Positions 1-64,000 of a DNA stretch of 64,000 bases are shown here, piece after piece. Each line of letters begins with the position of its first letter. Within the stretch, counting starts at the first letter, position 1. Source of the stretch: Streptomyces aurantiacus (GTDB lineage Bacteria > Actinomycetota > Actinomycetes > Streptomycetales > Streptomycetaceae); assembly GCF_027107535.1 (NCBI RefSeq), contig NZ_CP114283.1:5456001-5520000 (forward strand), read 5' to 3'. The notes under the pieces were generated by a model, which was not told the origin of the DNA, searched no databases, and worked only from the letters and a program-made list of their open reading frames with translations. The translations under genes were made by a program, and so were the position numbers.

Positions 1-1020
1 CTTGTGCTGCATCTCCCACGGCACCGAATGCCCGGCACAGGCCAGCTTCACCATCAGCTTGTGGGAGCCCGCGACGGCGTTGTAGAGCGCGGGGACCGAG
101 AAGTTGAGTTCCTGATTCGAGCTGGGCGGCGACGTGTTCACTTGCCTGTCTTGCTCCCCGTACACCATGAGGACCGGCACGCTGCCGCCGAGGACGCCGC
201 CCTGCGCCGCAGTGGTCTCGTTCCAGCCCCACCGTACGAAGTTCCTGATCCGGTTGATTCCTTCCGGCGGTCCCCACTTCCTGCCCACCGGGTCACTCTC
301 CATCATCGCGGCCCATGCCACTTCCACCATGCCGGGTTCCCGCTGGTCCAGGCAGCCCAGCTCGGCGTTCCAGCCCGTCTCCAGACCCGGCCTCGTCCCC
401 AGGAACATCGGGAGGCCGGGCACCGGCAGGGTGGCCGGCGGGTTCGCGGTCGCCTTGGGCGGGAAGATCGGCGCCAGCAGGAACAGGCTCGACACCTTGT
501 CCGGGTGCTTGACCGCATACGGTCCCATCGAGAACGCGGCCGCGGACCAGCCGATGAAGGCCACCTTCTTCACCTTGCACTCGCGGCGGATGTACTCCAC
601 GACGGTGTTCAGCTCGTCCTGGTCGCTGTTGGAGTTGTTCAGTTGGAACGCGTAGCTCGCGGTGCCCGGGATGTGGCCCGGCGGCCGCGGGATCAGCAGC
701 TTCTGCTCGGCGAGGCTGGTGTTGTACGGGTCGTCCATCTTGGGCCGCGGCGACAGCCCGTGCCCTTGGAGGTCCATCATGAAGACGTCGTACCCGGCCT
801 TGGCCAGGGCCTCGGCCCAGCTGTAGCTCTTGTACTGGAGGTCGAAGCCCGCCAGGACCGGAACGCTCCGGCCGTGCAGCATGAGGACGGCCTGGCGCTC
901 TTCGAGGTGTCCCAGGGACGTGCCGTCGCGCTCCCGTACGAAGAGCTCGACGTGTTCGCCCACGTTCGCCGGGACAGTGGAGACGTGGGGCACCGCGTGA
1001 TCGGTCAGAGTGACAGGCAT
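1..1020 (-). CDS. Alpha/beta hydrolase (3' end beyond the window)
   Basis: 340 codons are open from ATG 1020 to the left edge with no stop, so the C-terminus is missing. The fold is an alpha/beta hydrolase: an oxyanion strand ending LMLHGR (residues 46-51), nucleophile elbow GWSAA with Ser159, acid Asp291 in VYGEQD, and His331 in CAGHS. The triad order and spacing are complete, so the enzyme is probably active on an ester, lactone or similar bond; the substrate cannot be told. No signal peptide or membrane helix is seen, so it is probably cytoplasmic. It is transcribed away from the secreted peptidase gene to its right. Confidence 0.8.
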   Translation of the reverse strand, partial: MPVTLTDHAVPHVSTVPANVGEHVELFVRERDGTSLGHLEERQAVLMLHGRSVPVLAGFDLQYKSYSWAEALAKAGYDVFMMDLQGHGLSPRPKMDDPYNTSLAEQKLLIPRPPGHIPGTASYAFQLNNSNSDQDELNTVVEYIRRECKVKKVAFIGWSAAAFSMGPYAVKHPDKVSSLFLLAPIFPPKATANPPATLPVPGLPMFLGTRPGLETGWNAELGCLDQREPGMVEVAWAAMMESDPVGRKWGPPEGINRIRNFVRWGWNETTAAQGGVLGGSVPVLMVYGEQDRQVNTSPPSSNQELNFSVPALYNAVAGSHKLMVKLACAGHSVPWEMQHK

Positions 1021-1737
1021 GAGGTTCCGCTCGGTCGGCTCGGTACGGGGAGGAAACCCCGGCTATGCCAGGCTGTACGCGCGGGGCGGTCCGCGCCACA
1101 GCAGGGGGTCCGGCGGTGTGACGTTCGCCGGCACGGGCAGAGGACCCCGGCGCTCGCGCGGCCGCAGTCGCAGTCGCGTGCCGACCCGTCACACGGCCTG
1201 GCCCAGCGGCGAGAGTTTCGCGGGGCCCTGACCGGACTGGCGCCGCAGGAGCAGACACCCCCACCACACCTCACAAACCATGATCGACAAACAAGATCTC
1301 GACGCGCCACCCCACCCACCAGCATGACCTCGTGAAGGCTCCCCCAACTGTCGATGCAAGTGACGTCGATCGCTGACACGGCCGGCTCCGCGTCGATTCG
1401 CGGTGCCACACCGTCATGGTGCTGCGGCTCCGTGAGCGCTTGAGGCTCCACCCGGTGACCGCACCGACCAGTCAAGCTTCACTTCGCACACTCACACGGA
1501 ACGAGCCTCGGCCACGTGACGCTGCGCTGCGGGAAGCGCGTCATCCACGCATTCCGTAGGGTCCGCTGTCCGGCGGCCCCAACAGCGCCCCTGGTTCTTC
1601 CCTGACTCTCCCCGGAACGGCCCCTGACAACGGCATCGGGCGAGCGTCAGTGCGCCTAGCGTGTTCAAGAGTCCCGGCCAGGTCTGCACGCTTCTTGAGC
1701 GTGCCTCTCACACCCAGTCTTGTCAGGAGGACGATTC
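1021..1737. other. Intergenic region, no convincing gene
   Basis: About 700 bases lie between the divergent hydrolase and peptidase genes. Open frames on both strands have no database-like domain, poor start context and mixed codon use. It must hold the promoters of both flanking genes, but I cannot place them. The last 20 bases carry the ribosome binding site AGGAGG of the peptidase gene. Confidence 0.5.
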
Positions 1738-3222
1738 ATGCCGTTCAGAGGATGGCCCGCGTTACGGCGCACCGCTCTGCGGAGCACGGCCATGGTCGCG
1801 GGAACCGCCATCGCCGCCGTCGCCGGTCTCGCCGCCGCACCCGTCGCGAACGCGGCGCCGGTGACCACCAACGCTCTGCAGTGGGCTCCGTGCGACGCCC
1901 CGGACCACCCGGGCGCCGAGTGCGCCACCCTCACGGTGCCGATCGACTGGGCCCACCCGGGCGGGGCCACGTTCGGCCTGGCCGTGGCCCGCCGCCAGGC
2001 CACCGACCCGGGTGCGCGCGTCGGCTCGATGGTGTTCGGTCCCGGGGGTCCCGGCGACTCCGGCGTGGAGCGGGTGGTCGGCGGCATCAGCCGGTTCAGC
2101 TCCGAGACCCGCCGCAGGTTCGACATCGTCAGCTTCGATCCGCGCGGCGTGGGCCGCAGCAACCCGGTGACCTGCTCCGGCGATCTGCTCGCCCAGCGGC
2201 CGTCACCGAAGATGGGCAGTCAAGCGGACTTCGACGCCACCCTGGCCTACAACAAACGGCTCCGTGCCGACTGCCGGGCACGCACCGGCCCGGTCTTCGA
2301 TCACCTTGACACCGCTCAGACGATCCAGGATCTGGACGCCCTGCGAGCCGCCCTCGGCGAGACCGAACTGACCTTTCACGGCAGCTCGTACGGCACACTG
2401 CTCGGGGCACAGTACGCCGAGACCTATCCGCACCGGGTCCGCGCCATGGTGCTGGAGAGCGTGATGGACCACAGCGTTGCCAGTACCCGTGAGTTCCTGC
2501 GGTCCGCGGCGACCGCGGCACAGGACTCCTTCGACGAGTTCGTGCGATGGTGCGCCGGCCAATCGACCTGCGCGTTGCACGGTCGCGACGTCCGCACGGT
2601 CTGGCAGGGGCTCCTGACTCGTGCGCAGCGCGGCGAGTTGGAGAACCCTTCGAAGCCGGGAACTCCTCTTTCGTCAGCGGATCTGGTCAACAGAATCGCG
2701 TTCAGGAAGTTCTACGTCGTCGACTACGCAGGCCTGGCACAGACCATCGCCGAGATGGCGTCGAGCAGCCCGCTCCCCGCCTCGCCCACCTCGGTGTCGC
2801 CGCTTCCGCCGACGGCCCCCGTGTTCTGCGCGGACTGGCGGCTGCCGGTGCACGACTACCAGGAGTACGCCTCGCTCGTCGGCACGATGAACAGGGCCGC
2901 ACCCGACCTGCCCTTGCTGCTGCCGGTCCAGATGGCAGTGGCGTGCCTGGGTGCGCCGACCGCCAACCCGCAGCACCGCCTGGCGGTCCGCGGCGCCCCG
3001 CCCATCCTGGTGTCCAACGCACTCCACGACCCAGCCACCGGCTACCCCTGGGCGGTCTCGGTCGCCCGGCAACTCGGCCGCAGCGGCGCGCTCCTGACCT
3101 ACGAGGGCCAGGGCCACGGCAGCGTCACCAGCGGCCCCTGCATGGAGCACGCCGTCGACGCCTACCTGACCCACCTGACCGTGCCACCACGCGGCACCAG
3201 GTGCCCGGCCGTGCCGTCCTGA
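1738..3222 (+). CDS. Secreted alpha/beta hydrolase, tripeptidyl aminopeptidase (TAP/Slp) family
   Basis: A 494-residue protein with a Sec-type signal peptide: basic start, hydrophobic stretch around residues 19-36, and an Ala-x-Ala cleavage site near ANAAP. The mature part shows the Streptomyces TAP/SlpD/SlpE arrangement: GPGGPG oxyanion motif, FDPRGVG, nucleophile motif GSSYG, and a TAP-like C-terminal region with the acid (LHDPATGY) and the histidine (GQGHGS). These exported serine peptidases remove short N-terminal peptides. ATG 1738 is preferred over an upstream in-frame TTG because AGGAGG lies just upstream of it. Paired cysteines suit an extracellular enzyme. Gene stands alone. Confidence 0.88.
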   Translation: MPFRGWPALRRTALRSTAMVAGTAIAAVAGLAAAPVANAAPVTTNALQWAPCDAPDHPGAECATLTVPIDWAHPGGATFGLAVARRQATDPGARVGSMVFGPGGPGDSGVERVVGGISRFSSETRRRFDIVSFDPRGVGRSNPVTCSGDLLAQRPSPKMGSQADFDATLAYNKRLRADCRARTGPVFDHLDTAQTIQDLDALRAALGETELTFHGSSYGTLLGAQYAETYPHRVRAMVLESVMDHSVASTREFLRSAATAAQDSFDEFVRWCAGQSTCALHGRDVRTVWQGLLTRAQRGELENPSKPGTPLSSADLVNRIAFRKFYVVDYAGLAQTIAEMASSSPLPASPTSVSPLPPTAPVFCADWRLPVHDYQEYASLVGTMNRAAPDLPLLLPVQMAVACLGAPTANPQHRLAVRGAPPILVSNALHDPATGYPWAVSVARQLGRSGALLTYEGQGHGSVTSGPCMEHAVDAYLTHLTVPPRGTRCPAVPS

Positions 3223-3291
3223 GCGGCCACCGGGGGCGCCCTGGTCACGGCCACGCCGCACGGCCGCCCACGGCGGCGTAGTCCGCGACAG

Positions 3292-4140
3292 TCATGTGAG
3301 CTTGCCGAGGATGTGTGGCCATGCGGCTTCCCCCAGGAGCGCGTCAGCCTGCGGGGTGCCTCCGTGCTGGAAGCGCGGGGAGCCCGGCGCCGGGCCTTCG
3401 CCGGGAAAGCGTTGTCGGTGGCCTGCATCGTGGCGGGTGATCAGGTGCACGGTGGCCCCTGCGGAGCGCCTGCGTTCTGCCAGTTGTTCGGCGAAGCGGA
3501 GAGAGGGCCACATCGCGTCGTCGCCACCGGCGACGAGCAGCAGATCGGCTCGGGCCTTGTCGACGGGGATTTCCGCCGGAGGGAGCAGGTGAGCGAAGCT
3601 CCGTTCGCTGAGTTCGTACCATCCGCGGATGGCGACCGGACCACTGCCCTGGGTGACGGGAGTCCAGGAGTCATCCAGGGGGACGAAGGGCAGGGGCCGC
3701 CCACGCCAGGTCCAGGAGGAGCGATACGGGCGCTGTTTCCCATCGGAGCCCGAGCCCACATTGCACCAGACTCGCGATGTGGGTGACAGCGCGATGACCA
3801 CGTCCACGCGCGGGTCGTGCACGGCCGTGAGCAGAGCTGCTTCAGCGCCCTTGGAGGCACCCATGATGCCGATACGTCGTGCTCCGCTCGCTTCGAGCAG
3901 GTCGAGGGCGGCAATGAAGGTTTCCAAGGGGATCTCACAGATTCCCGGGGACTGCCCCGGCCCGCCGAACCAGCGGATCGACAGGGCTGTCATGCCGTGC
4001 CGGGCGAGGATGCGTGCTCGGTCACGCTCGACGCGTCCGCTGGAACCGGCCAGGACCAGGACGCCGACGTCACTGCCGTGGGCGGGAGCGGCAAGGATGC
4101 CTTCCCAGGGGTGGGTCAGTTCGTGCTCGACTGCGGCCAC
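3292..4140 (-). CDS. Acyl-CoA thioesterase / BAAT C-terminal-type hydrolase
   Basis: An alpha/beta hydrolase of about 282 residues resembling the C-terminal domain of bile acid-CoA:amino acid N-acyltransferases and acyl-CoA thioester hydrolases. Seen: VLVLAGSSG near residue 30, nucleophile elbow GASKG with Ser96 followed by AEAALL, acid region VAGGDDAMWPS, and histidine in RHDAGHRQ. The substrate is unknown. Start is uncertain: GTG 4140 begins the conserved part; an earlier TTG at 4248 would overlap the upstream lipoprotein gene. The 88-base gap to that gene leaves open whether it belongs to the envelope operon. Confidence 0.72.
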   Translation of the reverse strand: MAAVEHELTHPWEGILAAPAHGSDVGVLVLAGSSGRVERDRARILARHGMTALSIRWFGGPGQSPGICEIPLETFIAALDLLEASGARRIGIMGASKGAEAALLTAVHDPRVDVVIALSPTSRVWCNVGSGSDGKQRPYRSSWTWRGRPLPFVPLDDSWTPVTQGSGPVAIRGWYELSERSFAHLLPPAEIPVDKARADLLLVAGGDDAMWPSLRFAEQLAERRRSAGATVHLITRHDAGHRQRFPGEGPAPGSPRFQHGGTPQADALLGEAAWPHILGKLT

Positions 4141-4228
4141 GTGCTTCCCCGGTTCGTCGTGTAGTGATCCAAGAGCCGGCCCGTCGTGCCGGGCGGCGTG
4201 TTCCGTGCCCGGATGCCGCTCTCCGCGG

Positions 4229-4834
4229 TCACGTTCCCGGTACCGCAAAGGTGAGTCCGCAGGTGCCGGACTTCGATGTGCCGTCCTGTCCCGTCAGCTC
4301 CACGACGACCTGGCCTTCGGCGTCCTGGCTGTAGGCGATCGTGCAGGTCAACTGGCGCAGAGCCGCGCTGTCCAGTGCCTTCAGGGCGAAGGGCAGTCGT
4401 GTCCTGACCCTGCCCGCCGAAGAGGGCTCGACCTTGACGGTCGCGCCGGGGCGGACGGTCGGAAGCAACGTGCTCAGGCCGGCGGCGCGGTCCTTCTTCC
4501 CCGGACCGGCGAGCAACGTCAGGACGACCTTCTCCGTCGGCACCGGCCCCTCCGTCTCGCCGGTGTTCTGGTTGCCGGCGCCCGCCTCGGTGTATCCGTC
4601 GCCGAAGCCGACCGAGGGCTCGGTCGTCCGGATCACGGGGCTCAGCCCTCCGTCGGGGGAACGGAAGAAAAGCAGCATGTCCTGTTCGCGGTCGAGGAAG
4701 GCCTGGAAGCTGGCGGGGCCGCCCGCCGCGATGACGTCGGTCTCTTGGATACCGCAGCCGCCGAGCAGCGGCACGGCGGCCGCGACGGCGGTGGCGACGG
4801 CGGTCGCATGTCTGCGCGACCAGGCACGCCTCAT
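4229..4834 (-). CDS. Lipoprotein of the two-component operon
   Basis: A 201-residue lipoprotein with lipobox LGGC (Cys27) after an arginine-rich start and an alanine-rich hydrophobic stretch, so it should be anchored outside the membrane. The body (VVLTLLAGPGKKDRAAGLST and following) resembles the GerMN-like part of LpqB-type lipoproteins that accompany actinobacterial two-component systems; this is inferred by eye. Its ATG overlaps the stop of the kinase gene (ATGA) and has GGAGG upstream, so the two are translationally coupled. A role in tuning the kinase from the cell surface, as with CseA or LpqB, is likely but not proved. Confidence 0.8.
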   Translation of the reverse strand: MRRAWSRRHATAVATAVAAAVPLLGGCGIQETDVIAAGGPASFQAFLDREQDMLLFFRSPDGGLSPVIRTTEPSVGFGDGYTEAGAGNQNTGETEGPVPTEKVVLTLLAGPGKKDRAAGLSTLLPTVRPGATVKVEPSSAGRVRTRLPFALKALDSAALRQLTCTIAYSQDAEGQVVVELTGQDGTSKSGTCGLTFAVPGT

Positions 4835-6381
4835 CCGCCGGCCTCCTCCGTGTGAAGCGGTATCTCGACGGTGAAGACGGCGCCGCCCTCGGGCCGGTTC
4901 CCCGCTCGGATCGTTCCTCCGTGCAGCTTCACGTTCTCCAGGGTGATCGCCAGGCCCAGGCCGCTGCCCGCCGAGCGGGTGCGGGCCGCATCGGCCTTGT
5001 AGAAACGGTCGAAGATGTGTGGGAGCGATTCGGGACGGATGCCGGGTCCGCGGTCCATGACCTCGGTGATCAGCACGGGCGTGCCCGAGGAGAGTGACTC
5101 GGTGCGCAGGCGTACGGCGACGGGCGCGCCGCCGTGCCGCAGGGCGTTGCCGACGAGGTTGGCGATCACGACGTCGAAGCGGCGCGGGTCGAGCCGGGCC
5201 CGGATGCCGCCGTGAAGTTCGACGCGGACCCGGTCGTCGGTCCAGTGCCGGTTCTGCAGGGTCTTGCGGATGGCCTCGGCGACATCGACCTCGTCGGCGT
5301 TCAGCTCGGCCGCGCGGGCGTCGAAGCGGGAGATCTCCATCAGGTCCTCGACGAGCACGGCGAGCTTCCCGGTTTCCGCGCTGACCAGGCGGACCGCCCG
5401 GGCGGTGTCGGTGTCCAGGCCGTCCGCGTCCTCGTCGAGGACCTCGGTGACGGCGAGCATTCCGGCGAGAGGGGTGCGCAGTTCGTGCGAGACGTCGGAG
5501 GCGAAACGGCGGGCGCGTTCCTCGGCCTCGCGCAGTTCCCGTACGGAGCGCTCCAGTTGTCCCGCCGACTCGTTGAAGGTGCGTGCCAGGTCGGCCAGTT
5601 CGTCGCTGCCGCGTACCGGAATACGGGTGTCGAGTCTGCCGTTGCCCATGCTCCGGGCCGCCTGGTGCAGCTTCCTTACCGGGCGCAGCACGCTGCGTGC
5701 GGCGATCAGGCCGGGGATCAGTGCGACGGCGATGCCGGGCAGGGCGCCGTCCCGGGCGGCGATGAGGAGCGCGTCGACGTTGACCTGCTCGTCGGTCATC
5801 CGCATGACGGCGTAGAGGACGAGACCGCTGGGCAGCACGCTGTTCGGGCTTGCCTTGAAGACCATCGGCATGGCGATGGTCAGGTAGGGAACGCCGTCCT
5901 TGACGACCCGCTCGAAGCTGCCGTGGGGGTTGGCCCGCGCGGCGCGGCGCAGTTCGGGTGTGATGACGGTGGAGACGGGGTTCTCGCCCGAGGAGGCGCG
6001 CAGCGAACCGTACTCGGCGAACACCACCCAGGGGTGCGGCTTGCCCTTGCGGGCGATGTCGCGCAGGACGTCGTCCAGGTCGGGCCCTGCCTGCATGGGC
6101 AGCCCGAAGGCCGTCTGCTGTACGTGGTCGCGGAACGACGTGACCGCCGTGTCCTGTGCGGTCTTCAGGACTGCGTTGCGGGCCTCACGGTAGGTCAGTG
6201 CGGCGGTCGTGCCGGCGCTGACGGCGGCGACCAGCAGGAAGGCGAGCAACAGCCGCGTACGCAGCCCGAACGCCCTGAGGCGCGTCCGCTCGCCGGTGAC
6301 TCTGCCGCCCTCTCCCGTGTCACCGCCCGGTCCTTCCTGCTTGCCGCGGCGGAGCCGACCGAGGCGGGGTCCGGTGGTCAC
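4831..6381 (-). CDS. Sensor histidine kinase (OmpR/EnvZ type)
   Basis: A 516-residue membrane kinase. First membrane helix about residues 44-62, an extracytoplasmic sensor of roughly 150 residues, second helix about 211-229, then HAMP (RPVRKLHQAARS), dimerization/phosphoacceptor motif SDVSHELRTPLAG with His299, and a HATPase domain with NLVGNALRHGG, DRGPGI and GSGLGLAI. All catalytic boxes are intact. The GTG start overlaps the stop of the response regulator (GTGA). It should phosphorylate that regulator. Lying downstream of murJ and femX suggests the signal concerns the cell wall. Confidence 0.9.
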   Translation of the reverse strand: MTTGPRLGRLRRGKQEGPGGDTGEGGRVTGERTRLRAFGLRTRLLLAFLLVAAVSAGTTAALTYREARNAVLKTAQDTAVTSFRDHVQQTAFGLPMQAGPDLDDVLRDIARKGKPHPWVVFAEYGSLRASSGENPVSTVITPELRRAARANPHGSFERVVKDGVPYLTIAMPMVFKASPNSVLPSGLVLYAVMRMTDEQVNVDALLIAARDGALPGIAVALIPGLIAARSVLRPVRKLHQAARSMGNGRLDTRIPVRGSDELADLARTFNESAGQLERSVRELREAEERARRFASDVSHELRTPLAGMLAVTEVLDEDADGLDTDTARAVRLVSAETGKLAVLVEDLMEISRFDARAAELNADEVDVAEAIRKTLQNRHWTDDRVRVELHGGIRARLDPRRFDVVIANLVGNALRHGGAPVAVRLRTESLSSGTPVLITEVMDRGPGIRPESLPHIFDRFYKADAARTRSAGSGLGLAITLENVKLHGGTIRAGNRPEGGAVFTVEIPLHTEEAGG

Positions 6382-7061
6382 AGCGGTCCGAAGCGGTAGC
6401 CGAAGCCCCGCAGCGTCTGGACGTAGCGGGGGCTGCCGGCTTCGTCCTCGATCTTGCCGCGCAGGCGGCGGACACACGCGTCGACCAGACGGGCGTCGGC
6501 GTGGTAGCTGTGCTCCCAGACGTGCTCCAGCAGTTGCTGCCTGCTGAACACCTGCTCGGGGGCGGCGCAGAGGTGCAGCAGGAGCTTGAGCTCGGAGGGG
6601 GCGAGGGCGAGGGGCCGACCGGCTTTGGTGATGGTCAGTCCGCCCCGGTCGATGGTGAGTTCGCCGTAGACCTCGATGGCTGGGCGGCCCGGTCCGCTGT
6701 CGTCCAGGCGGCGCAGCACGGCACGGATGCGGGCCTCGATCACCTCGGGACGGGCGGGCTTGACGATGTAGTCGTCGGCACCGGCTTCCAGGCCGATGAC
6801 CACGTCGAAGTCGTCGCTGCGCGCGGTGAGCATGATGATCGGCAGCTGGCTGTGCTCGCGGACCTGCCGGCACACCTGTACGCCGTTCATTCCGGGCAGC
6901 ATCAGGTCCAGCAGGAGCAGATCGGGGCGGAACTCGGCCAGCGCGGCGAGGCCGGCCTCGCCGGTCGCGGCCGCCCGTACCTCGTGGCCGCGGCGGCGCA
7001 GACCGAGTTCGACCCCTTCGCGTACGGAAGGGTCGTCCTCGATGAGGAGCACGCGGGGCAT
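6378..7061 (-). CDS. Response regulator, OmpR/PhoB family
   Basis: A 227-residue regulator: receiver domain with acidic pair Asp9-Asp10, phosphoacceptor Asp52 in LLLDLMLPG, Thr in LTAR and the conserved Lys in DDYIVKPA; then a winged-helix DNA-binding domain ending with YVQTLRGFGYRF. ATG 7061 has GAGGGAGAA upstream. It starts 23 bases after the murJ stop, so it is probably in the same transcript. Partner of the overlapping kinase gene. Its targets are unknown; its own operon and the divergent L,D-transpeptidase gene are natural candidates. Confidence 0.92.
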   Translation of the reverse strand: MPRVLLIEDDPSVREGVELGLRRRGHEVRAAATGEAGLAALAEFRPDLLLLDLMLPGMNGVQVCRQVREHSQLPIIMLTARSDDFDVVIGLEAGADDYIVKPARPEVIEARIRAVLRRLDDSGPGRPAIEVYGELTIDRGGLTITKAGRPLALAPSELKLLLHLCAAPEQVFSRQQLLEHVWEHSYHADARLVDACVRRLRGKIEDEAGSPRYVQTLRGFGYRFGPL

Positions 7062-7084
7062 GGGCAGTTCTCCCTCTGTGGTGG

Positions 7085-8758
7085 TCAGGTCCGGGTCCGT
7101 CTCCGGCGTATGCCGGACAGCAGCGCTTCGACTTCGGCGAGGCGCAGCGGACGGGCGAGCAGGGCGAAGGTGAGGACGACGGCGACCGCGCCGGCAGTTG
7201 CGCCGGCCAGGGCTCCCGCCGGTGCCGCGCCCAGGGCCGCGAGATGGCCCAGTGCGGTGGCGGGGGCGGCGGCGAGCAACAGCCGTGCGTGAGCGCCGAC
7301 GGCCGACGCGCGCAGAGGGCGGGCGACAGCGAGCCGGCGGCTCAGCACCAGGCCGGTCATCACCCAACCCGCGCACAGCGCGAGTGAGTACGCCGCCGCC
7401 ATACCGGTGACGGCCCAGCGGGCCGGAAGCAGGTGTGCGGCGGCCAGGGACAGGCCCGCGTTCAGGGTGACGATCACGAGGTTGAGCAGGAAGGGCGTAC
7501 GGGTGTCGGAGAGCGCGTAGAAGGCGCGGGACAGGACGTACTGGCCAGACAGGGCGGCGAGTCCCGGCGCGAAGGCCATCAGGATCCCGGCCATGGCCGC
7601 CGTGTCGTCGGCGCTGGTCCTGCCGTACCCGAAGACGAGGGCCATCACCGGCTGGGCGAGGGCGAACAGCGCGCAGGCGGCGGGTACGACGGCGGCGGCG
7701 CAGACGCGCAGGGTGCGGGAGACGTCTCGCCGTACGGCGTCGGTGTCCCCGTCGACGGCGGCCGCGCTCATCCGGGGCATCACCGCGGTCACCAGGGAGA
7801 CCGTGATGATGCCGTGCGGTACGACCCACAGCGCATAGGCGTTGTTGTACGCGCCGTACCCGGGGCCGCCGTCGAGGCCCGCGGTGGTGGCCAGCCGGGT
7901 GGTGACCCAGTAGGCCGCCTGGTTGGCCAGGACCAGCAGCACCAGCCAGCCGGCCGCTCGCAGGGGGCGGGTCAGTCCGCTGCCGCGCCAGTCGAAGCGG
8001 GGCCGCCAGCGGAAGCGGGCCGCCCGCAGCGCGGGGACGAGGGCGAGTGCCTGGACGGCGATACCGGCGGTCGTGCCCCAGCCGAGCACGGCGGTCTCGG
8101 TCGCGGTGAGCGTGTCCCCGCCGCCCATGGCCAGGGCCAGGTACAGACCGAAGACGCTCATGACGACGACGTTGTTCAGGACCGGCGCCCACATCATCGC
8201 GCCGAAGCGGCCCCGTGCGTTGAGTACCTGTCCGAGCAGCGTGAACAGTCCGAGGAACAAGATCTGGGGCAGGCAGTAGCGGGCGAGGGCGGTGGTCATG
8301 GCCGCCTGGGGGCCGGTGTAACCGGTGTACGCGTCGACGATCGCGGGAGCCGCCCACACCGCGGTCGCGGTGATCGCCAGCAGGGCGACGACGCAGACGG
8401 TGACGAGCCGGTCGGTGTATGCGAGGCCCCCGTCGTCGTGCTCTTTGGCGGCCTTGACCAGCTCGGGCACGAAGACGGCGTTGAGCGCACCGCCGAGGAG
8501 CAGCATGTAGACGATGGTGGGGAGGGCGTTGCCCACCGCGTAGCCGTCGGCGGCCGTGCCGATGGTGCCCAGAGCTGCCGCGACCACGGCGGACCGGGCG
8601 AAACCGGTGGCCCGGGAGACGATGGATCCGGCGGCCATGACGGCACTGGCGCGTGCCGTGGAGCCGCCCTTCGCCGCTTCCGCGCCGTCCGGGCTACGTG
8701 TGCTGTCCGTACTGTCCGTGCTGCTCGGCATCGTCACCGTCGGCGTCGTCCGCTTCAT
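7085..8758 (-). CDS. murJ: MurJ/MviN-family lipid II flippase
   Basis: A 557-residue polytopic protein with about 13-14 hydrophobic helices and the MurJ signature region: ASAVMAAGSIVSRATGFARS near the N-terminus, the LNARGRFGAMMWAPVLNN loop and the RAFYALSDTRTPF segment. MOP-superfamily MurJ proteins move lipid II across the membrane for peptidoglycan synthesis. It lacks the long C-terminal extension of many actinobacterial housekeeping MurJ proteins, so I read it as a paralogue dedicated to this locus. ATG 8758 overlaps the femX stop (ATGA), which fixes the start. Confidence 0.9.
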   Translation of the reverse strand: MKRTTPTVTMPSSTDSTDSTRSPDGAEAAKGGSTARASAVMAAGSIVSRATGFARSAVVAAALGTIGTAADGYAVGNALPTIVYMLLLGGALNAVFVPELVKAAKEHDDGGLAYTDRLVTVCVVALLAITATAVWAAPAIVDAYTGYTGPQAAMTTALARYCLPQILFLGLFTLLGQVLNARGRFGAMMWAPVLNNVVVMSVFGLYLALAMGGGDTLTATETAVLGWGTTAGIAVQALALVPALRAARFRWRPRFDWRGSGLTRPLRAAGWLVLLVLANQAAYWVTTRLATTAGLDGGPGYGAYNNAYALWVVPHGIITVSLVTAVMPRMSAAAVDGDTDAVRRDVSRTLRVCAAAVVPAACALFALAQPVMALVFGYGRTSADDTAAMAGILMAFAPGLAALSGQYVLSRAFYALSDTRTPFLLNLVIVTLNAGLSLAAAHLLPARWAVTGMAAAYSLALCAGWVMTGLVLSRRLAVARPLRASAVGAHARLLLAAAPATALGHLAALGAAPAGALAGATAGAVAVVLTFALLARPLRLAEVEALLSGIRRRRTRT

Positions 8759-9951
8759 CGGCGGTTCAGGTAGGCCTGGAAGGCGCGGTGAAGCGCGTGG
8801 TTGGCGCTGCCGCCCAATGGCCTCTCCCACTCCCCCAACGTCTCGACGACCTGTCCCCCGGTGCCGAGCTTCCATCGCAGCAATCCGTACGCACGTTCCT
8901 CAGGATCGAGAGTGGAGGGTATCCCGCGCATGTCGTAGACGTCGGCCCCGTGGGCCTGGGCGTCCTGCATCATCCGCCACTGCAGGGCGTTGGAGGGCCG
9001 GACCTCGCGCCGGTGGTCGGCCGATGCCCCGGTCTGGTACCAGGCCCGGCGCCCCACCGTGATCATCGTGTGTGCGGCGAGGATCTCCCCACGGTGACGG
9101 GCGAGGTACAGCTTCATCCGCCCCGGCTCCTCGGCGTTGAGCGCCGCGTACTGACGCTCGTAGTAGGCAAGCGAACGGCCGAGCCTGAAACCGTCGCGTC
9201 GCTCGGTGATGCCGAGCAGCCGGTAGAACTCGGGAAGTTCGACCGCGCTGCCCACCACCACCTCCACGCCCTCCTTCTGCGCCCGGCGCACGTTGCGGCG
9301 CCACTCCTGGTTGAGCCCGGTCCACAGGTCCTCGGTGGTGCGTCCGGCGAGCGGTACGTGGAAGACGTGCCGGGGCTGGGCGTCCCCGTCCCCTCCGGTC
9401 CCCTCCCCACCGCAGCGGTGCCAGCCGCGGGCCCGCAGCCGCTCGGCGACGGCGGTGCCGAGCGGGTCGACCTCACTGGCGAGGACATCGCCCAGGAGTC
9501 GGCCAGCGCCGGCGGCCGACTTGAGCAGGGAGGCGTCCCAGCGCCGGTAGGCGGGCGACGGGCCGATGCGCACAGCGAAGACGCCCGCGCGGCGCAGGTG
9601 TTCCAACAGCGGAACGAGCCAGCCGTCGACGTCGGGATCGCTCCAGTCGGCGACGGGCCCCTCGGGAAGGTAGGCGAAGTACTTGCGGGTGCCGGGGAAC
9701 TGTCGCAGCAACACCAGGGCCACACCTGTCAGTTCGCCCGCGTCTGGGGCCGGTCCCCAGCCGAGCAACTGGGCGCGCCAGCCCTCCTTGACGTCGGCCC
9801 AGGACGGGCACTGCAGGAAACCGGCACCGAGGGCCGTGCCGACGGGGGACGCGAGGAAGTCGCGGTAGGTCTCCCCGGTGATGGTTCGCAGGGCCACGCC
9901 CCGGTTCCGTGCCTGGGGCACACGGCTGGGCGGCACGAGCAGCGCTGACAC
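8755..9951 (-). CDS. femX: FemABX-family peptidoglycan-bridge aminoacyltransferase
   Basis: 398 residues with two GNAT-like halves typical of the Fem family. Seen: WRRNVRRAQKEGVEV and ERRDGFRLGRSLAYYERQY in the middle, then AAHTMITVGRRAWYQTGAS and the closing ALQWRMMQDAQAHGADVYDMRGI, the usual Fem/acetyltransferase end. Fem enzymes use aminoacyl-tRNA to add the first bridge amino acid (Gly in Streptomyces) to lipid II. GTG 9951 has AGGAGAGG nine bases upstream and is the first gene of the minus-strand operon. Coupling to murJ means bridge building and flipping are made together. Confidence 0.87.
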   Translation of the reverse strand: MSALLVPPSRVPQARNRGVALRTITGETYRDFLASPVGTALGAGFLQCPSWADVKEGWRAQLLGWGPAPDAGELTGVALVLLRQFPGTRKYFAYLPEGPVADWSDPDVDGWLVPLLEHLRRAGVFAVRIGPSPAYRRWDASLLKSAAGAGRLLGDVLASEVDPLGTAVAERLRARGWHRCGGEGTGGDGDAQPRHVFHVPLAGRTTEDLWTGLNQEWRRNVRRAQKEGVEVVVGSAVELPEFYRLLGITERRDGFRLGRSLAYYERQYAALNAEEPGRMKLYLARHRGEILAAHTMITVGRRAWYQTGASADHRREVRPSNALQWRMMQDAQAHGADVYDMRGIPSTLDPEERAYGLLRWKLGTGGQVVETLGEWERPLGGSANHALHRAFQAYLNRR

Positions 9952-10168
9952 AGTCTGAGCCTCTCCTTCTCCCCGGACCTGTCGCGGGGACGCAAACGAT
10001 GCTCACAGCGGTCCGTGACCGCTCCGCGCGGCGAATGTGACCGGACGATGACCGTTCCTCACCAGTCGCCGTCACATTGCTCCACAGCGGCTGACCTGGT
10101 GTTTTCCGGCTCTACAGTCACGACATCGCCCACTCGCACCGTTCTCTCGCCCTTTGCCGGAGGTCCCG

Positions 10169-11371
10169 TTGTCCCGCACCCGCGTTCTCGCCCATGCCCG
10201 CCTCCGGACCGGCGTCGTGGCCGCCCTGCTGGCGCCGCTCGCCGCCTGCTCGTCGAGCGCCTCCCCCGGCGCCTCGGACGCCAAGAGGCCGCCGGGCGCC
10301 GACAACCGTCCGGTCGCAGTCACCGTCACGCCCACCGGTGACCAGGTGCCGGCGGGCAAACCCGTGCGGGTCACTGCCGCAGGCGGCAGGCTCACCGCGG
10401 TGACCGTCACCGACGGCAAGAACCGCCGGCTCGCCGGCAAGGTCGCGGCCGACGGCCGGTCTTGGGTCTCCGACCGCAAAGCCGTCCCCGGCACGACCTA
10501 CGCGGTGACAGCCGCGACCCGGACCAAGGGCGGAACCGCCAAGAGCACCCGGGCCTCCTTCACCACGGCTCCGGCGGACAAGGTCAACAAGGTCGACTGG
10601 CGACCGGGCACCGGCAGCACCGTCGGCGTCGCCCAGCCGGTCTCCCTGACCTTCGACCACCCGGTCAAGAACCGGGCCGAGGTCGAGAAGCAGCTCAGGA
10701 TCACCACCTCCAACGGCACCGAGGGCTCCTGGGGCTGGATACGCGACTGGTCGGGCAGGGACCGAGTGGACTGGCGGCCCCGGACCTACTGGAAGCCCGG
10801 GACCAAGGTCACGCTCAACGCCGAGCTGAACGGCACCGACTCGGGCGCGGCCGGCGGCTGGTTCGTACGCGACTACACGAGCACCTTCACCATCGGCTCC
10901 CGGCAGATCGTCAAGGTCGACCTCGACAGCCATCAGCTCACCCTCGTGCGCGACGGCGAGACAGTCCGGCGCATACCGGTCTCCGGCGGCACACCCGGCG
11001 GTGACAAGCGTTCCTGGCGCGGAACCGCCGTGCTCATGGCCAAGGAGGGCACGATCAACATGAACTCCGAGACGGTGGGCCTCGCCGACGCGTACAACAA
11101 GATGGTCGACTACTCGATGCGACTGACCTGGTCCGGCATGTACGCGCACGCCGCCCCTTGGAACGCCCGCTACTTCGGCAACGCCAACCAGAGTTCCGGC
11201 TGCATAGGAATGAGCGACGCGAACGCGGCCTGGTTCTACGGGCAGGTACGGCCGGGCGACCCCTTCGAGATGACCGGCAAGGACACCAAGGGCGTTGTCG
11301 AGCCCGGGAACGGCTTCGGAGCGTGGAACCTCTCATGGGCCGAGTGGCGTCAGAAGAGCGCGCTGCGCTGA
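10169..11371 (+). CDS. L,D-transpeptidase lipoprotein with Ig-like domains
   Basis: 400 residues with lipobox LAAC (Cys27), two Ig-like modules (about residues 45-140 and 145-250), and a C-terminal YkuD/ErfK catalytic domain. The active site His327 lies 18 residues before Cys345 in SSGCIGMS, a slight variant of the usual SHGC motif. Such enzymes make 3-3 crosslinks between meso-diaminopimelate residues (LL-Dap in Streptomyces) outside the membrane, independently of penicillin-binding proteins. TTG 10169 is chosen because GGAGG lies at 10159-10163. Divergent from the femX operon. Confidence 0.9.
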   Translation: MSRTRVLAHARLRTGVVAALLAPLAACSSSASPGASDAKRPPGADNRPVAVTVTPTGDQVPAGKPVRVTAAGGRLTAVTVTDGKNRRLAGKVAADGRSWVSDRKAVPGTTYAVTAATRTKGGTAKSTRASFTTAPADKVNKVDWRPGTGSTVGVAQPVSLTFDHPVKNRAEVEKQLRITTSNGTEGSWGWIRDWSGRDRVDWRPRTYWKPGTKVTLNAELNGTDSGAAGGWFVRDYTSTFTIGSRQIVKVDLDSHQLTLVRDGETVRRIPVSGGTPGGDKRSWRGTAVLMAKEGTINMNSETVGLADAYNKMVDYSMRLTWSGMYAHAAPWNARYFGNANQSSGCIGMSDANAAWFYGQVRPGDPFEMTGKDTKGVVEPGNGFGAWNLSWAEWRQKSALR

Positions 11372-11399
11372 GAGGTGCTTGCGAGTCCCGCCCGCCCCG

Positions 11400-11421
11400 C
11401 CGACCCGGCGGCGCGGGTCGG
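11400..11421 (+). terminator. Hairpin terminator after the L,D-transpeptidase gene
   Basis: Perfect 8-bp stem CCGACCCG / CGGGTCGG with a six-base loop, 28 bases after the stop codon. No T-run follows, as is usual in Streptomyces. Confidence 0.6.
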
Positions 11422-11732
11422 ATGGAAGTGCCCTCGACGGGGGTGGCGCACCGTCCCGGTCGCGCCAGGCGGCCCGTGGCACGCAAAGAAACCAGGCAGA
11501 TTTCCGAAGCGGAGAACCGATCAATACCCCAGCATCAGATCCCGTACCCGACACCGGGGTTCGACCCCCGCGAACCGGCCGGCCATCCGGCGCAACAAGC
11601 CCACGAACGCTTCCTGCCAGCGGCCGGTCTATGTTGTGACCTGCGGCCACCGCAGGATCATCAGCCTTCACACACCGGTCATCAGCGGTGGCCGCGGCCT
11701 TCCCCCAGCCCGACCCACGAGCGATATCAGGC
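11422..11732. other. Intergenic region, no gene seen
   Basis: Lies between the convergent L,D-transpeptidase and GNAT genes. It has the hairpin at its left end and otherwise no supported gene; a T-loop-like sequence near 11554-11570 does not fold into a tRNA. Confidence 0.5.
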
Positions 11733-12227
11733 CTATGGCTGGAGGTCGCTCTGGTACCAGGTGCCTGACGTGCCACCGAGATCGGCCGGGGTGGCCGGGC
11801 CAACCGGGACGAACCCGGCCTTGGTCAAGACTTTCCGGGACGGGGCGTTGTCGTGGGAGGTCGCCGCCCGCAGTGTGCGCAATCCGTGCCGCGCTGCCGC
11901 AATCCGGCACAGCTCCCGGACGGTCGCGGTCGCCACGCCGCGGCCGGCGACCTGCTCCGCAACCCGGTACCCGAGCCTGGCAGTGCCGTCCTCCAAGTCG
12001 TACAGGTTGAACCTGCCGACTACCGAGCCGTCCTCGGCGACGAGCACGTAGAAGACGCAGCTGCCGGCCTCCTGCTCGGCCAGCATGGCGTTGTACCCGT
12101 CGGTGAACTGGTCGAAGAACTCGTCGCCGCGGTCGGGGATCGAGGCAGCGAAGTAGATGCGGTTCGCCAGCTCGAAGGCCAGGACCGCCGGGGCATGGCC
12201 GGCATTCAGCCGCTTCAGCTCGGGCAT
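11733..12227 (-). CDS. GNAT N-acetyltransferase (RimJ/RimL-like)
   Basis: 164 residues. Seen: substrate-side helix near residues 10-50, beta-4 VVGRFNLYDL, the acetyl-CoA loop GRGVATATVREL (R/Q-x-x-G-x-G/A type), and the closing ATSHDNAPSRKVLTKAGFVPVG typical of RimJ/RimL-like enzymes. It should transfer acetyl from acetyl-CoA to an amine, perhaps a protein N-terminus or a small molecule. ATG 12227 gives the usual family length, but no strong ribosome binding site precedes it. Single gene. Confidence 0.85.
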   Translation of the reverse strand: MPELKRLNAGHAPAVLAFELANRIYFAASIPDRGDEFFDQFTDGYNAMLAEQEAGSCVFYVLVAEDGSVVGRFNLYDLEDGTARLGYRVAEQVAGRGVATATVRELCRIAAARHGLRTLRAATSHDNAPSRKVLTKAGFVPVGPATPADLGGTSGTWYQSDLQP

Positions 12228-12453
12228 CGCCCGACTCTACCCAGATCGTGCACTGAGGCCACCTGAGTTTCCGCCGATGGCAGAAGCTCCAAGATCAGGA
12301 CACACAACGATCTACAGATGGAGTACTCGAGCGTGCGGGTGCCATCAGGGCGAACTCGTGCTGTGACCGGCATGGCTCGCCGGGCTGATGGGCCCGGAAG
12401 TGGCGGTGCTAATCGGGAGGCGTTTCGAGCAGCCTCTGCATAGGGTCTGCCGG

Positions 12454-13218
12454 ATGACGCTCTCTCATGATGTGGCCGGAGACGGTCCGGTGCTGGTGCT
12501 GTTGCATTCCGGGGTGTGTGACCGGCGGATGTGGGATGCCCAGTGGCAGGCCTTGATCGACGCCGGTTACCGGCTGGTGCGCTGTGATCTTCGGGGCTTT
12601 GGTGGGACTCCGGCGCCGGACCGGCCTCACAGCGACGCCGAGGATGTGCTGGCCCTGCAGAACAGTCTGGGCATCGCGCAGGCGGCACTGGTGGGATCCT
12701 CGTACGGCGGGCAGGTCGCCTTGGAGATCGCCGCGCGCTGGCCGGATCGGGTGAGCGCCCTTGGGTTGATCTGTTCCGCCCTGCCCGGTCATGAACCTTC
12801 TGCCGAACTGAGTGCGCTCGGGGAGCGCGAAGAAGCGCTGATCGAGGCGGGGGACGTCGTCGGCGCGACGGAACTGATGGTCGAAACCTGGCTCGGCCCG
12901 GACGCCGACGAGACCGCCCGCGAGGCGGTACGCCAGATGCAGCGGCGCGCCTTCGAGCTGCAGCTGGCCGCCGCTGAGGAATTCGAGCCAGTCGAGGCCG
13001 TGGTTGATCTGGCGGCAATTCAAGCGCCCTGCCTTGTCCTGTCGGGCGCGCATGATCTGGAGGACTTCCGACGGATCGCCGCCCGACTGCCGCATCTGCT
13101 CGCGAACGCCGACCACGTCGAACTGCCATGGGCAGGTCACCTTCCCAGCCTGGAGCGGCCAACGGCCGTTACCGATCTGCTGATCGGCTTTCTCAAGGAG
13201 AGAGTCCCTGCCGGTTGA
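12454..13218 (+). CDS. Alpha/beta fold hydrolase
   Basis: 254 residues with the classic cofactor-less hydrolase layout: LLHSG oxyanion strand (residues 16-20), CDLRGFGGT, nucleophile motif GSSYGG with Ser83, acid in VLSGAHDLEDF, and histidine in LPWAGHLPSLE. It belongs with the 3-oxoadipate enol-lactonase-like branch; the substrate is not evident. ATG 12454 starts at the conserved domain edge; an upstream in-frame start at 12388 would add 22 residues without family likeness. Confidence 0.85.
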   Translation: MTLSHDVAGDGPVLVLLHSGVCDRRMWDAQWQALIDAGYRLVRCDLRGFGGTPAPDRPHSDAEDVLALQNSLGIAQAALVGSSYGGQVALEIAARWPDRVSALGLICSALPGHEPSAELSALGEREEALIEAGDVVGATELMVETWLGPDADETAREAVRQMQRRAFELQLAAAEEFEPVEAVVDLAAIQAPCLVLSGAHDLEDFRRIAARLPHLLANADHVELPWAGHLPSLERPTAVTDLLIGFLKERVPAG

Positions 13219-13283
13219 GCATGCTCGCGGCCTGTCCCCGCATGCGGCGTTGAGGAGAGGGCGTCCGCTCCGGCGGATGCGCT

Positions 13284-13676
13284 TCAGTCGAGTACATGCC
13301 CTGTCGTCGCGTCCACATGGTCAGGGATCTCCTCGTGGCGATCACCAACCGTTGCCGTTCCGGTGGGCTCGAACATGAGGATCGCGGCGCCGGACGGGGC
13401 GTACGGCTTGTGCTCCGTACCTCGGGGGACGGTGAAGACCGCGCCTTGTGCGAGCACGACCGTGCGCTCCCCCGCGGGCTCGCGAAGGGCGATGTGCAGT
13501 TCACCGCCGAGCACCAGAAAGAACTCGTCGGTCTCGTCGTGAGCGTGCCAGATGTGCTCGCCTTCGACCTTGGCAACGCGTACGTCGTAGTCATTGACGC
13601 GCGTGACGATGCGAGGGCTCCAGAAGGCGTCGAAGGAGGCCAGGGCCTTGCCGAGGGATATGGGTTCGGTGGTCAT
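13284..13676 (-). CDS. Cupin-domain protein
   Basis: 130 residues forming one cupin_2 barrel: motif 1 HIWHAHDETDEFFLVLGGEL carries His, His and Glu metal ligands, and motif 2 (AVFTVPRGTEHKPYAP) the last His. AGGAGG lies 12 bases before the ATG. It is divergent from an AraC-type regulator with 52 bases between starts, so that regulator probably controls it. Reaction unknown; small cupins can be dioxygenases, isomerases or simple binding proteins. Confidence 0.85.
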   Translation of the reverse strand: MTTEPISLGKALASFDAFWSPRIVTRVNDYDVRVAKVEGEHIWHAHDETDEFFLVLGGELHIALREPAGERTVVLAQGAVFTVPRGTEHKPYAPSGAAILMFEPTGTATVGDRHEEIPDHVDATTGHVLD

Positions 13677-13728
13677 GGGCTCATCGTTCCTCCTGTCGCG
13701 TGGTCGGCGTGAGTGCTAGGAATTGCAC

Positions 13729-14730
13729 ATGACGCAAGAATCCTCGCACGCAGTCCACTCGGTCCGCGCAGTCGGCCCGCACCGCGTCGTCGTCATCGTG
13801 GATGAGAACTCGAACCCCTTCGAGCTCGGTTGCGCGACCGAGATCTTCGGCCTGCGCAGACCCGAGATCGGCCTTGATCTCTACGATTTCAGGCTCTGCT
13901 CGCCCGAGCCCCGCACGCTGATGCGGGACGGATTCTTCACGCTCACGGGAGTCGCGGATCTGGAAGCGGCCGACTCGGCGGACACCCTCATCGTCCCCAA
14001 CCGGCCCGACACCGAGGTCCCCCGTCGCCCGGCTGTGCTTGACGCCGTCCGGCGGGCACACGCACGCGGTGCGCGCCTGGTCGGCTTCTGCAGCGGCGCG
14101 TTCACTCTGGCCGAGGCGGGTGTCCTCGACGGGCGCCGGGCCACCGCGCACTGGCAGTGGGCTGACTCCTTCCGGACCCGCTTCCCTGCCGTACACCTCG
14201 AATCGGACGTACTGTTCGTGGACGACGGAGACATCCTCACCGCCGCGGGGAGCGCCGCCGCCCTCGATCTTGGGCTGCACATCGTCCGCCGCGACCACGG
14301 CGCGGAGATCGCCAACGCCGTGAGCCGACGGCTGGTCTTTGCCGCCCACCGCGACGGTGGGCAACGGCAGTTCGTCGAGCGACCGGTGCCCGACCTGCCC
14401 GACGAATCACTGGCGCCCGTCCTGGCCTGGGCCCAGGAACGGCTGGGCTCGGTCCTCACCGTGTCCGAGCTCGCGGCACGGGCGGCGGTCAGTCCGGCGA
14501 CACTGCATCGCCGCTTCCAGGCACAGCTGGGCACGACGCCGCTGGCATGGCTCACGGGTGAACGGGTCGCCCTGGCCTGCCGACTGATCGAGCGGGGGGA
14601 GTCACGCTTCGACGTGGTCGCGCGAAGCACCGGACTTGGCACCGCCGCCAACCTGCGAGCACTGATGCGTCGCGAGACCGGCCTCAATCCGTTGGCGTAC
14701 AGGCGGCGGTTCGGACCGCGGGCCGGCTGA
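13729..14730 (+). CDS. DJ-1/PfpI-AraC fusion transcriptional regulator (FtrA/GlxA type)
   Basis: 333 residues. N-terminal class I glutamine amidotransferase-like domain (about 20-200) with the elbow GFCSGAFTLAEAG, where the nucleophile cysteine is kept, and C-terminal AraC/XylS domain (about 225-330) with two helix-turn-helix motifs: LTVSELAARAAVSPATLHRRF and FDVVARSTGLGTAANLRALM. Such regulators sense small molecules or reactive species with the DJ-1 domain, often without amidase activity. The likely target is the divergent cupin gene. ATG 13729 is preferred over a TTG two codons upstream. Confidence 0.88.
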   Translation: MTQESSHAVHSVRAVGPHRVVVIVDENSNPFELGCATEIFGLRRPEIGLDLYDFRLCSPEPRTLMRDGFFTLTGVADLEAADSADTLIVPNRPDTEVPRRPAVLDAVRRAHARGARLVGFCSGAFTLAEAGVLDGRRATAHWQWADSFRTRFPAVHLESDVLFVDDGDILTAAGSAAALDLGLHIVRRDHGAEIANAVSRRLVFAAHRDGGQRQFVERPVPDLPDESLAPVLAWAQERLGSVLTVSELAARAAVSPATLHRRFQAQLGTTPLAWLTGERVALACRLIERGESRFDVVARSTGLGTAANLRALMRRETGLNPLAYRRRFGPRAG

Positions 14731-14869
14731 ACTCCAGGCATCGTCCTCCGGGAAGCCACCGAGGTCTGTGGATCGTTCTGTGCATCAGCGCCGGTGTTGC
14801 CGGATGCGAGCGCGCTGGTTGCTTCTTGTCCAGCACGTGGTCGTCCTGAGGGCCCCGTGCACCGGGGAA

Positions 14870-15010
14870 TCAGGCGGTGTCGACGTCGGTGGTGCCGAGT
14901 TCGGCGTAGGCCTCGGAACGGGTGCGGCGGATGCGGGCGGCGAGGACCACGCCGGCCAGGACACTCTGGGCGACGCCGACCACCCACGGCGAGCCGTGCC
15001 GTGGGTGCAC
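14870..15010 (-). CDS. Possible small membrane protein or 3' remnant
   Basis: A 46-codon frame with Streptomyces-like codon use in an otherwise empty 420-base gap. It encodes one hydrophobic stretch (PWVVGVAQSVLAGVVLAARI) and a polar tail ending GTTDVDTA. No ribosome binding site is clear at GTG 15010, so it may be the last part of a degraded transporter rather than a living gene. The rest of 14731-15151 shows nothing else. Confidence 0.3.
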   Translation of the reverse strand: MHPRHGSPWVVGVAQSVLAGVVLAARIRRTRSEAYAELGTTDVDTA

Positions 15011-15151
15011 CCGGCCCCAGCACCTACTGCGGCGCGTTCACGAGGGTCCTGGGCCTGGGGTTTCGGGTGAGACCGAAAGTGAGTGCGGCGCGGCAGGCAC
15101 CCGGACACCCTGAAGTCGACCGGCGAGGTGTGGGTGTAGGGGGGAGACCTG

Positions 15152-16084
15152 GTGCGTAGATCTGGCGTGCTGTCACTGCTGCTGTTCGGAGCGTTGACCG
15201 CCTGCGGGCCAGGTGGCCCGACCGCGTCCCCTTCACGCACCGCGCAGCCCGCTCCGTTTCTGCGTCAGGCCACCAACACTGAGCTGGCGACGCTGCGCAG
15301 GGCCGAGGACATCCTGGAGCGGCGCTGCATGGCACGCGCCGGTTTCCACCTGCCGGCGGCGTCCAAGCCGGTCCGGACCGGGCCCCAGCCACCGCCGATG
15401 GCGCTCGTCCTCGGCGACGTGCCATGGGCCCGCGAACACGGCTACGGCTCCCGCGTCCGCACTCCCGAGGAGACCGCCCGCCTGCGGGCGAACGACCCGG
15501 TCGGGGACTACCTCCGTGCGTTGAAGCCGCAGCGGCGTGCCGAGGCGCTGCGCGCGTGGCAGGGCGGCGGCGTGGACACCATCGAGGTCACCCTGCCCGG
15601 CGGCATGACCACGGGACGCAGCACCCGCGGATGCACCAGCAAGGCCCGCGGAGAGTTGTACGGCGACTTCCGTACATGGTTCGGCGCGGACGCCGTGGAC
15701 CGTGATGTCACGGGGCTGGCCATGAGCCGGGCACAGGCGGATCCCGCGTACACGAAAGCGCTGCAGCGCTGGTCGGACTGTGTGTCCGAGCGCGGACTGC
15801 CCCAAAAGTCGCCACAAGACCTGCGGGCCGCGTTGGGCGACGTGGCACCCAGGGCCAAGGAGATCAAATACGCCGTTGCGGAAGCGTCCTGCGCCGTTGG
15901 CTCCGGTCTGGCGGAGGTCGCCGGGGACGTCGAGGAGCGGCATCTCACCGACGTGCGCGAGCGCTATCGCGCCGACGTGGCCAACGCGCGTCGTATGCGG
16001 CTTGCCGCGCTGCCGAAGGCGGAGCGGATCGTCCGCGACGAAGATCCGTCGCGGTACCACACCGAGAAGAAGGGTACGAGATGA
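15152..16084 (+). CDS. Lipoprotein of unknown function, coupled to a protease inhibitor
   Basis: 310 residues with lipobox LTAC (Cys18). The body is alpha-helical and charged, with several cysteines that may form disulfides (ERRCM, RGCTSK, WSDCVSE, ASCAVGSG); no known domain is recognised. The GTG start follows GGGGGGAGA. Its stop overlaps the start of the next gene (ATGA), so surface lipoprotein and secreted inhibitor are made together. That arrangement suggests a shared role at the cell surface, for example binding or delivering the inhibitor, but this is inference. Confidence 0.8.
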   Translation: MRRSGVLSLLLFGALTACGPGGPTASPSRTAQPAPFLRQATNTELATLRRAEDILERRCMARAGFHLPAASKPVRTGPQPPPMALVLGDVPWAREHGYGSRVRTPEETARLRANDPVGDYLRALKPQRRAEALRAWQGGGVDTIEVTLPGGMTTGRSTRGCTSKARGELYGDFRTWFGADAVDRDVTGLAMSRAQADPAYTKALQRWSDCVSERGLPQKSPQDLRAALGDVAPRAKEIKYAVAEASCAVGSGLAEVAGDVEERHLTDVRERYRADVANARRMRLAALPKAERIVRDEDPSRYHTEKKGTR

Positions 16085-16608
16085 AGCAGTACGTACGAAG
16101 CGTTCTGGCGACGGCGGCCGTGATCGGGCTGGTGGCCGCCGCCGGGCCCGCCATGGCAGCCACGGATTCGGGGCCGGCCGCACCGGCGGCGGCCGGCGCG
16201 GCGCCTACCCCGGTACGGTCCGGCGCCGACCTCAGCAAGCTGGCCGCGGCCGACGGTGCGGACGGGTACCTCTACGCCTACGACCTGCCGAACTTCCAGG
16301 GGGCCTCGTGCCGCTGGGACAGCAACGACGAATGGTGGGGAGACAACTGCGGCAACTTCAACGACCGGGCCACCTCCGTGTGGAACAACGGTTTCCCCGG
16401 CCTCTTCAGTGAAGTCGCGCTGCGCCGGGACGTGAACCCCAGTACGAACCAGTCATCGTTCTGCATCGAGGCAGGCAACTACTACGGCGACCTCTCGCTG
16501 GGCTACGAAAAGTTCCTCGACGGCGGCTGGGCGGACAACGCGATCAGCGGGCACCGCTGGTTCACCGACGACGCGGACTACATCCACGACCCGCACTACG
16601 CCTGCTGA
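16081..16608 (+). CDS. Secreted peptidase inhibitor family I36-type protein
   Basis: 175 residues with a clear signal peptide (basic start, hydrophobic residues about 8-20, cleavage near AMAA). The mature part looks like the I36 (SMI, Streptomyces metalloproteinase inhibitor) and beta/gamma-crystallin-like fold: LYAYDLPNFQGASCRW, DNCGNFNDRATSVWNNGFPG and four cysteines fit for two disulfides. I36 proteins block metalloproteases such as thermolysin outside the cell. The start overlaps the upstream lipoprotein stop, and a strong hairpin follows, so the two genes form a complete operon. Confidence 0.83.
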   Translation: MKQYVRSVLATAAVIGLVAAAGPAMAATDSGPAAPAAAGAAPTPVRSGADLSKLAAADGADGYLYAYDLPNFQGASCRWDSNDEWWGDNCGNFNDRATSVWNNGFPGLFSEVALRRDVNPSTNQSSFCIEAGNYYGDLSLGYEKFLDGGWADNAISGHRWFTDDADYIHDPHYAC

Positions 16609-16647
16609 CCGCAGCAGGCAACCGGGTCCAGCACACCAGCCAGCGCG

Positions 16648-16677
16648 GTACCTGGGGGTCGTACGCCCCCCAGGTAC
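16648..16677 (+). terminator. Strong hairpin terminator after the I36 gene
   Basis: Perfect 11-bp inverted repeat, GTACCTGGGGG paired with CCCCCAGGTAC around an eight-base loop, 39 bases after the stop. No T-run. Confidence 0.75.
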
Positions 16678-16833
16678 ATGCGGGCACATGTCTCCGCCGT
16701 CTCCTCCCGAGCCGATCCGAACGAGCCGTGGCCCGACGTGTTCCCGCACTGCCTCGGCGCCGACAGCACGAGCGCCCGCCGGGTGAAGGAGGACTGCCGT
16801 GGTGCAGGTGCGACTCCCGCAGGCCCCTTGGGC

Positions 16834-17526
16834 TCACTCAGTGAAGACCGCCCGCGCGAAATCGTCCGGGTCGGCGCTCGCCTCGGCGATCAGCTTTCCG
16901 TCGGCGGACCAGATGCCCGAACGGCCTGACGTCCGGTCGAAGCCGCCGCCGGTCGGACCCGCGAAGGCCGCGGTGGCGACCCACACTCCGTGGTCAGCGG
17001 CCACGCGGCGGGCGCGCTCGCCGTGGACCTCAGCCTCGTCATCGGCGTGGACGACCCCAGCGACGTAACCATCCATGCCCAGTGCGGCCGTCTTCGCGGC
17101 GTGCTCGGGGATGCCGGTGTCGCGGCAGACAGCGATCCCCAGCCTCCATCCGTCCACGTCGATCACAGCACACTCGCCGGGCACGAAGCGGGCAGCCTCA
17201 CTGCCGTGCAGATGGACCTTTCCATAGGCCACGCGCGCGCCGGCTCCGTCCACAGCGAGGACGCCGATGCGCGGCCCCGGCACAGGCGCGCCGACCAATG
17301 CGAGCGTTCCGGTCTCGGCGCACGCAGTGATGATCGGAGCCAATCGTTCGTCGTCCGGGGAGACCGGCGCGGCGTCCAACTCGTATCCCGTCAACGACAT
17401 CTCGGGGAACACCACCACTCGCGCGCCCGCCGCCCTCACGGCCTCGGCGTGAGCCACCGCGTTGGCCGTCACGTCGTGAGCCGCGCACCTCGGTTGCGCC
17501 ACCGCGATACGAAGCGGATGCTTCAC
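16834..17526 (-). CDS. Carbon-nitrogen hydrolase (nitrilase superfamily)
   Basis: 230 residues. The Glu-Lys-Cys triad is complete: Glu42 in VVFPEMSLTGYEL, Lys103 in YGKVHLHG, Cys134 in GIAVCRDTG. At 230 residues it is on the short side of the family (usually 260-300). It should hydrolyse a non-peptide amide or nitrile in the cytoplasm; the substrate is unknown. GTG 17526 is preceded by AGGAG at a good distance. Confidence 0.88.
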   Translation of the reverse strand: MKHPLRIAVAQPRCAAHDVTANAVAHAEAVRAAGARVVVFPEMSLTGYELDAAPVSPDDERLAPIITACAETGTLALVGAPVPGPRIGVLAVDGAGARVAYGKVHLHGSEAARFVPGECAVIDVDGWRLGIAVCRDTGIPEHAAKTAALGMDGYVAGVVHADDEAEVHGERARRVAADHGVWVATAAFAGPTGGGFDRTSGRSGIWSADGKLIAEASADPDDFARAVFTE

Positions 17527-17692
17527 TGTGGACTCCTTTCGTCGAATCGCACGATCACTCTGAACATCGGTTCCAGGCCGAGCCGTTGCGCATCTCTCTC
17601 ACAAGTCCCGCCGGCGTCTCCACCGGCACCACACCAGCCAACCGCCGACAGCCCTGTGTGGTTCCTCCTGTACCGCGCGGCGCCGCTCCTGA

Positions 17693-18325
17693 TCAGGCGG
17701 GGCTCTTCACATGGCGGACCAGCCACGTCATCAGGGAGTCCAGGTCGGCGGCGGCTGACAGGACCCGTTCGACCGCCCGGGGGGTGTGCAGCCATTCCTC
17801 ACAGCCCAGGGGACGGGCGGCGATCAACGAACGGTGCCGCAGCAGGTCGGTACGGGAGTGGTCCGTCGGGTAGCCGCGCGGCGGACGCTTCATCACGTCC
17901 CCGGAGATCTCGTAGCCCTTTGTTCGCAAGTCCGCGACGATGGCGGACAGTTCGCGGCCGCTCCCCTCCGAGGCCACAGCCTTGCGGAACGTGTCCACCT
18001 GGCCGGGATCGGGATACCACCAGGCGCCCTGGATGCGCAGACCGTCCAGGTCGAACCGCAGGCCCATCTCTATCTTGCGGTTGAGCCGGATCACCGCGCC
18101 CTGGTGCTGCCACCACCAGGAATTGGTGCGGTAGTGCCAGACGGAGAAGTCCTCGTACCGGGGGTCGGTGTCCGCGACGTCGTTGAGCAGAGCAATCATC
18201 GGCTGCCGGACCAGACGTTCACGGTCCGCACGGCAGCGTTCGCGAGTCGCGTGGGTCGGTTCGCCCTGCAGTTGCCACAACACGTCCATGGCCTGCTCCG
18301 GCCAGCCGGTGAACTGTCCACACAT
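17693..18325 (-). CDS. DUF2461-like protein
   Basis: 210 residues rich in Trp and Arg, resembling the DUF2461 / TIGR02453 family: DFSVWHYRTNSWWWQHQG in the middle, then LRFDLDGLRIQGAWWYPDP, and RPPRGYPTDHSRTDLLRHRS toward the end, which match the family pattern of a conserved Trp-rich core followed by a P-x-G-x-x-x-D-H motif. Function in the family is not established. No signal peptide or membrane helix. It stands 166 bases downstream of the nitrilase gene, same strand. Confidence 0.75.
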   Translation of the reverse strand: MCGQFTGWPEQAMDVLWQLQGEPTHATRERCRADRERLVRQPMIALLNDVADTDPRYEDFSVWHYRTNSWWWQHQGAVIRLNRKIEMGLRFDLDGLRIQGAWWYPDPGQVDTFRKAVASEGSGRELSAIVADLRTKGYEISGDVMKRPPRGYPTDHSRTDLLRHRSLIAARPLGCEEWLHTPRAVERVLSAAADLDSLMTWLVRHVKSPA

Positions 18326-18605
18326 ACGCGCAGAATAGCTCGTCCATGATCCGCACGAGGGGAGAACGAGACCGGCAGCAAGGCGTAGCCCGGGACATGG
18401 CGAAAGGTGCCGCGAGTACGGGCGCGTCGCCGTAGCCGACGTCGCGACCGCCGCACGCCCTTCACAGCGTGGCTTGGCGACCCGTTCTGGGCATGGACTG
18501 GGGCTGCGGTCGTCGTGCGGCCCGGCCGGTGGCCTCAGGCCCGGCTGTCACCGGCGCTGACCGGTTCCGCAGCGTTCACGTCCGGACTTCTCGCCCAACC
18601 GCGAG

Positions 18606-19034
18606 ATGGCTCGGGTTCTCGCCGAACAGATCCGCGACCACACCGGCTTGACAGTACTGCCGAAAGCCATCGGCTATCAGAGCTATCTCACCCAGCTGTC
18701 CAGCACCCACCGCGAAGCCTTCCGCCTGGTGCTCATGGCCGCCCCCTGGCCCGCTCCGGTCGCGCCACTGGTCCCCTTCACCCACCAGCCACTCGCCCCG
18801 GCCTCCGACGGGCAGACGTCCGCCTTCAAGGACGCCGTGTTCCGTGCCCTGGCCGCGGACGCCCCGCAGGAACACCTGCGACTCACCACGCGAGCCGAGC
18901 GTCTGCTTGCGGCAACGGGGCAGTTCTGCCTGTTCGGACGGCTGCGGTCGGCAACACGGCTGCGGGTGAGGAACTACATCAGCCCGCCGTCCGGCTGGGT
19001 GGATCTGTCCGCGTGCGAACCCCTGCGAAGCTGA
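18606..19034 (+). CDS. Hypothetical protein upstream of a methyltransferase
   Basis: 142 residues with typical Streptomyces codon bias, so probably real, but no family recognised. It is largely helical in its first half (MARVLAEQIRDHTGLTVLPK). No good ribosome binding site precedes ATG 18606, and an in-frame stop lies about 13 codons upstream, so it could be a 5'-shortened gene. It ends 9 bases before the methyltransferase start and is probably cotranscribed with it. Confidence 0.55.
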   Translation: MARVLAEQIRDHTGLTVLPKAIGYQSYLTQLSSTHREAFRLVLMAAPWPAPVAPLVPFTHQPLAPASDGQTSAFKDAVFRALAADAPQEHLRLTTRAERLLAATGQFCLFGRLRSATRLRVRNYISPPSGWVDLSACEPLRS

Positions 19035-19043
19035 GGACCAGCG

Positions 19044-19796
19044 ATGGCGAAGTTCAACTATCTCAAGGTCAACGAACGGTACTGGGACGCCAACAGTGAC
19101 CTCTACCACGACGCCCACCCCGAGCACTTCGACGCGAGCCGGCACCCCTCCTGGGGCATCTGGCATCTGCCGGAGAGCGATCTGAGGATCTTCACCGACG
19201 AACTGCCCCCGGGGTCACGGATCCTCGACCTCGGCTGCGGCATCGGGCACGACACCGTCGGGTTCGCCCGCGCGGGATTCCGGGCCTTCGGCGTCGAGTT
19301 GTCCTCCGGCCAGTTGTCCCACGCCATCACGGACGGCGTCGGAGGCTTCGTCCAGGCCGCCGCCGAGCGTCTGCCATTCCGATCGGAGACGTTCGACGCG
19401 GCGTTCTGCGACCACGGAGCCTTCGGCTTCTCCCCGCCCCTGCCCCTGCCCCTGCTCAGGGAAGCTCACCGGGTACTCCGCCCCGGGGGCGTCCTCGGGC
19501 TGTGCACCTACTCTCCGCTGCTGCAGATGTGCTTCGACAACCGGACAGGCACTGTAGGGGAGCAGCTCTCGAACCCTTACGGCGACGCCAAGGTGAAGTA
19601 CAGCGGAGACGTGGTGGTCTTCCACTCCACCCACGCGCAGTGGATCGACATGTTCCGCTCCTGCGGTTTCTCCGTCGAGCGGCTGGTGGAACCGACCGCT
19701 CCGGCCGGCGGTGACACGTACTTCCAGGAATCACTCGACCGGAGCTGGGCCGAGAAGTGGCCGGCGGAGGTCCTCTGGAAGGTCCGCAAACTCTGA
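19044..19796 (+). CDS. Class I SAM-dependent methyltransferase
   Basis: 250 residues with motif I ILDLGCGIGHD (residues 60-70), an acidic beta-2 end (GVELSSGQLSHA), motif II/III region FDAAFCDHGAFGF and the RVLRPGGVLGLCTYSPL post-motif of Methyltransf_11 enzymes. N-terminal NERYWDANSDLYHDAHPEHF is typical of small-molecule methyltransferases. Acceptor unknown. GAGGA precedes the ATG. Probably an operon with the hypothetical gene just upstream. Confidence 0.9.
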   Translation: MAKFNYLKVNERYWDANSDLYHDAHPEHFDASRHPSWGIWHLPESDLRIFTDELPPGSRILDLGCGIGHDTVGFARAGFRAFGVELSSGQLSHAITDGVGGFVQAAAERLPFRSETFDAAFCDHGAFGFSPPLPLPLLREAHRVLRPGGVLGLCTYSPLLQMCFDNRTGTVGEQLSNPYGDAKVKYSGDVVVFHSTHAQWIDMFRSCGFSVERLVEPTAPAGGDTYFQESLDRSWAEKWPAEVLWKVRKL

Positions 19797-19919
19797 CATC
19801 AGCGTCGACCGCTCACGGCGAGCCACGCCCGACCCGGCTCCACCTCGCCCGAGCCGAGGACTGTTCCCTGCGTGCCAGGCACCTGCTCGGTGAGACCGGA
19901 TCCCGCTGGACAAGGGGAT

Positions 19920-20045
19920 GTGGCGCGCAAAACGGTGTTCGGCTTGTTCGTTGCGCTGGCGGCCGTGCTCGCGGTAGCACCGCTCACCAGCGCGGAGCAG
20001 ACCGAGACCGCCGCCTGCTGCGGCATGCCGCCAGGCTCGATGTAA
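19920..20045 (+). CDS. Candidate small secreted peptide with a Cys-Cys tail
   Basis: A 41-codon frame in an otherwise empty gap. It reads like an exported precursor: basic start (VARK), hydrophobic core VFGLFVALAAVLAVAPL, possible cleavage after TSA, and a short tail with two adjacent cysteines (AACCGMPPGSM). Codon use fits the genome. The only Shine-Dalgarno-like run, AAGGGG, sits very close to the GTG start. It could be a real small peptide or a truncated secreted protein. The rest of 19797-20153 shows nothing else. Confidence 0.4.
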   Translation: MARKTVFGLFVALAAVLAVAPLTSAEQTETAACCGMPPGSM

Positions 20046-20153
20046 GGGTGCTCACCGCTGGATCGATCTCGTATGTGGGTCCGTCGTTCGAGCTGACGGG
20101 CCCTCATGCCTGATACAGAACGGGTCGTCGGCAGCGTCAGCAACCGGTGCGGC

Positions 20154-20711
20154 TCAGCATGTCCGGTAGCGCGCGTAGATCAGTCCGCTGTCGAAGGCAC
20201 GCTCCTCGACCAGCTCGAGATCGAGCCGCACGCCGTCGGGGAAGAACCGCTTGCCTCCGCCGACCACGCTCGTGGTGATGAACAGGTGGTACTCGTCCAC
20301 CAGACCGGCTGCGATCGCCTGGGCCGCGAGGTTGGGGCCGTCGATGGTGAGGTCGTGATCGGCCTCGGCCTTCAGCTTGCGTACCGCGTCAGGGTCGAAG
20401 GTCCGCTCGATCCGGGTCTTCGCACTCGACACCGACTCCAGCGTCGTGGAGTACACGACCTTCTCCGCGGCCTGCCAGTCGCGGGCGTACTGCAGGATGT
20501 GCGGCGGCTGGTCGGGCTCGGTGTGCGCGGTCTCCCAGTAGACCATCGTCTCGTAAATGCGGCGGCCGTAGAGGTACGTGCCGACGGGGCGGAAGAGGTC
20601 GTTGATGAAGGAATGCACCTCCTGGTCCTCGGCACCGCTGCCGAGGCCGCCCTCCGCCGCCTCGGCGTAGCCGTCGAGCGAGGTGATCATCGAGTAGATG
20701 AGCTTTGCCAT
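20154..20711 (-). CDS. Dihydrofolate-reductase-like (RibD C-terminal) family protein
   Basis: 185 residues, opening MAKLIYSMITSLDGYAE, then TYLYGRRIYETMVYW, VYSTTL, and closing LTIDGPNLAAQAIAAGLVDEYHLFI, a full match to the dihydrofolate reductase family domain of YyaP/YwjB-like proteins. These bind NADPH; the reaction is mostly unknown. Start is well set by GGAGGAGACGC before ATG 20711. Single gene. Confidence 0.9.
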   Translation of the reverse strand: MAKLIYSMITSLDGYAEAAEGGLGSGAEDQEVHSFINDLFRPVGTYLYGRRIYETMVYWETAHTEPDQPPHILQYARDWQAAEKVVYSTTLESVSSAKTRIERTFDPDAVRKLKAEADHDLTIDGPNLAAQAIAAGLVDEYHLFITTSVVGGGKRFFPDGVRLDLELVEERAFDSGLIYARYRTC

Positions 20712-20930
20712 GCGTCTCCTCCAGGTACGAGCGCGTCAGTCTGTCAGCGGTACTGCAGACTGTGACCTCCGCACGGCCGAGAACTCATCGTTCGGCCGAC
20801 CAACTGATTCCGCCTGCGGTCGGATTTCGGACAGATCACACCCCGGGCTACCCCTGGCCCGCTCCACTGACCCGACCAATGTGCGGCTGCTGGGTGCGGG
20901 TTGTTGCGCCGGGTGTCCGACTGGGGTGGC

Positions 20931-21125
20931 TCAGGTGAGGGGGCCGAGGGTGAAGCCGCCGTCGGCGACGACTTCGGCACCGTGGCGAAGCGTGCCTGGT
21001 CGGAGGTGGCGAACAGGACGGAGTCGGCGACCTCGTCGGGGGGGCGTTGCGGGGTATGGCGAGGTCGTCGACCGGAACCAGTGGGTTGCCGTCGGGGCCG
21101 TGGGCGAGGGGTGTTTCGATGACCA
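20931..21125 (-). pseudogene. C-terminal remnant of a short-chain dehydrogenase, two frameshifts
   Basis: In successive frames the minus strand reads VIETPLAHGPDGNPLVPVDD, then DEVADSVLFATSDQARFAT, then GAEVVADGGFTLGPLT followed by a stop. That is the last 65 or so residues of an SDR enzyme, with one frameshift before DEVADS and one between FAT and GAEVV. Nothing upstream of 21125 continues the SDR fold, so the gene is dead. An SDR N-terminal remnant lies on the same strand at 23.4-23.6 kb. Confidence 0.75.
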
Positions 21126-21211
21126 AGGCTCTCGGGCGCGGCCCCTTGCCACGACGAGGCGCAGCGCGGCGTGATCGCGCCGAAGTGCGGCCTGCACGCG
21201 CCTGTCGGCCG

Positions 21212-21631
21212 TCACCGCCCCCAGTCGAGTTGGTGTTCGGGGGTGCCGGCCGCTCGGCCCCATGCGACTGCCTCTGCGCGGCCTGCTTCGTCGCCGATCC
21301 GGTAGCGGAAGTACCGCCCGGCGAACACGATCACGCGGTCAGCGTCATCGACGGTGAAATCGGCCCACCAGCCAAGGTCTGGTTCGAGGGCATCCGCCAA
21401 GGCCTGAGCCAGGTCGTCAGCTAAACGATCCGGACCTTCGAAATCGATGAACGTCCAGGTAGAGGGCTGCCCGCTGACAGCGCCATGCAGGCCTTGGCCA
21501 CCGGCGCGTTCGTGCGGAGGCAGCGTCGATACGGACACCTCGTGGCGCCCCAGGCGGACAAGCCTGAGGTCCGCCGTCCGGATGTCCGCGTCGGCGCGCA
21601 GACTTTCAGCAATGACGCGTCCCCGAAGCAT
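21212..21631 (-). CDS. Hypothetical protein
   Basis: 139 residues, family not recognised. Acidic, with a conserved-looking second half (WTFIDFEGPDRLADDLAQAL, LGWWADFTVDDADRVIVFAG, RYFRYRIGDEAGRAEAVAWG), suggesting a small alpha/beta cytoplasmic domain. Start is well supported: GAGGAG lies 6 bases before ATG 21631. No membrane segment. Placed among gene remnants, yet its own frame is intact. Confidence 0.7.
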   Translation of the reverse strand: MLRGRVIAESLRADADIRTADLRLVRLGRHEVSVSTLPPHERAGGQGLHGAVSGQPSTWTFIDFEGPDRLADDLAQALADALEPDLGWWADFTVDDADRVIVFAGRYFRYRIGDEAGRAEAVAWGRAAGTPEHQLDWGR

Positions 21632-21969
21632 GAGTTGCTCCTCGCAAGGTTTCCAGCTGACGGAATCAGCGACCCGGATGTGATGGGGTGACGCGAGACC
21701 CGATCTCACGTCAGACGCATCGTGTCGCGGCGAGAGAAGCGCACAGCGCGTTTTCGCCATTCAGCCCCAACATCGGCGCGACAGCTACGGGTTGAGGGAC
21801 TGCGCGAGCGCCCTGCGCAGTGCGTCAGCCTGGCCGCAGTGGAAGCCGGTCGGCCGAAATACCAAGAGTCCGCGGGGACCAAGTGCATCAAGCGCGCGGT
21901 CCGTTGCCACGCGGACTTGCTGGTCGCTGCCGTCATCGAGTGGCTGTCACCGGCACGGTCGTGCACTGC
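21632..21969. other. Intergenic region, no gene seen
   Basis: 338 bases between two minus-strand genes. Frames on both strands lack start signals and family likeness. Confidence 0.4.
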
Positions 21970-22500
21970 CTACACAGCTATCCAGTAGCGGCGCTTGCTG
22001 CCCGCGCTGGTTGTGCGGATGTCCTCCAGGACCCCGCCGTTGCGTTCGATGCTGCGTGCCGATCCGATGTTGTCGTCGTCGCAAGTGACAAGGACCCGGT
22101 CCAGGCCGAGCGTGCGAGCCTCGGGCAGAACAGCCCCGAGAGCCCATGTTGCCAAGCCACGTCTCCGGAAGGAGGGCCGGATGCTGTAGCCGATGTGCCC
22201 GCCCAGATCGAGCAGAACGGCGTTCAGGTAGTGCCGCAGGTCAATGGCCCCGGCATAACTGTCACCCTCGATGATCCACCAATGGGTGGCGTGGACGCGC
22301 TCTTCTCCCAAGACAGCCGACCTGTCCGACTGCTGTATCAGTCTGTCGACCCACGCCGAGAAGACTTCGGGCCTTTCGAGGTCGGCGCCAGGAGCGAGAC
22401 GCAGGCCAGCCCCGTCCTGATGGGCACCCGGAGACCACTCGTCACGCGCCGCGAGCCATGACGACTGCAAGTGGGCCGTGGGCGCGATCAGTTCAGGCAT
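21970..22500 (-). CDS. GNAT N-acetyltransferase
   Basis: 176 residues. Central strand HWWIIEGDSYAGAIDLRHYL, acetyl-CoA loop RPSFRRRGLATWALGAVLPEA, and C-terminal VTCDDDNIGSARSIERNGGV are those of a RimJ/RimL-like acetyltransferase, and SAGSKRRYWIAV is a usual ending. Target unknown. ATG 22500 suits family length. Gene lies between the two SDR remnants. Confidence 0.85.
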   Translation of the reverse strand: MPELIAPTAHLQSSWLAARDEWSPGAHQDGAGLRLAPGADLERPEVFSAWVDRLIQQSDRSAVLGEERVHATHWWIIEGDSYAGAIDLRHYLNAVLLDLGGHIGYSIRPSFRRRGLATWALGAVLPEARTLGLDRVLVTCDDDNIGSARSIERNGGVLEDIRTTSAGSKRRYWIAV

Positions 22501-22730
22501 GCGGGCGACGCTAGCACCCGTTCGTGCCTCGCGATCAGGCATTTCGTGCCGGTCCGGCCCCAACGGCTGCTCCCCGGGACACCTCGGTGGGCGTATTCAT
22601 CCCAGCCTTGATCCACTGTGGCAGCAGACCCCGGTCAGGAATCGGGTGGGCGGTCGATGGGCGGGGCTGTAGGCCGGTCGGCGCCATAATCACGTTGCGA
22701 CGCTGGTCAGGAACCGGCCACCATCGACTG

Positions 22731-23261
22731 ATGGCTTACCGGATACGCACTGTGCAAGCGGACGAATGGCTGAAGGCCAAGGCGCTGACACTTACCGCGC
22801 TGACCGATCCGGTCGCGCCCATAGCGTTCGCCACGACTGTGCAGGACGTAGCCGGGCAGCCCGATTCCTTCTGGCAGGAGCGCGCCGAAAGAGTGTCGCA
22901 CGGGACATTCGCGCGGCAGTTCATCGCGGAAGGCTCAGACGGACGTTGGGCAGGCACCGTGGTGGTGCTGGTGGAGCGGCCCGGCGACGAGGACTTCTTC
23001 GAGAAGCCGATCCGGTCTCCCCAGGCTCATCTGGTGGGCGTGTTCGTCCGTCCCGAACACCGGGGCAGCGGCTTGGTCGAGCAGCTCTTCGAGGCCGGCA
23101 TGAAGTGGGCATGGTCCCTGGAGGAGCCCGTGGTCGGCAGAGTCCGGCTTTTCGTCCACGACGACAACCGACGAGCCGCTGCCTTCTACCGGAGATTCGG
23201 TTTCGTGGCGACCGGGGTGACCGTGGGCGCGGACCGGGAGATGGAGATCGCACGGCCATAG
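22731..23261 (+). CDS. GNAT N-acetyltransferase
   Basis: 176 residues: [19 protein letters not shown] start, [20 protein letters not shown] acetyl-CoA loop, and [20 protein letters not shown] closing motif, all classic for the Acetyltransf_1 family. Acceptor unknown. ATG 22731 begins the domain. Divergent from the other GNAT gene across a 230-base gap that shows no other gene. Confidence 0.88.
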
Positions 23262-23364
23262 CCGTGGACAGTTCAGGCCGCCGGAGTGAGTCGGGGACGG
23301 CGCGACCGGCCGGCGGGTTCTGCGGGGTGTGGCGCCGCAGCGGTGCCGCAGTGCAACGGATCGG

Positions 23365-23616
23365 CGAACAGCGCGTCCAGACCCTGTCCGAGCTCCCGCA
23401 CCCGCTCGTACAGGCGGTCCGCATCGGCCCCGACGCTGACGTCACCGGGCACCGCGGTGGCGTTGCCGATGCGGCGAGAGCCTTCTCCCGCTCGGCTTCG
23501 CGTCGGCCGGTGATGAACACGTGCGCACCTTCAGCTGCCAGTCGTCCGGCGGTGGCCAGGCCCATCCCGGTGCCGCCGCCCGTGACGACAACGGTTGTAC
23601 CTTCAAGCTGGCTCAC
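23365..23616 (-). pseudogene. N-terminal remnant of a short-chain dehydrogenase
   Basis: From GTG 23616 (GAGG upstream) the frame reads [20 protein letters not shown], the dinucleotide-binding TGxxxGxG motif, and goes on through [16 protein letters not shown] one-base deletion then shifts the frame; the next reads [20 protein letters not shown] and GLDALFA, where the expected NAG motif is lost and similarity stops. No catalytic Tyr-Lys part follows. It is divergent from a TetR gene, the usual TetR/SDR pairing, so the regulator has probably lost its target enzyme. Confidence 0.78.
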
Positions 23617-23711
23617 GCGTATGACCTCGGCAAAGTTCGGCATCGACCGATACTGAATGGGACCCCGACGCTTTACGCACCGCCCGGTACAGAAGGAGTA
23701 CGATCAATCGC

Positions 23712-24341
23712 ATGGAGACGGGACAGAAGCCGATCGGACGGCCTCGGGGTTTCGACGCCGACAAGGCTCTCGAACTCGCCATGCGGGTCTTCTGGGAACA
23801 GGGCTACGAAGGCGCGAGCCTCACGGATCTGACCCATGCCATGGGCATCACCCGCACCAGCATGTACGCGGCCTTCGGCAACAAGGAGGACCTGTTCCGC
23901 AAGGCCCTGGATCGCTACACCGAAGGGCCCGCCTCCTACGGAGCCCGCGCCCTGCAGGAACCGACCGCCCTGCAGGTGGCCACCGCGTTCCTCGACGGTT
24001 CCGTCCGCGCCACCACCCACCCCGGCTGGCCCACCGGGTGCCTCGGTGTCCAAGCGTCCCTCGCCGCCGGTGAGCCGGGAGGCCACGCGCGCGACGCCCT
24101 CATCGCCTGGCGCAACGAACACACCGCCTTCCTGCGCGACCGGTTCCAGAAAGCCGTCGACGAAGGCGACCTGTCCCCCGGCACCGACCCCGGCCTGCTC
24201 GCCCGTTACCTCATGACCGTGGCGAACGGCATCGCCGTCCAAGCCGCCAGCGGCACCGCTCGCGACGAGCTCCAGCAAGTGGCCGACATGGCCCTCCAAA
24301 GCTGGCCGCCTGCCACAGGACCGGAACAACCGGGCGGCTGA
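23712..24341 (+). CDS. TetR-family transcriptional regulator
   Basis: 209 residues. N-terminal DNA-binding domain: RPRGFDADKALELAMRVFWE, then helix-turn-helix ASLTDLTHAMGITRTSMYAAFGNKEDLFRKAL. The C-terminal part (PTALQVATAFLDGSVRATTH, CLGVQASLAAGE) matches the TetR_C_16/YxaF-like ligand domain. It is divergent from the SDR remnant, which was probably its original target. Any present target is unknown. Confidence 0.9.
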   Translation: METGQKPIGRPRGFDADKALELAMRVFWEQGYEGASLTDLTHAMGITRTSMYAAFGNKEDLFRKALDRYTEGPASYGARALQEPTALQVATAFLDGSVRATTHPGWPTGCLGVQASLAAGEPGGHARDALIAWRNEHTAFLRDRFQKAVDEGDLSPGTDPGLLARYLMTVANGIAVQAASGTARDELQQVADMALQSWPPATGPEQPGG

Positions 24342-24619
24342 GTCGAGTTCAGCGGGCAGGGGCCGTCATGACCCAGCGCGCCGACGAAACTCCCGACAGG
24401 GTGGCCGACTTGGTCCGGGTCGCGTGCTCGACGCGGAAGTGGCCGACCGTCTGACTTCCTGAACCCACAAGCGCGACGCTGTGGCAGCGTGGACAGGCCG
24501 GCCTCATGTCCGAGGACTTCGCCGATTTGGAAGATCCTGCCGCACGGTTCGGCCGGCTCCCGCTGCCCCGCGACATCCATACCGACCTGGCAGTGGCCAC
24601 ATGCTCGGTGTGGTTCAGG

Positions 24620-24964
24620 TCAGGGGGTGCGGCCGGCGTCTCGGGCCACCAGGGCGGCCTGGACCCGATTGGTGACCTCCAGCGCGGTCAGGATGCGGCT
24701 GACGTGCGCCTTGACGGTGCTCTCGCGCATCGTCAGGTGTACGGCGATGTCGGCGTTGGTGTCCCCCCGGGCCAGCAGGGCGAGTACGTCACGTTCGCGG
24801 GGCGTGAGGCGCTCGAACCGGGCCTGGGCAGCAGTGACCCGGGGCTGGTTGGTGGCGTGGTAGCGGTCGATGAGGCGGCGGGCCGCGGCAGGATGGAGCA
24901 TGGCCGAGCCGGCGGCCACCAGGTGGACGGCGCGCAGGATCTCGGCCGGCTCGGTGTCCGCGGG
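24620..24964 (-). pseudogene. C-terminal remnant of a NarL/LuxR response regulator
   Basis: The frame reads DTEPAEILRAVHLVAAGSAM, then LTPRERDVLALLARGDTNAD and ESTVKAHVSRILTALEVTNR to the stop at 24620: the end of a receiver domain plus a full LuxR helix-turn-helix. Everything before DTEPAE, including the phosphoacceptor half, is absent and is replaced by unrelated sequence. A 99-residue product from an internal start is possible but would be a bare DNA-binding domain. Likely non-functional. Confidence 0.75.
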
Positions 24965-24999
24965 ACGAAGCCCGCCGCCACGCCGAAGTGGACGAGATC

Positions 25000-25143
25000 A
25001 TGGCCGCCTATCAGCGCACGCACGCCACGGGCCGCTGGACGGTGTGGGGCAACCTTCCTCCCGCCCACGTCTGGCACCTGCAACGTCCTCTCGCGTCCAC
25101 CCCGGATCACCCCCCGGCGCAGTTCGACGGGGCCAGGCGGTGA
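25000..25143 (+). pseudogene. Coding-like 3' fragment upstream of the DedA gene
   Basis: On the plus strand a frame with good codon bias reads RDEARRHAEVDEIMAAYQRT from about 24966 and goes on HATGRWTVWGNLPPAHVWHL to a stop overlapping the DedA start (GTGA). The only ATG is at 25000, giving 47 residues. It looks like the last part of a larger gene whose front was lost when the LuxR remnant came to lie beside it. Family not recognised. Another coding-like plus-strand stretch, 24506-24615 (MSEDFADLEDPAARFGRLPL), lies on the far side of that remnant. Confidence 0.4.
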
Positions 25144-25754
25144 ACGCGCTGTCCGACATCCTCGGCCACCTTCCGCCGGCCTCCGCGTACGCGGTGGTGG
25201 CCGCCGCGGTCCTGGCCGAATCGATCCTCCTCGTCGGCGCCTTCATCCCGACACTCACTCTGCTCCTGACCGCGGGCGCGCTGGCCCGTACCGGCCACAT
25301 CAGCCTTCCTCGCGTCATCGCAGCCGCGGCCGCAGCCGTGATGGCAGGGGACTTTCTCGCCCATCGCACCGGCCGATTCCTCGGTGACCGGCTGCGCGGA
25401 GGCCGCATGGGCCGCCGGATACCGGGCCCCGCCTGGCACCAGGCCGAGACCCTGATGGCGCGCCACGGCGGCCGAGCGGTCTTCCTCGCCCGGTTCCTGC
25501 CGGTGGTGCGCACCCTCGCCCCGCACTGCGCGGGCGTCACCCGCCTGCCCTACCGGCGTATCGCCCCCTACAGCATCGTCGCCGCCTGCACGTGGGCCAC
25601 CGCCGAAGCCGGGATCGGATACGCCGCCGCGACCACCCTCCGGCACACCCTCACGCTGGCCGGCCCCGTGTTCGCCCTGGTCGCACTACTTGCGATCGGG
25701 TGCACACTGCTGTGGCACCGGATGCGCCGCCGTATACCACCCAGCCGGTCGTGA
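25140..25754 (+). CDS. DedA-family membrane protein
   Basis: 204 residues with four to five membrane helices. Signatures of DedA/SNARE-associated proteins are visible: AVLAESILLVGAFIPTLTLL near the start, then the central FLARFLPVVRTLAPHCAGVTR with the conserved FxRF(L/I)PxxR core and glycine. DedA proteins are linked to undecaprenyl-phosphate and phospholipid flipping. GTG 25140 overlaps the stop of the fragment before it. A basic tail (WHRMRRRIPPSRS) faces the cytoplasm. Confidence 0.88.
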   Translation: MNALSDILGHLPPASAYAVVAAAVLAESILLVGAFIPTLTLLLTAGALARTGHISLPRVIAAAAAAVMAGDFLAHRTGRFLGDRLRGGRMGRRIPGPAWHQAETLMARHGGRAVFLARFLPVVRTLAPHCAGVTRLPYRRIAPYSIVAACTWATAEAGIGYAAATTLRHTLTLAGPVFALVALLAIGCTLLWHRMRRRIPPSRS

Positions 25755-26027
25755 TCACGGTGAGTACGTCCAGATGAACCGGCACTTCCGGCACCGACAC
25801 CTCGCAGAACTCTGCCGCTCTCCGGCAATGTCACGGCACGCGTGCCCGAGCTGCTCCTCGGCGAACACACGGCTGGGAGCACGGGACAACCTCGCAACGT
25901 GCCGTTCAAGCAGCCGGGCCGGCTCGTGCCGATATCGGGTCGGCAAGCTCAGAAGCTGCTGTCCGGGCTTGGTCAAGGCCCCGGTCCCGGGAGCCGCTAT
26001 GTCAGCGGGGTATGTCAGAGTCTGCGA

Positions 26028-26945
26028 ATGCTCGCGATCGTGGTGAAGACGGAGAACCGGGAGCGGCACGTTCGTGTGTCCGCCGAGGATTTGGCCGCGC
26101 TGGTCCGGCGCGTAGGCGGTGACGGTGATCGCTTCCTGGTGGTCCAGCGAATACCCGACCTGCCCCACGTCTTCGCTCAGCTCTGGCACGAGGACGGCGG
26201 GGACTACACGCTGGAGTACCGTGACGGCGCTGCCGACCGGCACTTCCAGGTGAGGGTCGACGATCCAGAGGCGGTAGTCGCGGCGATGACCGGTTGGGCC
26301 AGCCGGGCAGCCGGTTGGGATGCCGGCCTGGCGTGGTCATTGGTGGACATGGGCCCAGTCCGTGAGGTGCCGCTGCTCGACCTGGACGAAGGCGAGCGCG
26401 AGGAGTTGGAGAAGCGCGTTCGCGAGGTGCTGATCGGCGGATACGGCACCCGCGCCGAACTGGCGGAGACCGCTGAGGAGTACCTGGTCACCGCGGACCG
26501 CCGGCCCGTCTCGCGAGAGCAGGCCGAGGCGCTGGCGGACCGGTTGTGGCTGGAGCGTGTCGCGGAGCAGGCCGACTGGCGGGGCGAGACTGACCCTGAG
26601 CGGCTCACCAGCGCGTTCACCGCCTTGGAAGGCGCTGGCATCACCGCCCGCGAGAACTTCACCTGCTGCCGCAGCTGCGGCCAGTCCGAGATCGCCGATG
26701 AGGGCGGGTCCGACGCCCGAGGCTTCGTCTACTTCCACACGCAGTGCACGGACTCCGCCGCCGCCGGCCACGGGCTGATGCTGCTCTTCGGTGGCTTCGA
26801 CGGCTCGTCCGAGACCACCGAAGCCATCGGCCACGAAGTCGTAGCCGCCCTCGAAGCGGCCGGCCTCCCCGTCGAGTGGGACCGCGACCCCGGCCGGGCC
26901 ATCACCGTCACACCTCTGGACTGGCGCCGCCGCCTGGTCGGATAG
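26028..26945 (+). CDS. DUF6891-like hypothetical protein
   Basis: 305 residues. The first third (residues 1-100) is a small domain of acidic strands (VRRVGGDGDRFLVVQRIPDL). The rest, from about residue 125 (LEKRVREVLIGGYGTRAELA) through FTCCRSCGQSEIADEG and YFHTQCTD, resembles the DUF6891 family; the paired cysteines (CCRSC) and the later His/Cys look like a metal site. Function unknown. ATG 26028 is taken because similarity and codon bias begin there. No gene is seen in 25755-26027. Confidence 0.68.
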   Translation: MLAIVVKTENRERHVRVSAEDLAALVRRVGGDGDRFLVVQRIPDLPHVFAQLWHEDGGDYTLEYRDGAADRHFQVRVDDPEAVVAAMTGWASRAAGWDAGLAWSLVDMGPVREVPLLDLDEGEREELEKRVREVLIGGYGTRAELAETAEEYLVTADRRPVSREQAEALADRLWLERVAEQADWRGETDPERLTSAFTALEGAGITARENFTCCRSCGQSEIADEGGSDARGFVYFHTQCTDSAAAGHGLMLLFGGFDGSSETTEAIGHEVVAALEAAGLPVEWDRDPGRAITVTPLDWRRRLVG

Positions 26946-27114
26946 AGGTCGTCCTCGGAGCTTTCGGCTGAGCAACGGCATCCGAGCGGACGTCGCTCCT
27001 CGAGTCACTCAGGCCGCCTGCACGTCGCAGAGTTGCGGCGAGCGGTGGTCGGCCCACAGCCTCTCCGCACCGTCGGTTCCCGGCTGGTACTGAGGGCGGA
27101 CGTCTCGCCGTGGC

Positions 27115-27614
27115 CGCGGTCTTCCGCAGCCGACGCACCGCTCGCTCTGCTGGCCGTAGCCCTCGGGGCCACGACGTCGGTCATCAGCCGCTCGCCCGGC
27201 AAGGCCGACGACGCACGACGTCTCGGCGCCCAGGCCCTCGTCGTATCCACTGACCCGGAACAGATGGCCAAGGCCCGGGACAGCTTCGACGTCGTCATCG
27301 ACACCATCTCCGCGCCGCACGACCTGGCACCCTATATGCGGCTCGTCGCCATGGACGGCACCCTCAGCCATCTCGACCACCTCGGACCGCTCACCGTCAC
27401 CACCATGGACCTGCTCGTGGGCCGCAAGAAGCTCACCTCCGCAGGCAGCGGCGGCCGAACAGCTACGGCAGCCATGCTCGGCTTCTGCGCCGACAACGGC
27501 ATCATCGCCGAGATCGAGCTGCTTCCTTCATCCCAGGTGAACGAAGCCCTGGACCGCCTCCGCCGCAACGACGTCCGCTACCGCTTCGTACTCGACATGT
27601 CCGATCTGAGTTGA
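27115..27614 (+). pseudogene. C-terminal remnant of a zinc-type alcohol dehydrogenase
   Basis: The frame reads LALLAVALGATTSVISRSPG, VVIDTISAPHDLAPYMRLVA, DLLVGRKKLTSAGSGGRTAT and ends NDVRYRFVLDMSDLS: the last 160 or so residues of a cinnamyl-alcohol-dehydrogenase-like enzyme (CAD/AdhC-type). The N-terminal catalytic domain with all zinc ligands, and the first strand of the Rossmann fold, are missing, and sequence before about 27115 is unrelated. The remaining frame is still open, so the loss looks recent or clean. It cannot be active alone. Confidence 0.8.
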
Positions 27615-28066
27615 GCTCCAGCCCCTCCAGCCCCTCGCGTCGTGGACGCCCCGTCGGTCTTGGACCCGCACACCCGACCACCGGCCACCTTGATGAACAG
27701 GCCGGGCACGCCCTGGGTCAACGCAGACCAGGCGGGGGGCGCCCCGTCACAGAACCGCCAACGCAGGACAGCTCGCTCTCCTCGAAGACGACTTCACCGG
27801 GGAACAGCGCTTTCAGGCCGGTCAACCGGGCTGCCAGCGCATGGAGTTGAACGACCGCTTCGCGCCACTCGCCGTCCGTGCTGCAGGAGAGGCCCGACGA
27901 GGAGCGCATTCAGGCGTTGCGGCACCGGCCAAAGGCTCCACGGCGATCCTTGCGAGTTGACACTTGGGGACGCCTGGTCGGTACCGTTCCCCGCAGTGGC
28001 ACCCTGCTCCCCCTTCCGACGGGTGCCACACCCTGCCCATCGTTTCCCTCACCCCTCCGAGGCCTC
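27615..28066. other. Intergenic region with possible minus-strand remnant
   Basis: A 63-codon minus-strand frame at 27718-27909 (EWREAVVQLHALAARLTGLK) has fair codon bias but no start signal or known family and may be another gene fragment. Nothing else is visible. Confidence 0.3.
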
Positions 28067-28519
28067 GTGCGACGACTCCTTGCCCGTCTCTGGCGACTGC
28101 TGCGCCCTGTCCAGAGCCGCGTCATGTGGCTCCTCAACGCCAAGTTCGTCGTGGGTGTGACTGGTGTCGTGCGTGACGGCGAGGGACGGGTCCTGCTGCT
28201 GCGGCACCGCATGTGGTCTCCTGGCCGCCAGTGGGGACTGCCGAGCGGCTTCGCGCGCAAGGGTGAGGACTTCCGTTCGACCGTGGTGCGCGAGGTCAAG
28301 GAGGAGACGGGCCTCGATGTGGAGGCAGGTCGCCTGGTCATGCTGAACAGCGGATTCCGCACACGGCTGGAGGTGGCCTACGAGGCCCGCCTGGTGGGCG
28401 GCGAACTCCGCCTCGATCCCTTCGAGATCCTGGAGGCACGCTGGTGCCGGCCGGACGACCTCCCTGAGGGCGTCCAGCCGGTGTGCCACCCGCTGGTACG
28501 GGGCGAGACGACGCCCTGA
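28067..28519 (+). CDS. NUDIX hydrolase
   Basis: 150 residues with a complete Nudix box: GFARKGEDFRSTVVREVKEE followed by TGL, matching G-x5-E-x7-REUxEExGU, so metal-dependent cleavage of a nucleoside diphosphate linked to another moiety is expected. The N-terminus (VRRLLARLWRLLRPVQSRVM) is basic and amphipathic, perhaps peripheral to the membrane. GTG 28067 has GAGG five bases before it; longer frames upstream lack family likeness. Substrate unknown. Confidence 0.85.
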   Translation: MRRLLARLWRLLRPVQSRVMWLLNAKFVVGVTGVVRDGEGRVLLLRHRMWSPGRQWGLPSGFARKGEDFRSTVVREVKEETGLDVEAGRLVMLNSGFRTRLEVAYEARLVGGELRLDPFEILEARWCRPDDLPEGVQPVCHPLVRGETTP

Positions 28520-28694
28520 CAGTTGAGCCGACCGGGCTTCGTCGCCCGCTCACTGGTGCACGTCAACACGCTTACGACGCAGGAGGCCTCGGCCGATGCG
28601 AGGTGGGGGGCCAAGCTGACCGGCGCAGGGCGCGGTGTGCCCTGCAGATGTGGCCGGGCCGGGAACCGTGTGCTGTTCCCTGCCCGTGACCGGA

Positions 28695-28926
28695 TCAGTT
28701 CCAGGTCATGTTGATCGCGCGTTCGAAGTTGACGTATCCGGCGCGCCGGAAGGCGTTCGCCATGGGAGTGTTGCTGAGATCCGTGGACGCCCGGATGCGC
28801 GGAACCTTTTCCTCGGCGAGGACGCGGGTACCTTCGGCAAGGATCTCGTCGATGTAGCCGTTGCCGCGGTGCGCGGGCAGAACGGCCAGGTAGGCGATGA
28901 TCGAGTTAGCGAGCGCGAGTGTGACT
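28695..28926 (-). pseudogene. C-terminal remnant of a GNAT acetyltransferase
   Basis: The minus strand reads VTLALANSIIAYLAVLPAHR, then GNGYIDEILAEGTRVLAEEK, then STDLSNTPMANAFRRAGYVN to a stop at 28695: the acetyl-CoA loop and closing motif of a GNAT enzyme. An in-frame stop just upstream of VTLALAN cuts off the first half of the domain, and no start codon is suitably placed. Remaining bases in 28520-29072 show no gene. Confidence 0.7.
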
Positions 28927-29072
28927 GCGGGTCATGTGAGCCTCGTATTGATCACAGAGGCGTGCAGTGAACGGCTCCAGACGACGCAACCTCCCTCTGC
29001 CGTCGAGCAGTTCGTCCACCTGAGTCCCGACCCGGCCCGGGGGCCGTGGCGGCGGCACCCCCGAGGAATTCG

Positions 29073-29528
29073 CTACAGCTCCCGTTCGGCAACGATCTCG
29101 CCGTCGACCACCTCGCCGGTGACACGGAACCCGAGCCGCGTGCAGAAGGGCTCCGGCCCACCGTCACCCGGCCCCCACGACACCCACAGCCGCCGTTCAC
29201 CGCGACGCCGGGCCTCGGCACACACCGCCGCCACCGCGAAGCCGCCGTATCCCCGGCGCTGATGATCCGCAGCGATGTTGAGGCGCCACAGATAGCTCCG
29301 GTACGCCTCCACCGCGTGCGCCGGGTCGAAGCCGGCCATGACGAACCCGACCAACTGCTCCCCGTCACAGATCGCCCGGGGCCAGGCGACCTCCCCGTAC
29401 GCGTAGGCCTCGGCCAGCGAGGTCACGACCGGGTCGACGAATCGCTCCTGGCCAGGCCCCACGCGCAGCCGGCACACCGCATCGACGTTCTCCGGTGTGA
29501 CCTTCACCAGGTGCAGGGAGGGACTCAC
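29073..29528 (-). CDS. GNAT N-acetyltransferase (spermine/diamine acetyltransferase-like)
   Basis: 151 residues: SPSLHLVKVTPENVDAVCRL start, YLWRLNIAADHQRRGYGGFA acetyl-CoA loop, and LWVSWGPGDGGPEPFCTRLG, FRVTGEVVDGEIVAERE ending. This is the pattern of BltD/diamine-acetyltransferase-like GNATs. GTG 29528 has GAGGAG nine bases upstream. Target not established. It is divergent from the cellulase gene, whose promoter region begins just beyond its start. Confidence 0.87.
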   Translation of the reverse strand: MSPSLHLVKVTPENVDAVCRLRVGPGQERFVDPVVTSLAEAYAYGEVAWPRAICDGEQLVGFVMAGFDPAHAVEAYRSYLWRLNIAADHQRRGYGGFAVAAVCAEARRRGERRLWVSWGPGDGGPEPFCTRLGFRVTGEVVDGEIVAEREL

Positions 29529-29686
29529 GGATCGACACTCCTCGCATGACCGGTCGGCCTCGACTACTACCACCCGGGCGCCCAAAAGTCGCCGCCCGAC
29601 CGTCTGAGGCCAAAGCGGGTGCAGCCCGCACGCCGCCGTGGCGTACGGCTGCACCCAGGCATTTGCATTGCACGGCCACCGCAGGG

Positions 29687-29746
29687 TTGTCAGGGGCATG
29701 ACTGTACTTCTACAGTCCCAGCAGAACGGAAATGGGAGCGCTCCCA
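29687..29746 (+). promoter_or_regulatory. Endoglucanase promoter with CebR operator
   Basis: A candidate vegetative promoter, TTGTCA (29687-29692), 18-base spacer, TACAGT (29711-29716), is followed at 29733-29746 by the perfect palindrome TGGGAGCGCTCCCA. That is the consensus site of CebR, the cellobiose/cellotriose-released LacI-type repressor of streptomycete cellulose use. The site lies about ten bases after the expected transcription start, suited to blocking transcription. The element is seen; regulation by CebR is inferred from the consensus. Confidence 0.85.
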
Positions 29747-29810
29747 GCACGGGGGAACCCGGGAGTGCCAGCACGACCTCCATCTCCCGGCAGCTCCGAA
29801 AGAGGTCCCC

Positions 29811-30938
29811 ATGCGACCGCTACCGCATCTTCCACGTGCCGTACGCGGCGCGCTGGGCGCGCTCGTCACCGCGTTCGCGACCATCGCCGCACTCTCCACC
29901 GCCACGCTGCCCGCCCAGGCCGACACGACCGTCTGCGAACAGTTCGGCTCGACCGTCGTCCAGGGGCGCTATGTCGTCCAGAACAACCGCTGGGGCACCA
30001 ACGAGCCTCAGTGCGTCACCGCCACTGACGCCGGCTTCCGTGTCTCCCGGGCCGACGGTTCCGTACCCACCAACGGCGCGCCCAAGTCGTATCCCTCCCT
30101 GTTCAACGGCTGCCACTACACCAAGTGCTCGCCGGGCACCGCTCTCCCCGCGCAGCTCTCGAGCATCTCCAGCGCGCCCAGCAGCATCTCGTACGGCTAC
30201 GTCGGCGATGCCGTGTACAACGCCTCGTACGACATCTGGCTGGATCCGGCGCCCCGCACCGACGGCGTGAACCGGACCGAGATCATGATCTGGTTCAACA
30301 AGGTGGGACCGATCCAGCCCATCGGCACCCAGGTCGGCACGGCGACGGTGGGAGGACGCACCTGGCAGGTCTGGTCGGGCAGCAACGGCGCCAACGACGT
30401 CCTGTCCTTCGTCGCCCCGTCGGCGATCGGCAGCTGGAGCTTCGACGTGATGGACTTCGTCCGGCAGGCGGTGACCCGCGGACTGGCACAGAACAACTGG
30501 TACCTGACGAGTGTTCAGGCCGGCTTCGAGCCCTGGCAGAACGGCACGGGACTGACCGTGAACTCGTTCTCCTCGACCGTCAACGCAGGGGGCGGCGGCC
30601 CCGGCGGCCCGGGCGGCGGCACGGCCTGCGAGGTGGCGTACACCACGAACGTGTGGCAGGGCGGCTTCACGGCGAACGTCACCGCCACCAACACCGGTTC
30701 GGCGCCCCTCGACGGCTGGCGACTCGCCTTCACCCTGCCCTCCGGCCAGAGCATCACCAGTGCCTGGAACGCCTCCGTATCCCCGTCCTCGGGACCGGTC
30801 ACGGCGAGCGGCCTCACGCACAACGCGAGCATCTCCCCCGGCGGCAGCCAGACGTTCGGGTTCCAGGGCACCTACGGCGGCGCGTTCGCCGCTCCGGGCG
30901 GGTTCAGCCTCAACGGGACTGCCTGCACTCGGGCGTGA
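29811..30938 (+). CDS. Secreted GH12 endo-beta-1,4-glucanase with CBM2
   Basis: 375 residues: signal peptide (cleavage near AQA-D, residue 37), GH12 catalytic domain about 40-258 with nucleophile Glu157 in VNRTEIMIWF and acid/base Glu240 in QAGFEPWQNG, Gly/Pro linker 259-270, and a cellulose-binding CBM2 (272-375) bounded by cysteines with surface Trp residues (NVWQGG, DGWRLAF, SAWNAS). It cuts amorphous cellulose outside the cell. AGAGG precedes ATG 29811. Control by CebR is expected from the operator upstream. Complete gene with its own promoter and terminator. Confidence 0.93.
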   Translation: MRPLPHLPRAVRGALGALVTAFATIAALSTATLPAQADTTVCEQFGSTVVQGRYVVQNNRWGTNEPQCVTATDAGFRVSRADGSVPTNGAPKSYPSLFNGCHYTKCSPGTALPAQLSSISSAPSSISYGYVGDAVYNASYDIWLDPAPRTDGVNRTEIMIWFNKVGPIQPIGTQVGTATVGGRTWQVWSGSNGANDVLSFVAPSAIGSWSFDVMDFVRQAVTRGLAQNNWYLTSVQAGFEPWQNGTGLTVNSFSSTVNAGGGGPGGPGGGTACEVAYTTNVWQGGFTANVTATNTGSAPLDGWRLAFTLPSGQSITSAWNASVSPSSGPVTASGLTHNASISPGGSQTFGFQGTYGGAFAAPGGFSLNGTACTRA

Positions 30939-30944
30939 CCGGAC

Positions 30945-30977
30945 CGGCGCCGGGCGCTCGTGTGGCGTCCGGCGCCG
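30945..30977 (+). terminator. Hairpin terminator after the endoglucanase gene
   Basis: A 13-bp stem, CGGCGCCGGGCGC with GCGTCCGGCGCCG (one G-T pair) around a seven-base loop, begins six bases after the stop codon. Confidence 0.75.
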
Positions 30978-31127
30978 CTCCATGGCCTCGTTGCGTCCGG
31001 CCGGAATGTGAGGCGAACAGCAGAGTGCCACTGGGTGCGACGGCATCCAGCAGGTCGCGCAGCGCAAGGTAAGGCGCCGACGCGCTCTGGCCGGCCCGCC
31101 GTGGCCACCGAGTGGGACTTGCCGAAC

Positions 31128-31364
31128 TCACTGCCGAGCTGCGCTCGTGCCCACGATGTCGATGGCGACCCGCAGCGGTGTCTCCGCGCGCCCCAGCAGT
31201 TCGCGGGTGATTGCGATGGCCTGGATGACGGTCACGCCGCGCTCGTACAGGAAGGCCTGAACGGCCTCCATGCCGTCGCTCTCGAGGATTGGTCGTGACT
31301 GCTCGACCAGCGCGACCCAGCGTGCGGCCTCCTCGGGACGTAGTCCGTGGACGTAGTCGAACAT
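31128..31364 (-). CDS. Small hypothetical protein
   Basis: 78 residues, helical, opening MFDYVHGLRPEEAARWVALV and containing AVQAFLYERGVTVIQAIAIT. It resembles small regulator-like proteins with a helical hairpin, but I do not recognise the family. Start is good: AAGAGGAC precedes ATG 31364. No cysteine or membrane stretch. It lies between the cellulase gene and the kinase region. Confidence 0.6.
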   Translation of the reverse strand: MFDYVHGLRPEEAARWVALVEQSRPILESDGMEAVQAFLYERGVTVIQAIAITRELLGRAETPLRVAIDIVGTSAARQ

Positions 31365-31751
31365 GTCCTCTTCTTTCCGTGCTGAACCGGTGGACGACTC
31401 ACGTGCAGTCGGACCGCTCGTGGCACTCACTGAGAGTCGCCGCCGTCGGCTACGGAGGCAGCAGCCATTCCCATGCGGGCCGCGAGCTGGGCAACATCCG
31501 CGATGTCGCTGTAACTCACCTGGACGCCGCCCGTCTTACGACGAGTGGAACACACAGTCCCGTGGACGAGTTCGCCGAGGTGCGGCGAACGAGCTGGTTT
31601 CGCAGCCGCGGTGAGTGATCGTGCGGGAATTGCCACCCACCCGCAAGACAGAAGGCGCGTCGTACGAGACGCCACGATGCCACAAGAGATCCAGAGCCCT
31701 TGCTCCGCCATCTCACCGGCGGAATGCCCGACGAGACGCCATGATGGCCCG
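31365..31751. other. Intergenic region, no gene seen
   Basis: 387 bases between a minus-strand and a plus-strand gene; must hold both promoters. No convincing frame. Confidence 0.4.
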
Positions 31752-32423
31752 ATGGGAGACGGGAACGCGTTGCCGACCCTCGCGGGAGCGCTCGTCGGCG
31801 TCCTGGCCACAGGGCTCGTAGGGTGGTTCGGCCCTTTGCGGCTCCAGCGGCGACAGGCCGAGGCCAATGCCGGGCTGCAGGAACAACTGCGCCTGCACGA
31901 ACTGGGGCTGGAAGAGATGCGGACACGCAGCGCTCTCGAGCTGCAACGCCTGCAGTACGAACACGAGCGGGAGTTGGGCGCGGTGCAAAGCGCACAGGCG
32001 CGGGTCGATCGGATCGTGTGCTTCCGTCTGGTGGGCAGCGCCTGGATGCAGGCGATCGTGGCCGCGCTGAGCCGCCTGGACGCAGGAGAGCAGGTGGACC
32101 CAGCAGTCCTCGACGAGGAGTTCACAAGGCTCCGGCGGGAGACGGATGAGGCGGCTGCACGATTGATGTTGGACGGGGTGTGGGTGTCGTCGGCCGATGA
32201 CGAACACGGGATGACGGCCCCGCTGTTCGCGGCGATGGCCCGCGCGACGGAGGCGCTGCGTCGCCATGTGGTGGGCGAGGTGGCCCGCCCCGCCGTCGCA
32301 GCGGGTCCGGTTCCGGCGGAGGTACGGGAGGCGGTGCGCGCGGCCGAAGTTGCTCGGGAGCATTTCCGGGCGACACTGTTCGAACTGCTGGCGCTTGAGG
32401 GGGCAGGGGTGCGCCGTCTGTGA
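31752..32423 (+). CDS. Membrane-anchored coiled-coil protein, unknown function
   Basis: 223 residues. One N-terminal membrane helix (TLAGALVGVLATGLVGWFGP, about 8-27), then a long charged coiled coil (about 28-85, LHELGLEEMRTRSALELQRL and on), then a helical cytoplasmic domain. No enzyme motif. The layout resembles that of the protein at 37847-38377 on the other side of the kinase gene. It converges with the kinase remnant and ends only 25 bases from it. ATG 31752 is chosen for the position of the membrane helix; the ribosome binding site is weak. Confidence 0.62.
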   Translation: MGDGNALPTLAGALVGVLATGLVGWFGPLRLQRRQAEANAGLQEQLRLHELGLEEMRTRSALELQRLQYEHERELGAVQSAQARVDRIVCFRLVGSAWMQAIVAALSRLDAGEQVDPAVLDEEFTRLRRETDEAAARLMLDGVWVSSADDEHGMTAPLFAAMARATEALRRHVVGEVARPAVAAGPVPAEVREAVRAAEVAREHFRATLFELLALEGAGVRRL

Positions 32424-32447
32424 GAGGGGCGGGCGGTCTCTCCCGGA

Positions 32448-32546
32448 TCAGGGACAGATGTTCCGGTAGGGAATGTTCGGGATGTGCATCTGCCACTCCT
32501 GCCGACTCAGCGTACGGCTCGCTTCCGCGCATACGGCCTTGACGAT
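32448..32546 (-). pseudogene. Severed C-terminus of the kinase-WD40 gene
   Basis: The frame reads IVKAVCAEASRTLSRQEWQM then HIPNIPYRNICP and stops. This Cys-Arg-Trp-Pro-Tyr tail is the usual cap of actinobacterial nSTAND/WD40 proteins. It joins in frame to the kinase-WD40 gene if the IS and one copy of its target duplication are removed (QAI before, VKAV after). The stump has no start of its own, so it is not expressed as designed. Confidence 0.88.
32543..32546. repeat. Target-site duplication, left copy
   Basis: CGAT directly beside the IS end; its partner is at 33866-33869. Four-base duplications are known for several IS3 subgroups such as IS407. Confidence 0.85.
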
Positions 32547-32575
32547 TGTCAATCCCCTCGGACTGTGGAGATCTT

Positions 32576-33508
32576 CTAAGCGGCCAGCTCCAAGGCGGAG
32601 TTGGCTCGGTGGTCGTGTTCGTAGTCGATCGGGCTCCGGTAACCGCACACGCTGTGTAGCCGACGGGTGTTGTAGAAGCCGGTGATCCAGGTCGCGATCC
32701 TGATCCGGGCCTCGGTGCGGGTGGCGAAGGTGTGCCGGTGGACGTACTCGACCTTGAGTACGCTGTTGAACGCCTCGCTGACGGCGTTGTCGAAACATGA
32801 CCCGACCCGGCCCATGGACTGCGTCACGCCCAGACGCCGGCAGGCCCGGCGGAAGCGCCGGGACACATATTCGCTGCCCCTGTCGCTGTGGAAGATGACG
32901 CCCTTGACGTCGCCGCCACGGGTGGCCGCGGCCATGTTCAAGGACGCAACGACGAGTTCAGCGTCGTGACGTGCACCCATCGCGTAGCCGAGCAGGCGGC
33001 GCGAGAACAGGTCGATGACGGTGGCCAGATACAGCTTGCTCTCACCAGTGGCGATCTCTGTCATGTCGCCGCACCACACCTGGTCTGGAGCGTCGGCGGT
33101 GAAGTCGCGGCGGACAAAGTCCGCGAACGCGGGCCGTTTGCCGGGGCGGGTCAGCCCGCCCCGTCGACGGATCTTCCGTCCGGCCAGGCCGAGTTCGGCC
33201 ATGAGATGCGCGACGGTGTTCACTGAGACGCGCCAGCCGGCGCGGATCAGGAGGAGCCAGACCTTCGGAGAACCGTAGGTGCCGCCGGAGTTCTCGAAGA
33301 TCTGTCGGATCGCGTCGGCCAGCTGTCCTCGCCGCACTTCACGAGCGGTGGTGGGCTTGTCGCGCCACTTGTAGAACCAGGACTCCGACACTCCCAGAAC
33401 CCGGCAGGCCAGGCGGTGCGGGACGTGGTGCTCGGTCCTCTGGTTACCGATGAACGCGGCCAGGGCGGCCGGGTCCGTTTCGGTCACTTCACCCAGAGGA
33501 CCATGCAT
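32576..33508 (-). CDS. IS3-family transposase OrfB (DDE integrase core)
   Basis: 310 residues: HTH_21-like segment (HRLACRVLGVSESWFYKWRD, then GGTYGSPKVWLLL), followed by the rve integrase core with Asp in WCGDMTEI, Asp in FHSDRGSEYVS and Glu in NAVSEAFNSVLKVE, and the closing RLHSVCGYRSPIDYE. It catalyses cutting and joining of IS ends. The frame is -1 relative to OrfA and overlaps it by 25 bases; no A6G slippery run is seen, so OrfB may start at its own ATG 33508 by coupling. Confidence 0.93.
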   Translation of the reverse strand: MHGPLGEVTETDPAALAAFIGNQRTEHHVPHRLACRVLGVSESWFYKWRDKPTTAREVRRGQLADAIRQIFENSGGTYGSPKVWLLLIRAGWRVSVNTVAHLMAELGLAGRKIRRRGGLTRPGKRPAFADFVRRDFTADAPDQVWCGDMTEIATGESKLYLATVIDLFSRRLLGYAMGARHDAELVVASLNMAAATRGGDVKGVIFHSDRGSEYVSRRFRRACRRLGVTQSMGRVGSCFDNAVSEAFNSVLKVEYVHRHTFATRTEARIRIATWITGFYNTRRLHSVCGYRSPIDYEHDHRANSALELAA

Positions 33509-33813
33509 CGCTTGAGGACATCACGCTCCATCTCCAGCTCGCGGATCCGCTTGTTCTTCTCCGCCGCATCCCGCCGCAGCCGCTCCAGCTCGGCCCGCTC
33601 GGCTTCGCGCAGCCGCCCGCCCGGTGCGGGCTCGGCAGGATGGTCGGACGACGCCGACCCATTGCGCCGCCACCGCGACACCCAGCTGTGCAGCGTGCCG
33701 GAATGCACACCGAGCTCCTCGGCGACCTCCGGGATCGGCCTGCCCGTCTCGATCACAATGCGTACAGCACCCTCACGAAACTCAGGCGTGTACGTCCGTT
33801 GCTTGGACCCCAT
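33484..33813 (-). CDS. IS3-family transposase OrfA (helix-turn-helix)
   Basis: 109 residues of the HTH_Tnp_1 family: RTYTPEFREGAVRIVIETGR, PIPEVAEELGVHSGTLHSWV, then a leucine-zipper-like coiled coil (ERAELERLRRDAAEKNKRIR). It binds the IS ends and pairs with OrfB. ATG 33813 is preferred over a start seven codons upstream. Confidence 0.92.
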   Translation of the reverse strand: MGSKQRTYTPEFREGAVRIVIETGRPIPEVAEELGVHSGTLHSWVSRWRRNGSASSDHPAEPAPGGRLREAERAELERLRRDAAEKNKRIRELEMERDVLKRCMVLWVK

Positions 33814-33848
33814 GAACCTCAACTTCCCCTGCAATCACGGACTCCACG

Positions 33849-36800
33849 CTACGAGGGGAGGGACACGATCGCCTGAGGCGCCAAGGCGTAGCTCTCCAGC
33901 AGCGGAGTCTTCCCGTCGTCGCTTCCGCTGTCGGAGGTGGTCAGTAGGTATCCCGTACCCGCGCTGAAAGCGAGGCGGGACGGCTGGTTACCCGGAAGGA
34001 GCGGATCGCCGATCTTGCGTAGGGTGCTCGTGTCCCACAGCTCCACCGGGTCGCCACTCTGCGGAGCCAGGACCAGGGTGTGACCGTCCGCCGACAAGGC
34101 CATCTCTACTGGCGGTTCACCGAACAGCGATCCATGGCTCACCCAGTTCGGTGCGACGACACCAATGGACCGGCGCCGGGCAAGGTCCCACAGACGTACC
34201 CGCTCGTCCCCCTCGTCGGCTGCCAGGATGTGTCCGTTGGCGCTGACGGCCACCCGTCTCGTGGATGAGCCGTCAAAAGGTCTGCGGATGATGTCAGTCC
34301 GTGTGTCGACGATCTCGCCTTCGTCGGTGATGACCGTGGCGCCGTCCGGTGCAAAGGCGACGGGCAGGCCCGTGACCTTCGGGACCGAGCGGGTCACGCG
34401 ACCGTTGGAAACGGCCCACAGCCGCAGGGAGTTGGGCCCATGGGTCACGACGTGCCTGCCGTCGGCGGAGAGGACGACGCCCACCGGTGACTCGTAATAG
34501 TAGGAGCTGTTGCTCTCCCCGACACCTGGATGCAGTACGGCAAGGACCCGATGCCGTTCTGTGTCCCAGACAGTGACCACCCCCTTGACGGTCACTGCCA
34601 GAGTTCGGCCGTCGCGGCTCAGCGAGATCCCCGACACCTTGGCGCCCTTGGCCGAGGTGAATGGTGTTCCCACCACCCGGCCGTCGACGGTGTCATGCAG
34701 TTCCACGAAGGGCCGGGAAACGCCACGTCCGGTCTTGCGGCTCACTGCCAGACGGCTTCCGTCCCCGCTGAATGTCGCGTTGCGCGGCGGTCCATTGCCG
34801 TACTGCGTAGCGTGCGACCGCCATGCGATGGTGCGGACCGCTGAATGCTCGCGGTCGGCAGGCGTACTCGCGACATAGTGCAGGACGCCCGAGTTCCGTC
34901 CGAAGCTGATGCTCGGGGGCCTGTCCACCACGGGCAGTTCGTACAGCCCTACGTTGCTCTCTCTGTCGATGTCCTTGATCCAGATCGCTTCACGTTCGGC
35001 GATGGCCAGAAATTGCCCGTCCGGGCTGAAAGCGAACTTGATGTCCCGTACTCCCCTGACGTCGTGCGCGGTGTATGAGAAGGCCGCGTCCTTCACTGCA
35101 CCAGTACGCGCGTTCCACAGCCCGAGGGCCCAGTCTCCGCTGCTGTCCACGGCGTCGGCGACTCCGCCGGCCACGCCCAGCACGCGACTGTCCGGACTGA
35201 ACTTCAACAGGTCCACGCCATAGGTCTGCAGCAGCGGCTGCCCGATACGTCGTCCGGACCGGGTGTCCCACAGTTCCAGCGCGTCATGCCGGACGACCGC
35301 GAGCCGCCGACCGTCGGGACTGAGGGCCACGAATGACGGACCGACAGATGGCACTCGGACGCGGATGGTCCTACGGTCCTTCACGGTGTCCCAGACGTGC
35401 AGTTCGCCACCCTCACTCACCGCGACGGTCCCACCGTCGCCGGACACCTCCACGGGATCGCTCTCGGACGTTCCGTAGGCCCCTTTGCCGAATGACCGTG
35501 ACGATGGCCGCCAAAGCCTGACTCCGGCTGTAGTCGGCAGGGCGATCACGGATCCGTCCCGGTTCATGACGGCGCGCGAGAACATGGAATCGAACCGTTT
35601 CGACCCCAGCGAGAGCGTGCCCTTGACCCTGCCGGTGGCGAGATCACTCACGATGATGCGGGCTCCACCCCGCGCATGGGCAATCGTGGACGTGTCGTCC
35701 GACAGCATCGCTGCGCCCGCCGGAACGACGCGTTCGTCCCGCTCCGGTTGGGTGGCCGCTGCCAGGAGGCCCAAACGAGTCTCCTCGAGCTGTGCGATAT
35801 GCCAGGCCGCCACATTGAGCAACCTGGCGGTCACGGGTTCCCAGCGGCGCAGGGCCTCGGCACGCGACGCGGCACGGCGGGCTGCGGACTCAATCTGTTC
35901 CCGCTTCAAGCGCGTGCGGCGTTCCTCGCTCAGGGTATTGATGTTCCAGGCCACGGTGGCGCTGACCACCGCGAGAAATGCCAGCGCCAGAGCGGTGACG
36001 GTCAGCCGCCGGCGCTGGGCGCGCCGTCGGCGGCCAACCCGCTGGGCTGTCGCCAGGTAGGCCTGTTCAAGAGGACTGAGCCGCATATGAGCCGGTGCCG
36101 TGGTCGACCACTCGACAGTCCGCTCGAGCTCCGTGCCCTGCACCAGCGCATCGTCCTTGCGCCCATGACCCTGCCAGGCTCGGGCGCCCTCGCCCAAACG
36201 GCGATGCATGCGCAACCCTTCCCGGTCATCGGAGATCCAGGAGCGCAGTCTGGGCCAGGCCACAACCAGAGCGGAGTTACGGACTGCCACCGTGCTCACC
36301 TCGCCATCACCGCAGCTGAGCAATCCTGCCGCGGTGAACGCAGTGAGCACACCGCGGACCGATGCCGCGCGGCCCGGTGAGTCGGCGTCCGACAACTCCG
36401 CAAGGGCGACAGTGCAGACGGTGTCGCTCACGCCGGTGCGGTCGTCCGCCGGGACGACCATACGGAGGAACACTTCCCGCGCGGAGTCCTGTTCCGCAGT
36501 GTTCAGGCCGGCGAAGACATGCTCGGCGATGTCGCCGAGGGGCAACAGCAGGCCACTCGAGCCGGCTGCCGGCCGCAACAGCCGCGCCTGCCGGGTGCCC
36601 TCCATCACGGCCAGCTCCCCGTCCTGGCCGCAGGGCCCTCCCGGGCGGGACGTGAGACCGTACAGCAGCCCCATCGCGCTCGGCCGGTGTACCGGGTCCT
36701 CGTCCAGAGCGGCACCCACCAGGGAACGCAGCGGTTCACTCAGCATCGACCGGTCATGCCGACCACCGCGAACGAGCGAAACGGTGTGCCCCAGGTGCTC

Positions 36801-37445
36801 TCCGCCGAACGGGTCGCGGCCGGTCGCAGCGAACAGCACGGTGGCGCCCCAGGCGAAGACGTCCGCGCTCGGAGCGGCCGGCTCGCCGTCGAACACCTCA
36901 GGAGCCGTGTAGGCGGGAGTCCCCGCAAGCCCGGCCGGCTGTGTAGCGGTGAGGTCCAACAGCCGGGCGACACCGAAGTCGATGACGACAGGCCCGCTGC
37001 ACCCCAGAAGGACGTTGTCCGGTTTGAGATCCCGGTGCACCACCTGTACATCGTGAATCCCGCACAGCGCGACGGCCACGGCGAGCGCCAGCCGGTGCAG
37101 GTCCTCACCCCGGAACGGCCCGTGCTCGTCCACCGCTGCCCGCAGGGTCGGGCCGTCGATGAACTCGCTCACGACATGCGGGCGCGGCCCGTGTACGACA
37201 GCCTCGATGAGTCGTGCGGTGCAGGCGACAGAAACCCTTTGGGTGGCCTCCACCTCTTTGATCAACCGCCGTGCCGCCTCGGAGCCCTCCGCCTCCGTAG
37301 CGTGCAGCAACTTCAACGCGACACGGGCCCCTTCAGGGTCGTACGCCTCGTACACCGTGCCCTGTCCCCCGCTGCCGACCCGGCGACCCAGCCGATACCG
37401 CCCCACGCGCAAAGGCTGCAAGGGCGCAGCCTCCTCAGGATGCAC
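33849..37445 (-). CDS. Ser/Thr protein kinase with STAND-like arm, membrane helix and WD40 propeller (3' end replaced by IS)
   Basis: 1198 residues. Kinase domain about 15-265: GSGGQG (24-29), Lys45, HRDLKPDN (137-144), DFG (156-158), APE (181-183), all active-site residues kept. Residues about 300-475 match the winged-helix and helical arm after the NTPase in nSTAND1 proteins (ALVVAWPRLRSWISDDREGL), but no P-loop is present. One membrane helix follows (about 482-502), then an outside or periplasm-like WD40/beta-propeller region to the end. The last codons (SLPS) come from the IS; the native tail lies at 32448-32546. GTG 37445 has GGAG upstream. Substrate and ligand unknown. Confidence 0.88.
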   Translation of the reverse strand: MHPEEAAPLQPLRVGRYRLGRRVGSGGQGTVYEAYDPEGARVALKLLHATEAEGSEAARRLIKEVEATQRVSVACTARLIEAVVHGPRPHVVSEFIDGPTLRAAVDEHGPFRGEDLHRLALAVAVALCGIHDVQVVHRDLKPDNVLLGCSGPVVIDFGVARLLDLTATQPAGLAGTPAYTAPEVFDGEPAAPSADVFAWGATVLFAATGRDPFGGEHLGHTVSLVRGGRHDRSMLSEPLRSLVGAALDEDPVHRPSAMGLLYGLTSRPGGPCGQDGELAVMEGTRQARLLRPAAGSSGLLLPLGDIAEHVFAGLNTAEQDSAREVFLRMVVPADDRTGVSDTVCTVALAELSDADSPGRAASVRGVLTAFTAAGLLSCGDGEVSTVAVRNSALVVAWPRLRSWISDDREGLRMHRRLGEGARAWQGHGRKDDALVQGTELERTVEWSTTAPAHMRLSPLEQAYLATAQRVGRRRRAQRRRLTVTALALAFLAVVSATVAWNINTLSEERRTRLKREQIESAARRAASRAEALRRWEPVTARLLNVAAWHIAQLEETRLGLLAAATQPERDERVVPAGAAMLSDDTSTIAHARGGARIIVSDLATGRVKGTLSLGSKRFDSMFSRAVMNRDGSVIALPTTAGVRLWRPSSRSFGKGAYGTSESDPVEVSGDGGTVAVSEGGELHVWDTVKDRRTIRVRVPSVGPSFVALSPDGRRLAVVRHDALELWDTRSGRRIGQPLLQTYGVDLLKFSPDSRVLGVAGGVADAVDSSGDWALGLWNARTGAVKDAAFSYTAHDVRGVRDIKFAFSPDGQFLAIAEREAIWIKDIDRESNVGLYELPVVDRPPSISFGRNSGVLHYVASTPADREHSAVRTIAWRSHATQYGNGPPRNATFSGDGSRLAVSRKTGRGVSRPFVELHDTVDGRVVGTPFTSAKGAKVSGISLSRDGRTLAVTVKGVVTVWDTERHRVLAVLHPGVGESNSSYYYESPVGVVLSADGRHVVTHGPNSLRLWAVSNGRVTRSVPKVTGLPVAFAPDGATVITDEGEIVDTRTDIIRRPFDGSSTRRVAVSANGHILAADEGDERVRLWDLARRRSIGVVAPNWVSHGSLFGEPPVEMALSADGHTLVLAPQSGDPVELWDTSTLRKIGDPLLPGNQPSRLAFSAGTGYLLTTSDSGSDDGKTPLLESYALAPQAIVSLPS
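33866..33869. repeat. Target-site duplication, right copy
   Basis: CGAT beside the other IS end, within the kinase-WD40 frame. Confidence 0.85.
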
Positions 37446-37846
37446 CCGGGTCTCCTGCCGCTCTCCATGCCCTGGCGCGCTCAGAGCTCACAAAGGCGAA
37501 CGACCGGGTTGGGCCCGCTCTTGGGCCGCGCGCGGCTCCCACCCGGGAGGAGTCGATCACTGGCCGTGACCAGTCCAGCTTCTTCGTCGCCCGTGGCTTC
37601 TTCCACAGCGCCAAGTGCGGTTCGTGCCACAGGCCGGTCTCGTTCCACACAGCCTGGCGCCACCCACAGTTCGGTCGAGACGATCCACGGCTTCGATCCC
37701 TCTTCCCCACGGCAGAACCAACGAGCCATCAGGCCGAAAGTCACATGATCTACGGCTTCCGTTATGCCCCCCAGTGGGACGCAACCGTTGCGGGCTCCTG
37801 CAGAGACGGACCACCAGCTCCATCCGATGCTCAGCGAGTTCCGCGG
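37446..37846. other. Intergenic region with a doubtful minus-strand frame
   Basis: A GTG-started frame at 37481-37744 (87 codons, MTFGLMARWFCRGEEGSKPW) has moderate codon bias but no ribosome binding site and no known family. If real it would be cotranscribed with the kinase gene; I do not call it. Confidence 0.3.
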
Positions 37847-38377
37847 CTAGGACTTTCGAAGTACCTCGCCCATCAGGCGAGACGTTGCCTGATAGGAATT
37901 CGATATATCCCCCAGACAGCTCCCCCAGTGCTGCATGCCCTGCGAATCCGGGTCTTTCGCCTCGTGTGGGGTTTTGACCAATGCGCCTATCGCGGCGACA
38001 CCGTTGTTGAGATGGCCGCAAACTGAGCCGGCGGCTTGGATCACCTCCATGTGACCGCTCGGCCAAAGGTCATCGAGGAAACTCGTATAGGCCGCGACGT
38101 ACGCCTTTCTGGCGGGCGCCTCGGTCACAGGCTGGTCATCGGCCAGAGCCTGAGCGACGTCGTGCAGAGCCGCCATGGTCTCGTTCACCTTGTCCCTGAA
38201 TCCGCTGAAGCGCTCCTCAAGATCTACTTCGTGCCGCGTCAGCTTCTCCCGCTGCGCGGTTCGGTCGATCTGCTCACGAGTCGTACGCCCGGCCATGACT
38301 GACCCGAGTGCAGCCCCCGCAGCGCTGGAGAACCCCGCTACGGCCGAAGCCAACACCACCGCCGTGGCCTGATCCAT
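37847..38377 (-). CDS. Membrane-anchored hypothetical protein
   Basis: 176 residues. N-terminal membrane helix (AVVLASAVAGFSSAAGAALG, about 6-26), then a charged helical stretch (REQIDRTAQREKLTRHEVDL) and a helical cytoplasmic domain with no catalytic motif. It is upstream of the kinase-WD40 gene on the same strand, 400 bases away, and mirrors the layout of the protein at 31752-32423. ATG 38377 is the start that places the helix at the N-terminus. Confidence 0.65.
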   Translation of the reverse strand: MDQATAVVLASAVAGFSSAAGAALGSVMAGRTTREQIDRTAQREKLTRHEVDLEERFSGFRDKVNETMAALHDVAQALADDQPVTEAPARKAYVAAYTSFLDDLWPSGHMEVIQAAGSVCGHLNNGVAAIGALVKTPHEAKDPDSQGMQHWGSCLGDISNSYQATSRLMGEVLRKS

Positions 38378-38759
38378 CCGACGATTCTGCCTTACCACTG
38401 CACTGACGTCACCCCCCGAACTGCGGTGCGCCAGAGCAGACTTGGCAACCCGAGTCGCGGAAGACCACGCCTCTGGCCGGGCGCCTCCCCCGTTGGGGCA
38501 CCGACGCCGACCGAGATTCTCCGCTGCCCGCTCACCCCACCGGCTCAGCCGTTCATTTCCGCATGGAAAGAAGTGACATCGCAGCATGCGGCGCGGGGCA
38601 GCGACGTGATCCGGCGGACGTGCCGCAGGTTCCCGAAGCGGGGACAGCGGGCAGCGGTGCAGGAGATACCCACTCGCACCCTGCGCCGGGAGGGCGGCGC
38701 GACACGTTCAACGGCAAGGACCATACTGGTCGGGCCTTGATCTCCCACAGAACGGTTCC
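38378..38759. other. Intergenic region, no gene seen
   Basis: 382 bases between divergent genes; must hold promoters for both. No supported frame. Confidence 0.4.
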
Positions 38760-39917
38760 ATGGTTAAGAACAGCAGCTCTTCGACAACAGTCCCCGACAC
38801 CGCGTGGCTGGCACGCGGGCGCCATCTCGGGCCCGAACCCGAGCAGGACGTGCGGCGCAACCTGATCGCCCTCAAGGCAGCCGGGGTCCTCGACGACTTC
38901 CTGGACCTCGACCCCGTGGAGGCGGCCCGCTCCACCGTCCTGCACCCGCGGGACGAGGCCGCCGACCCCGGCCCGTCAGCCCGCCGGCTCTTCGAGGCCC
39001 GCTGGCGCGTGGCCGACGGCGTCACGGTGCGTGCGCAGTTGACCATGCGCGAGCACGGTGCCCGCCGTACGGACGGCGCGGGCATCACCTGGGTCCTGGC
39101 CGCCGAGGCGGAGCAGGCATGGGACCCGCAGTGGCCCTCGCCGGCCACCATGTTCTGGCCGGACAGTGACCGCATCGCCTGGGACGACGATGTGCTGCCT
39201 GGAGTGCGTCTGCGTACGGCGAACCACCTGCCGAAGGATGAGGACGAGCTCCGCCGCCGTCTGCGGGACTGCTCCCGCGACACTTGGTACATCCACGTAT
39301 TGGTCCATGAGGCCATGACGCCTGATGAGCGGGGGCGGCAGCCGGTCTCCACGTTCCTGCCACCGAGCCTGCGGCACCAGGTGGTCGAGCACCGGGCCGC
39401 TCCGGCGCAGTCTGATATCGCCGACTTCGCGATCAATCGGGAGCTGAAGGTGCGGATGCCGCGCGGCGGTGCCGTCGTCCTGCCCACGAAGCCGCGGAGC
39501 CCGGACTACGACGCGGAGCGTTTCACCGTGCACAGTGTCTTCCTGGACGGCTCCGAACCAGCAGAATTCCTCGACCTCATCGAGGAGTTCGCCACGCTGC
39601 CGCGACCGCTGCCTGAAGGTGCCGAGCAGGCCCTGACGCAGTTGCGCCAGGGCTGGCACCTGCTGACCCCGGACGAGGAGTTGGTGCACGCTCAGGGGAT
39701 GGTCATCAAGTATGCCGAAGCGCTCGATGCCATGACCAAATCCTGTGATCTCTACCAGAAGGCGGCCGAAGCAGCGCAGGCCGCATTGGCGGAGTTCACC
39801 AGCGGTGACGCTTCGTCCCGGCCGCCGGTGCCGGAAGCGGCCGAGACGAGCAGCTCACCGCTCAACGCCATCATGAAGGGACTCGGCCGCTTCCGAGACC
39901 CGAACAGAGAGAAATAG
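38760..39917 (+). CDS. Hypothetical protein, 385 residues
   Basis: Soluble, acidic, rich in Arg/Asp/Trp, without signal peptide or membrane helix. The middle part (AGITWVLAAEAEQAWDPQWP, PDERGRQPVSTFLPPSLRHQ) suggests a globular domain; the last 80 residues form a helix (YAEALDAMTKSCDLYQKAAE) then a disordered Ser/Pro/Glu tail. I recognise no family. Divergent from the membrane-anchored gene at 37847-38377. Codon bias is normal for the genome. Confidence 0.68.
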   Translation: MVKNSSSSTTVPDTAWLARGRHLGPEPEQDVRRNLIALKAAGVLDDFLDLDPVEAARSTVLHPRDEAADPGPSARRLFEARWRVADGVTVRAQLTMREHGARRTDGAGITWVLAAEAEQAWDPQWPSPATMFWPDSDRIAWDDDVLPGVRLRTANHLPKDEDELRRRLRDCSRDTWYIHVLVHEAMTPDERGRQPVSTFLPPSLRHQVVEHRAAPAQSDIADFAINRELKVRMPRGGAVVLPTKPRSPDYDAERFTVHSVFLDGSEPAEFLDLIEEFATLPRPLPEGAEQALTQLRQGWHLLTPDEELVHAQGMVIKYAEALDAMTKSCDLYQKAAEAAQAALAEFTSGDASSRPPVPEAAETSSSPLNAIMKGLGRFRDPNREK

Positions 39918-40012
39918 GACGCCCACGCGTGCGTCCGCCGAGCGCCCGGCCGGGTGGAAGTAGATCCCCGCCCTGCCCATCGCGGGGCACTACAGCCGGT
40001 TCACGCGCGGCA

Positions 40013-41713
<1,701 letters not shown>

Positions 41714-41914
41714 CTACAAGCTCGTTCATCGCCCCGTCCAACGCTTTCTCAGGCACACGAAAACGACTCCGATCGGCTCGTGCGCTTGCAGGGCGAATCC
41801 GGCGTGCCGGCCTGGCCGGGCCCGGTCACGCTCGATGATCTGCTCCCGGCCGCTCCGGAGGCGGACCGGATCTCGGAAGACGGCGCTGCCCGGATGGGGT
41901 TCAGGAATGGCGGC

Positions 41915-42190
41915 TCAGGGGCTGTCGCCGGACCAGTCGAAACGGGTCGGGTCGCCCGGCCGCGGGTCGTACAAGGCATGTCCGCCTGCGCCGAACCGGC
42001 CGAGCTCGGTGGACAGGGCGGCGCCGGCCGCGATCCGGTCCGGCGTCCAGTCGGTGACGTCCAGGAGCAATCCGTCCAGAGGACCGCCGACCAGAACCGC
42101 GTACGACCGGTCCCGTCGTGGGCCCGGGTCGGGGTCGTCATGGTCGTGGCCGTACACCCGGCCGCGCAGAAGCTGCTCGTCGCCATTCAC
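41915..42190 (-). CDS. Small acidic hypothetical protein
   Basis: 91 residues, opening VNGDEQLLRGRVYGHDHDDP and containing VLVGGPLDGLLLDVTDWTPD and GAGGHALYDPRPGDPTRFDW. Compact, Asp-rich, probably a single small domain of unknown family. GTG 42190 has only a weak ribosome binding site. Codon bias supports a real gene. Confidence 0.6.
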   Translation of the reverse strand: MNGDEQLLRGRVYGHDHDDPDPGPRRDRSYAVLVGGPLDGLLLDVTDWTPDRIAAGAALSTELGRFGAGGHALYDPRPGDPTRFDWSGDSP

Positions 42191-42756
42191 AACACTCAGC
42201 CTGCCACCCGTCACTGACAATGAGCCCTGACGGCTGCCCGGCGGTCCGGGTGCAGGACGGCACACCCTTCACGTCCAACCGTCGGGACGAGCCCGCCTTC
42301 CCGGTCGTCTCCGCGCCGCACCAGGGGAACGAAGCAGTCGGGAGGGCACCCCCATGGGCTGTCCGGTGACGATGCGGTGCGGGTGAGGCGGGCGCCGGGC
42401 GGCACCCGCCTCCTTGTCGACGCCCGCGTCAACGGTCGGACGGTGTTCGCGGTGTCGTCGCGTGCGGGCGCCGGAGCGCGCGCCGCGCTATGCCTTACTG
42501 AAGGCGATCAGGGTGCCCTCGCCGCCCGGCACGAAAAGCCGTGCCTTGGACGTGACGGGGCCAGGGACGACGAACCCACGCGAATCGTCCTCGGCGTCGC
42601 CCCCCGGCCCGGTCGCGCCCGCCGGCGCCTGCCGGCTGGTGGCCCCGCGCCGCGACTGACCATGGCCTCGTGCGCGCCGCGGCGAGTCCCCACGGCTCGC
42701 ACGAGGCGGATCCGCACACGGTCCCGGCCGTGCCCCGCTCCGATGCCCCGGACCGG
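42191..42756. other. Intergenic region, possible 3' remnant
   Basis: 566 bases. A minus-strand frame ending at 42488 closes with RLFVPGGEGTLIAFSKA and has fair codon bias for its last 40 codons, perhaps the end of a lost gene. No other feature is seen; no terminator for the ABC operon could be placed with confidence. Confidence 0.3.
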
Positions 42757-43332
42757 CTACCGCCTCGGTCCCGCGACGGCGTAGGCCGTGGTGCCGACGA
42801 CCGTGAGGACCAGGGCCGTCCAGGTGCCCGCCGTGGTGCCGGGCGGCAACAGCATCCAGGTCGCCACCTGTGTCGGCACACTCGTGGCAGGCGGAGCGAA
42901 GAAGGAGAACGCGACCCAGGCGAACGGCAGCGTCCATGCGTACTGGCCGCCCGAGAGCGCGGCGCCCAGGGCGGCCAGCCCCATCAGGCCCGCGCAGTCC
43001 CGCACGACGAACGCGATGGTGGCCGGATCCCCGCCCAGCGTCTGCACGGTCAGCAGCACCGTGCCGACGACCACGCCGCAGAGCAGCACGTGCGCCGCCC
43101 TGCGGGGTGCCCAGCGGATGGCGGCGGTCCGGTCCAGCGCGAGGTCCTGCCCGCTGAGCCCGATCGAGGCAGCCATCGCCCCCATGGCGAGGACGAGCGC
43201 GGGCAACCGCAGATCCGCAGGCTCCCCGGTGGCGTCCCGGGTGAGTGCCCACACCCCCACCGCGCTGATCACCACTGCCGCGAGCGAGGCGGGTACCTGC
43301 CGCGAACGCGCATACAGCGTCAGCCATCTCAT
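42757..43332 (-). CDS. Membrane protein of the sigma/ABC operon
   Basis: 191 residues with about five to six hydrophobic helices (VPASLAAVVISAVGVWALTR, LVLAMGAMAASIGLSG and further). No catalytic motif. Its ATG overlaps the permease stop (ATGA), so it is the last gene of the operon and is probably a second, smaller membrane subunit of the ABC-2 exporter. Confidence 0.75.
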   Translation of the reverse strand: MRWLTLYARSRQVPASLAAVVISAVGVWALTRDATGEPADLRLPALVLAMGAMAASIGLSGQDLALDRTAAIRWAPRRAAHVLLCGVVVGTVLLTVQTLGGDPATIAFVVRDCAGLMGLAALGAALSGGQYAWTLPFAWVAFSFFAPPATSVPTQVATWMLLPPGTTAGTWTALVLTVVGTTAYAVAGPRR

Positions 43333-44726
43333 CGGGACGCATCGCCTTTCAGCACGTCGAACGCGTCGCCCTCGCAGGAGAGCGCGGCGGCGCGCATCGC
43401 GTTGATCCGCGTGAGCTGTTCGGCCCGCGGGAGTGCCTTGAGTTCCCTCCACACCGGGCGGGTCTCGGCGTCGACCACGCGGCGCATGTTTGCCGGCGTG
43501 CCGGGAAGCATGCTGAGGTCTCCGAGGACCCAGCCCGCCGCGACGGTCTGCGCGTATTCGTCTCCCCCGAAGCCGCTCCAGCCAACGGGGGTGCACCCTG
43601 GCACCATGCCTTTGGCGACCAGGGCCCTGGTCAGCTGGTTATCCTTCGCGGCGGCGGCGATGATGTCGTCGTCGAAGTCGAAGAGCACGGTCTCGCGGGA
43701 CCACTGCGGCGTGGAGCCTTCCGGCAGAACGGCGGCGTTCTCCCGGACCGAGACCGGCGCCTGGCTCCCCAGGGCGCCGCGCAGCAGGCGCAGCGCCTCC
43801 TTGCCGGGGCCCGCGAGGTCGGCGAGGTGTCCCTCGTGCATCTTGGTCACACACACCGGCCCGTCACACACCAGTTCCGCCGCTGCCTCGTCGACGACAT
43901 ACATCCGCCGCGGGTCGGTCGGCAGGACGAGCAGGGCGATCACCGCGCCCGCCAGGACAGGCGTCAGGGCGATCAACCGGGCACGCAGTGTTCCGGCGAC
44001 CAGCAGAGCGAAGCCTGTCGCGGCCATGCCGAGCAGCCAGATCGTCTGTCCGACGTGCACGGACGCGGAGAGCGTTTCGAGCACATCGCGGACCTCCGTC
44101 TCCGGTGACAGCAATGAGAGCTGGTTCGGCTCCGTGCTCGTGATCCCCATCGAATTGGGAGCCGTCTCCGTCCGGCCCAGCGACATGTGCATGAGAGCCG
44201 TGAACACGAGGGCGCCCATGGTCAGCAACGGCGGGGTGAGCGCGGACGGCAGGGCCCGCCCTCCTCCCATGCCCAGCATCGCCCCCGCGACGAGGAAGAG
44301 TGCCGCCACCAGTGAGATCGGCAGCCACCCGGGGTGCGTGTACTCGGTGTGGGCGAGCACCTGGACCCCGCCCACGACGACGAGGAGCGCGAAGGCCGAG
44401 ACCAGCGTGATCGCCGACGTGCCCGCAAGCATGGCCGCCCGGTGCCAGGCGGGCCTCGGTGTGCTCGTCAGCAACTCGGACATCTTCGAGCGGTGGTCGC
44501 GCAGGCCCTGCAGCGCCCCGAGCCCGACGGCCATCGGCCACAGGTAGAACAGCAGCGAGCGGGTCCACATCGCCAGGGACGACCACTGGGCCGTCCACGC
44601 TGTGGCCCCTAGCCACCACTCTCCGGGAATCAGATACAGGAACGCCAGCGCGCTCGTCAGGACCACAGCGCCGGCCCACGGAGCGACGGAGCGCCTCAGC
44701 TCGATACGCAGGACACGGACGTTCAC
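43329..44726 (-). CDS. ABC-2-type transporter permease
   Basis: 465 residues. Six or so membrane helices in the first 310 residues (WAGAVVLTSALAFLYLIPGE, ALVVVGG-type helices, LIALTPVLAGAVIALLVLP), then a hydrophilic C-terminal domain of about 150 residues with two cysteines (ELVCDGPVCVTK) likely outside the membrane. Such an extra domain is unusual for a plain ABC-2 permease. GTG 44726 overlaps the ATPase stop (GTGA). Exported substrate unknown. Confidence 0.8.
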   Translation of the reverse strand: MNVRVLRIELRRSVAPWAGAVVLTSALAFLYLIPGEWWLGATAWTAQWSSLAMWTRSLLFYLWPMAVGLGALQGLRDHRSKMSELLTSTPRPAWHRAAMLAGTSAITLVSAFALLVVVGGVQVLAHTEYTHPGWLPISLVAALFLVAGAMLGMGGGRALPSALTPPLLTMGALVFTALMHMSLGRTETAPNSMGITSTEPNQLSLLSPETEVRDVLETLSASVHVGQTIWLLGMAATGFALLVAGTLRARLIALTPVLAGAVIALLVLPTDPRRMYVVDEAAAELVCDGPVCVTKMHEGHLADLAGPGKEALRLLRGALGSQAPVSVRENAAVLPEGSTPQWSRETVLFDFDDDIIAAAAKDNQLTRALVAKGMVPGCTPVGWSGFGGDEYAQTVAAGWVLGDLSMLPGTPANMRRVVDAETRPVWRELKALPRAEQLTRINAMRAAALSCEGDAFDVLKGDASR

Positions 44727-45532
44727 CAGGTCCCCCTTTCCTGCTTGGGGTTCTGCAGCATCGCCGAGTAGCCGCGCTCCAGCGGGCTGTCGCCCACGTG
44801 CTCGGGGCCGCCCGCCGAGGCCAGCTCGTCCGGTGGGCCCTGGAAGACCAACCGGCCCTCGGCAAACAGCACCACGTCGGTGCACGCGGCGGCGACATCC
44901 TCCACCAGATGGGTCGAGACGAGCACGCAGGTGTCCGCGCCCAACTCCTGCAGCAGCTCGCGAAATCGAAGCCGCTGCGCCGGGTCCAGACCGACCGTCG
45001 GCTCGTCCAGCAGCAGGATCGAGGGGTCGTTGACAATGGCCTGGGCGATGCCGACGCGCCGCACCATGCCGCCCGACAGGGCCTTCATCCGCTCATCGGC
45101 GCGGTCCGCCAGGCCGACCCGCTCCACGGCCCGCTGGACCGCCCCGGGGATGTCCGCCTTGGGCACCTCCTTCAGCCACGCCATGTACTCGACGAACTCG
45201 CGCACCGTGAAGCGCTTGTAGTAGCCGAACTCCTGCGGCAGGTAGCCGATCCGCCGGCGCAGCGCACGGTGCTCGCCCATGCCGCCCGCGGACTGGCCGA
45301 GCAGCTCCAAAGTTCCTTCAGTCGGGCGCAGTACGGTGGCCAGAGCCCTGATGAGGGTGGTCTTGCCCGCTCCGTTGGGGCCGAGCAGACCGTGTACGCC
45401 GGTGCCGAGCTTCAGATCGAGCCCGTCGACCGCCATCCGTTTGCGCCCGACCCTGACTCGCAGCCCGGTGGCCTGGATCTGCCAGGCGTATGTCGTCGGC
45501 GCGAGGTCGGCCGCGCTCACCGCGGTCTTCAT
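44723..45532 (-). CDS. ABC transporter ATP-binding protein
   Basis: 269 residues with complete ATPase motifs: Walker A GPNGAGKTT, Q-loop YLPQEFGYY, signature LSGGMVRRV, Walker B ILLLDEPTVGLDP, H-loop STHLVED. The RFTVREFVEYMAWLKEVPK stretch places it with ABC-2 exporters of the bacitracin/daunorubicin-resistance kind. GAAGGA precedes ATG 45532. It follows the anti-sigma gene by 32 bases and overlaps the permease start. Confidence 0.93.
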   Translation of the reverse strand: MKTAVSAADLAPTTYAWQIQATGLRVRVGRKRMAVDGLDLKLGTGVHGLLGPNGAGKTTLIRALATVLRPTEGTLELLGQSAGGMGEHRALRRRIGYLPQEFGYYKRFTVREFVEYMAWLKEVPKADIPGAVQRAVERVGLADRADERMKALSGGMVRRVGIAQAIVNDPSILLLDEPTVGLDPAQRLRFRELLQELGADTCVLVSTHLVEDVAAACTDVVLFAEGRLVFQGPPDELASAGGPEHVGDSPLERGYSAMLQNPKQERGTW

Positions 45533-45564
45533 GTGATGGTCCTTCCGAGGGTCGTTTCCAGTGG

Positions 45565-46383
45565 TCAACGGTGAGCTCCCAGCACGGAGTACGCGCCCCT
45601 GCGGGCGACCAGGACACCGATGCCGAGCGCGAGGACCAGTCCCCACGCGGGCAGAGCGCTCGTCTGAAGGGCGAAGGTCGTACGGCTGGTGGCGACGGTC
45701 GGCGCCACGACGACGACGGCCCACAGCGCGACCAGCGCGGCGGCGGCACGTGGCACGCCGACGACACCACCGAGCGCCAGGGTCGTCGCGGTGAACGCCA
45801 GACAGGGCAGCAGCCACTGAGCCGCCGTCACCCCCGTCGCCCACCCGCCCACCAGCAGCGCGGGGACGGCCACGGCGAGCACGGACGTGGTGCGCCGCAG
45901 CACCAGGTACAGACCCGCCCTTGGCGCGGAGACCGTGAGTTCGTACGCCGGGTCCAGGCCGCGTGACCAGGACGCCGCGACGCCGAGCACGGGCAGAACC
46001 GGGGCGAGCAGCAGCACCAGGGACACCTCACCGGAGCCCGTGCCGAACAGATCGAAGAGAAGCGCAAGCAGGGTCACGCTCACGACCATCGCCAGCCACG
46101 GCGTCATCGTGGGCGTCAGCCAACTGGACAACCGGGCCGCCCAGCGCCGTCGGTGCGGCATCGTGGTGGTGGCCGCCAGCTGCGGTCCGAGGTCGGACCA
46201 CACGGTGTCGACCAGCGCCGCCACGGCGGGCGCCCGCACCTCGACGGCGGCCGAAAGCCGGTCACGGCACACCCGGCACGCCTCCAGATGGGCCTCCAGG
46301 GCCCACACCTCGTCGGCGGCGATGTCCGTGTCACCGCGCGCGTAACCGTCGATGATCCGCATCGACGCGTGCTCCACGCTCAT
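45565..46383 (-). CDS. Membrane anti-sigma factor with zinc-finger (ZAS) domain
   Basis: 272 residues. The cytoplasmic N-terminus holds the zinc anti-sigma motif H-x3-C-x2-C (His32, Cys36, Cys39 in AHLEACRVCRDRL), followed by six or so membrane helices (about 95-265). It should hold the cognate sigma factor inactive at the membrane. Polytopic anti-sigma factors are less common than single-span ones. Its ATG overlaps the sigma stop (ATGA). Confidence 0.88.
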   Translation of the reverse strand: MSVEHASMRIIDGYARGDTDIAADEVWALEAHLEACRVCRDRLSAAVEVRAPAVAALVDTVWSDLGPQLAATTTMPHRRRWAARLSSWLTPTMTPWLAMVVSVTLLALLFDLFGTGSGEVSLVLLLAPVLPVLGVAASWSRGLDPAYELTVSAPRAGLYLVLRRTTSVLAVAVPALLVGGWATGVTAAQWLLPCLAFTATTLALGGVVGVPRAAAALVALWAVVVVAPTVATSRTTFALQTSALPAWGLVLALGIGVLVARRGAYSVLGAHR

Positions 46384-46940
46384 GTCAGCGCCTCCCGCAT
46401 CGCGATCCGGGCCCGGCGGGCACGGGTCTTGACCGTTCCCTCGGGCAGCCCGAGCAGGACCGCGGTCTCCCGAACCGTCAATCCGTCGAGCACCATGGCC
46501 TGCAGTACCTCTCTGAGTTCCGGCGCGAGGCGCCGCAGCGCGTCCCCGACGTCACCGCCGACGCTCGCCGCGAGCGCTTCCTCCTCGGCGGCGGGCGCCA
46601 CGGGCTGCGGGGCAGCCGCGAGCGGCGGCTCCGCATGGTGCGCCCGGCGCCGGAAGGCGTCGACGAGGCGGCGTGCCGCGATCGTCCACAGCCAGCCGAC
46701 GGCCGTCCCGCCTGCCGCCGCCCCGGCGAACGCACCAGCCGCGCGCCACACCGCCAGGTACGTCTCCTGCATGACCTCGGCGACGACCTGCTCGTCCGCG
46801 CAGCGGCGGCGCAGCCGCACCGCCATCCACGGCGACGTACGCCGGTACAACTCCTCGAACGCGCCGCGGTCGCCCCTGGCCACCAGCCGGACGAGGTTCT
46901 CCTCGTCCAGTTCATGCGGCGCTGTCCTCACTCGTCTCAC
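46380..46940 (-). CDS. ECF-type RNA polymerase sigma factor
   Basis: About 186 residues. Region 2: AFEELYRRTSPWMAVRLRRR then QVVAEVMQETYLAVWRAA; region 4: LRRLAPELREVLQAMVLDGL, TVRETAVLLGLPEGTVKTRA. A Gly/Ala-rich linker lies between. First gene of a five-gene operon with its anti-sigma factor and an ABC-2 exporter. Start uncertain: GTGs at 46946, 46940 and 46931 are in frame and none has a strong ribosome binding site. Targets unknown; autoregulation is usual. Confidence 0.88.
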   Translation of the reverse strand: MRRVRTAPHELDEENLVRLVARGDRGAFEELYRRTSPWMAVRLRRRCADEQVVAEVMQETYLAVWRAAGAFAGAAAGGTAVGWLWTIAARRLVDAFRRRAHHAEPPLAAAPQPVAPAAEEEALAASVGGDVGDALRRLAPELREVLQAMVLDGLTVRETAVLLGLPEGTVKTRARRARIAMREALT

Positions 46941-47310
46941 ACCCACAAGACGCCGAGCGCCGGCGACAGGTTTTCTCTCCGGAGTGATCCCCGTCACACT
47001 GGCATGTCGGACACCGGTGACGACCGGAGCGTGCACGCCCTCGCGACAACAAGGACCAGGCCGACCACTGGGGCAACGTCGCGCCGCGCGGACCATCCGC
47101 CTACAAGGGAACTCCAGAGGCGTGGCCGGCTCGCCGCCCAGGAGCAGTCACCGGGCTCAGGTCGACAGACCGACTGCGGTGCGGCCGAGTTCGAGGCGGA
47201 CACAGAACGCGACGCCGGGCGGTCTGCGCGACAGCGATCGAGGGTCGACCGACCTTGCCCCGACCCTCACGAGGGTTCACGTCCATGAATAATGATCAAG
47301 TACGCGTCTA
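46941..47310. other. Intergenic region, no gene seen
   Basis: Lies between the divergent sigma operon and pectate lyase gene. No convincing frame. Confidence 0.4.
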
Positions 47311-47359
47311 TTGACGCGTCCACGGCAAGAGTTCTAGCTTCCTATGGAAAGCGCTTGCC
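47311..47359 (+). promoter_or_regulatory. Pectate lyase promoter with LacI-type operator
   Basis: TTGACG (47311-47316), 18-base spacer and TAGCTT (47335-47340) form a good vegetative promoter. Directly over the expected start, 47346-47359 reads GGAAAGCGCTTGCC, an imperfect palindrome centred on CG, the shape of LacI-family operators. Control by a pectin- or uronate-responsive LacI-type repressor is likely, though its gene is not in the window. Confidence 0.65.
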
Positions 47360-47528
47360 CGCAGCTCGCGCGGGCGGAACCGGCAACCCGATCCACAGCG
47401 AGCAGCGCACTCACTTGTGAGCCGGCGGACGACCGGCCCAGTAATAGGTCGGCAGCCCCTACGGCCTGCCGAAAGGACCACCGATGTAGCAGCAGACCCA
47501 GCATTCGAAGACGAATGGGGAGGCAAGA

Positions 47529-48632
47529 ATGAGGCGACCAGTCGCACTCCGACTCTATGCGGCGCTGGCCACGATGGCTGTCGCGGCCACGACCGGCGCG
47601 GTTCTGCAGATACCCGAAGCATCCGCAGCCGCCGGGAGCACCAGCGGCTACGCGACCCAGAACGGCGGCACCACCGGCGGCGCGGGCGGTCAGACGGTAC
47701 GGGCCACCACGGGAACCGCGATCCACGCGGCCCTGTGCGGCCGGGCCAGCAGCAGCACCCCGATCACCATCGAGGTGCAGGGCACCATCAACCACGGCAA
47801 CACCAGCAAGGTGTCGGGCGCCAGCTGCAACACCGCCGCCGGCGTGATCGAGCTCAAGGGCATCAGCAACGTCACGATCATCGGAGTCGGCAGCGGCGCT
47901 GTCTTCGACCAGTTGGGCATCCACATACGTGAAGCCCGCAACATCATCATCCAGAACGTGACCGTCCGGAACGTCAAGAAGTCCGGCTCCCCCACCTCCA
48001 ACGGCGGTGACGCCATCGGCATGGAGCGCAACGTCCGCAACGTCTGGGTCGATCACACCACCCTGGAGGCGTCGGGCGGCGAGTCCGAGGGATACGACGG
48101 TCTCTTCGACATGAAGGACAACACCCAGTACGTCACCCTCTCCTACAGCACCCTGCGCAACTCCGGCCGCGGTGGCCTCGTCGGGTCGAGTGAAAGTGAC
48201 GTCTCGAACAGCTTCATCACCTACCACCACAACCGGTACGAGAACATCGACTCCCGCGCACCCCTGCTGCGTGGCGGCACAGCCCACATGTACAACAACC
48301 ACTACGTGAAACTCAACGAGTCCGGCATCAACTCCCGCGCCGGAGCCCGCGCCAAGGTGGACAACAACTACTTCGAGGACTCCAAGGACGTCCTGGGCAC
48401 CTTCTACACCGATGCGGCCGGCTACTGGCAGGTCAGCGGCAACACCTTCGACAACGTCACCTGGTCCGCGCCCAGTCAGGAGAACCGGCCCGCGGGCCCC
48501 AACCCGCAGTCCAACACCACCGTCAGCATCCCCTACTCCTACAGCCTCGACACGGCCAGTTGCGTGCCGAGCATCGTGAGCCGGACGGCCGGCGCCAACA
48601 AGGGCCTGCTGGTGTCGGACGGCAGGTGCTAG
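47529..48632 (+). CDS. Secreted pectate lyase (polysaccharide lyase family 1)
   Basis: 367 residues. Signal peptide to about residue 33 (ASAAAG). The rest is the right-handed parallel beta-helix of PL1: NVTIIGVGSGAVFDQLGIHI, NIIIQNVTVRNV, NVWVDHTTL, GLFDMKDNTQYVTLSYS and the HHNRYENIDSRAPLLRGG segment with the catalytic Arg and calcium-binding acids. It cleaves polygalacturonate by beta-elimination with Ca2+. GGAGG precedes ATG 47529. Expression is probably controlled through the LacI-type site upstream. Confidence 0.92.
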   Translation: MRRPVALRLYAALATMAVAATTGAVLQIPEASAAAGSTSGYATQNGGTTGGAGGQTVRATTGTAIHAALCGRASSSTPITIEVQGTINHGNTSKVSGASCNTAAGVIELKGISNVTIIGVGSGAVFDQLGIHIREARNIIIQNVTVRNVKKSGSPTSNGGDAIGMERNVRNVWVDHTTLEASGGESEGYDGLFDMKDNTQYVTLSYSTLRNSGRGGLVGSSESDVSNSFITYHHNRYENIDSRAPLLRGGTAHMYNNHYVKLNESGINSRAGARAKVDNNYFEDSKDVLGTFYTDAAGYWQVSGNTFDNVTWSAPSQENRPAGPNPQSNTTVSIPYSYSLDTASCVPSIVSRTAGANKGLLVSDGRC

Positions 48633-48707
48633 CAGGGCCGGCGGCCGGGGGAATCAGCAACTTCGCCATGCTGCCAGGCCGATGAACCGCGTGCGAGGAT
48701 GACGCCC

Positions 48708-50243
48708 GTGACCAATTCGTCTTCCTCGCCTGCCGCCGAGGACGCGACGCACAGCTCCGGCCTGGGTCCCCGTGTCGCTGCCGTGCTTGTGTTCGGGTCC
48801 TCGGCCGCAGTCCTGGTGGTCGAGATCGTCGCTCTGCGGCTGCTGGCTCCCTATCTCGGTCTCACCCTTGAGACCAGCACGACGGTGATCGGCATCGCGC
48901 TCACCGCGATCGCTGCCGGCTCCTGGCTGGGTGGACGTGTCGCCGACCTGGTCGACCCACGGCGGCTCATCGGCCCTTCGCTCGGAGTGTCAGGAGCGGT
49001 GGTGGCGCTGACCCCGGCCGTGCTGCGCGCCGCCGCGGAGTTGGCTCCCGTGCTGCTCCTGTTGATCGCATCGCTGACGATCCTCGTGCCGGGGGCGCTG
49101 CTCGCCGCGGTGACGCCGATCGTGACCAAGCTGCGTCTCACCAGCCTCGCCGAGACCGGAACGGTGGTCGGCCGGCTGTCCGGCGTCGGCACCGTCGGCG
49201 CCATCTTCGGCACCGTCCTCACCGGTTTCGTCCTCGTATCGCGCTTGCCGGTCAGTGGCATTCTGATCGGCCTCGGAGCACTGCTGGTGGTCGGCGCGGT
49301 ACTGGTCGAGTGGCGAACACGCCGGTGGAGCGGCACTCCTGCCCTCACACTCGTCGTCGTCGCCGGCGGCCTCGCCACCGCGGTCGCGCCCGGCAACTGC
49401 GACACCGAGACCAAGTACCACTGCGCACAGGTCGTCACAGACCCCGACCGGGACAGCGGGCGCACACTCATCCTGGACGGTTTGAGGCACTCCTACGTCG
49501 ACGTCGACGACCCGACCTTCCTGGAATTCGAGTACGTGCGCGCCCTCGCGTCGGTGGTCGACGCCTCCTTTCCCGAGGGTGAGCCGCTTGTCGCGCACCA
49601 CCTCGGCGGCGGCGGTCTCACCTTTCCCCGCTACCTCTCGGCCACGCGGCCCGGGACGCGCAGCCTGGTGTCCGAGATCGACAGCGGGGTTGTGCGCGTC
49701 AACCGCGACCGGCTCGGCCTGCGGATGGAATCAGGCATCGACGTACGCGTTGAGGACGGCAGGCTCGGCCTGCGGCGACTGGACGCCGACAGCCGTGACC
49801 TTGTCGTCGGCGACGCATTCGGAGGCGTCAGCGTCCCGTGGCATCTCACTACGTCGGAAGCGATGAGCGACGTACGGCGAGTACTCGACGAGGACGGTTT
49901 GTACGTCGCCAACCTCATCGATCACGGTGAGATGGCCTTCGCACGGGCCGAGGTGGCCACCCTCGGCGAGATCTTCGAGCACGTGGCCCTCATCGGCCGG
50001 CCCGCCGATATCGGCCTCGATCCGACCGCGACCGCCGAGGGCGGCAATCTGGTGGTACTCGCCTCCGACCGACCGGTCGATCTACGTGCGACGCAGGAAG
50101 AGCTCAACGCCCGGCAACCCGGCTGGAAGACCACCACGGGCGACGACCTCAGCGACTGGATCGACGGTGCCCAACCACTCACCGACGACTACGCTCCCGT
50201 CGACCAACTGCTACAACCCTCCAGCCCACGCGGCACCCAGTGA
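48708..50243 (+). CDS. Fused membrane/spermidine-synthase-like protein
   Basis: 511 residues. N-terminal half has about seven membrane helices (AAVLVVEIVALRLLAPYLGL, TVIGIALTAIAAGSWLGGR, VGTVGAIFGTVLTGFVLVSR), the pattern of the spermidine-synthase-associated membrane domain. C-terminal half (about 240-500) is a spermidine-synthase-like methyltransferase fold: HHLGGGGLTFPRYLSATRPG, SLVSEIDSGVVRVNRDRLGL, VVGDAFGGVSVPWHLTTSEA. The usual catalytic Asp context is altered, so true polyamine synthesis is doubtful. GTG 48708 has GAGGA 8 bases upstream; ATG 48699 is the alternative. Confidence 0.83.
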   Translation: MTNSSSSPAAEDATHSSGLGPRVAAVLVFGSSAAVLVVEIVALRLLAPYLGLTLETSTTVIGIALTAIAAGSWLGGRVADLVDPRRLIGPSLGVSGAVVALTPAVLRAAAELAPVLLLLIASLTILVPGALLAAVTPIVTKLRLTSLAETGTVVGRLSGVGTVGAIFGTVLTGFVLVSRLPVSGILIGLGALLVVGAVLVEWRTRRWSGTPALTLVVVAGGLATAVAPGNCDTETKYHCAQVVTDPDRDSGRTLILDGLRHSYVDVDDPTFLEFEYVRALASVVDASFPEGEPLVAHHLGGGGLTFPRYLSATRPGTRSLVSEIDSGVVRVNRDRLGLRMESGIDVRVEDGRLGLRRLDADSRDLVVGDAFGGVSVPWHLTTSEAMSDVRRVLDEDGLYVANLIDHGEMAFARAEVATLGEIFEHVALIGRPADIGLDPTATAEGGNLVVLASDRPVDLRATQEELNARQPGWKTTTGDDLSDWIDGAQPLTDDYAPVDQLLQPSSPRGTQ

Positions 50244-50580
50244 CAGGACACACGGCCAAGTCCTGCCTGTCCTTCTGAACAAGCCGGACGTCAGGCGACG
50301 TTCGAACCGAGCAGCGTCGCGGGCGTCGGGCTTCCGGCCCGGTTTCGTGAAGATGTTGCGACCGTACGCCTACATGTCAGGCCCTGCGGCCGTGCGGCCC
50401 GCAGCACTGTGCCACCGCACAGCCGGTGGGGCGCGCCGATGGCCCAGGTCAACGTGTCCGCTCGGGGCACCTGGGCGACGCGCGGCCGACAGCAGACGTC
50501 AGCGGTCTCGAAACGTTGATGGCAGACGCGTTGTCTAGGCTTCTCGGCGGACTGATCAATGTGCGTGTACGGGGGTGTTC
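50244..50580. other. Intergenic region, weak hairpin only
   Basis: Near its left end GACAGGAC and GTCCTG-CCTGTC (50242-50272) can pair with a one-base bulge and may terminate the upstream gene. Nothing else is seen. Confidence 0.35.
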
Positions 50581-51576
50581 ATGTCCGGGTTCTCCAAACT
50601 GTGTCTCGGGCCGCTGGAGAAGGTACCGGTATCTGTCGTGGCACAGCCCGGTGTCACGTTGATGTCGCTCGTCGCGGACACGCTGGGCGGCCGTTCACAG
50701 GGAGTGCACCCCCCTTGGAGGCGCACGATCCGGTCGGCGGTCCCCGCAACCGCAACAGACGTGCTGCGGCCCTTGTTCGCCCGCGAGTACTCGATGGTGC
50801 CCGACTGTCTCACGCCCACAGCGCCCCTGTGGGAGACCGACCTCGCCGTCCAGCTCGAACAGCTGGCAGAGGTCAGCCCTCACCTGCTGCTGCGGGAGCT
50901 GGAGGCGGATTTCGCGGGCACGGTCCCCCGGCAGTGGCGAAGTGTCGTCGACCGGCCGAAAGCGTTCATCACCGCCTACACGGCCATCCTCCGCGCCGCG
51001 TGGGAAGCGTTCGGGCCTGCCTGGACCCAGGCCGGCTCGCTACTGGCGCGGGAGGCCGAGCGGGTGGGGATCGCGGCGGTCAGCAACGCCCTCCCGCCGG
51101 TACTGGCCGGGCTCGGCCACAGGGTCCGCTTCTCCGAGCAGACGCTGTACGTGCCCGATCCGTACCCGGAGACCTTCGAACGCGGCACCCGGCCTGTGGT
51201 GTTGGTGCCCATGGTCTCCGGCAACGGCGCATCGGTGTTCAGCTTCGACCGCCCCGACGCCGTGTGGTTCGGCTACCCGGTGCCCGCGCTGAGCACACTG
51301 TGGACGTCGTTCCGGGAGCCCGACGAGCGCAAGGACTCTCTGCAACTCGTCGTCGGCACCCTACGGGCCGAGATACTGCGCGAGCTGGTACGGCCCTCCA
51401 CCATGGGGCGTCTGGCGAGCACTCTCAGCTGCACGCCCGCGACGATGACGTACCACTGCGGTCAGCTCGAGTCCGCCGGACTCGTCAGCCGCGAACGTCA
51501 GGGACAGCATGTGTGGGTCCGGCGGACGTCCCGGGGCGCGGCCCTCGTCGACCTGTTGACCGGTCGGCACGGATAG
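50581..51576 (+). CDS. ArsR-type winged-helix regulator with large N-terminal domain (DUF5937-like)
   Basis: 331 residues. N-terminal two thirds form an alpha-rich ligand or dimer domain (LEKVPVSVVAQPGVTLMSLV, ILRAAWEAFGPAWTQAGSLL), the pattern of DUF5937-type regulators. The C-terminal 90 residues are a winged helix: TLRAEILRELVRPSTMGRLA then STLSCTPATMTYHCGQLESA, GLVSRERQGQHVWVRR. It probably represses or activates nearby or distant genes; no target is evident. ATG 50581 follows GGGGGTG. Confidence 0.83.
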   Translation: MSGFSKLCLGPLEKVPVSVVAQPGVTLMSLVADTLGGRSQGVHPPWRRTIRSAVPATATDVLRPLFAREYSMVPDCLTPTAPLWETDLAVQLEQLAEVSPHLLLRELEADFAGTVPRQWRSVVDRPKAFITAYTAILRAAWEAFGPAWTQAGSLLAREAERVGIAAVSNALPPVLAGLGHRVRFSEQTLYVPDPYPETFERGTRPVVLVPMVSGNGASVFSFDRPDAVWFGYPVPALSTLWTSFREPDERKDSLQLVVGTLRAEILRELVRPSTMGRLASTLSCTPATMTYHCGQLESAGLVSRERQGQHVWVRRTSRGAALVDLLTGRHG

Positions 51577-51661
51577 TCGTCCTGCTCGGCCGAGGGCTGC
51601 GGCACGGCAACACCCGCACGACCTGCCCCTGCTCTTGAACGTGAGTCCCTGCCCTGGAACG

Positions 51662-52324
51662 TCACGATTCGCGCGGTGCCACCAAACCAGACTCGTAGGC
51701 CATCACCACGAGTTGGGCGCGGTCGCGGGCGTGGAGTTTGGTCATGGCCCGGTTGATGTGGGTCTTCGCGGTGAGCGGACTGATCGCCATGCGGAGGGCG
51801 ATCTGATCATTGGACAAGCCGTGCGCGACCAGGGAGACGGCCTCTCGCTCTCGGCCGGTCAGCTCATCGAGGCCGGTGCCGGCGACGGCGGGAAGCGGTT
51901 GGCTGACGTACCGGTTGATCAACTTGCGGGTGATGGACGGAGCCAGCAGCGCGTCGCCGCGGGCGGCGACGCGCACCGCATGCACAAAGTCGTCCGGCAC
52001 GATGTCCTTGACGAGGAAGCCGGCAGCTCCGGCGCGCAGCGCGTCGAGGACGTACTCGTCCAGGCCGTAGTTGGTGAGGATGACCACATGCACCTGGGCC
52101 AGGGCCGGATCCGCGGCGATGCGCCGTGTGGCCTCGATTCCGTCGACGACCGGCATCTGGATGTCGATCAGCACGATGTCCGGCAAGAACCGTCGGGTGA
52201 GCGCCAGGCCTTCGACGCCGTCAGCGGCCTCCGCCACCACCTCGATGTCGTCTTCGAGGTCGAGGAGTGCACGGAATCCGCTGCGGATCAACGGCTGGTC
52301 GTCGACCAGCAGGACACGGATCAT
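51662..52324 (-). CDS. Response regulator, NarL/LuxR family
   Basis: 220 residues: receiver domain with Asp54 in IVLIDIQMP, Thr in ILTNY and Lys in FLVKD, then a LuxR helix-turn-helix, LTGREREAVSLVAHGLSNDQ and SPLTAKTHINRAMTKLHARD. Its ATG overlaps the kinase stop (ATGA). Typical of small streptomycete pairs that control a neighbouring transporter or membrane gene; the DUF6223-like gene is the nearest candidate. Confidence 0.92.
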   Translation of the reverse strand: MIRVLLVDDQPLIRSGFRALLDLEDDIEVVAEAADGVEGLALTRRFLPDIVLIDIQMPVVDGIEATRRIAADPALAQVHVVILTNYGLDEYVLDALRAGAAGFLVKDIVPDDFVHAVRVAARGDALLAPSITRKLINRYVSQPLPAVAGTGLDELTGREREAVSLVAHGLSNDQIALRMAISPLTAKTHINRAMTKLHARDRAQLVVMAYESGLVAPRES

Positions 52325-53448
52325 GAGATCCGCTCCACGGGGAGTTCGGCCTGGACGGTGAACCCGTGCTCGCTGCGCGGCTGCGCCCGCAGCCGACCGC
52401 CGAGTGCTGTGACGCGTTCACGCATGCCGAGCAGTCCGAGGCCGGGCGTCGCCACCGTGTCCGGCGTGGCCTTGCCGTCGTCATCGACCCGGATGGTCAG
52501 CGAGCCGGTCCGGTAGTCGATGCGGACCGACGCTGTCGCGGCACAGGCATGCCGGGCGACATTGGTCAACGACTCCTGCACGATCCGATAGGCGGTCCGG
52601 CCGACCGCCGCCGGAACATCGGCGCGTTGTCCCTCGATCATCAGCGTCGTCTCAAGGCCGGCCCGGCTCGTCTGCTCCACCAGCTCTGCGATGTGGTCGA
52701 GCCCGCGGGGCGAGGTGACATCGTCGTCCCGCAACGCCTCCAGGGTGGCGCGCAGTTCCCGGGTCGCCTCACGTCCGGCCTCCTGGATCGCCAGGAGAGC
52801 CTCAGGTACGTGTTCGCCCCGTCTGCGGGCCACGTGGACAGCGACTTCCGACTGCACCTTGATGATCGAGATCTGGTGCGTGAGCGAATCGTGCAGCTCC
52901 CGCGCGATGTTCAGCCGCTCCTCATCCGCGCGGCGCTGCGCGGTCGCCTCCCGGGTGCGCTCTGCTTCATCCGCCCGCTGCTCGGCCTGCCGCAGTGCCT
53001 CCCCCGCGGCGAACGCGGCGATCAGCCAAGCGACTTCGAGGACATGACGGGCCTGCGCCAATGCCTCGCCCGCTGGCCCGTCATGGAAGACCAGGGCGGT
53101 GAGGTGAAGCATGACCAGCGCGGTCACGGACGCCGCCGCTGTGAGGGTGCGGTACCCGGCCCGTACCGCGCCGTACACCGCAAGCAGATACGGGACGGAG
53201 AGAACCTCGAAGCCGGCCGCCAGATACCCCACCGCACACAGCGCGGTGACGGCCAGAACGGCTGTCGGCGCGCGGCGACGCGCCACCAGCGCCAGACCCC
53301 CGACTGCCAGCAGCGCGTAGCCGGGCAGGTCGGAGTCCCTGCCGGGAGATCCTCCGGACAGCCCTGTCCCGAGCAGCAGCGCGGCCGCGCCGAGAGCGAT
53401 AGCCCAGTCTCTGACCCTGGCCGGGACGCCAAACCATCCATCGTCCAT
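52321..53448 (-). CDS. Sensor histidine kinase, NarL-type (HisKA_3)
   Basis: 375 residues. Four or five membrane helices in the first 150 residues with almost no outside loop, so it probably senses within or near the membrane. Then HisKA_3 motif RELHDSLTHQ with His186, and a short HATPase domain with QESLTNVARHA and the GLGLLGMRERV G-box. Partner is the overlapping response regulator. ATG 53448. Confidence 0.92.
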   Translation of the reverse strand: MDDGWFGVPARVRDWAIALGAAALLLGTGLSGGSPGRDSDLPGYALLAVGGLALVARRRAPTAVLAVTALCAVGYLAAGFEVLSVPYLLAVYGAVRAGYRTLTAAASVTALVMLHLTALVFHDGPAGEALAQARHVLEVAWLIAAFAAGEALRQAEQRADEAERTREATAQRRADEERLNIARELHDSLTHQISIIKVQSEVAVHVARRRGEHVPEALLAIQEAGREATRELRATLEALRDDDVTSPRGLDHIAELVEQTSRAGLETTLMIEGQRADVPAAVGRTAYRIVQESLTNVARHACAATASVRIDYRTGSLTIRVDDDGKATPDTVATPGLGLLGMRERVTALGGRLRAQPRSEHGFTVQAELPVERIS

Positions 53449-53681
53449 GCGCGCACCCTAACCGGCTGTGGCTGTCGGCAAGTCCCGCTCCGGGACGAGT
53501 AGTCGACTACCGCGCCCGCAGTATCCACGTGATGCCTACCGCATCCGCGGCAGGCGCCTGCGCCACCGATGGCAGAGCAAAGTGTCTGCGTCTGCGGGAC
53601 GACGGCCGGTGTGCTCGGCAGACATGCTCAAGTCACATCTTGGCCTTGGAACTGCACTGTACGAAGAGGAAGAAGAGAAGC

Positions 53682-54062
53682 ATGTACGCAGCAGACGTGG
53701 TGACAGCGGCCGCCGAGGGCGGAGCCATCGGTGACGGACGGACCGGAGCGAACCTGGCCCTCGGAGTAGGACTGGTCGGTGTGGCCATCGGCTGGCTGGC
53801 CCTGGCTCGCGCCGCCGACCGCATCAGCAGCGGCAACGCGCGCACGGGCGCCATGTCCGCCATCGCGGCAGGGCTGGCCGGTACGGTCCTCGCGGTCCTG
53901 CACCTGGCCACCTCCAGTGGTGGTCCCGGCACGGGCAATGGGCTCGTCGGAGCCGTCGCGGCCGTCCCGTTGGGGCTGATCGCCGTCGTTCTCGGTCGCC
54001 GGGCGCTGACTCGCTGCCGCACCGAGCCGAGCGGCGAACCGACCAAGAGGCTGACCGGCTGA
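53682..54062 (+). CDS. Small membrane protein (DUF6223-like)
   Basis: 126 residues with three membrane helices (ANLALGVGLVGVAIGWLALA, AMSAIAAGLAGTVLAVLHLA, GLVGAVAAVPLGLIAVVLG) and a polar tail. Matches the pattern of the DUF6223 family, which often lies beside NarL-type two-component pairs in Streptomyces. A purine-rich leader, AGAGGAAGAAGAGAAG, precedes the ATG. Divergent from the kinase/regulator pair across 230 bases with no other gene. Confidence 0.75.
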   Translation: MYAADVVTAAAEGGAIGDGRTGANLALGVGLVGVAIGWLALARAADRISSGNARTGAMSAIAAGLAGTVLAVLHLATSSGGPGTGNGLVGAVAAVPLGLIAVVLGRRALTRCRTEPSGEPTKRLTG

Positions 54063-54443
54063 GCGCAGCACAGCCGTGCGCGGCCCGGGGCGGTCAGCCG
54101 CGGACCGCGAGGCCGCGCCTGATGCCGGACACGACGGCACCGAGAACCAGAACGGTCGTTTCGAAGACTCACCGCCATCGCCGGCCCCTGGATGTGACGG
54201 CGCAGAGAGGCCGAGCGATGCCCAAGCTGTCCCCAGCCTTCGTGCGAATCGCCAGGGCCATGCCGCCTGGGGCGTGACGTTCAGGCGGCGGGCCCCTGCG
54301 GCGACCCGACCCGCATCGTTTCGGTGTGACCGCCCCCGGCCGTCCCTGGGCAAGGAGTGACCAGCATGAACACACATGCTGCGCCAGGAGTCGCAGACGC
54401 TTCCGACTGCCGAGCCAGTTCCCCGCTCGCCGCTTCCATCGAC
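54063..54443. other. Intergenic region, no gene seen
   Basis: 381 bases between two convergent genes. A plus-strand frame from 54357 overlaps the minus-strand gene and is rejected. Confidence 0.4.
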
Positions 54444-54986
54444 CTATCCGCCCTGTCCGACGAGCAGTTCAGCCGCCCGGCGGTACGGTTCGGACTGCGC
54501 CTCGGCCAGCTTCCACAGAGCGGGCAGACCGTCCGCCCTCACTCGCTCCGCCGCCCCCTGCTGGCACGCCAGCTCGAAGTCGGCGAGCCGCGTGAAGGAC
54601 TCGTCATGAGCATCTGACGGCCAGGCGGCTGCGGCCTCCAGGGCAAAGTCCAGCCCTTGCGCGGGATCAAGCTCTCGCTGGCCCGGCCGGGTCAGCCCGA
54701 TCGTCACGAATACCAACCTCGTCCAGCCCTCGAAGAAGGCCAGGCCCGGCAGTTCGGCCGGGTATCTGGCGTCCAGAGACCAGTTCTCACCGAACGCCTC
54801 GCTCACCATGCTGTCGTCAAGTTCCTGCCCCTCAAGGGAGGCCACAATGCAGCCCACGCCCGCCGCAACCAGTTCGTAGCGGTCGGACAGTCCCGCCCGG
54901 GCAGCCAACACCCGCGTGGCTCCGCCCAACCGGATGGCCGCGGCGCAGCACAAGCCCTTCCCGGCCGCGTCAGATCTCTCGTCCAC
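54444..54986 (-). CDS. Hypothetical protein
   Basis: About 180 residues, acidic and helical (PGQRELDPAQGLDFALEAAA, AHDESFTRLADFELACQQGA), no family recognised, no membrane helix. The frame is open to a GTG at 55133 that overlaps the upstream GNAT stop, but the first 49 codons of that longer form have low third-position G/C, so GTG 54986 is preferred. Probably cotranscribed with the GNAT gene. Confidence 0.55.
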   Translation of the reverse strand: MDERSDAAGKGLCCAAAIRLGGATRVLAARAGLSDRYELVAAGVGCIVASLEGQELDDSMVSEAFGENWSLDARYPAELPGLAFFEGWTRLVFVTIGLTRPGQRELDPAQGLDFALEAAAAWPSDAHDESFTRLADFELACQQGAAERVRADGLPALWKLAEAQSEPYRRAAELLVGQGG

Positions 54987-55129
54987 GATCTCCCCAGTCT
55001 CACTCGCACTTGGACGGATGGACGAACACTTCGGTGCGGCTGCGAAGCTCTCAACGAACGCCGTTTGGCGATGAGCCTGAGCGTCAGTCGAGGGCGGAAC
55101 AGCCGATCGAGTGTCGATGAGTTTGTACG

Positions 55130-55666
55130 TCACTCAGGCCTGATCGGGGACCGCAGCCCGAGCCACTGCTCGGCGTCCCAGGCCTGGAAACGCTCTACCT
55201 CGGTGAACCCCAGCTTTGACGCGAGGCGCATTGAGCCGACGTTGGCGGTCTGGGTGGTGAGCATTACCTCCTCGCCGGGAAGGACGCCGTCGAACCAGTC
55301 GAGTGCCGCCGCGCACGCCTCGGCGGCGTACCCGCATCCCCACGCCCGTGGCAGGAACAGGTGACCGAGATCGGCCTTCCCCGCGGCAGCCGGGCGACTG
55401 TCCCTCGTTGCTCTCCTGAGCAGGATCTGGCCGATCATCGCCCCGTCGAGATCAACGACGAAACTCCCGGGCCACCGCTCGGGCGCCCCGGGAATCTCGC
55501 GCTCAAGCTCGTCACGCGGCCGGGGACCGCCGAGGTAGGTGTGCACTTCTGGCGACGCCAGCAACTCGATGAATGCCGCGCGGTCCCGGGCCTCGGACTC
55601 ACGGAGTACGAGCCTCTCGGTCCTGATCGGGGCAGGGGGCCAGGCAACAGGTCCGAGCTCAGTCAT
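55130..55666 (-). CDS. GNAT N-acetyltransferase (RimJ/RimL-like)
   Basis: 178 residues: PIRTERLVLRESEARDRAAF start, GSFVVDLDGAMIGQILLRRA, LFLPRAWGCGYAAEACAAAL acetyl-CoA loop and TANVGSMRLASKLGFTEVER closing motif, all typical. Acceptor unknown. ATG 55666 fits the family; an upstream open extension (NNTPFVSDVWSDDLGPTAEP) has moderate codon bias and may be leftover of another gene. Downstream neighbour on the same strand is the hypothetical gene. Confidence 0.87.
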   Translation of the reverse strand: MTELGPVAWPPAPIRTERLVLRESEARDRAAFIELLASPEVHTYLGGPRPRDELEREIPGAPERWPGSFVVDLDGAMIGQILLRRATRDSRPAAAGKADLGHLFLPRAWGCGYAAEACAAALDWFDGVLPGEEVMLTTQTANVGSMRLASKLGFTEVERFQAWDAEQWLGLRSPIRPE

Positions 55667-56360
55667 GCCGGCCAGCCAATCAGCAGGCTCGGCAGTTGGC
55701 CCGAGGTCGTCCGACCAGACGTCGGAGACGAAGGGTGTGTTGTTGGGCCGCCCTCCAAGTGCCACAACTGCAAGCGCACCAGGGGAAACGGCCTCCACCA
55801 CTGGGTCGCCCACCGGCTGAGCTCTCGCATCTGAGCTTGTTCTCCAACTCTGTTCGGCACATCCGTCTGCCCTGCCAAAGGGTTGGCAGTTTCGCACGCC
55901 TGTGACCCCACGCGAGCGGAGACGGTGTGCGCATCCGGCCTGCCAGTTCGTGAGCTGACTGCCGTAGACCCTGCCCGGCCCCCCACCCCACTTCCACGCT
56001 CCCGCCATGGCGCGTCTACGGAGCCATGGCGAGCCAAGGGCGTCAGCTGCGCACCAAAAGAGGCCCTGCCCCGACCCTCTCTCCCTGCCGTAGAGCAGAG
56101 CCCTCTCCCTTCGGAGGTCATCACGTCCACGTCGTTCCGGAGAATCGGCCACGACACCGTTCGCCGAGCACATCGGACGGTCCGGTGACCTGCGCATTTA
56201 CGTCCCCAACTCCACATTGGCACCGCCAGCGAAGACTTCGACGCCAATTAGACTCCCCATGGCGCCACTCGTGTGCCATGATGGTGCCACCAGAAGCGCA
56301 CCTCTCAGTTCGGAGGCGAGGGCGCGCGTTTGTCGCGGTGAATATTCAAAGGGGCGGATC
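55667..56360. other. Intergenic region with repeated half-sites before the GtrA-like gene
   Basis: 694 bases with no supported gene. Near the right end it holds ATGGCGCCA (56259-56267), ATGGTGCCA (56281-56289, preceded by GTGTGCCAT), and the perfect palindrome TGAATATTCA (56339-56348) next to the ribosome binding site of the following gene. Confidence 0.45.
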
Positions 56361-56885
56361 ATGGAGACAGTGCAGAGCCGGCGACAGACGGCACCCGGCG
56401 CCTTCGCTGCCTTCGCCCGTTTCGTGTTGTGCGGTGGCGGGGTGGGGCTCGCTTCCAGCTTTGCCGTGGCGGCACTCGCATCCTGGATTCCCTGGGCGCT
56501 GGCCAATGCCGCGGTCACGGTCGCTTCCACGCTCCTGGCAACCGAGCTGCACGCCCGCTTCACTTTCGGCGCAGGCGGGCGGGCGACCCGGCGCCAGCAT
56601 GTGCAATCGGCCGGGTCCGCGGCCGCCGCCTACACGATGACCTGCCTGGCGATGCTCGTCCTGCAGCAACTCACCGCGACGCCCGGCGCGGTAGTCGAAC
56701 AGGCCGTCTACCTGTCCGCCTCCGCACTCGCCGGCATCGCACGCTTCGCGGTGCTGCGCCTCGTCGTCTTCGCACAGAACCGACCCCAGACCGCCCCCGC
56801 CATGCCCGCCACCCGGTCCGTCCACGCCGGCGTTACCTGCGTCCCGGCACCGCGTCACGCCGCGGCGCTCTGCCACGCCGCCTGA
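56361..56885 (+). CDS. GtrA-like membrane protein
   Basis: 174 residues with four membrane helices (FARFVLCGGGVGLASSFAVA, NAAVTVASTLLATELHARF, YTMTCLAMLVLQQL, VYLSASALAGIARFAVLRLV) and the GtrA-type start (RFVLCGGGVGL) and end (RFAVLRLVVFA). GtrA proteins flip or transfer undecaprenyl-linked sugars for cell-surface glycosylation. A basic, Ala-rich tail is extra. AAGGGG precedes ATG 56361. Confidence 0.8.
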   Translation: METVQSRRQTAPGAFAAFARFVLCGGGVGLASSFAVAALASWIPWALANAAVTVASTLLATELHARFTFGAGGRATRRQHVQSAGSAAAAYTMTCLAMLVLQQLTATPGAVVEQAVYLSASALAGIARFAVLRLVVFAQNRPQTAPAMPATRSVHAGVTCVPAPRHAAALCHAA

Positions 56886-57217
56886 CCACCCATTACGTCG
56901 GACGGTTCCGCCGGGATGCTCAGCACGCCACCGAGGCCAGCGCGGCCGCCACCGTTCCCCCTACCGAAGAGGCAGAGGCAGATCAGCGCGTCCAGCCCAA
57001 CACTTACCGAGCAACTCCCAGTGAGGGCTCTGAGGGCTCCCGCTATTACGGCTGTGACGGTGCGACGGCATTGATCCAGTCCGCGACGGTGACGACATCC
57101 GCCCACTGCGGGAACAGCTTCGCTCAACCTCGGTGACGCCCCATCGGAGTGGGCCAGGAACCCTTCCCGTGCTTCGGGTCGTGGGTGACCGCGAAGGGCA
57201 TCCGATTCACCTGCTGG
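56886..57217. other. Intergenic region, no gene seen
   Basis: 332 bases between convergent genes; no supported frame or hairpin. Confidence 0.4.
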
Positions 57218-57697
57218 TCAGTTCGCCGCACTGGCGAACATGCCGGGCTCGTACGAACCCCCCGGATTGTGCACGATCACGTTCATCCGGGTGGCCGCGT
57301 TGATCAGGGAGACCAGACATACCAGCGCACCGACCTGGTCGTCGTCGTAGTGCTTGCGTACCTCTGCCCAGGTCTCGTCGGACACGCCGTGGTCGCCGAG
57401 TCGGGTGCCCTCCTCGGTGAGCCGCAGCGCAGCCCGTTCGGCCTCGGTGAACACGGTGCTGTGCCGCCAGGCGGCGACGAGGCTGAGCCGGACTGCGGTT
57501 TCACCGGCGGCCGTGGCCTCCTTGGTGTGGGCGTCGACGCAGAGGCCGCAGCCGTTGATCTGGCCGACCCGCAACTGCACCAGTTCCCGCAGGGGCTTCG
57601 GAAGCGTGGACCCTTCCAGGGCCAACGAGGTGTTGTAGAACCGCTTGGCGACCTTCGCGGCCGTCGGGCTGTCGAACAGGTTGAAACGGGGTTCCAT
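57218..57697 (-). CDS. Carboxymuconolactone decarboxylase/AhpD-family protein (ECF41 partner)
   Basis: 159 residues with the AhpD-like motif C-x2-C-x3-H (Cys50, Cys53, His57 in INGCGLCVDAHTKEA) that serves redox chemistry in this family. Helical throughout. GAGGAC precedes ATG 57697. It is divergent from an ECF41 sigma factor, the standard arrangement where the sigma factor drives this gene; a matching promoter lies upstream. Confidence 0.9.
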   Translation of the reverse strand: MEPRFNLFDSPTAAKVAKRFYNTSLALEGSTLPKPLRELVQLRVGQINGCGLCVDAHTKEATAAGETAVRLSLVAAWRHSTVFTEAERAALRLTEEGTRLGDHGVSDETWAEVRKHYDDDQVGALVCLVSLINAATRMNVIVHNPGGSYEPGMFASAAN

Positions 57698-57747
57698 GAC
57701 GTCGTCCTCACTCGTGGTGTTGCTTGCCGCCGACTGGACGAACACAA

Positions 57748-57774
57748 GATGCCGACGGCCTGATCCTTGTGACG
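57748..57774 (-). promoter_or_regulatory. ECF41-type promoter for the CMD/AhpD gene
   Basis: On the minus strand CGTCACA (57768-57774), 16-base spacer, CATC (57748-57751): one base off in each box from the ECF41 consensus TGTCACA-N16-CGTC. Its distance to the gene is suitable. Confidence 0.65.
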
Positions 57775-57808
57775 GCGCGGTGATGTGGCGTGTGTCACTG
57801 GTCTCAGG

Positions 57809-57835
57809 TGTCACAGGTCGGTGAGGGCCGGCGTC
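57809..57835 (+). promoter_or_regulatory. ECF41-type promoter for the sigma factor gene
   Basis: TGTCACA (57809-57815), 16-base spacer, CGTC (57832-57835), an exact match to the published ECF41 consensus, 43 bases before the sigma start, so the sigma factor probably drives itself. Confidence 0.78.
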
Positions 57836-57877
57836 TGGTGTACGGCGCAGTCGAGAGCGACCGAGCAGGAGCTGACG

Positions 57878-58822
57878 ATGAACGACCGCACTATGAGCGA
57901 CCGTGCAACGGACACATCCGAACCGATCTGTCGTGGCGATCTCATGGACAGGGTCACCCGGGTGTTCGTCGCCCACCGCAATCTGCTGTTCACCGTCGCC
58001 TACGAAATGCTCGGCTCGGCCGCCGACGCCGAGGATGTCCTGCAGGAGACCTGGCTGCGATGGGCGGGCGTCGATATCGACGCTGTGCGGGATCAGCGTG
58101 CGTATCTGGTCCGGATCACCACCCGGCAGGCTTTGAGTCATCTGCGCACGCTCGGTCGACGTAAAGAGTCCTACCTCGGCCCCTGGCTGCCTGAACCGCT
58201 ACTGACCGCGCCCGACGTGGCCGAGGACGTCGAGTTGGCCGACAGCGTCTCGATGGCGGTGCTGCTGGTGCTGGAGACCCTCGCCCCGACGGAGCGAGCG
58301 GTCTTCGTACTGCGCGAGGTGTTCGGCCTGGCCCACGACGAGATCTCCGAAGCTGTCGGCAAGAGCCCCGCCGCGGTCCGCCAGATCGCCCACCGGGCAC
58401 GGACCCACGTCGCCGAGCGCAGACCACACGGGGTCGCATCCGCTGCCGAGACCCGCCGCACCGTCGAGGCGTTCCAACGGGCGGTCGAAACGGGCGACCT
58501 GCAGCGCCTGCTCGACGTCCTCGCGCCGGACGTCGTCCTGCTGACCGACGGAGGCGGAGTCGTGCAGGCCGCACTGGCGCCCGTCTTGGGGGCCGCCCAA
58601 GTGGCCCACGTGCTGGGCAGGATCGCCGGCGCGATGTCGCTTCAGCCGACGCAGGTCAACGGCGACCTGGCGCTGATCGTCCGACTGGGCGGTGACATCG
58701 ACGGTGGCATCGACACCGTTCTGGCGATGCGCATCGAAGACGGCCTCATCACCGGGCTCTACGCCGTGCGCAACCCCGAGAAGCTGTCGCGTCTGGACCA
58801 GGAGACCACGCTGCGCCGCTGA
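57878..58822 (+). CDS. ECF41-family sigma factor with SnoaL-like C-terminal domain (SigJ type)
   Basis: 314 residues. Region 2 (RVTRVFVAHRNLLFTVAYEM, AEDVLQETWLRWAG), region 4 (LAPTERAVFVLREVFGLAHD, EISEAVGKSPAAVRQIAHRA), then a fused C-terminal domain of about 110 residues with SnoaL/NTF2-like fold (VDVLAPD-type start, LITGLYAVRNPEKL end) that in ECF41 factors replaces a separate anti-sigma factor. AGGAG precedes ATG 57878. Divergent gene encodes its usual CMD-family target. Confidence 0.92.
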   Translation: MNDRTMSDRATDTSEPICRGDLMDRVTRVFVAHRNLLFTVAYEMLGSAADAEDVLQETWLRWAGVDIDAVRDQRAYLVRITTRQALSHLRTLGRRKESYLGPWLPEPLLTAPDVAEDVELADSVSMAVLLVLETLAPTERAVFVLREVFGLAHDEISEAVGKSPAAVRQIAHRARTHVAERRPHGVASAAETRRTVEAFQRAVETGDLQRLLDVLAPDVVLLTDGGGVVQAALAPVLGAAQVAHVLGRIAGAMSLQPTQVNGDLALIVRLGGDIDGGIDTVLAMRIEDGLITGLYAVRNPEKLSRLDQETTLRR

Positions 58823-59036
58823 GCCCGAGACTTGGCGGAAGTAGCGCCCTTCCTGCACGGACAGCCTCATCGACGGTCTCGTCCGCCGGAAGTGATCCGA
58901 GGGATTCGGCCGCATGTAGCCGACGCACGAGGGGTGTTGTCCGGCGTTGCCGTCTGGGTGCATCCAGACATGGGGGTGGGGCAGAAACCTTCGCGTACGC
59001 CCTGACCGGGCGAGCCTGAGCGCAGTTGAGGAGACG

Positions 59037-59405
59037 GTGACCGACAACCAGAAGACCGACCGGTCAGACCGGCTCGCGGTCGATTGCGCGGTGGTCGACG
59101 GCATCCGTGTCGTGACCGTGCGGGGCGAGATCGACCAGGACGTGAAGGACGCCCTCGGAAGGGCTCTGACGTCCAAGGAAGGCGCGGTGCCGCCTCTTCG
59201 AGTCGTTGCGGATCTCAGCGGTGTGACGTTCATGGACTCCAGCGGGATCAACGTCTTCGTCGCCGCTCACAGGCACGTGCGGGACGTCCAGGGGTGGCTG
59301 CGCATCGCAGGAGCCCAAGAGCCCGTCATGCGTGTGCTGCAGATTGTCGGCCTCGACTCGGTGGTTGCCTGCCACCCGACGACCGAGCAGGCACTGAACG
59401 CCTGA
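59037..59405 (+). CDS. STAS-domain anti-sigma factor antagonist
   Basis: 122 residues: RVVTVRGEIDQDVKDALGRA, then VVADLSGVTFMDSSGINVFV with the phosphorylatable serine pair at 68-69, then RIAGAQEPVMRVLQIVGLD. This is the SpoIIAA/RsbV pattern: unphosphorylated, it frees a sigma factor from an RsbW-type anti-sigma kinase. No kinase gene is adjacent. GAGGAGAC precedes GTG 59037. Confidence 0.9.
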   Translation: MTDNQKTDRSDRLAVDCAVVDGIRVVTVRGEIDQDVKDALGRALTSKEGAVPPLRVVADLSGVTFMDSSGINVFVAAHRHVRDVQGWLRIAGAQEPVMRVLQIVGLDSVVACHPTTEQALNA

Positions 59406-59537
59406 CTGCCGCGGCACGGCCCGCCCGGCGCCGACTGCCGGGAAGCAAGCCGGGCACCCGGCGTGCTCGGTCCGCAGGCTGAGCAGGCAGGGGAAGTGCA
59501 AGCCATCTAAGGAAAAGGCCAGTTGACGGGCAGGCCC

Positions 59538-60383
59538 TCAGACCTGGACGCGTCGGATGTCGATGTTGCCGTGCCGGGTACGGGCGCGGACCTCCACGGT
59601 CTCCTCGCTGCTGTCCGGACTCTTCGACATGGTGAGGGTGTTGCGTACCTGGCCGGAACTCGAACTGACGTCGAGATACGCGGCCGTGCCCTCGCGGATG
59701 CCGACATCGATGGCGCCGTGGGCGGTTTCCAACCGGACGATGCCGCGGACCGCCTCGTCCACCCGCAGGGCCCCGTGGGCGGTGGTGGCAGTCACCGAGC
59801 CCTCCGCATGACCGATGCTGATGTCACCGGCGGCGCCGCTCACCCGCAGTTCTCCGGCCGCGGTGCCGACCGTCGTCGTGCCGTGCGAGTTCTTCAGCAC
59901 GGCGGGGCCCTCCACCAGGCCCACGCGCAGACTGCCGGTACTGGTGGTGATCTCTGCCGTGCCCTCGATACGGTCCACGGTCACCGAGCCGTGCGACGCA
60001 GTCACCTGCAGTCGAGCGGTCGTCTCCAGGCGCACGTCACCCGACGAGGTCTTCACCCGGACCTCACCGAGCCGGCCCTCACCCACCACCTGGACCCCAC
60101 CGCCACTCATGTCGATCCTCGAGCCCGTGGGCAGTTCGACCGTCACCTCCACAGCGCCGGCACGGCCCACGCGAAAACGCTGGGCGGACGTCCTGACAGC
60201 CAGCGCGCCGCCCGCACAGGTGACCTCACACTGGTCGGCCGCCCGGACATCCGGCTCCTTCTTCGGATCGCGGGGCCGCACCTCGACCACCGTCTCAGGG
60301 CGGTCACCCGCGATGAACCGGACGGCACCGGCCTCCACATGCACGGTGGCTGAAATCGGTTCGGGAGTATCGAAAGAAGGCAT
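59538..60383 (-). CDS. DUF4097-family beta-solenoid protein
   Basis: 281 residues made of repeated short beta turns (VKTSSGDVRLETTARLQVTA, GSVTVDRIEGTAEITTSTGS, LRVGLVEGPAVLKNSHGTTT, RLETAHGAIDVGI), the DUF4097/DUF4098 pattern of putative adhesin-like beta helices. No signal peptide, so it is probably cytoplasmic. GAGGAC lies upstream of ATG 60383. Eighty-two bases downstream of the RHH gene, same strand, so likely one operon; this pairing is common in Streptomyces. Confidence 0.85.
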   Translation of the reverse strand: MPSFDTPEPISATVHVEAGAVRFIAGDRPETVVEVRPRDPKKEPDVRAADQCEVTCAGGALAVRTSAQRFRVGRAGAVEVTVELPTGSRIDMSGGGVQVVGEGRLGEVRVKTSSGDVRLETTARLQVTASHGSVTVDRIEGTAEITTSTGSLRVGLVEGPAVLKNSHGTTTVGTAAGELRVSGAAGDISIGHAEGSVTATTAHGALRVDEAVRGIVRLETAHGAIDVGIREGTAAYLDVSSSSGQVRNTLTMSKSPDSSEETVEVRARTRHGNIDIRRVQV

Positions 60384-60465
60384 GACCGCCCCGTCCTCAC
60401 AGTTCCTAGGGTTCTGCCCGCCCGCGGGAAACGATGCGGGTGACGCTGCACCGGCGCAGTCGCAG

Positions 60466-60993
60466 CTACCGCACCCAGCCCGTAACGCTCTGCCCGGCAG
60501 CGTGGACCTGGTCCGCCGCACGGGACCGGCCGCCCCCATCGACTGCCGCCGACACCGCTCTCACCAGCCACGCGTTCACCGACAAGCCCTCACCGGCTGC
60601 GGCCTCCTCGGCACGAGACTTGAGATGCGCCGGCAGACGCAGATTGACGCGGGCAGTGCCGCCCTCCTCACCCTCACCCGCTGCAGGAGCAGCAACCGGC
60701 ACCCGGAGCGATTCGGCGTACCCGCCCCGCTCCTCACCGCCATCACCGCGAGACGGCAGCGTCACCACGAAATCGGGTTCGATCCCTCGCAGCCGCACAT
60801 CAACCGAACCGGGTGCCAGATCACGGGTGACCTCGCCCATCGCGGCGGACAGCACGTTCAGCAACGTCAGCCGGGCTGCCGACTCCAAAGGAGCCGTCAG
60901 CCGCTCCGCCAGCTCACGAGCATCATCCCCACCGGCCTCGGCGGCCACCGCAAGTTCCCGGCGGAGAGCTTCCACATACGGCGCAAGATCCAT
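60466..60993 (-). CDS. RHH (HicB/Arc-like) DNA-binding protein
   Basis: 175 residues. C-terminal ribbon-helix-helix: RVNLRLPAHLKSRAEEAAAG then EGLSVNAWLVRAVSAAVD. N-terminal half is helical (LAPYVEALRRELAVAAEAGG) with a beta segment (VDVRLRGIEPDFVVTLPS). Annotated in many Streptomyces as a HicB-family antitoxin, but no HicA-like toxin lies here; it more likely represses its own operon with the DUF4097 gene. A 19-base palindrome overlaps its promoter. Confidence 0.8.
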   Translation of the reverse strand: MDLAPYVEALRRELAVAAEAGGDDARELAERLTAPLESAARLTLLNVLSAAMGEVTRDLAPGSVDVRLRGIEPDFVVTLPSRGDGGEERGGYAESLRVPVAAPAAGEGEEGGTARVNLRLPAHLKSRAEEAAAGEGLSVNAWLVRAVSAAVDGGGRSRAADQVHAAGQSVTGWVR

Positions 60994-61003
60994 GACGGCA
61001 TTC

Positions 61004-61022
61004 TGGCACCATTATGGCGCCA
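61004..61022 (-). promoter_or_regulatory. Palindromic operator over the RHH promoter
   Basis: TGGCACCATTATGGCGCCA: nine-base arms with one mismatch around a single central base, ending 11 bases before the RHH start. On the minus strand it contains CATAAT, a fitting -10 element. Autoregulation by the RHH protein is the simplest reading. Confidence 0.65.
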
Positions 61023-61203
61023 CATGCAAGCCTGAATGGCACACGATGCGCCTAGGTCATCGCCACCAAGAGCGCCTCACCTCAGGCATCCCGCGGGGCC
61101 AACGAGTAACCCGCACAGAGCGCGACCCCACTCCACTGACACACCATCGGACTCCACCGACCGCACTGCGGGAGCGCCGACCGGGGGCCGCGCTTGCGGC
61201 AAC

Positions 61204-61371
61204 TCAGCGGCGACCGCGCTTCTTCTGCTCGATCCAAACGACCGGAGTACTCACACCGAGTATCACCAACAAGAGCAGAACGAATACGGAGCTTCCAACG
61301 AAAATCGACACCACAAAGCCAATGAAAGCCACCAAAATTGCAATACTCGCCCAAAATTCACGATTACTCAC
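61204..61371 (-). CDS. Small AT-rich membrane protein
   Basis: 55 residues from GTG 61371 (GGGGGG five bases upstream): VSNREFW, then two hydrophobic stretches (ASIAILVAFIGFVVSIFVG and SVFVLLLLVILGVSTPVVW) and a basic end EQKKRGRR. Codons use A/T in the third position far more than neighbours (many ATT, TTT, GTT, AGT), so it looks recently acquired from a lower-G+C source. No family recognised. It lies next to remnants of two other genes. Confidence 0.6.
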   Translation of the reverse strand: MSNREFWASIAILVAFIGFVVSIFVGSSVFVLLLLVILGVSTPVVWIEQKKRGRR

Positions 61372-61499
61372 AAGCCCCCCAAAGCCAAGCCCGTGCCTTG
61401 GCATTGCTGGTCGAGCGGCCTCCAGCGGGAATACGGCAAGTGCGCCAGGGAGTGCAGTGCAGCCTATTACGCGGTCGAACGCTCACCTCACCACCCACA

Positions 61500-61729
61500 G
61501 GAGCCCTCGCCCTGACTACTGCCCCGCGAGTGTCGGAGACTTGGATACAGGTGAAGGGATGCATGACCGGGCCTGCCATCAGGACCGTGTCCACGTTGTG
61601 GGGATGCGCCGCCGTGACCACAGCAGCGATCGGGTCGCGTTCGACGGTGAGGCAGTTGATGTTCTCCAGGCGGAGCGGGATGACATCGGCCTGCTTGCCA
61701 GGACGCAGTGAACCGACGCGGTCGGTCAT
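61500..61729 (-). pseudogene. Amidohydrolase C-terminal remnant
   Basis: The frame reads MTDRVGSLRPGKQADVIPLR, DPIAAVVTAAHPHNVDTVLM, AGPVMHPF: the final strands of an ATZ/TRZ-like amidohydrolase (GSL-x-PGKxAD and NVDTV motifs). The metal-binding TIM-barrel part is absent, and the frame runs on into unrelated sequence. It cannot be an active enzyme. Confidence 0.7.
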
Positions 61730-61827
61730 CCCCCGTGCGGCCGCACTCCGTGCAGCAGGACAAGCGCGGTGGCGCAGTGGGCAACATCCAGATCAGCGGG
61801 TCCCCAGGACGCCTCCACCCAGTCCAT
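61726..61827 (-). pseudogene. Phosphotransferase (APH-family) remnant
   Basis: A short minus-strand stretch reads MDWVEASWGPADLDVAHCAT then ALVLLHGVRPHGG and stops. This is the Mg-binding region of aminoglycoside/choline-kinase-type phosphotransferases (DWxxxxxGPxxxDVAH). The rest of the enzyme is missing on both sides; it abuts the amidohydrolase remnant in another frame. Confidence 0.6.
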
Positions 61828-61929
61828 GGCACCGTTCTCTCCTTCAGCCATGGCAACAGCCTGATGATCGGGAAGGAGCGGTCACGACGGTCTGGTCTCT
61901 GACTGGTCTCGCGGGCCACGATGGGTGCC

Positions 61930-62553
61930 ATGACGATTGACGGCTCGTGGTCGATGATCGAGAGCTGGTTGTCCGAGCACGCACCGGGCACGTACGCCTC
62001 GTTGCCCCCTGCCGCGGACTCCGACACGGTACGCGCGGCGGAACGCCGGTGCGGGCCCGTGTTTCCCGAGGAGGTGGTGGCATCCCTGCGCCGCCATGAC
62101 GGTTCCGGAGAGTTCCTGCTACCCGGCAACTACCGCTTGTCCGGCGCAGCCGAGATCGCCAAGGGCTACGCGTGGTGGACGGGGTCGCAGCAGCGGGATG
62201 TTCCCGAGGAACTGCGCTATTGGCGTTCATCCTGGTTGCCTCTCGCCCACGATGGTGCAGGGGGTTCCCTCTTCGTCGAGATGGCACGGGGCGACCGGCG
62301 CGGGTGCATCGGTACGCATGCCCACGGGGATGGTGGACAGTTCGTCGACCTCCCCCACTACGCCTCGCTGCGAGCCCTGCTCAACTGGGCCGCGCAGGCC
62401 CTGTCCGACGGCTCTGCCGCGGATGTCCTGGACTACGTGCTCGTCACGGACGAACAAGGGTCCTTCTCCTGGCAGGACGCGGACGCAGAAGAGGACGGCG
62501 CGCCGGTGAGCTGGGACATGGCAGCCCTGGAGCACCGATACGGCGAGCTCTGA
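61930..62553 (+). CDS. SMI1/KNR4 (SUKH) family protein
   Basis: 207 residues of the SUKH fold: WSMIESWLSEHAPGTYASLP, RAAERRCGPVFPEEVVASLR, HDGSGEFLLPGNYRLSGAAE, then WLPLAHDGAGGSLFVEMARG with the hallmark W-x-P-[I/L]-x-x-D/H-G-x-G. SUKH proteins often act as immunity proteins against polymorphic toxins, or as general binding proteins. No toxin gene is seen beside it. ATG 61930 is preferred over an ATG three codons upstream. Confidence 0.87.
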   Translation: MTIDGSWSMIESWLSEHAPGTYASLPPAADSDTVRAAERRCGPVFPEEVVASLRRHDGSGEFLLPGNYRLSGAAEIAKGYAWWTGSQQRDVPEELRYWRSSWLPLAHDGAGGSLFVEMARGDRRGCIGTHAHGDGGQFVDLPHYASLRALLNWAAQALSDGSAADVLDYVLVTDEQGSFSWQDADAEEDGAPVSWDMAALEHRYGEL

Positions 62554-62734
62554 TCCCTCGCCGCGCGCATTCACCTCCCCGAACATGACCTCGTGACGAA
62601 CTCATCGTCCGCATCCATGGCCGATCGGGTCGGCGGGAGCGTCCCTGTGCCGTCCAGGTGGCGCACCCTGCGGGGCGGGGATTAGCTGGAGCGATGAACC
62701 CAAGGCGGTCGGGGGTTACAGCAGGGATACAGAC

Positions 62735-64000
62735 GTGAGCGATTCGGAAGCCACTGGCCGTTCCGCTTCGCTGTCGGAGGCCGAGCGAGCCGAACTGGTA
62801 CGCCTGCGGAGCCAAGTGGCGGAGCAGAAACCGCCTTCTCCAGGTGTGAAGAGGCACCGGTCGCGGTCGATGCTCGCCGTGGTGTTGATTTCCTTGGCGG
62901 CGCTTCTGGCTCCGCTGAGCGTGATCGCGGTGTGGAGCAGCGACATCGTGGGCAACACGGACCGGTATGTCTCGACCGTGGCGCCCTTGGCCTCGGACCC
63001 GGACATCCAAGCAAGCGTGACCACCAGGGTCACGAATGCCGTAATGGACCACGTCGACGTGTCCCTGCTGCTGGAACAGGTGACTCCTGAGGACCGGCCT
63101 CGCCTGGAAGCGGCACTGGGACGGCTCGAGGAGCCGCTGATGAGCGGCTTGCGAGGGCTCGTGGAGTCGGTGACCGCCAAGTTCGTGAGCAGCGACGGCT
63201 TCGCGACGCTGTGGAGTGAACTGAACCGTGGCGCCCATCAGGCGGTCAACAAGGCGCTCACCGGGAGCGGAGGCGGCGCCGTCCAGCTCGAAGGGGACAA
63301 GGTCACGGTGGATCTCGCCCCGGTCGTCGAGCGCGTCAAAGCACTTCTGGTGGACAACGGGTTGAGCGTCGCGGACAAGATCCCTGAGCTGCACACGGAC
63401 CTCACTGTGGCGACCTCCGAGGAGATCGGGAAGGTCCAGAACGGCTTCAAGCTCCTGCAGTTGATGGGGGGCTGGCTTCCACTGGTCACAGTGTTGATGG
63501 CCGCCGCGGGTGTCCTGCTGGCGTTCCGTCGGCGCAGGGCGCTGATCACCGCGGCCCTCGCCGTGGTCGTCACGGTCGGTCTGCTCGGGGTCGGTCTCTC
63601 CGTGTTCCGTGCGTTCTACCTGGACGCGCTGCCGACCTCCGTGAACTCCGCTGCTGCGGGCTCCGTCTACGACACCCTGGTCCGCTTCCTGCGCGGTACC
63701 GTTCGCGCCGTGGTCACCCTGGGCGTGCTCACAGCGGTCGCGGCCTGGCTCACCGGTCACAGCCGGTGGGCACTGAGTGTCCGCGCGGGGTGGCGGTCCG
63801 CTCTGGGCGCCGCCCGGGCTGCCACGGGGCTGTCACCCGGCCCGGTCGGGGTTTTCGTCCATAGGCTGCGGACCTGGCTGAACTGGGGCGTCGTCGCCCT
63901 GGCCGGGCTGACGATCGTGCTGTGGGATCGCCCCACGGCGATGGTGACCTTGTGCCTGGCACTGACCGTGCTCACGGTCCTCGCGGTCCTTGAGTTCCTC
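62735..64000 (+). CDS. Integral membrane protein (3' end beyond the window)
   Basis: 422 codons open from GTG 62735 to the right edge. A charged cytoplasmic N-terminus with a short coiled coil (SEAERAELVRLRSQVAEQKP), first membrane helix about residues 50-70 (MLAVVLISLAALLAPLSVIA), a 180-residue outside domain, then helices near 250-270, 278-295, 330-350 and 390-420. This is the layout of actinobacterial membrane proteins of unknown role with a large extracytoplasmic loop. AGGGA lies eight bases before the start. No catalytic motif seen. Confidence 0.8.
   Translation, partial: MSDSEATGRSASLSEAERAELVRLRSQVAEQKPPSPGVKRHRSRSMLAVVLISLAALLAPLSVIAVWSSDIVGNTDRYVSTVAPLASDPDIQASVTTRVTNAVMDHVDVSLLLEQVTPEDRPRLEAALGRLEEPLMSGLRGLVESVTAKFVSSDGFATLWSELNRGAHQAVNKALTGSGGGAVQLEGDKVTVDLAPVVERVKALLVDNGLSVADKIPELHTDLTVATSEEIGKVQNGFKLLQLMGGWLPLVTVLMAAAGVLLAFRRRRALITAALAVVVTVGLLGVGLSVFRAFYLDALPTSVNSAAAGSVYDTLVRFLRGTVRAVVTLGVLTAVAAWLTGHSRWALSVRAGWRSALGAARAATGLSPGPVGVFVHRLRTWLNWGVVALAGLTIVLWDRPTAMVTLCLALTVLTVLAVLEFL

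Follow-up and report, generated by a model that had tools for sequence, protein, structure and literature searches.

A kinase-WD40 gene of Streptomyces aurantiacus has been cut near its 3' end by an IS3-family insertion sequence, and the 30 native residues removed in this way form a tail that is near-universal among the homologues we examined. Relatives carry the same site without the element. We consider it likely that this insertion is recent and has deprived a membrane receptor of a disulfide-latch tail, leaving a weakened or uncoupled sensor next to an intact kinase domain. The window, i.e., the whole stretch of 64,000 nucleotides that was analysed, covers positions 5456001-5520000 of a contig of 9.54 Mb; the genome consists of two contigs. 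Its relevant features are collected in Table 1.

Table 1. Features of the insertion site and of the kinase-WD40 protein (window positions unless residues are indicated)
Feature	Position	Strand	Basis
Convergent neighbour ORF, 292 aa, no Pfam/NCBIfam match	31545..32423	+	ORF list, profiles
Orphaned 3' end of kinase gene	32448..32542	-	Homologous to tails of P0001 and L057
Parts of orphaned end: stop; 30 cap codons; two native bases completing Val codon	32448-32450; 32451-32540;		
Target-site duplication CGAT, left copy	32543..32546	.	Flank comparison
IS3-family insertion sequence, 1319 bp, transposase genes co-directional with kinase gene	32547..33865	-	Profiles, end alignment
IS orfB, DDE-type integrase core (rve) + HTH_21, -1 frame vs orfA	32576..33508	-	Pfam, NCBIfam
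IS orfA (HTH_Tnp_1)	33484..33834	-	ORF list, Pfam
Target-site duplication CGAT, right copy	33866..33869	.	Flank comparison
Truncated kinase-WD40 gene, 1198 aa now	33849..37445	-	ORF list, Pfam, hydropathy, end codons
Ser/Thr kinase domain	residues 17-260		PF00069, E 2e-34 (Pfam)
C-terminal part of nSTAND1 (PF20703)	residues 304-431		Pfam
Hydrophobic helix	residues about 481-499		Hydropathy
WD40 repeats, then four IS-encoded end residues	after hydrophobic helix		Pfam, end codons

The insertion and its element-free counterparts

The initial annotation, made from the DNA alone, described an IS3 element that had cut a kinase-WD40 gene, and this observation is confirmed. The orfB product scores 304 bits against NCBIfam NF033516 (cut-off, 160) and Pfam recognises rve and HTH_Tnp_1, in agreement with the IS3 identity that had been assigned. 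The TGTC ends with matching inverted repeats are there (19 of the first 24 positions match in an alignment counted by eye), as are both of the CGAT direct repeats. Members of the IS3 family have imperfect terminal inverted repeats, duplicate 3 to 5 bp of their target and use a programmed frameshift to make an OrfAB product. The element shares with them its transposase families, the overlapping orfA and orfB in the -1 frame, the inverted ends and the short duplication, and nothing unusual was found when it was compared with the family. The other two copies in this genome are flanked by a 3-bp GAC duplication in one case and by no duplication in the other. Full-length relatives at 97.8% and 97.7% are carried by Streptomyces plasmids, and the best full-length match outside its own genome among those listed from 392 genus genomes is at 89%.

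The coding strand of the kinase gene reads CAG GCG ATC G up to the junction, where the element starts with TGTCCCTCCCCTCGTAG. The present frame comprises native residues 1-1194, followed by S-L-P-S and a TAG from the element. Thus, the four IS-read codons noted previously are found, together with an IS stop and a hybrid codon 1194, GTG, in which one target base and two IS bases still specify Val. Joining the flanks by script with a single ATCG gave the unbroken frame that had been claimed, 1224 aa in length and ending ...APQAI|VKAVCAEASRTLSRQEWQMHIPNIPYRNICP.

The initial annotation suggested that an empty site be sought in related strains, and two sequences contain one. In Streptomyces sp. 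BV286 (L057, NZ_JAHRIB010000181.1), the gene is 91% identical, has collinear flanks and is free of the element; the counterparts of window positions 33865-37471 and 31668-32546 are adjacent with a single ATCG at the join (near 9561), and the protein runs on past the junction into VKAVCTEASRTLSRQEWQTHIPNLPYRNICP. The S. xantholiticus gene (L056, near 9591) is likewise intact: it lacks the element and has one ATCG at the join. Because of these two element-free sites, the insertion is not a chance arrangement. The protein P0001 (Streptomyces sp. NPDC020802, 92% identical) ends ...ALAPQAIVKAVCTEASRTLSRQEWQTHIPNLPYRNICP, and P0002-P0004 have a P0001-like tail end with small differences.

The data fit a recent insertion, as had also been proposed. 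This genome contains three full copies of the element that are 100% identical over 1319 bp. Nonsynonymous and synonymous codon changes, polarised with S. xantholiticus, number 19:46 on the window branch and 11:36 on the BV286 branch (Fisher p = 0.52), which gives no raised nonsynonymous count as a sign of gene decay in a test that is weak because the changes are few, and the remaining frame is open. The gene is rare. In 392 genus genomes, the genome itself included, the only whole-gene DNA match was the window's own, the next best being 78% over 266 bases, and megablast against the plasmid collection gave no match to the gene. At the protein level, 99 of 100 relatives searched had kinase or WD40 matches, with no close full-length orthologue among those listed.

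The DNA of the convergent 292-aa ORF adjoins the kinase gene in BV286 and S. xantholiticus as well. Other neighbours belong to Pfam families (GNAT acetyltransferase, GH12 cellulase, flavin hydroxylase, ABC ATPase and sigma-70 factor), and three of the nine scanned have no family. A defence island was considered and dropped, as the listed PADLOC matches of the protein (PD-T4-6 and mad6; best 25 of 32) are confined to its kinase part (residues 8-265) and those neighbours that have a Pfam family are of ordinary kinds. When six neighbours were run through PADLOC, only the ABC-type ATPase at 44723-45844 matched, mostly as a generic ATPase. No RNA element reached its gathering score in 28000-46000. 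The window and BV286 also differ at 31410-31667 and 37873-38436; both stretches are single-copy in this genome and are therefore not repeats.

Conservation of the lost tail

Homologues were collected with residues 1-1194 as the query, which yielded 904 matches, 120 of which were listed and examined; since the query lacked the tail, the tail could not bias this set. A terminal Cys pair spaced by 24-27 residues is present in 119 of the 120, with a spacing of 25 in 92 of them. The strict form, in which the second Cys lies within the last six residues at the same spacing, is found in 107. By comparison, it occurs in 0 of 33 window genes and in 1 of 342 other genes of the fetched loci (initially 4 of 345, of which three were set aside by eye as relatives of the query), while a looser pair rule picks up 22 of these 345 and 4 of the 33. 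The consensus of the cap is C-x2-A-G-R-x-L-[TS]-x2-E-W-...-P-Y-R-x-V-C; Trp is found in 113 and EW in 96 of the 119 cap segments. In 95 of the 120 proteins, an EW dipeptide lies among the final 35 residues, and a narrow motif fits 80, so that the cap is indeed typical of these proteins, although the counts are not independent events, since homologues share ancestry. Two structure alignments took 81 of the 120 proteins, leaving out P0005 and 38 others, and in the 83-row alignment the cap residues C, L, W and C account for 4 of the 22 near-invariant post-membrane columns.

This terminal feature extends to more distant loci. In a wider search with a pair-spacing limit of 22-30, 3 of 80 loci ran off the contig and were set aside; the other 77 have a closed frame, and 66 of these end in a Cys pair, while the narrower EW-type motif was found in 35. 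Eleven closed loci lack the pair by this rule; of these, L063, L079 and L105 have a terminal pair 21 residues apart, and for several others the frame picked by the script looks wrong. Many distant loci match from the nSTAND1 part onward only; the majority of those inspected have the Cys pair at their end, as does a paralogue on the 360-kb contig of this genome.

The lost tail contains the only two cysteines of the post-membrane part of the protein, and the present product is devoid of this Cys-pair cap. An even number of post-helix cysteines was counted in 105 of the 120 homologues, 36 of which have the cap pair alone, and an odd number in 15. When the C-terminal 40 residues of the BV286 protein were searched, neither Pfam nor NCBIfam models nor PDB sequences matched at E up to 1. 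These comparisons support the view that the lost tail is native and typical of the homologues. None of the 120 ends like the present product, an ending that, in homologues, would have spoken against the initial annotation, and the sole pairless protein among them, P0005, is itself truncated.

P0005 (Streptomyces sp. NPDC060006) has 738 aa and is 93% identical over the aligned part. It keeps the kinase, the linker and the TM helix and then continues as the antisense of the neighbouring gene: residues 4-550 correspond to window 37436-35790, and residues 552-738 correspond to 32246-31685, within the 292-aa ORF that is the partner in this apparent deletion. The whole WD40 region is gone. A separate deletion thus appears to have removed the entire ectodomain in this strain, as judged from the protein sequence; an assembly fault may lie behind it instead. 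In the close group comprising the window, BV286 and P0001-P0005 (at least 66% identity), two of seven members have lost C-terminal parts, by different routes.

Predicted architecture and fate of the truncated product

Pfam, the structural model and PDB matches agree on a WD40-type propeller, and two propellers were modelled in the WD40 part. The closest structures to the kinase domain are PknA/PknB/StkP-like. The nSTAND1 match covers profile positions 261-378 of 379 only; the P-loop NTPase part is absent, with the kinase in its place according to Pfam. Hydropathy peaks at 2.25 at residue 481, a peak of at least 1.5 being present in 119 of the 120 listed homologues, and in all 120 the charge before the hydrophobic helix exceeds that after it. 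From this pattern, we infer that the kinase and the nSTAND1-like linker reside inside the cell and the two propellers outside.

AlphaFold modelled the cap as two helices (pLDDT, 93-97). It is likely that the tail is a disulfide-closed latch outside the cell on the double propeller. As a helical pair, it would secure the second propeller at its end, with the juxtamembrane helices probably close by. Among the VIA-align rows listed, no alignment extended past model residue 705, and hence none of them covers the whole cap, a region that, by the tool's own warning, is barely tested. Modelled with the same partners, the truncated ectodomain retains a predicted fold (pLDDT 88.9 overall, about 92 for the last strand block and 75 for the final residues). 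Given this score, the propellers are not predicted to collapse, and we do not claim collapse or misfolding. Because AlphaFold judges stability poorly, the predicted fold argues neither for nor against a destabilised receptor.

In the explanation that we favour, an IS3-family element whose transposase frames are open transposed recently into a gene of 1224 codons for a putative single-pass membrane Ser/Thr kinase, entering at codon 1194 and duplicating CGAT. The remainder of the gene is open, so its most likely product is a receptor lacking the latch, in which the sensor would be weakened or uncoupled and the kinase domain intact. Conceivably, the same insertion hit a tail of minor function and left a receptor that folds and functions almost as before. 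The effect may indeed be mild, since the truncated ectodomain is predicted to fold, and the gene is without sign of decay, but we find this rather unlikely for a tail that all but one of the listed homologues keep and that holds almost a fifth (4/22) of the near-invariant post-membrane columns.

It is also improbable that the gene is simply dead, its protein being degraded or not made and the pseudogene too young for decay. The loss of a conserved tail, the loss of C-terminal parts in the close relative P0005 as well and the rarity of the gene, for which other genomes among the 392 sampled offer no whole-gene match, would suit such a course. Against it stand the 1194 remaining codons, which are open, and the unraised nonsynonymous:synonymous counts, although these are compatible with a recent event too. 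Finally, the three identical IS copies could mislead an assembly, so that the present end might be ancestral or a misjoin with no tail lost. We regard this as highly improbable in view of the element-free sites with one ATCG in BV286 and S. xantholiticus, the tail in P0001-P0004, the genome being in two contigs and the 4-bp duplication on both sides of the element.

The cap in relation to known receptor kinases

Truncations by IS3-family elements are of a known and common kind, so this one is unremarkable in itself; what deserves attention is the cap. Kinase-WD40 proteins have been on record since PkwA, for which PMC5587647 gives a 1996 reference; the same paper notes that a kinase domain is specified by many of the WD40 genes of prokaryotes. 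TM kinases are treated as likely receptors in PMC1262709. Like the protein described here, PkwA of Thermomonospora curvata joins a Ser/Thr kinase to a WD40 propeller (PMC6113231). According to that paper, one seven-bladed propeller has been solved (residues 449-738 of a construct spanning 441-742), and since it ends four residues before the construct does, there is no room for a cap. Whereas the solved part of PkwA is one propeller, the window's protein has two modelled propellers, an nSTAND1-like linker and a predicted TM helix, with a cap in its relatives.

Other families show partial likeness. The nSTAND1-WD40 proteins (PF20703) share the C-terminal nSTAND1 part followed by WD40 repeats, but they possess the NTPase part where the window's protein has a kinase. 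PknB-type PASTA kinases, as presented in PMC1262709, resemble its predicted layout, with the kinase inside, one TM helix and a sensor outside; their sensor consists of PASTA domains, whereas WD40 repeats and no PASTA model appear in the Pfam table of our protein, and the PASTA kinase model NF033483 (PknB/Stk1) matches its kinase part only, at 137 bits against a cut-off of 450. AfsK of Streptomyces has C-terminal propeller-type repeats (PMC1262709). Among NCBIfam models, that of AfsK scores best against the kinase domain, yet it reaches 139 bits of a cut-off of 1300 and matches that domain only. We found no description of a C-terminal Cys-pair cap in the available portions of the open-licence PMC literature (including PMC7159879, PMC5587647, PMC6113231, PMC10907252 and PMC1262709).

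We tentatively raise the possibility that the tail represents an undescribed general module, with the consensus C-x2-AGR-x-L-[TS]-x2-EW-...-PYR-x-V-C: a disulfide-closed helical cap that would latch an extracytoplasmic double propeller in actinobacterial membrane receptors with either a kinase or nSTAND1 inside. If this were true, the IS cut described here and the apparent deletion of the whole ectodomain in P0005 would be experiments of nature that damage the sensor but leave the kinase in place. This genome and BV286 form a natural pair that differs at the insertion site. The insertion singles out a 30-residue tail that 119 of 120 listed homologues keep, and this tail may offer a cheap and concrete handle on sensor integrity in the little-characterised membrane WD40 receptor kinases of bacteria.

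Element copies and segments absent from a relative

The window's genome carries two further copies of the IS3-family element, separated by 40 kb and identically oriented. One is flanked by a 3-bp GAC duplication and the other has no duplication, which may be a sign of recombination between IS copies. Two segments of the window are absent from Streptomyces sp. BV286, the relative whose kinase gene lacks the IS insertion; the surrounding DNA is otherwise collinear between the two, and each segment is single copy in the window's genome.

Locations of the features compared
Feature	Location	Size
IS copy L003	G000:C2:5011272-5012590	
IS copy L002	G000:C2:5051030-5052348	
Segment absent from BV286	window 31410-31667	258 bp
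Segment absent from BV286	window 37873-38436	~564 bp
L155, open stretch	G000:C2:5729500-5736500	2034 aa
L156, paralogue	G000:C1:155500-160500 (360-kb contig)	

The C-terminal cysteine pair and its loss

The paralogue L156 ends with the same Cys pair as the cap, the C-terminal tail missing from the window's product; these residues (1182/1207 of the open stretch) are the sole cysteines among its last 700. L155 has a pair at cap spacing (1598/1623) followed by ~400 further residues, so the cap may be nonterminal here or the frame may overrun a real end. In the homologue P0005, from the near relative Streptomyces sp. NPDC060006, the kinase-TM part is fused to the antisense of the convergent neighbor, the junction corresponding to window positions 35790 and 32246. 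The entire WD40 ectodomain appears to have been lost through deletion, apparently a second case of C-terminal loss within the close group.

A partial nSTAND1 domain

The kinase of the window's gene (33849-37445) is fused to no more than a C-terminal third of an nSTAND1 domain, the match covering profile positions 261 to 378 of 379; the homologues P0010 and P0036 share this arrangement. Compared with an nSTAND1-WD40 receptor, the window's gene has a kinase in place of the NTPase part, which looks as though the kinase had been substituted for it.
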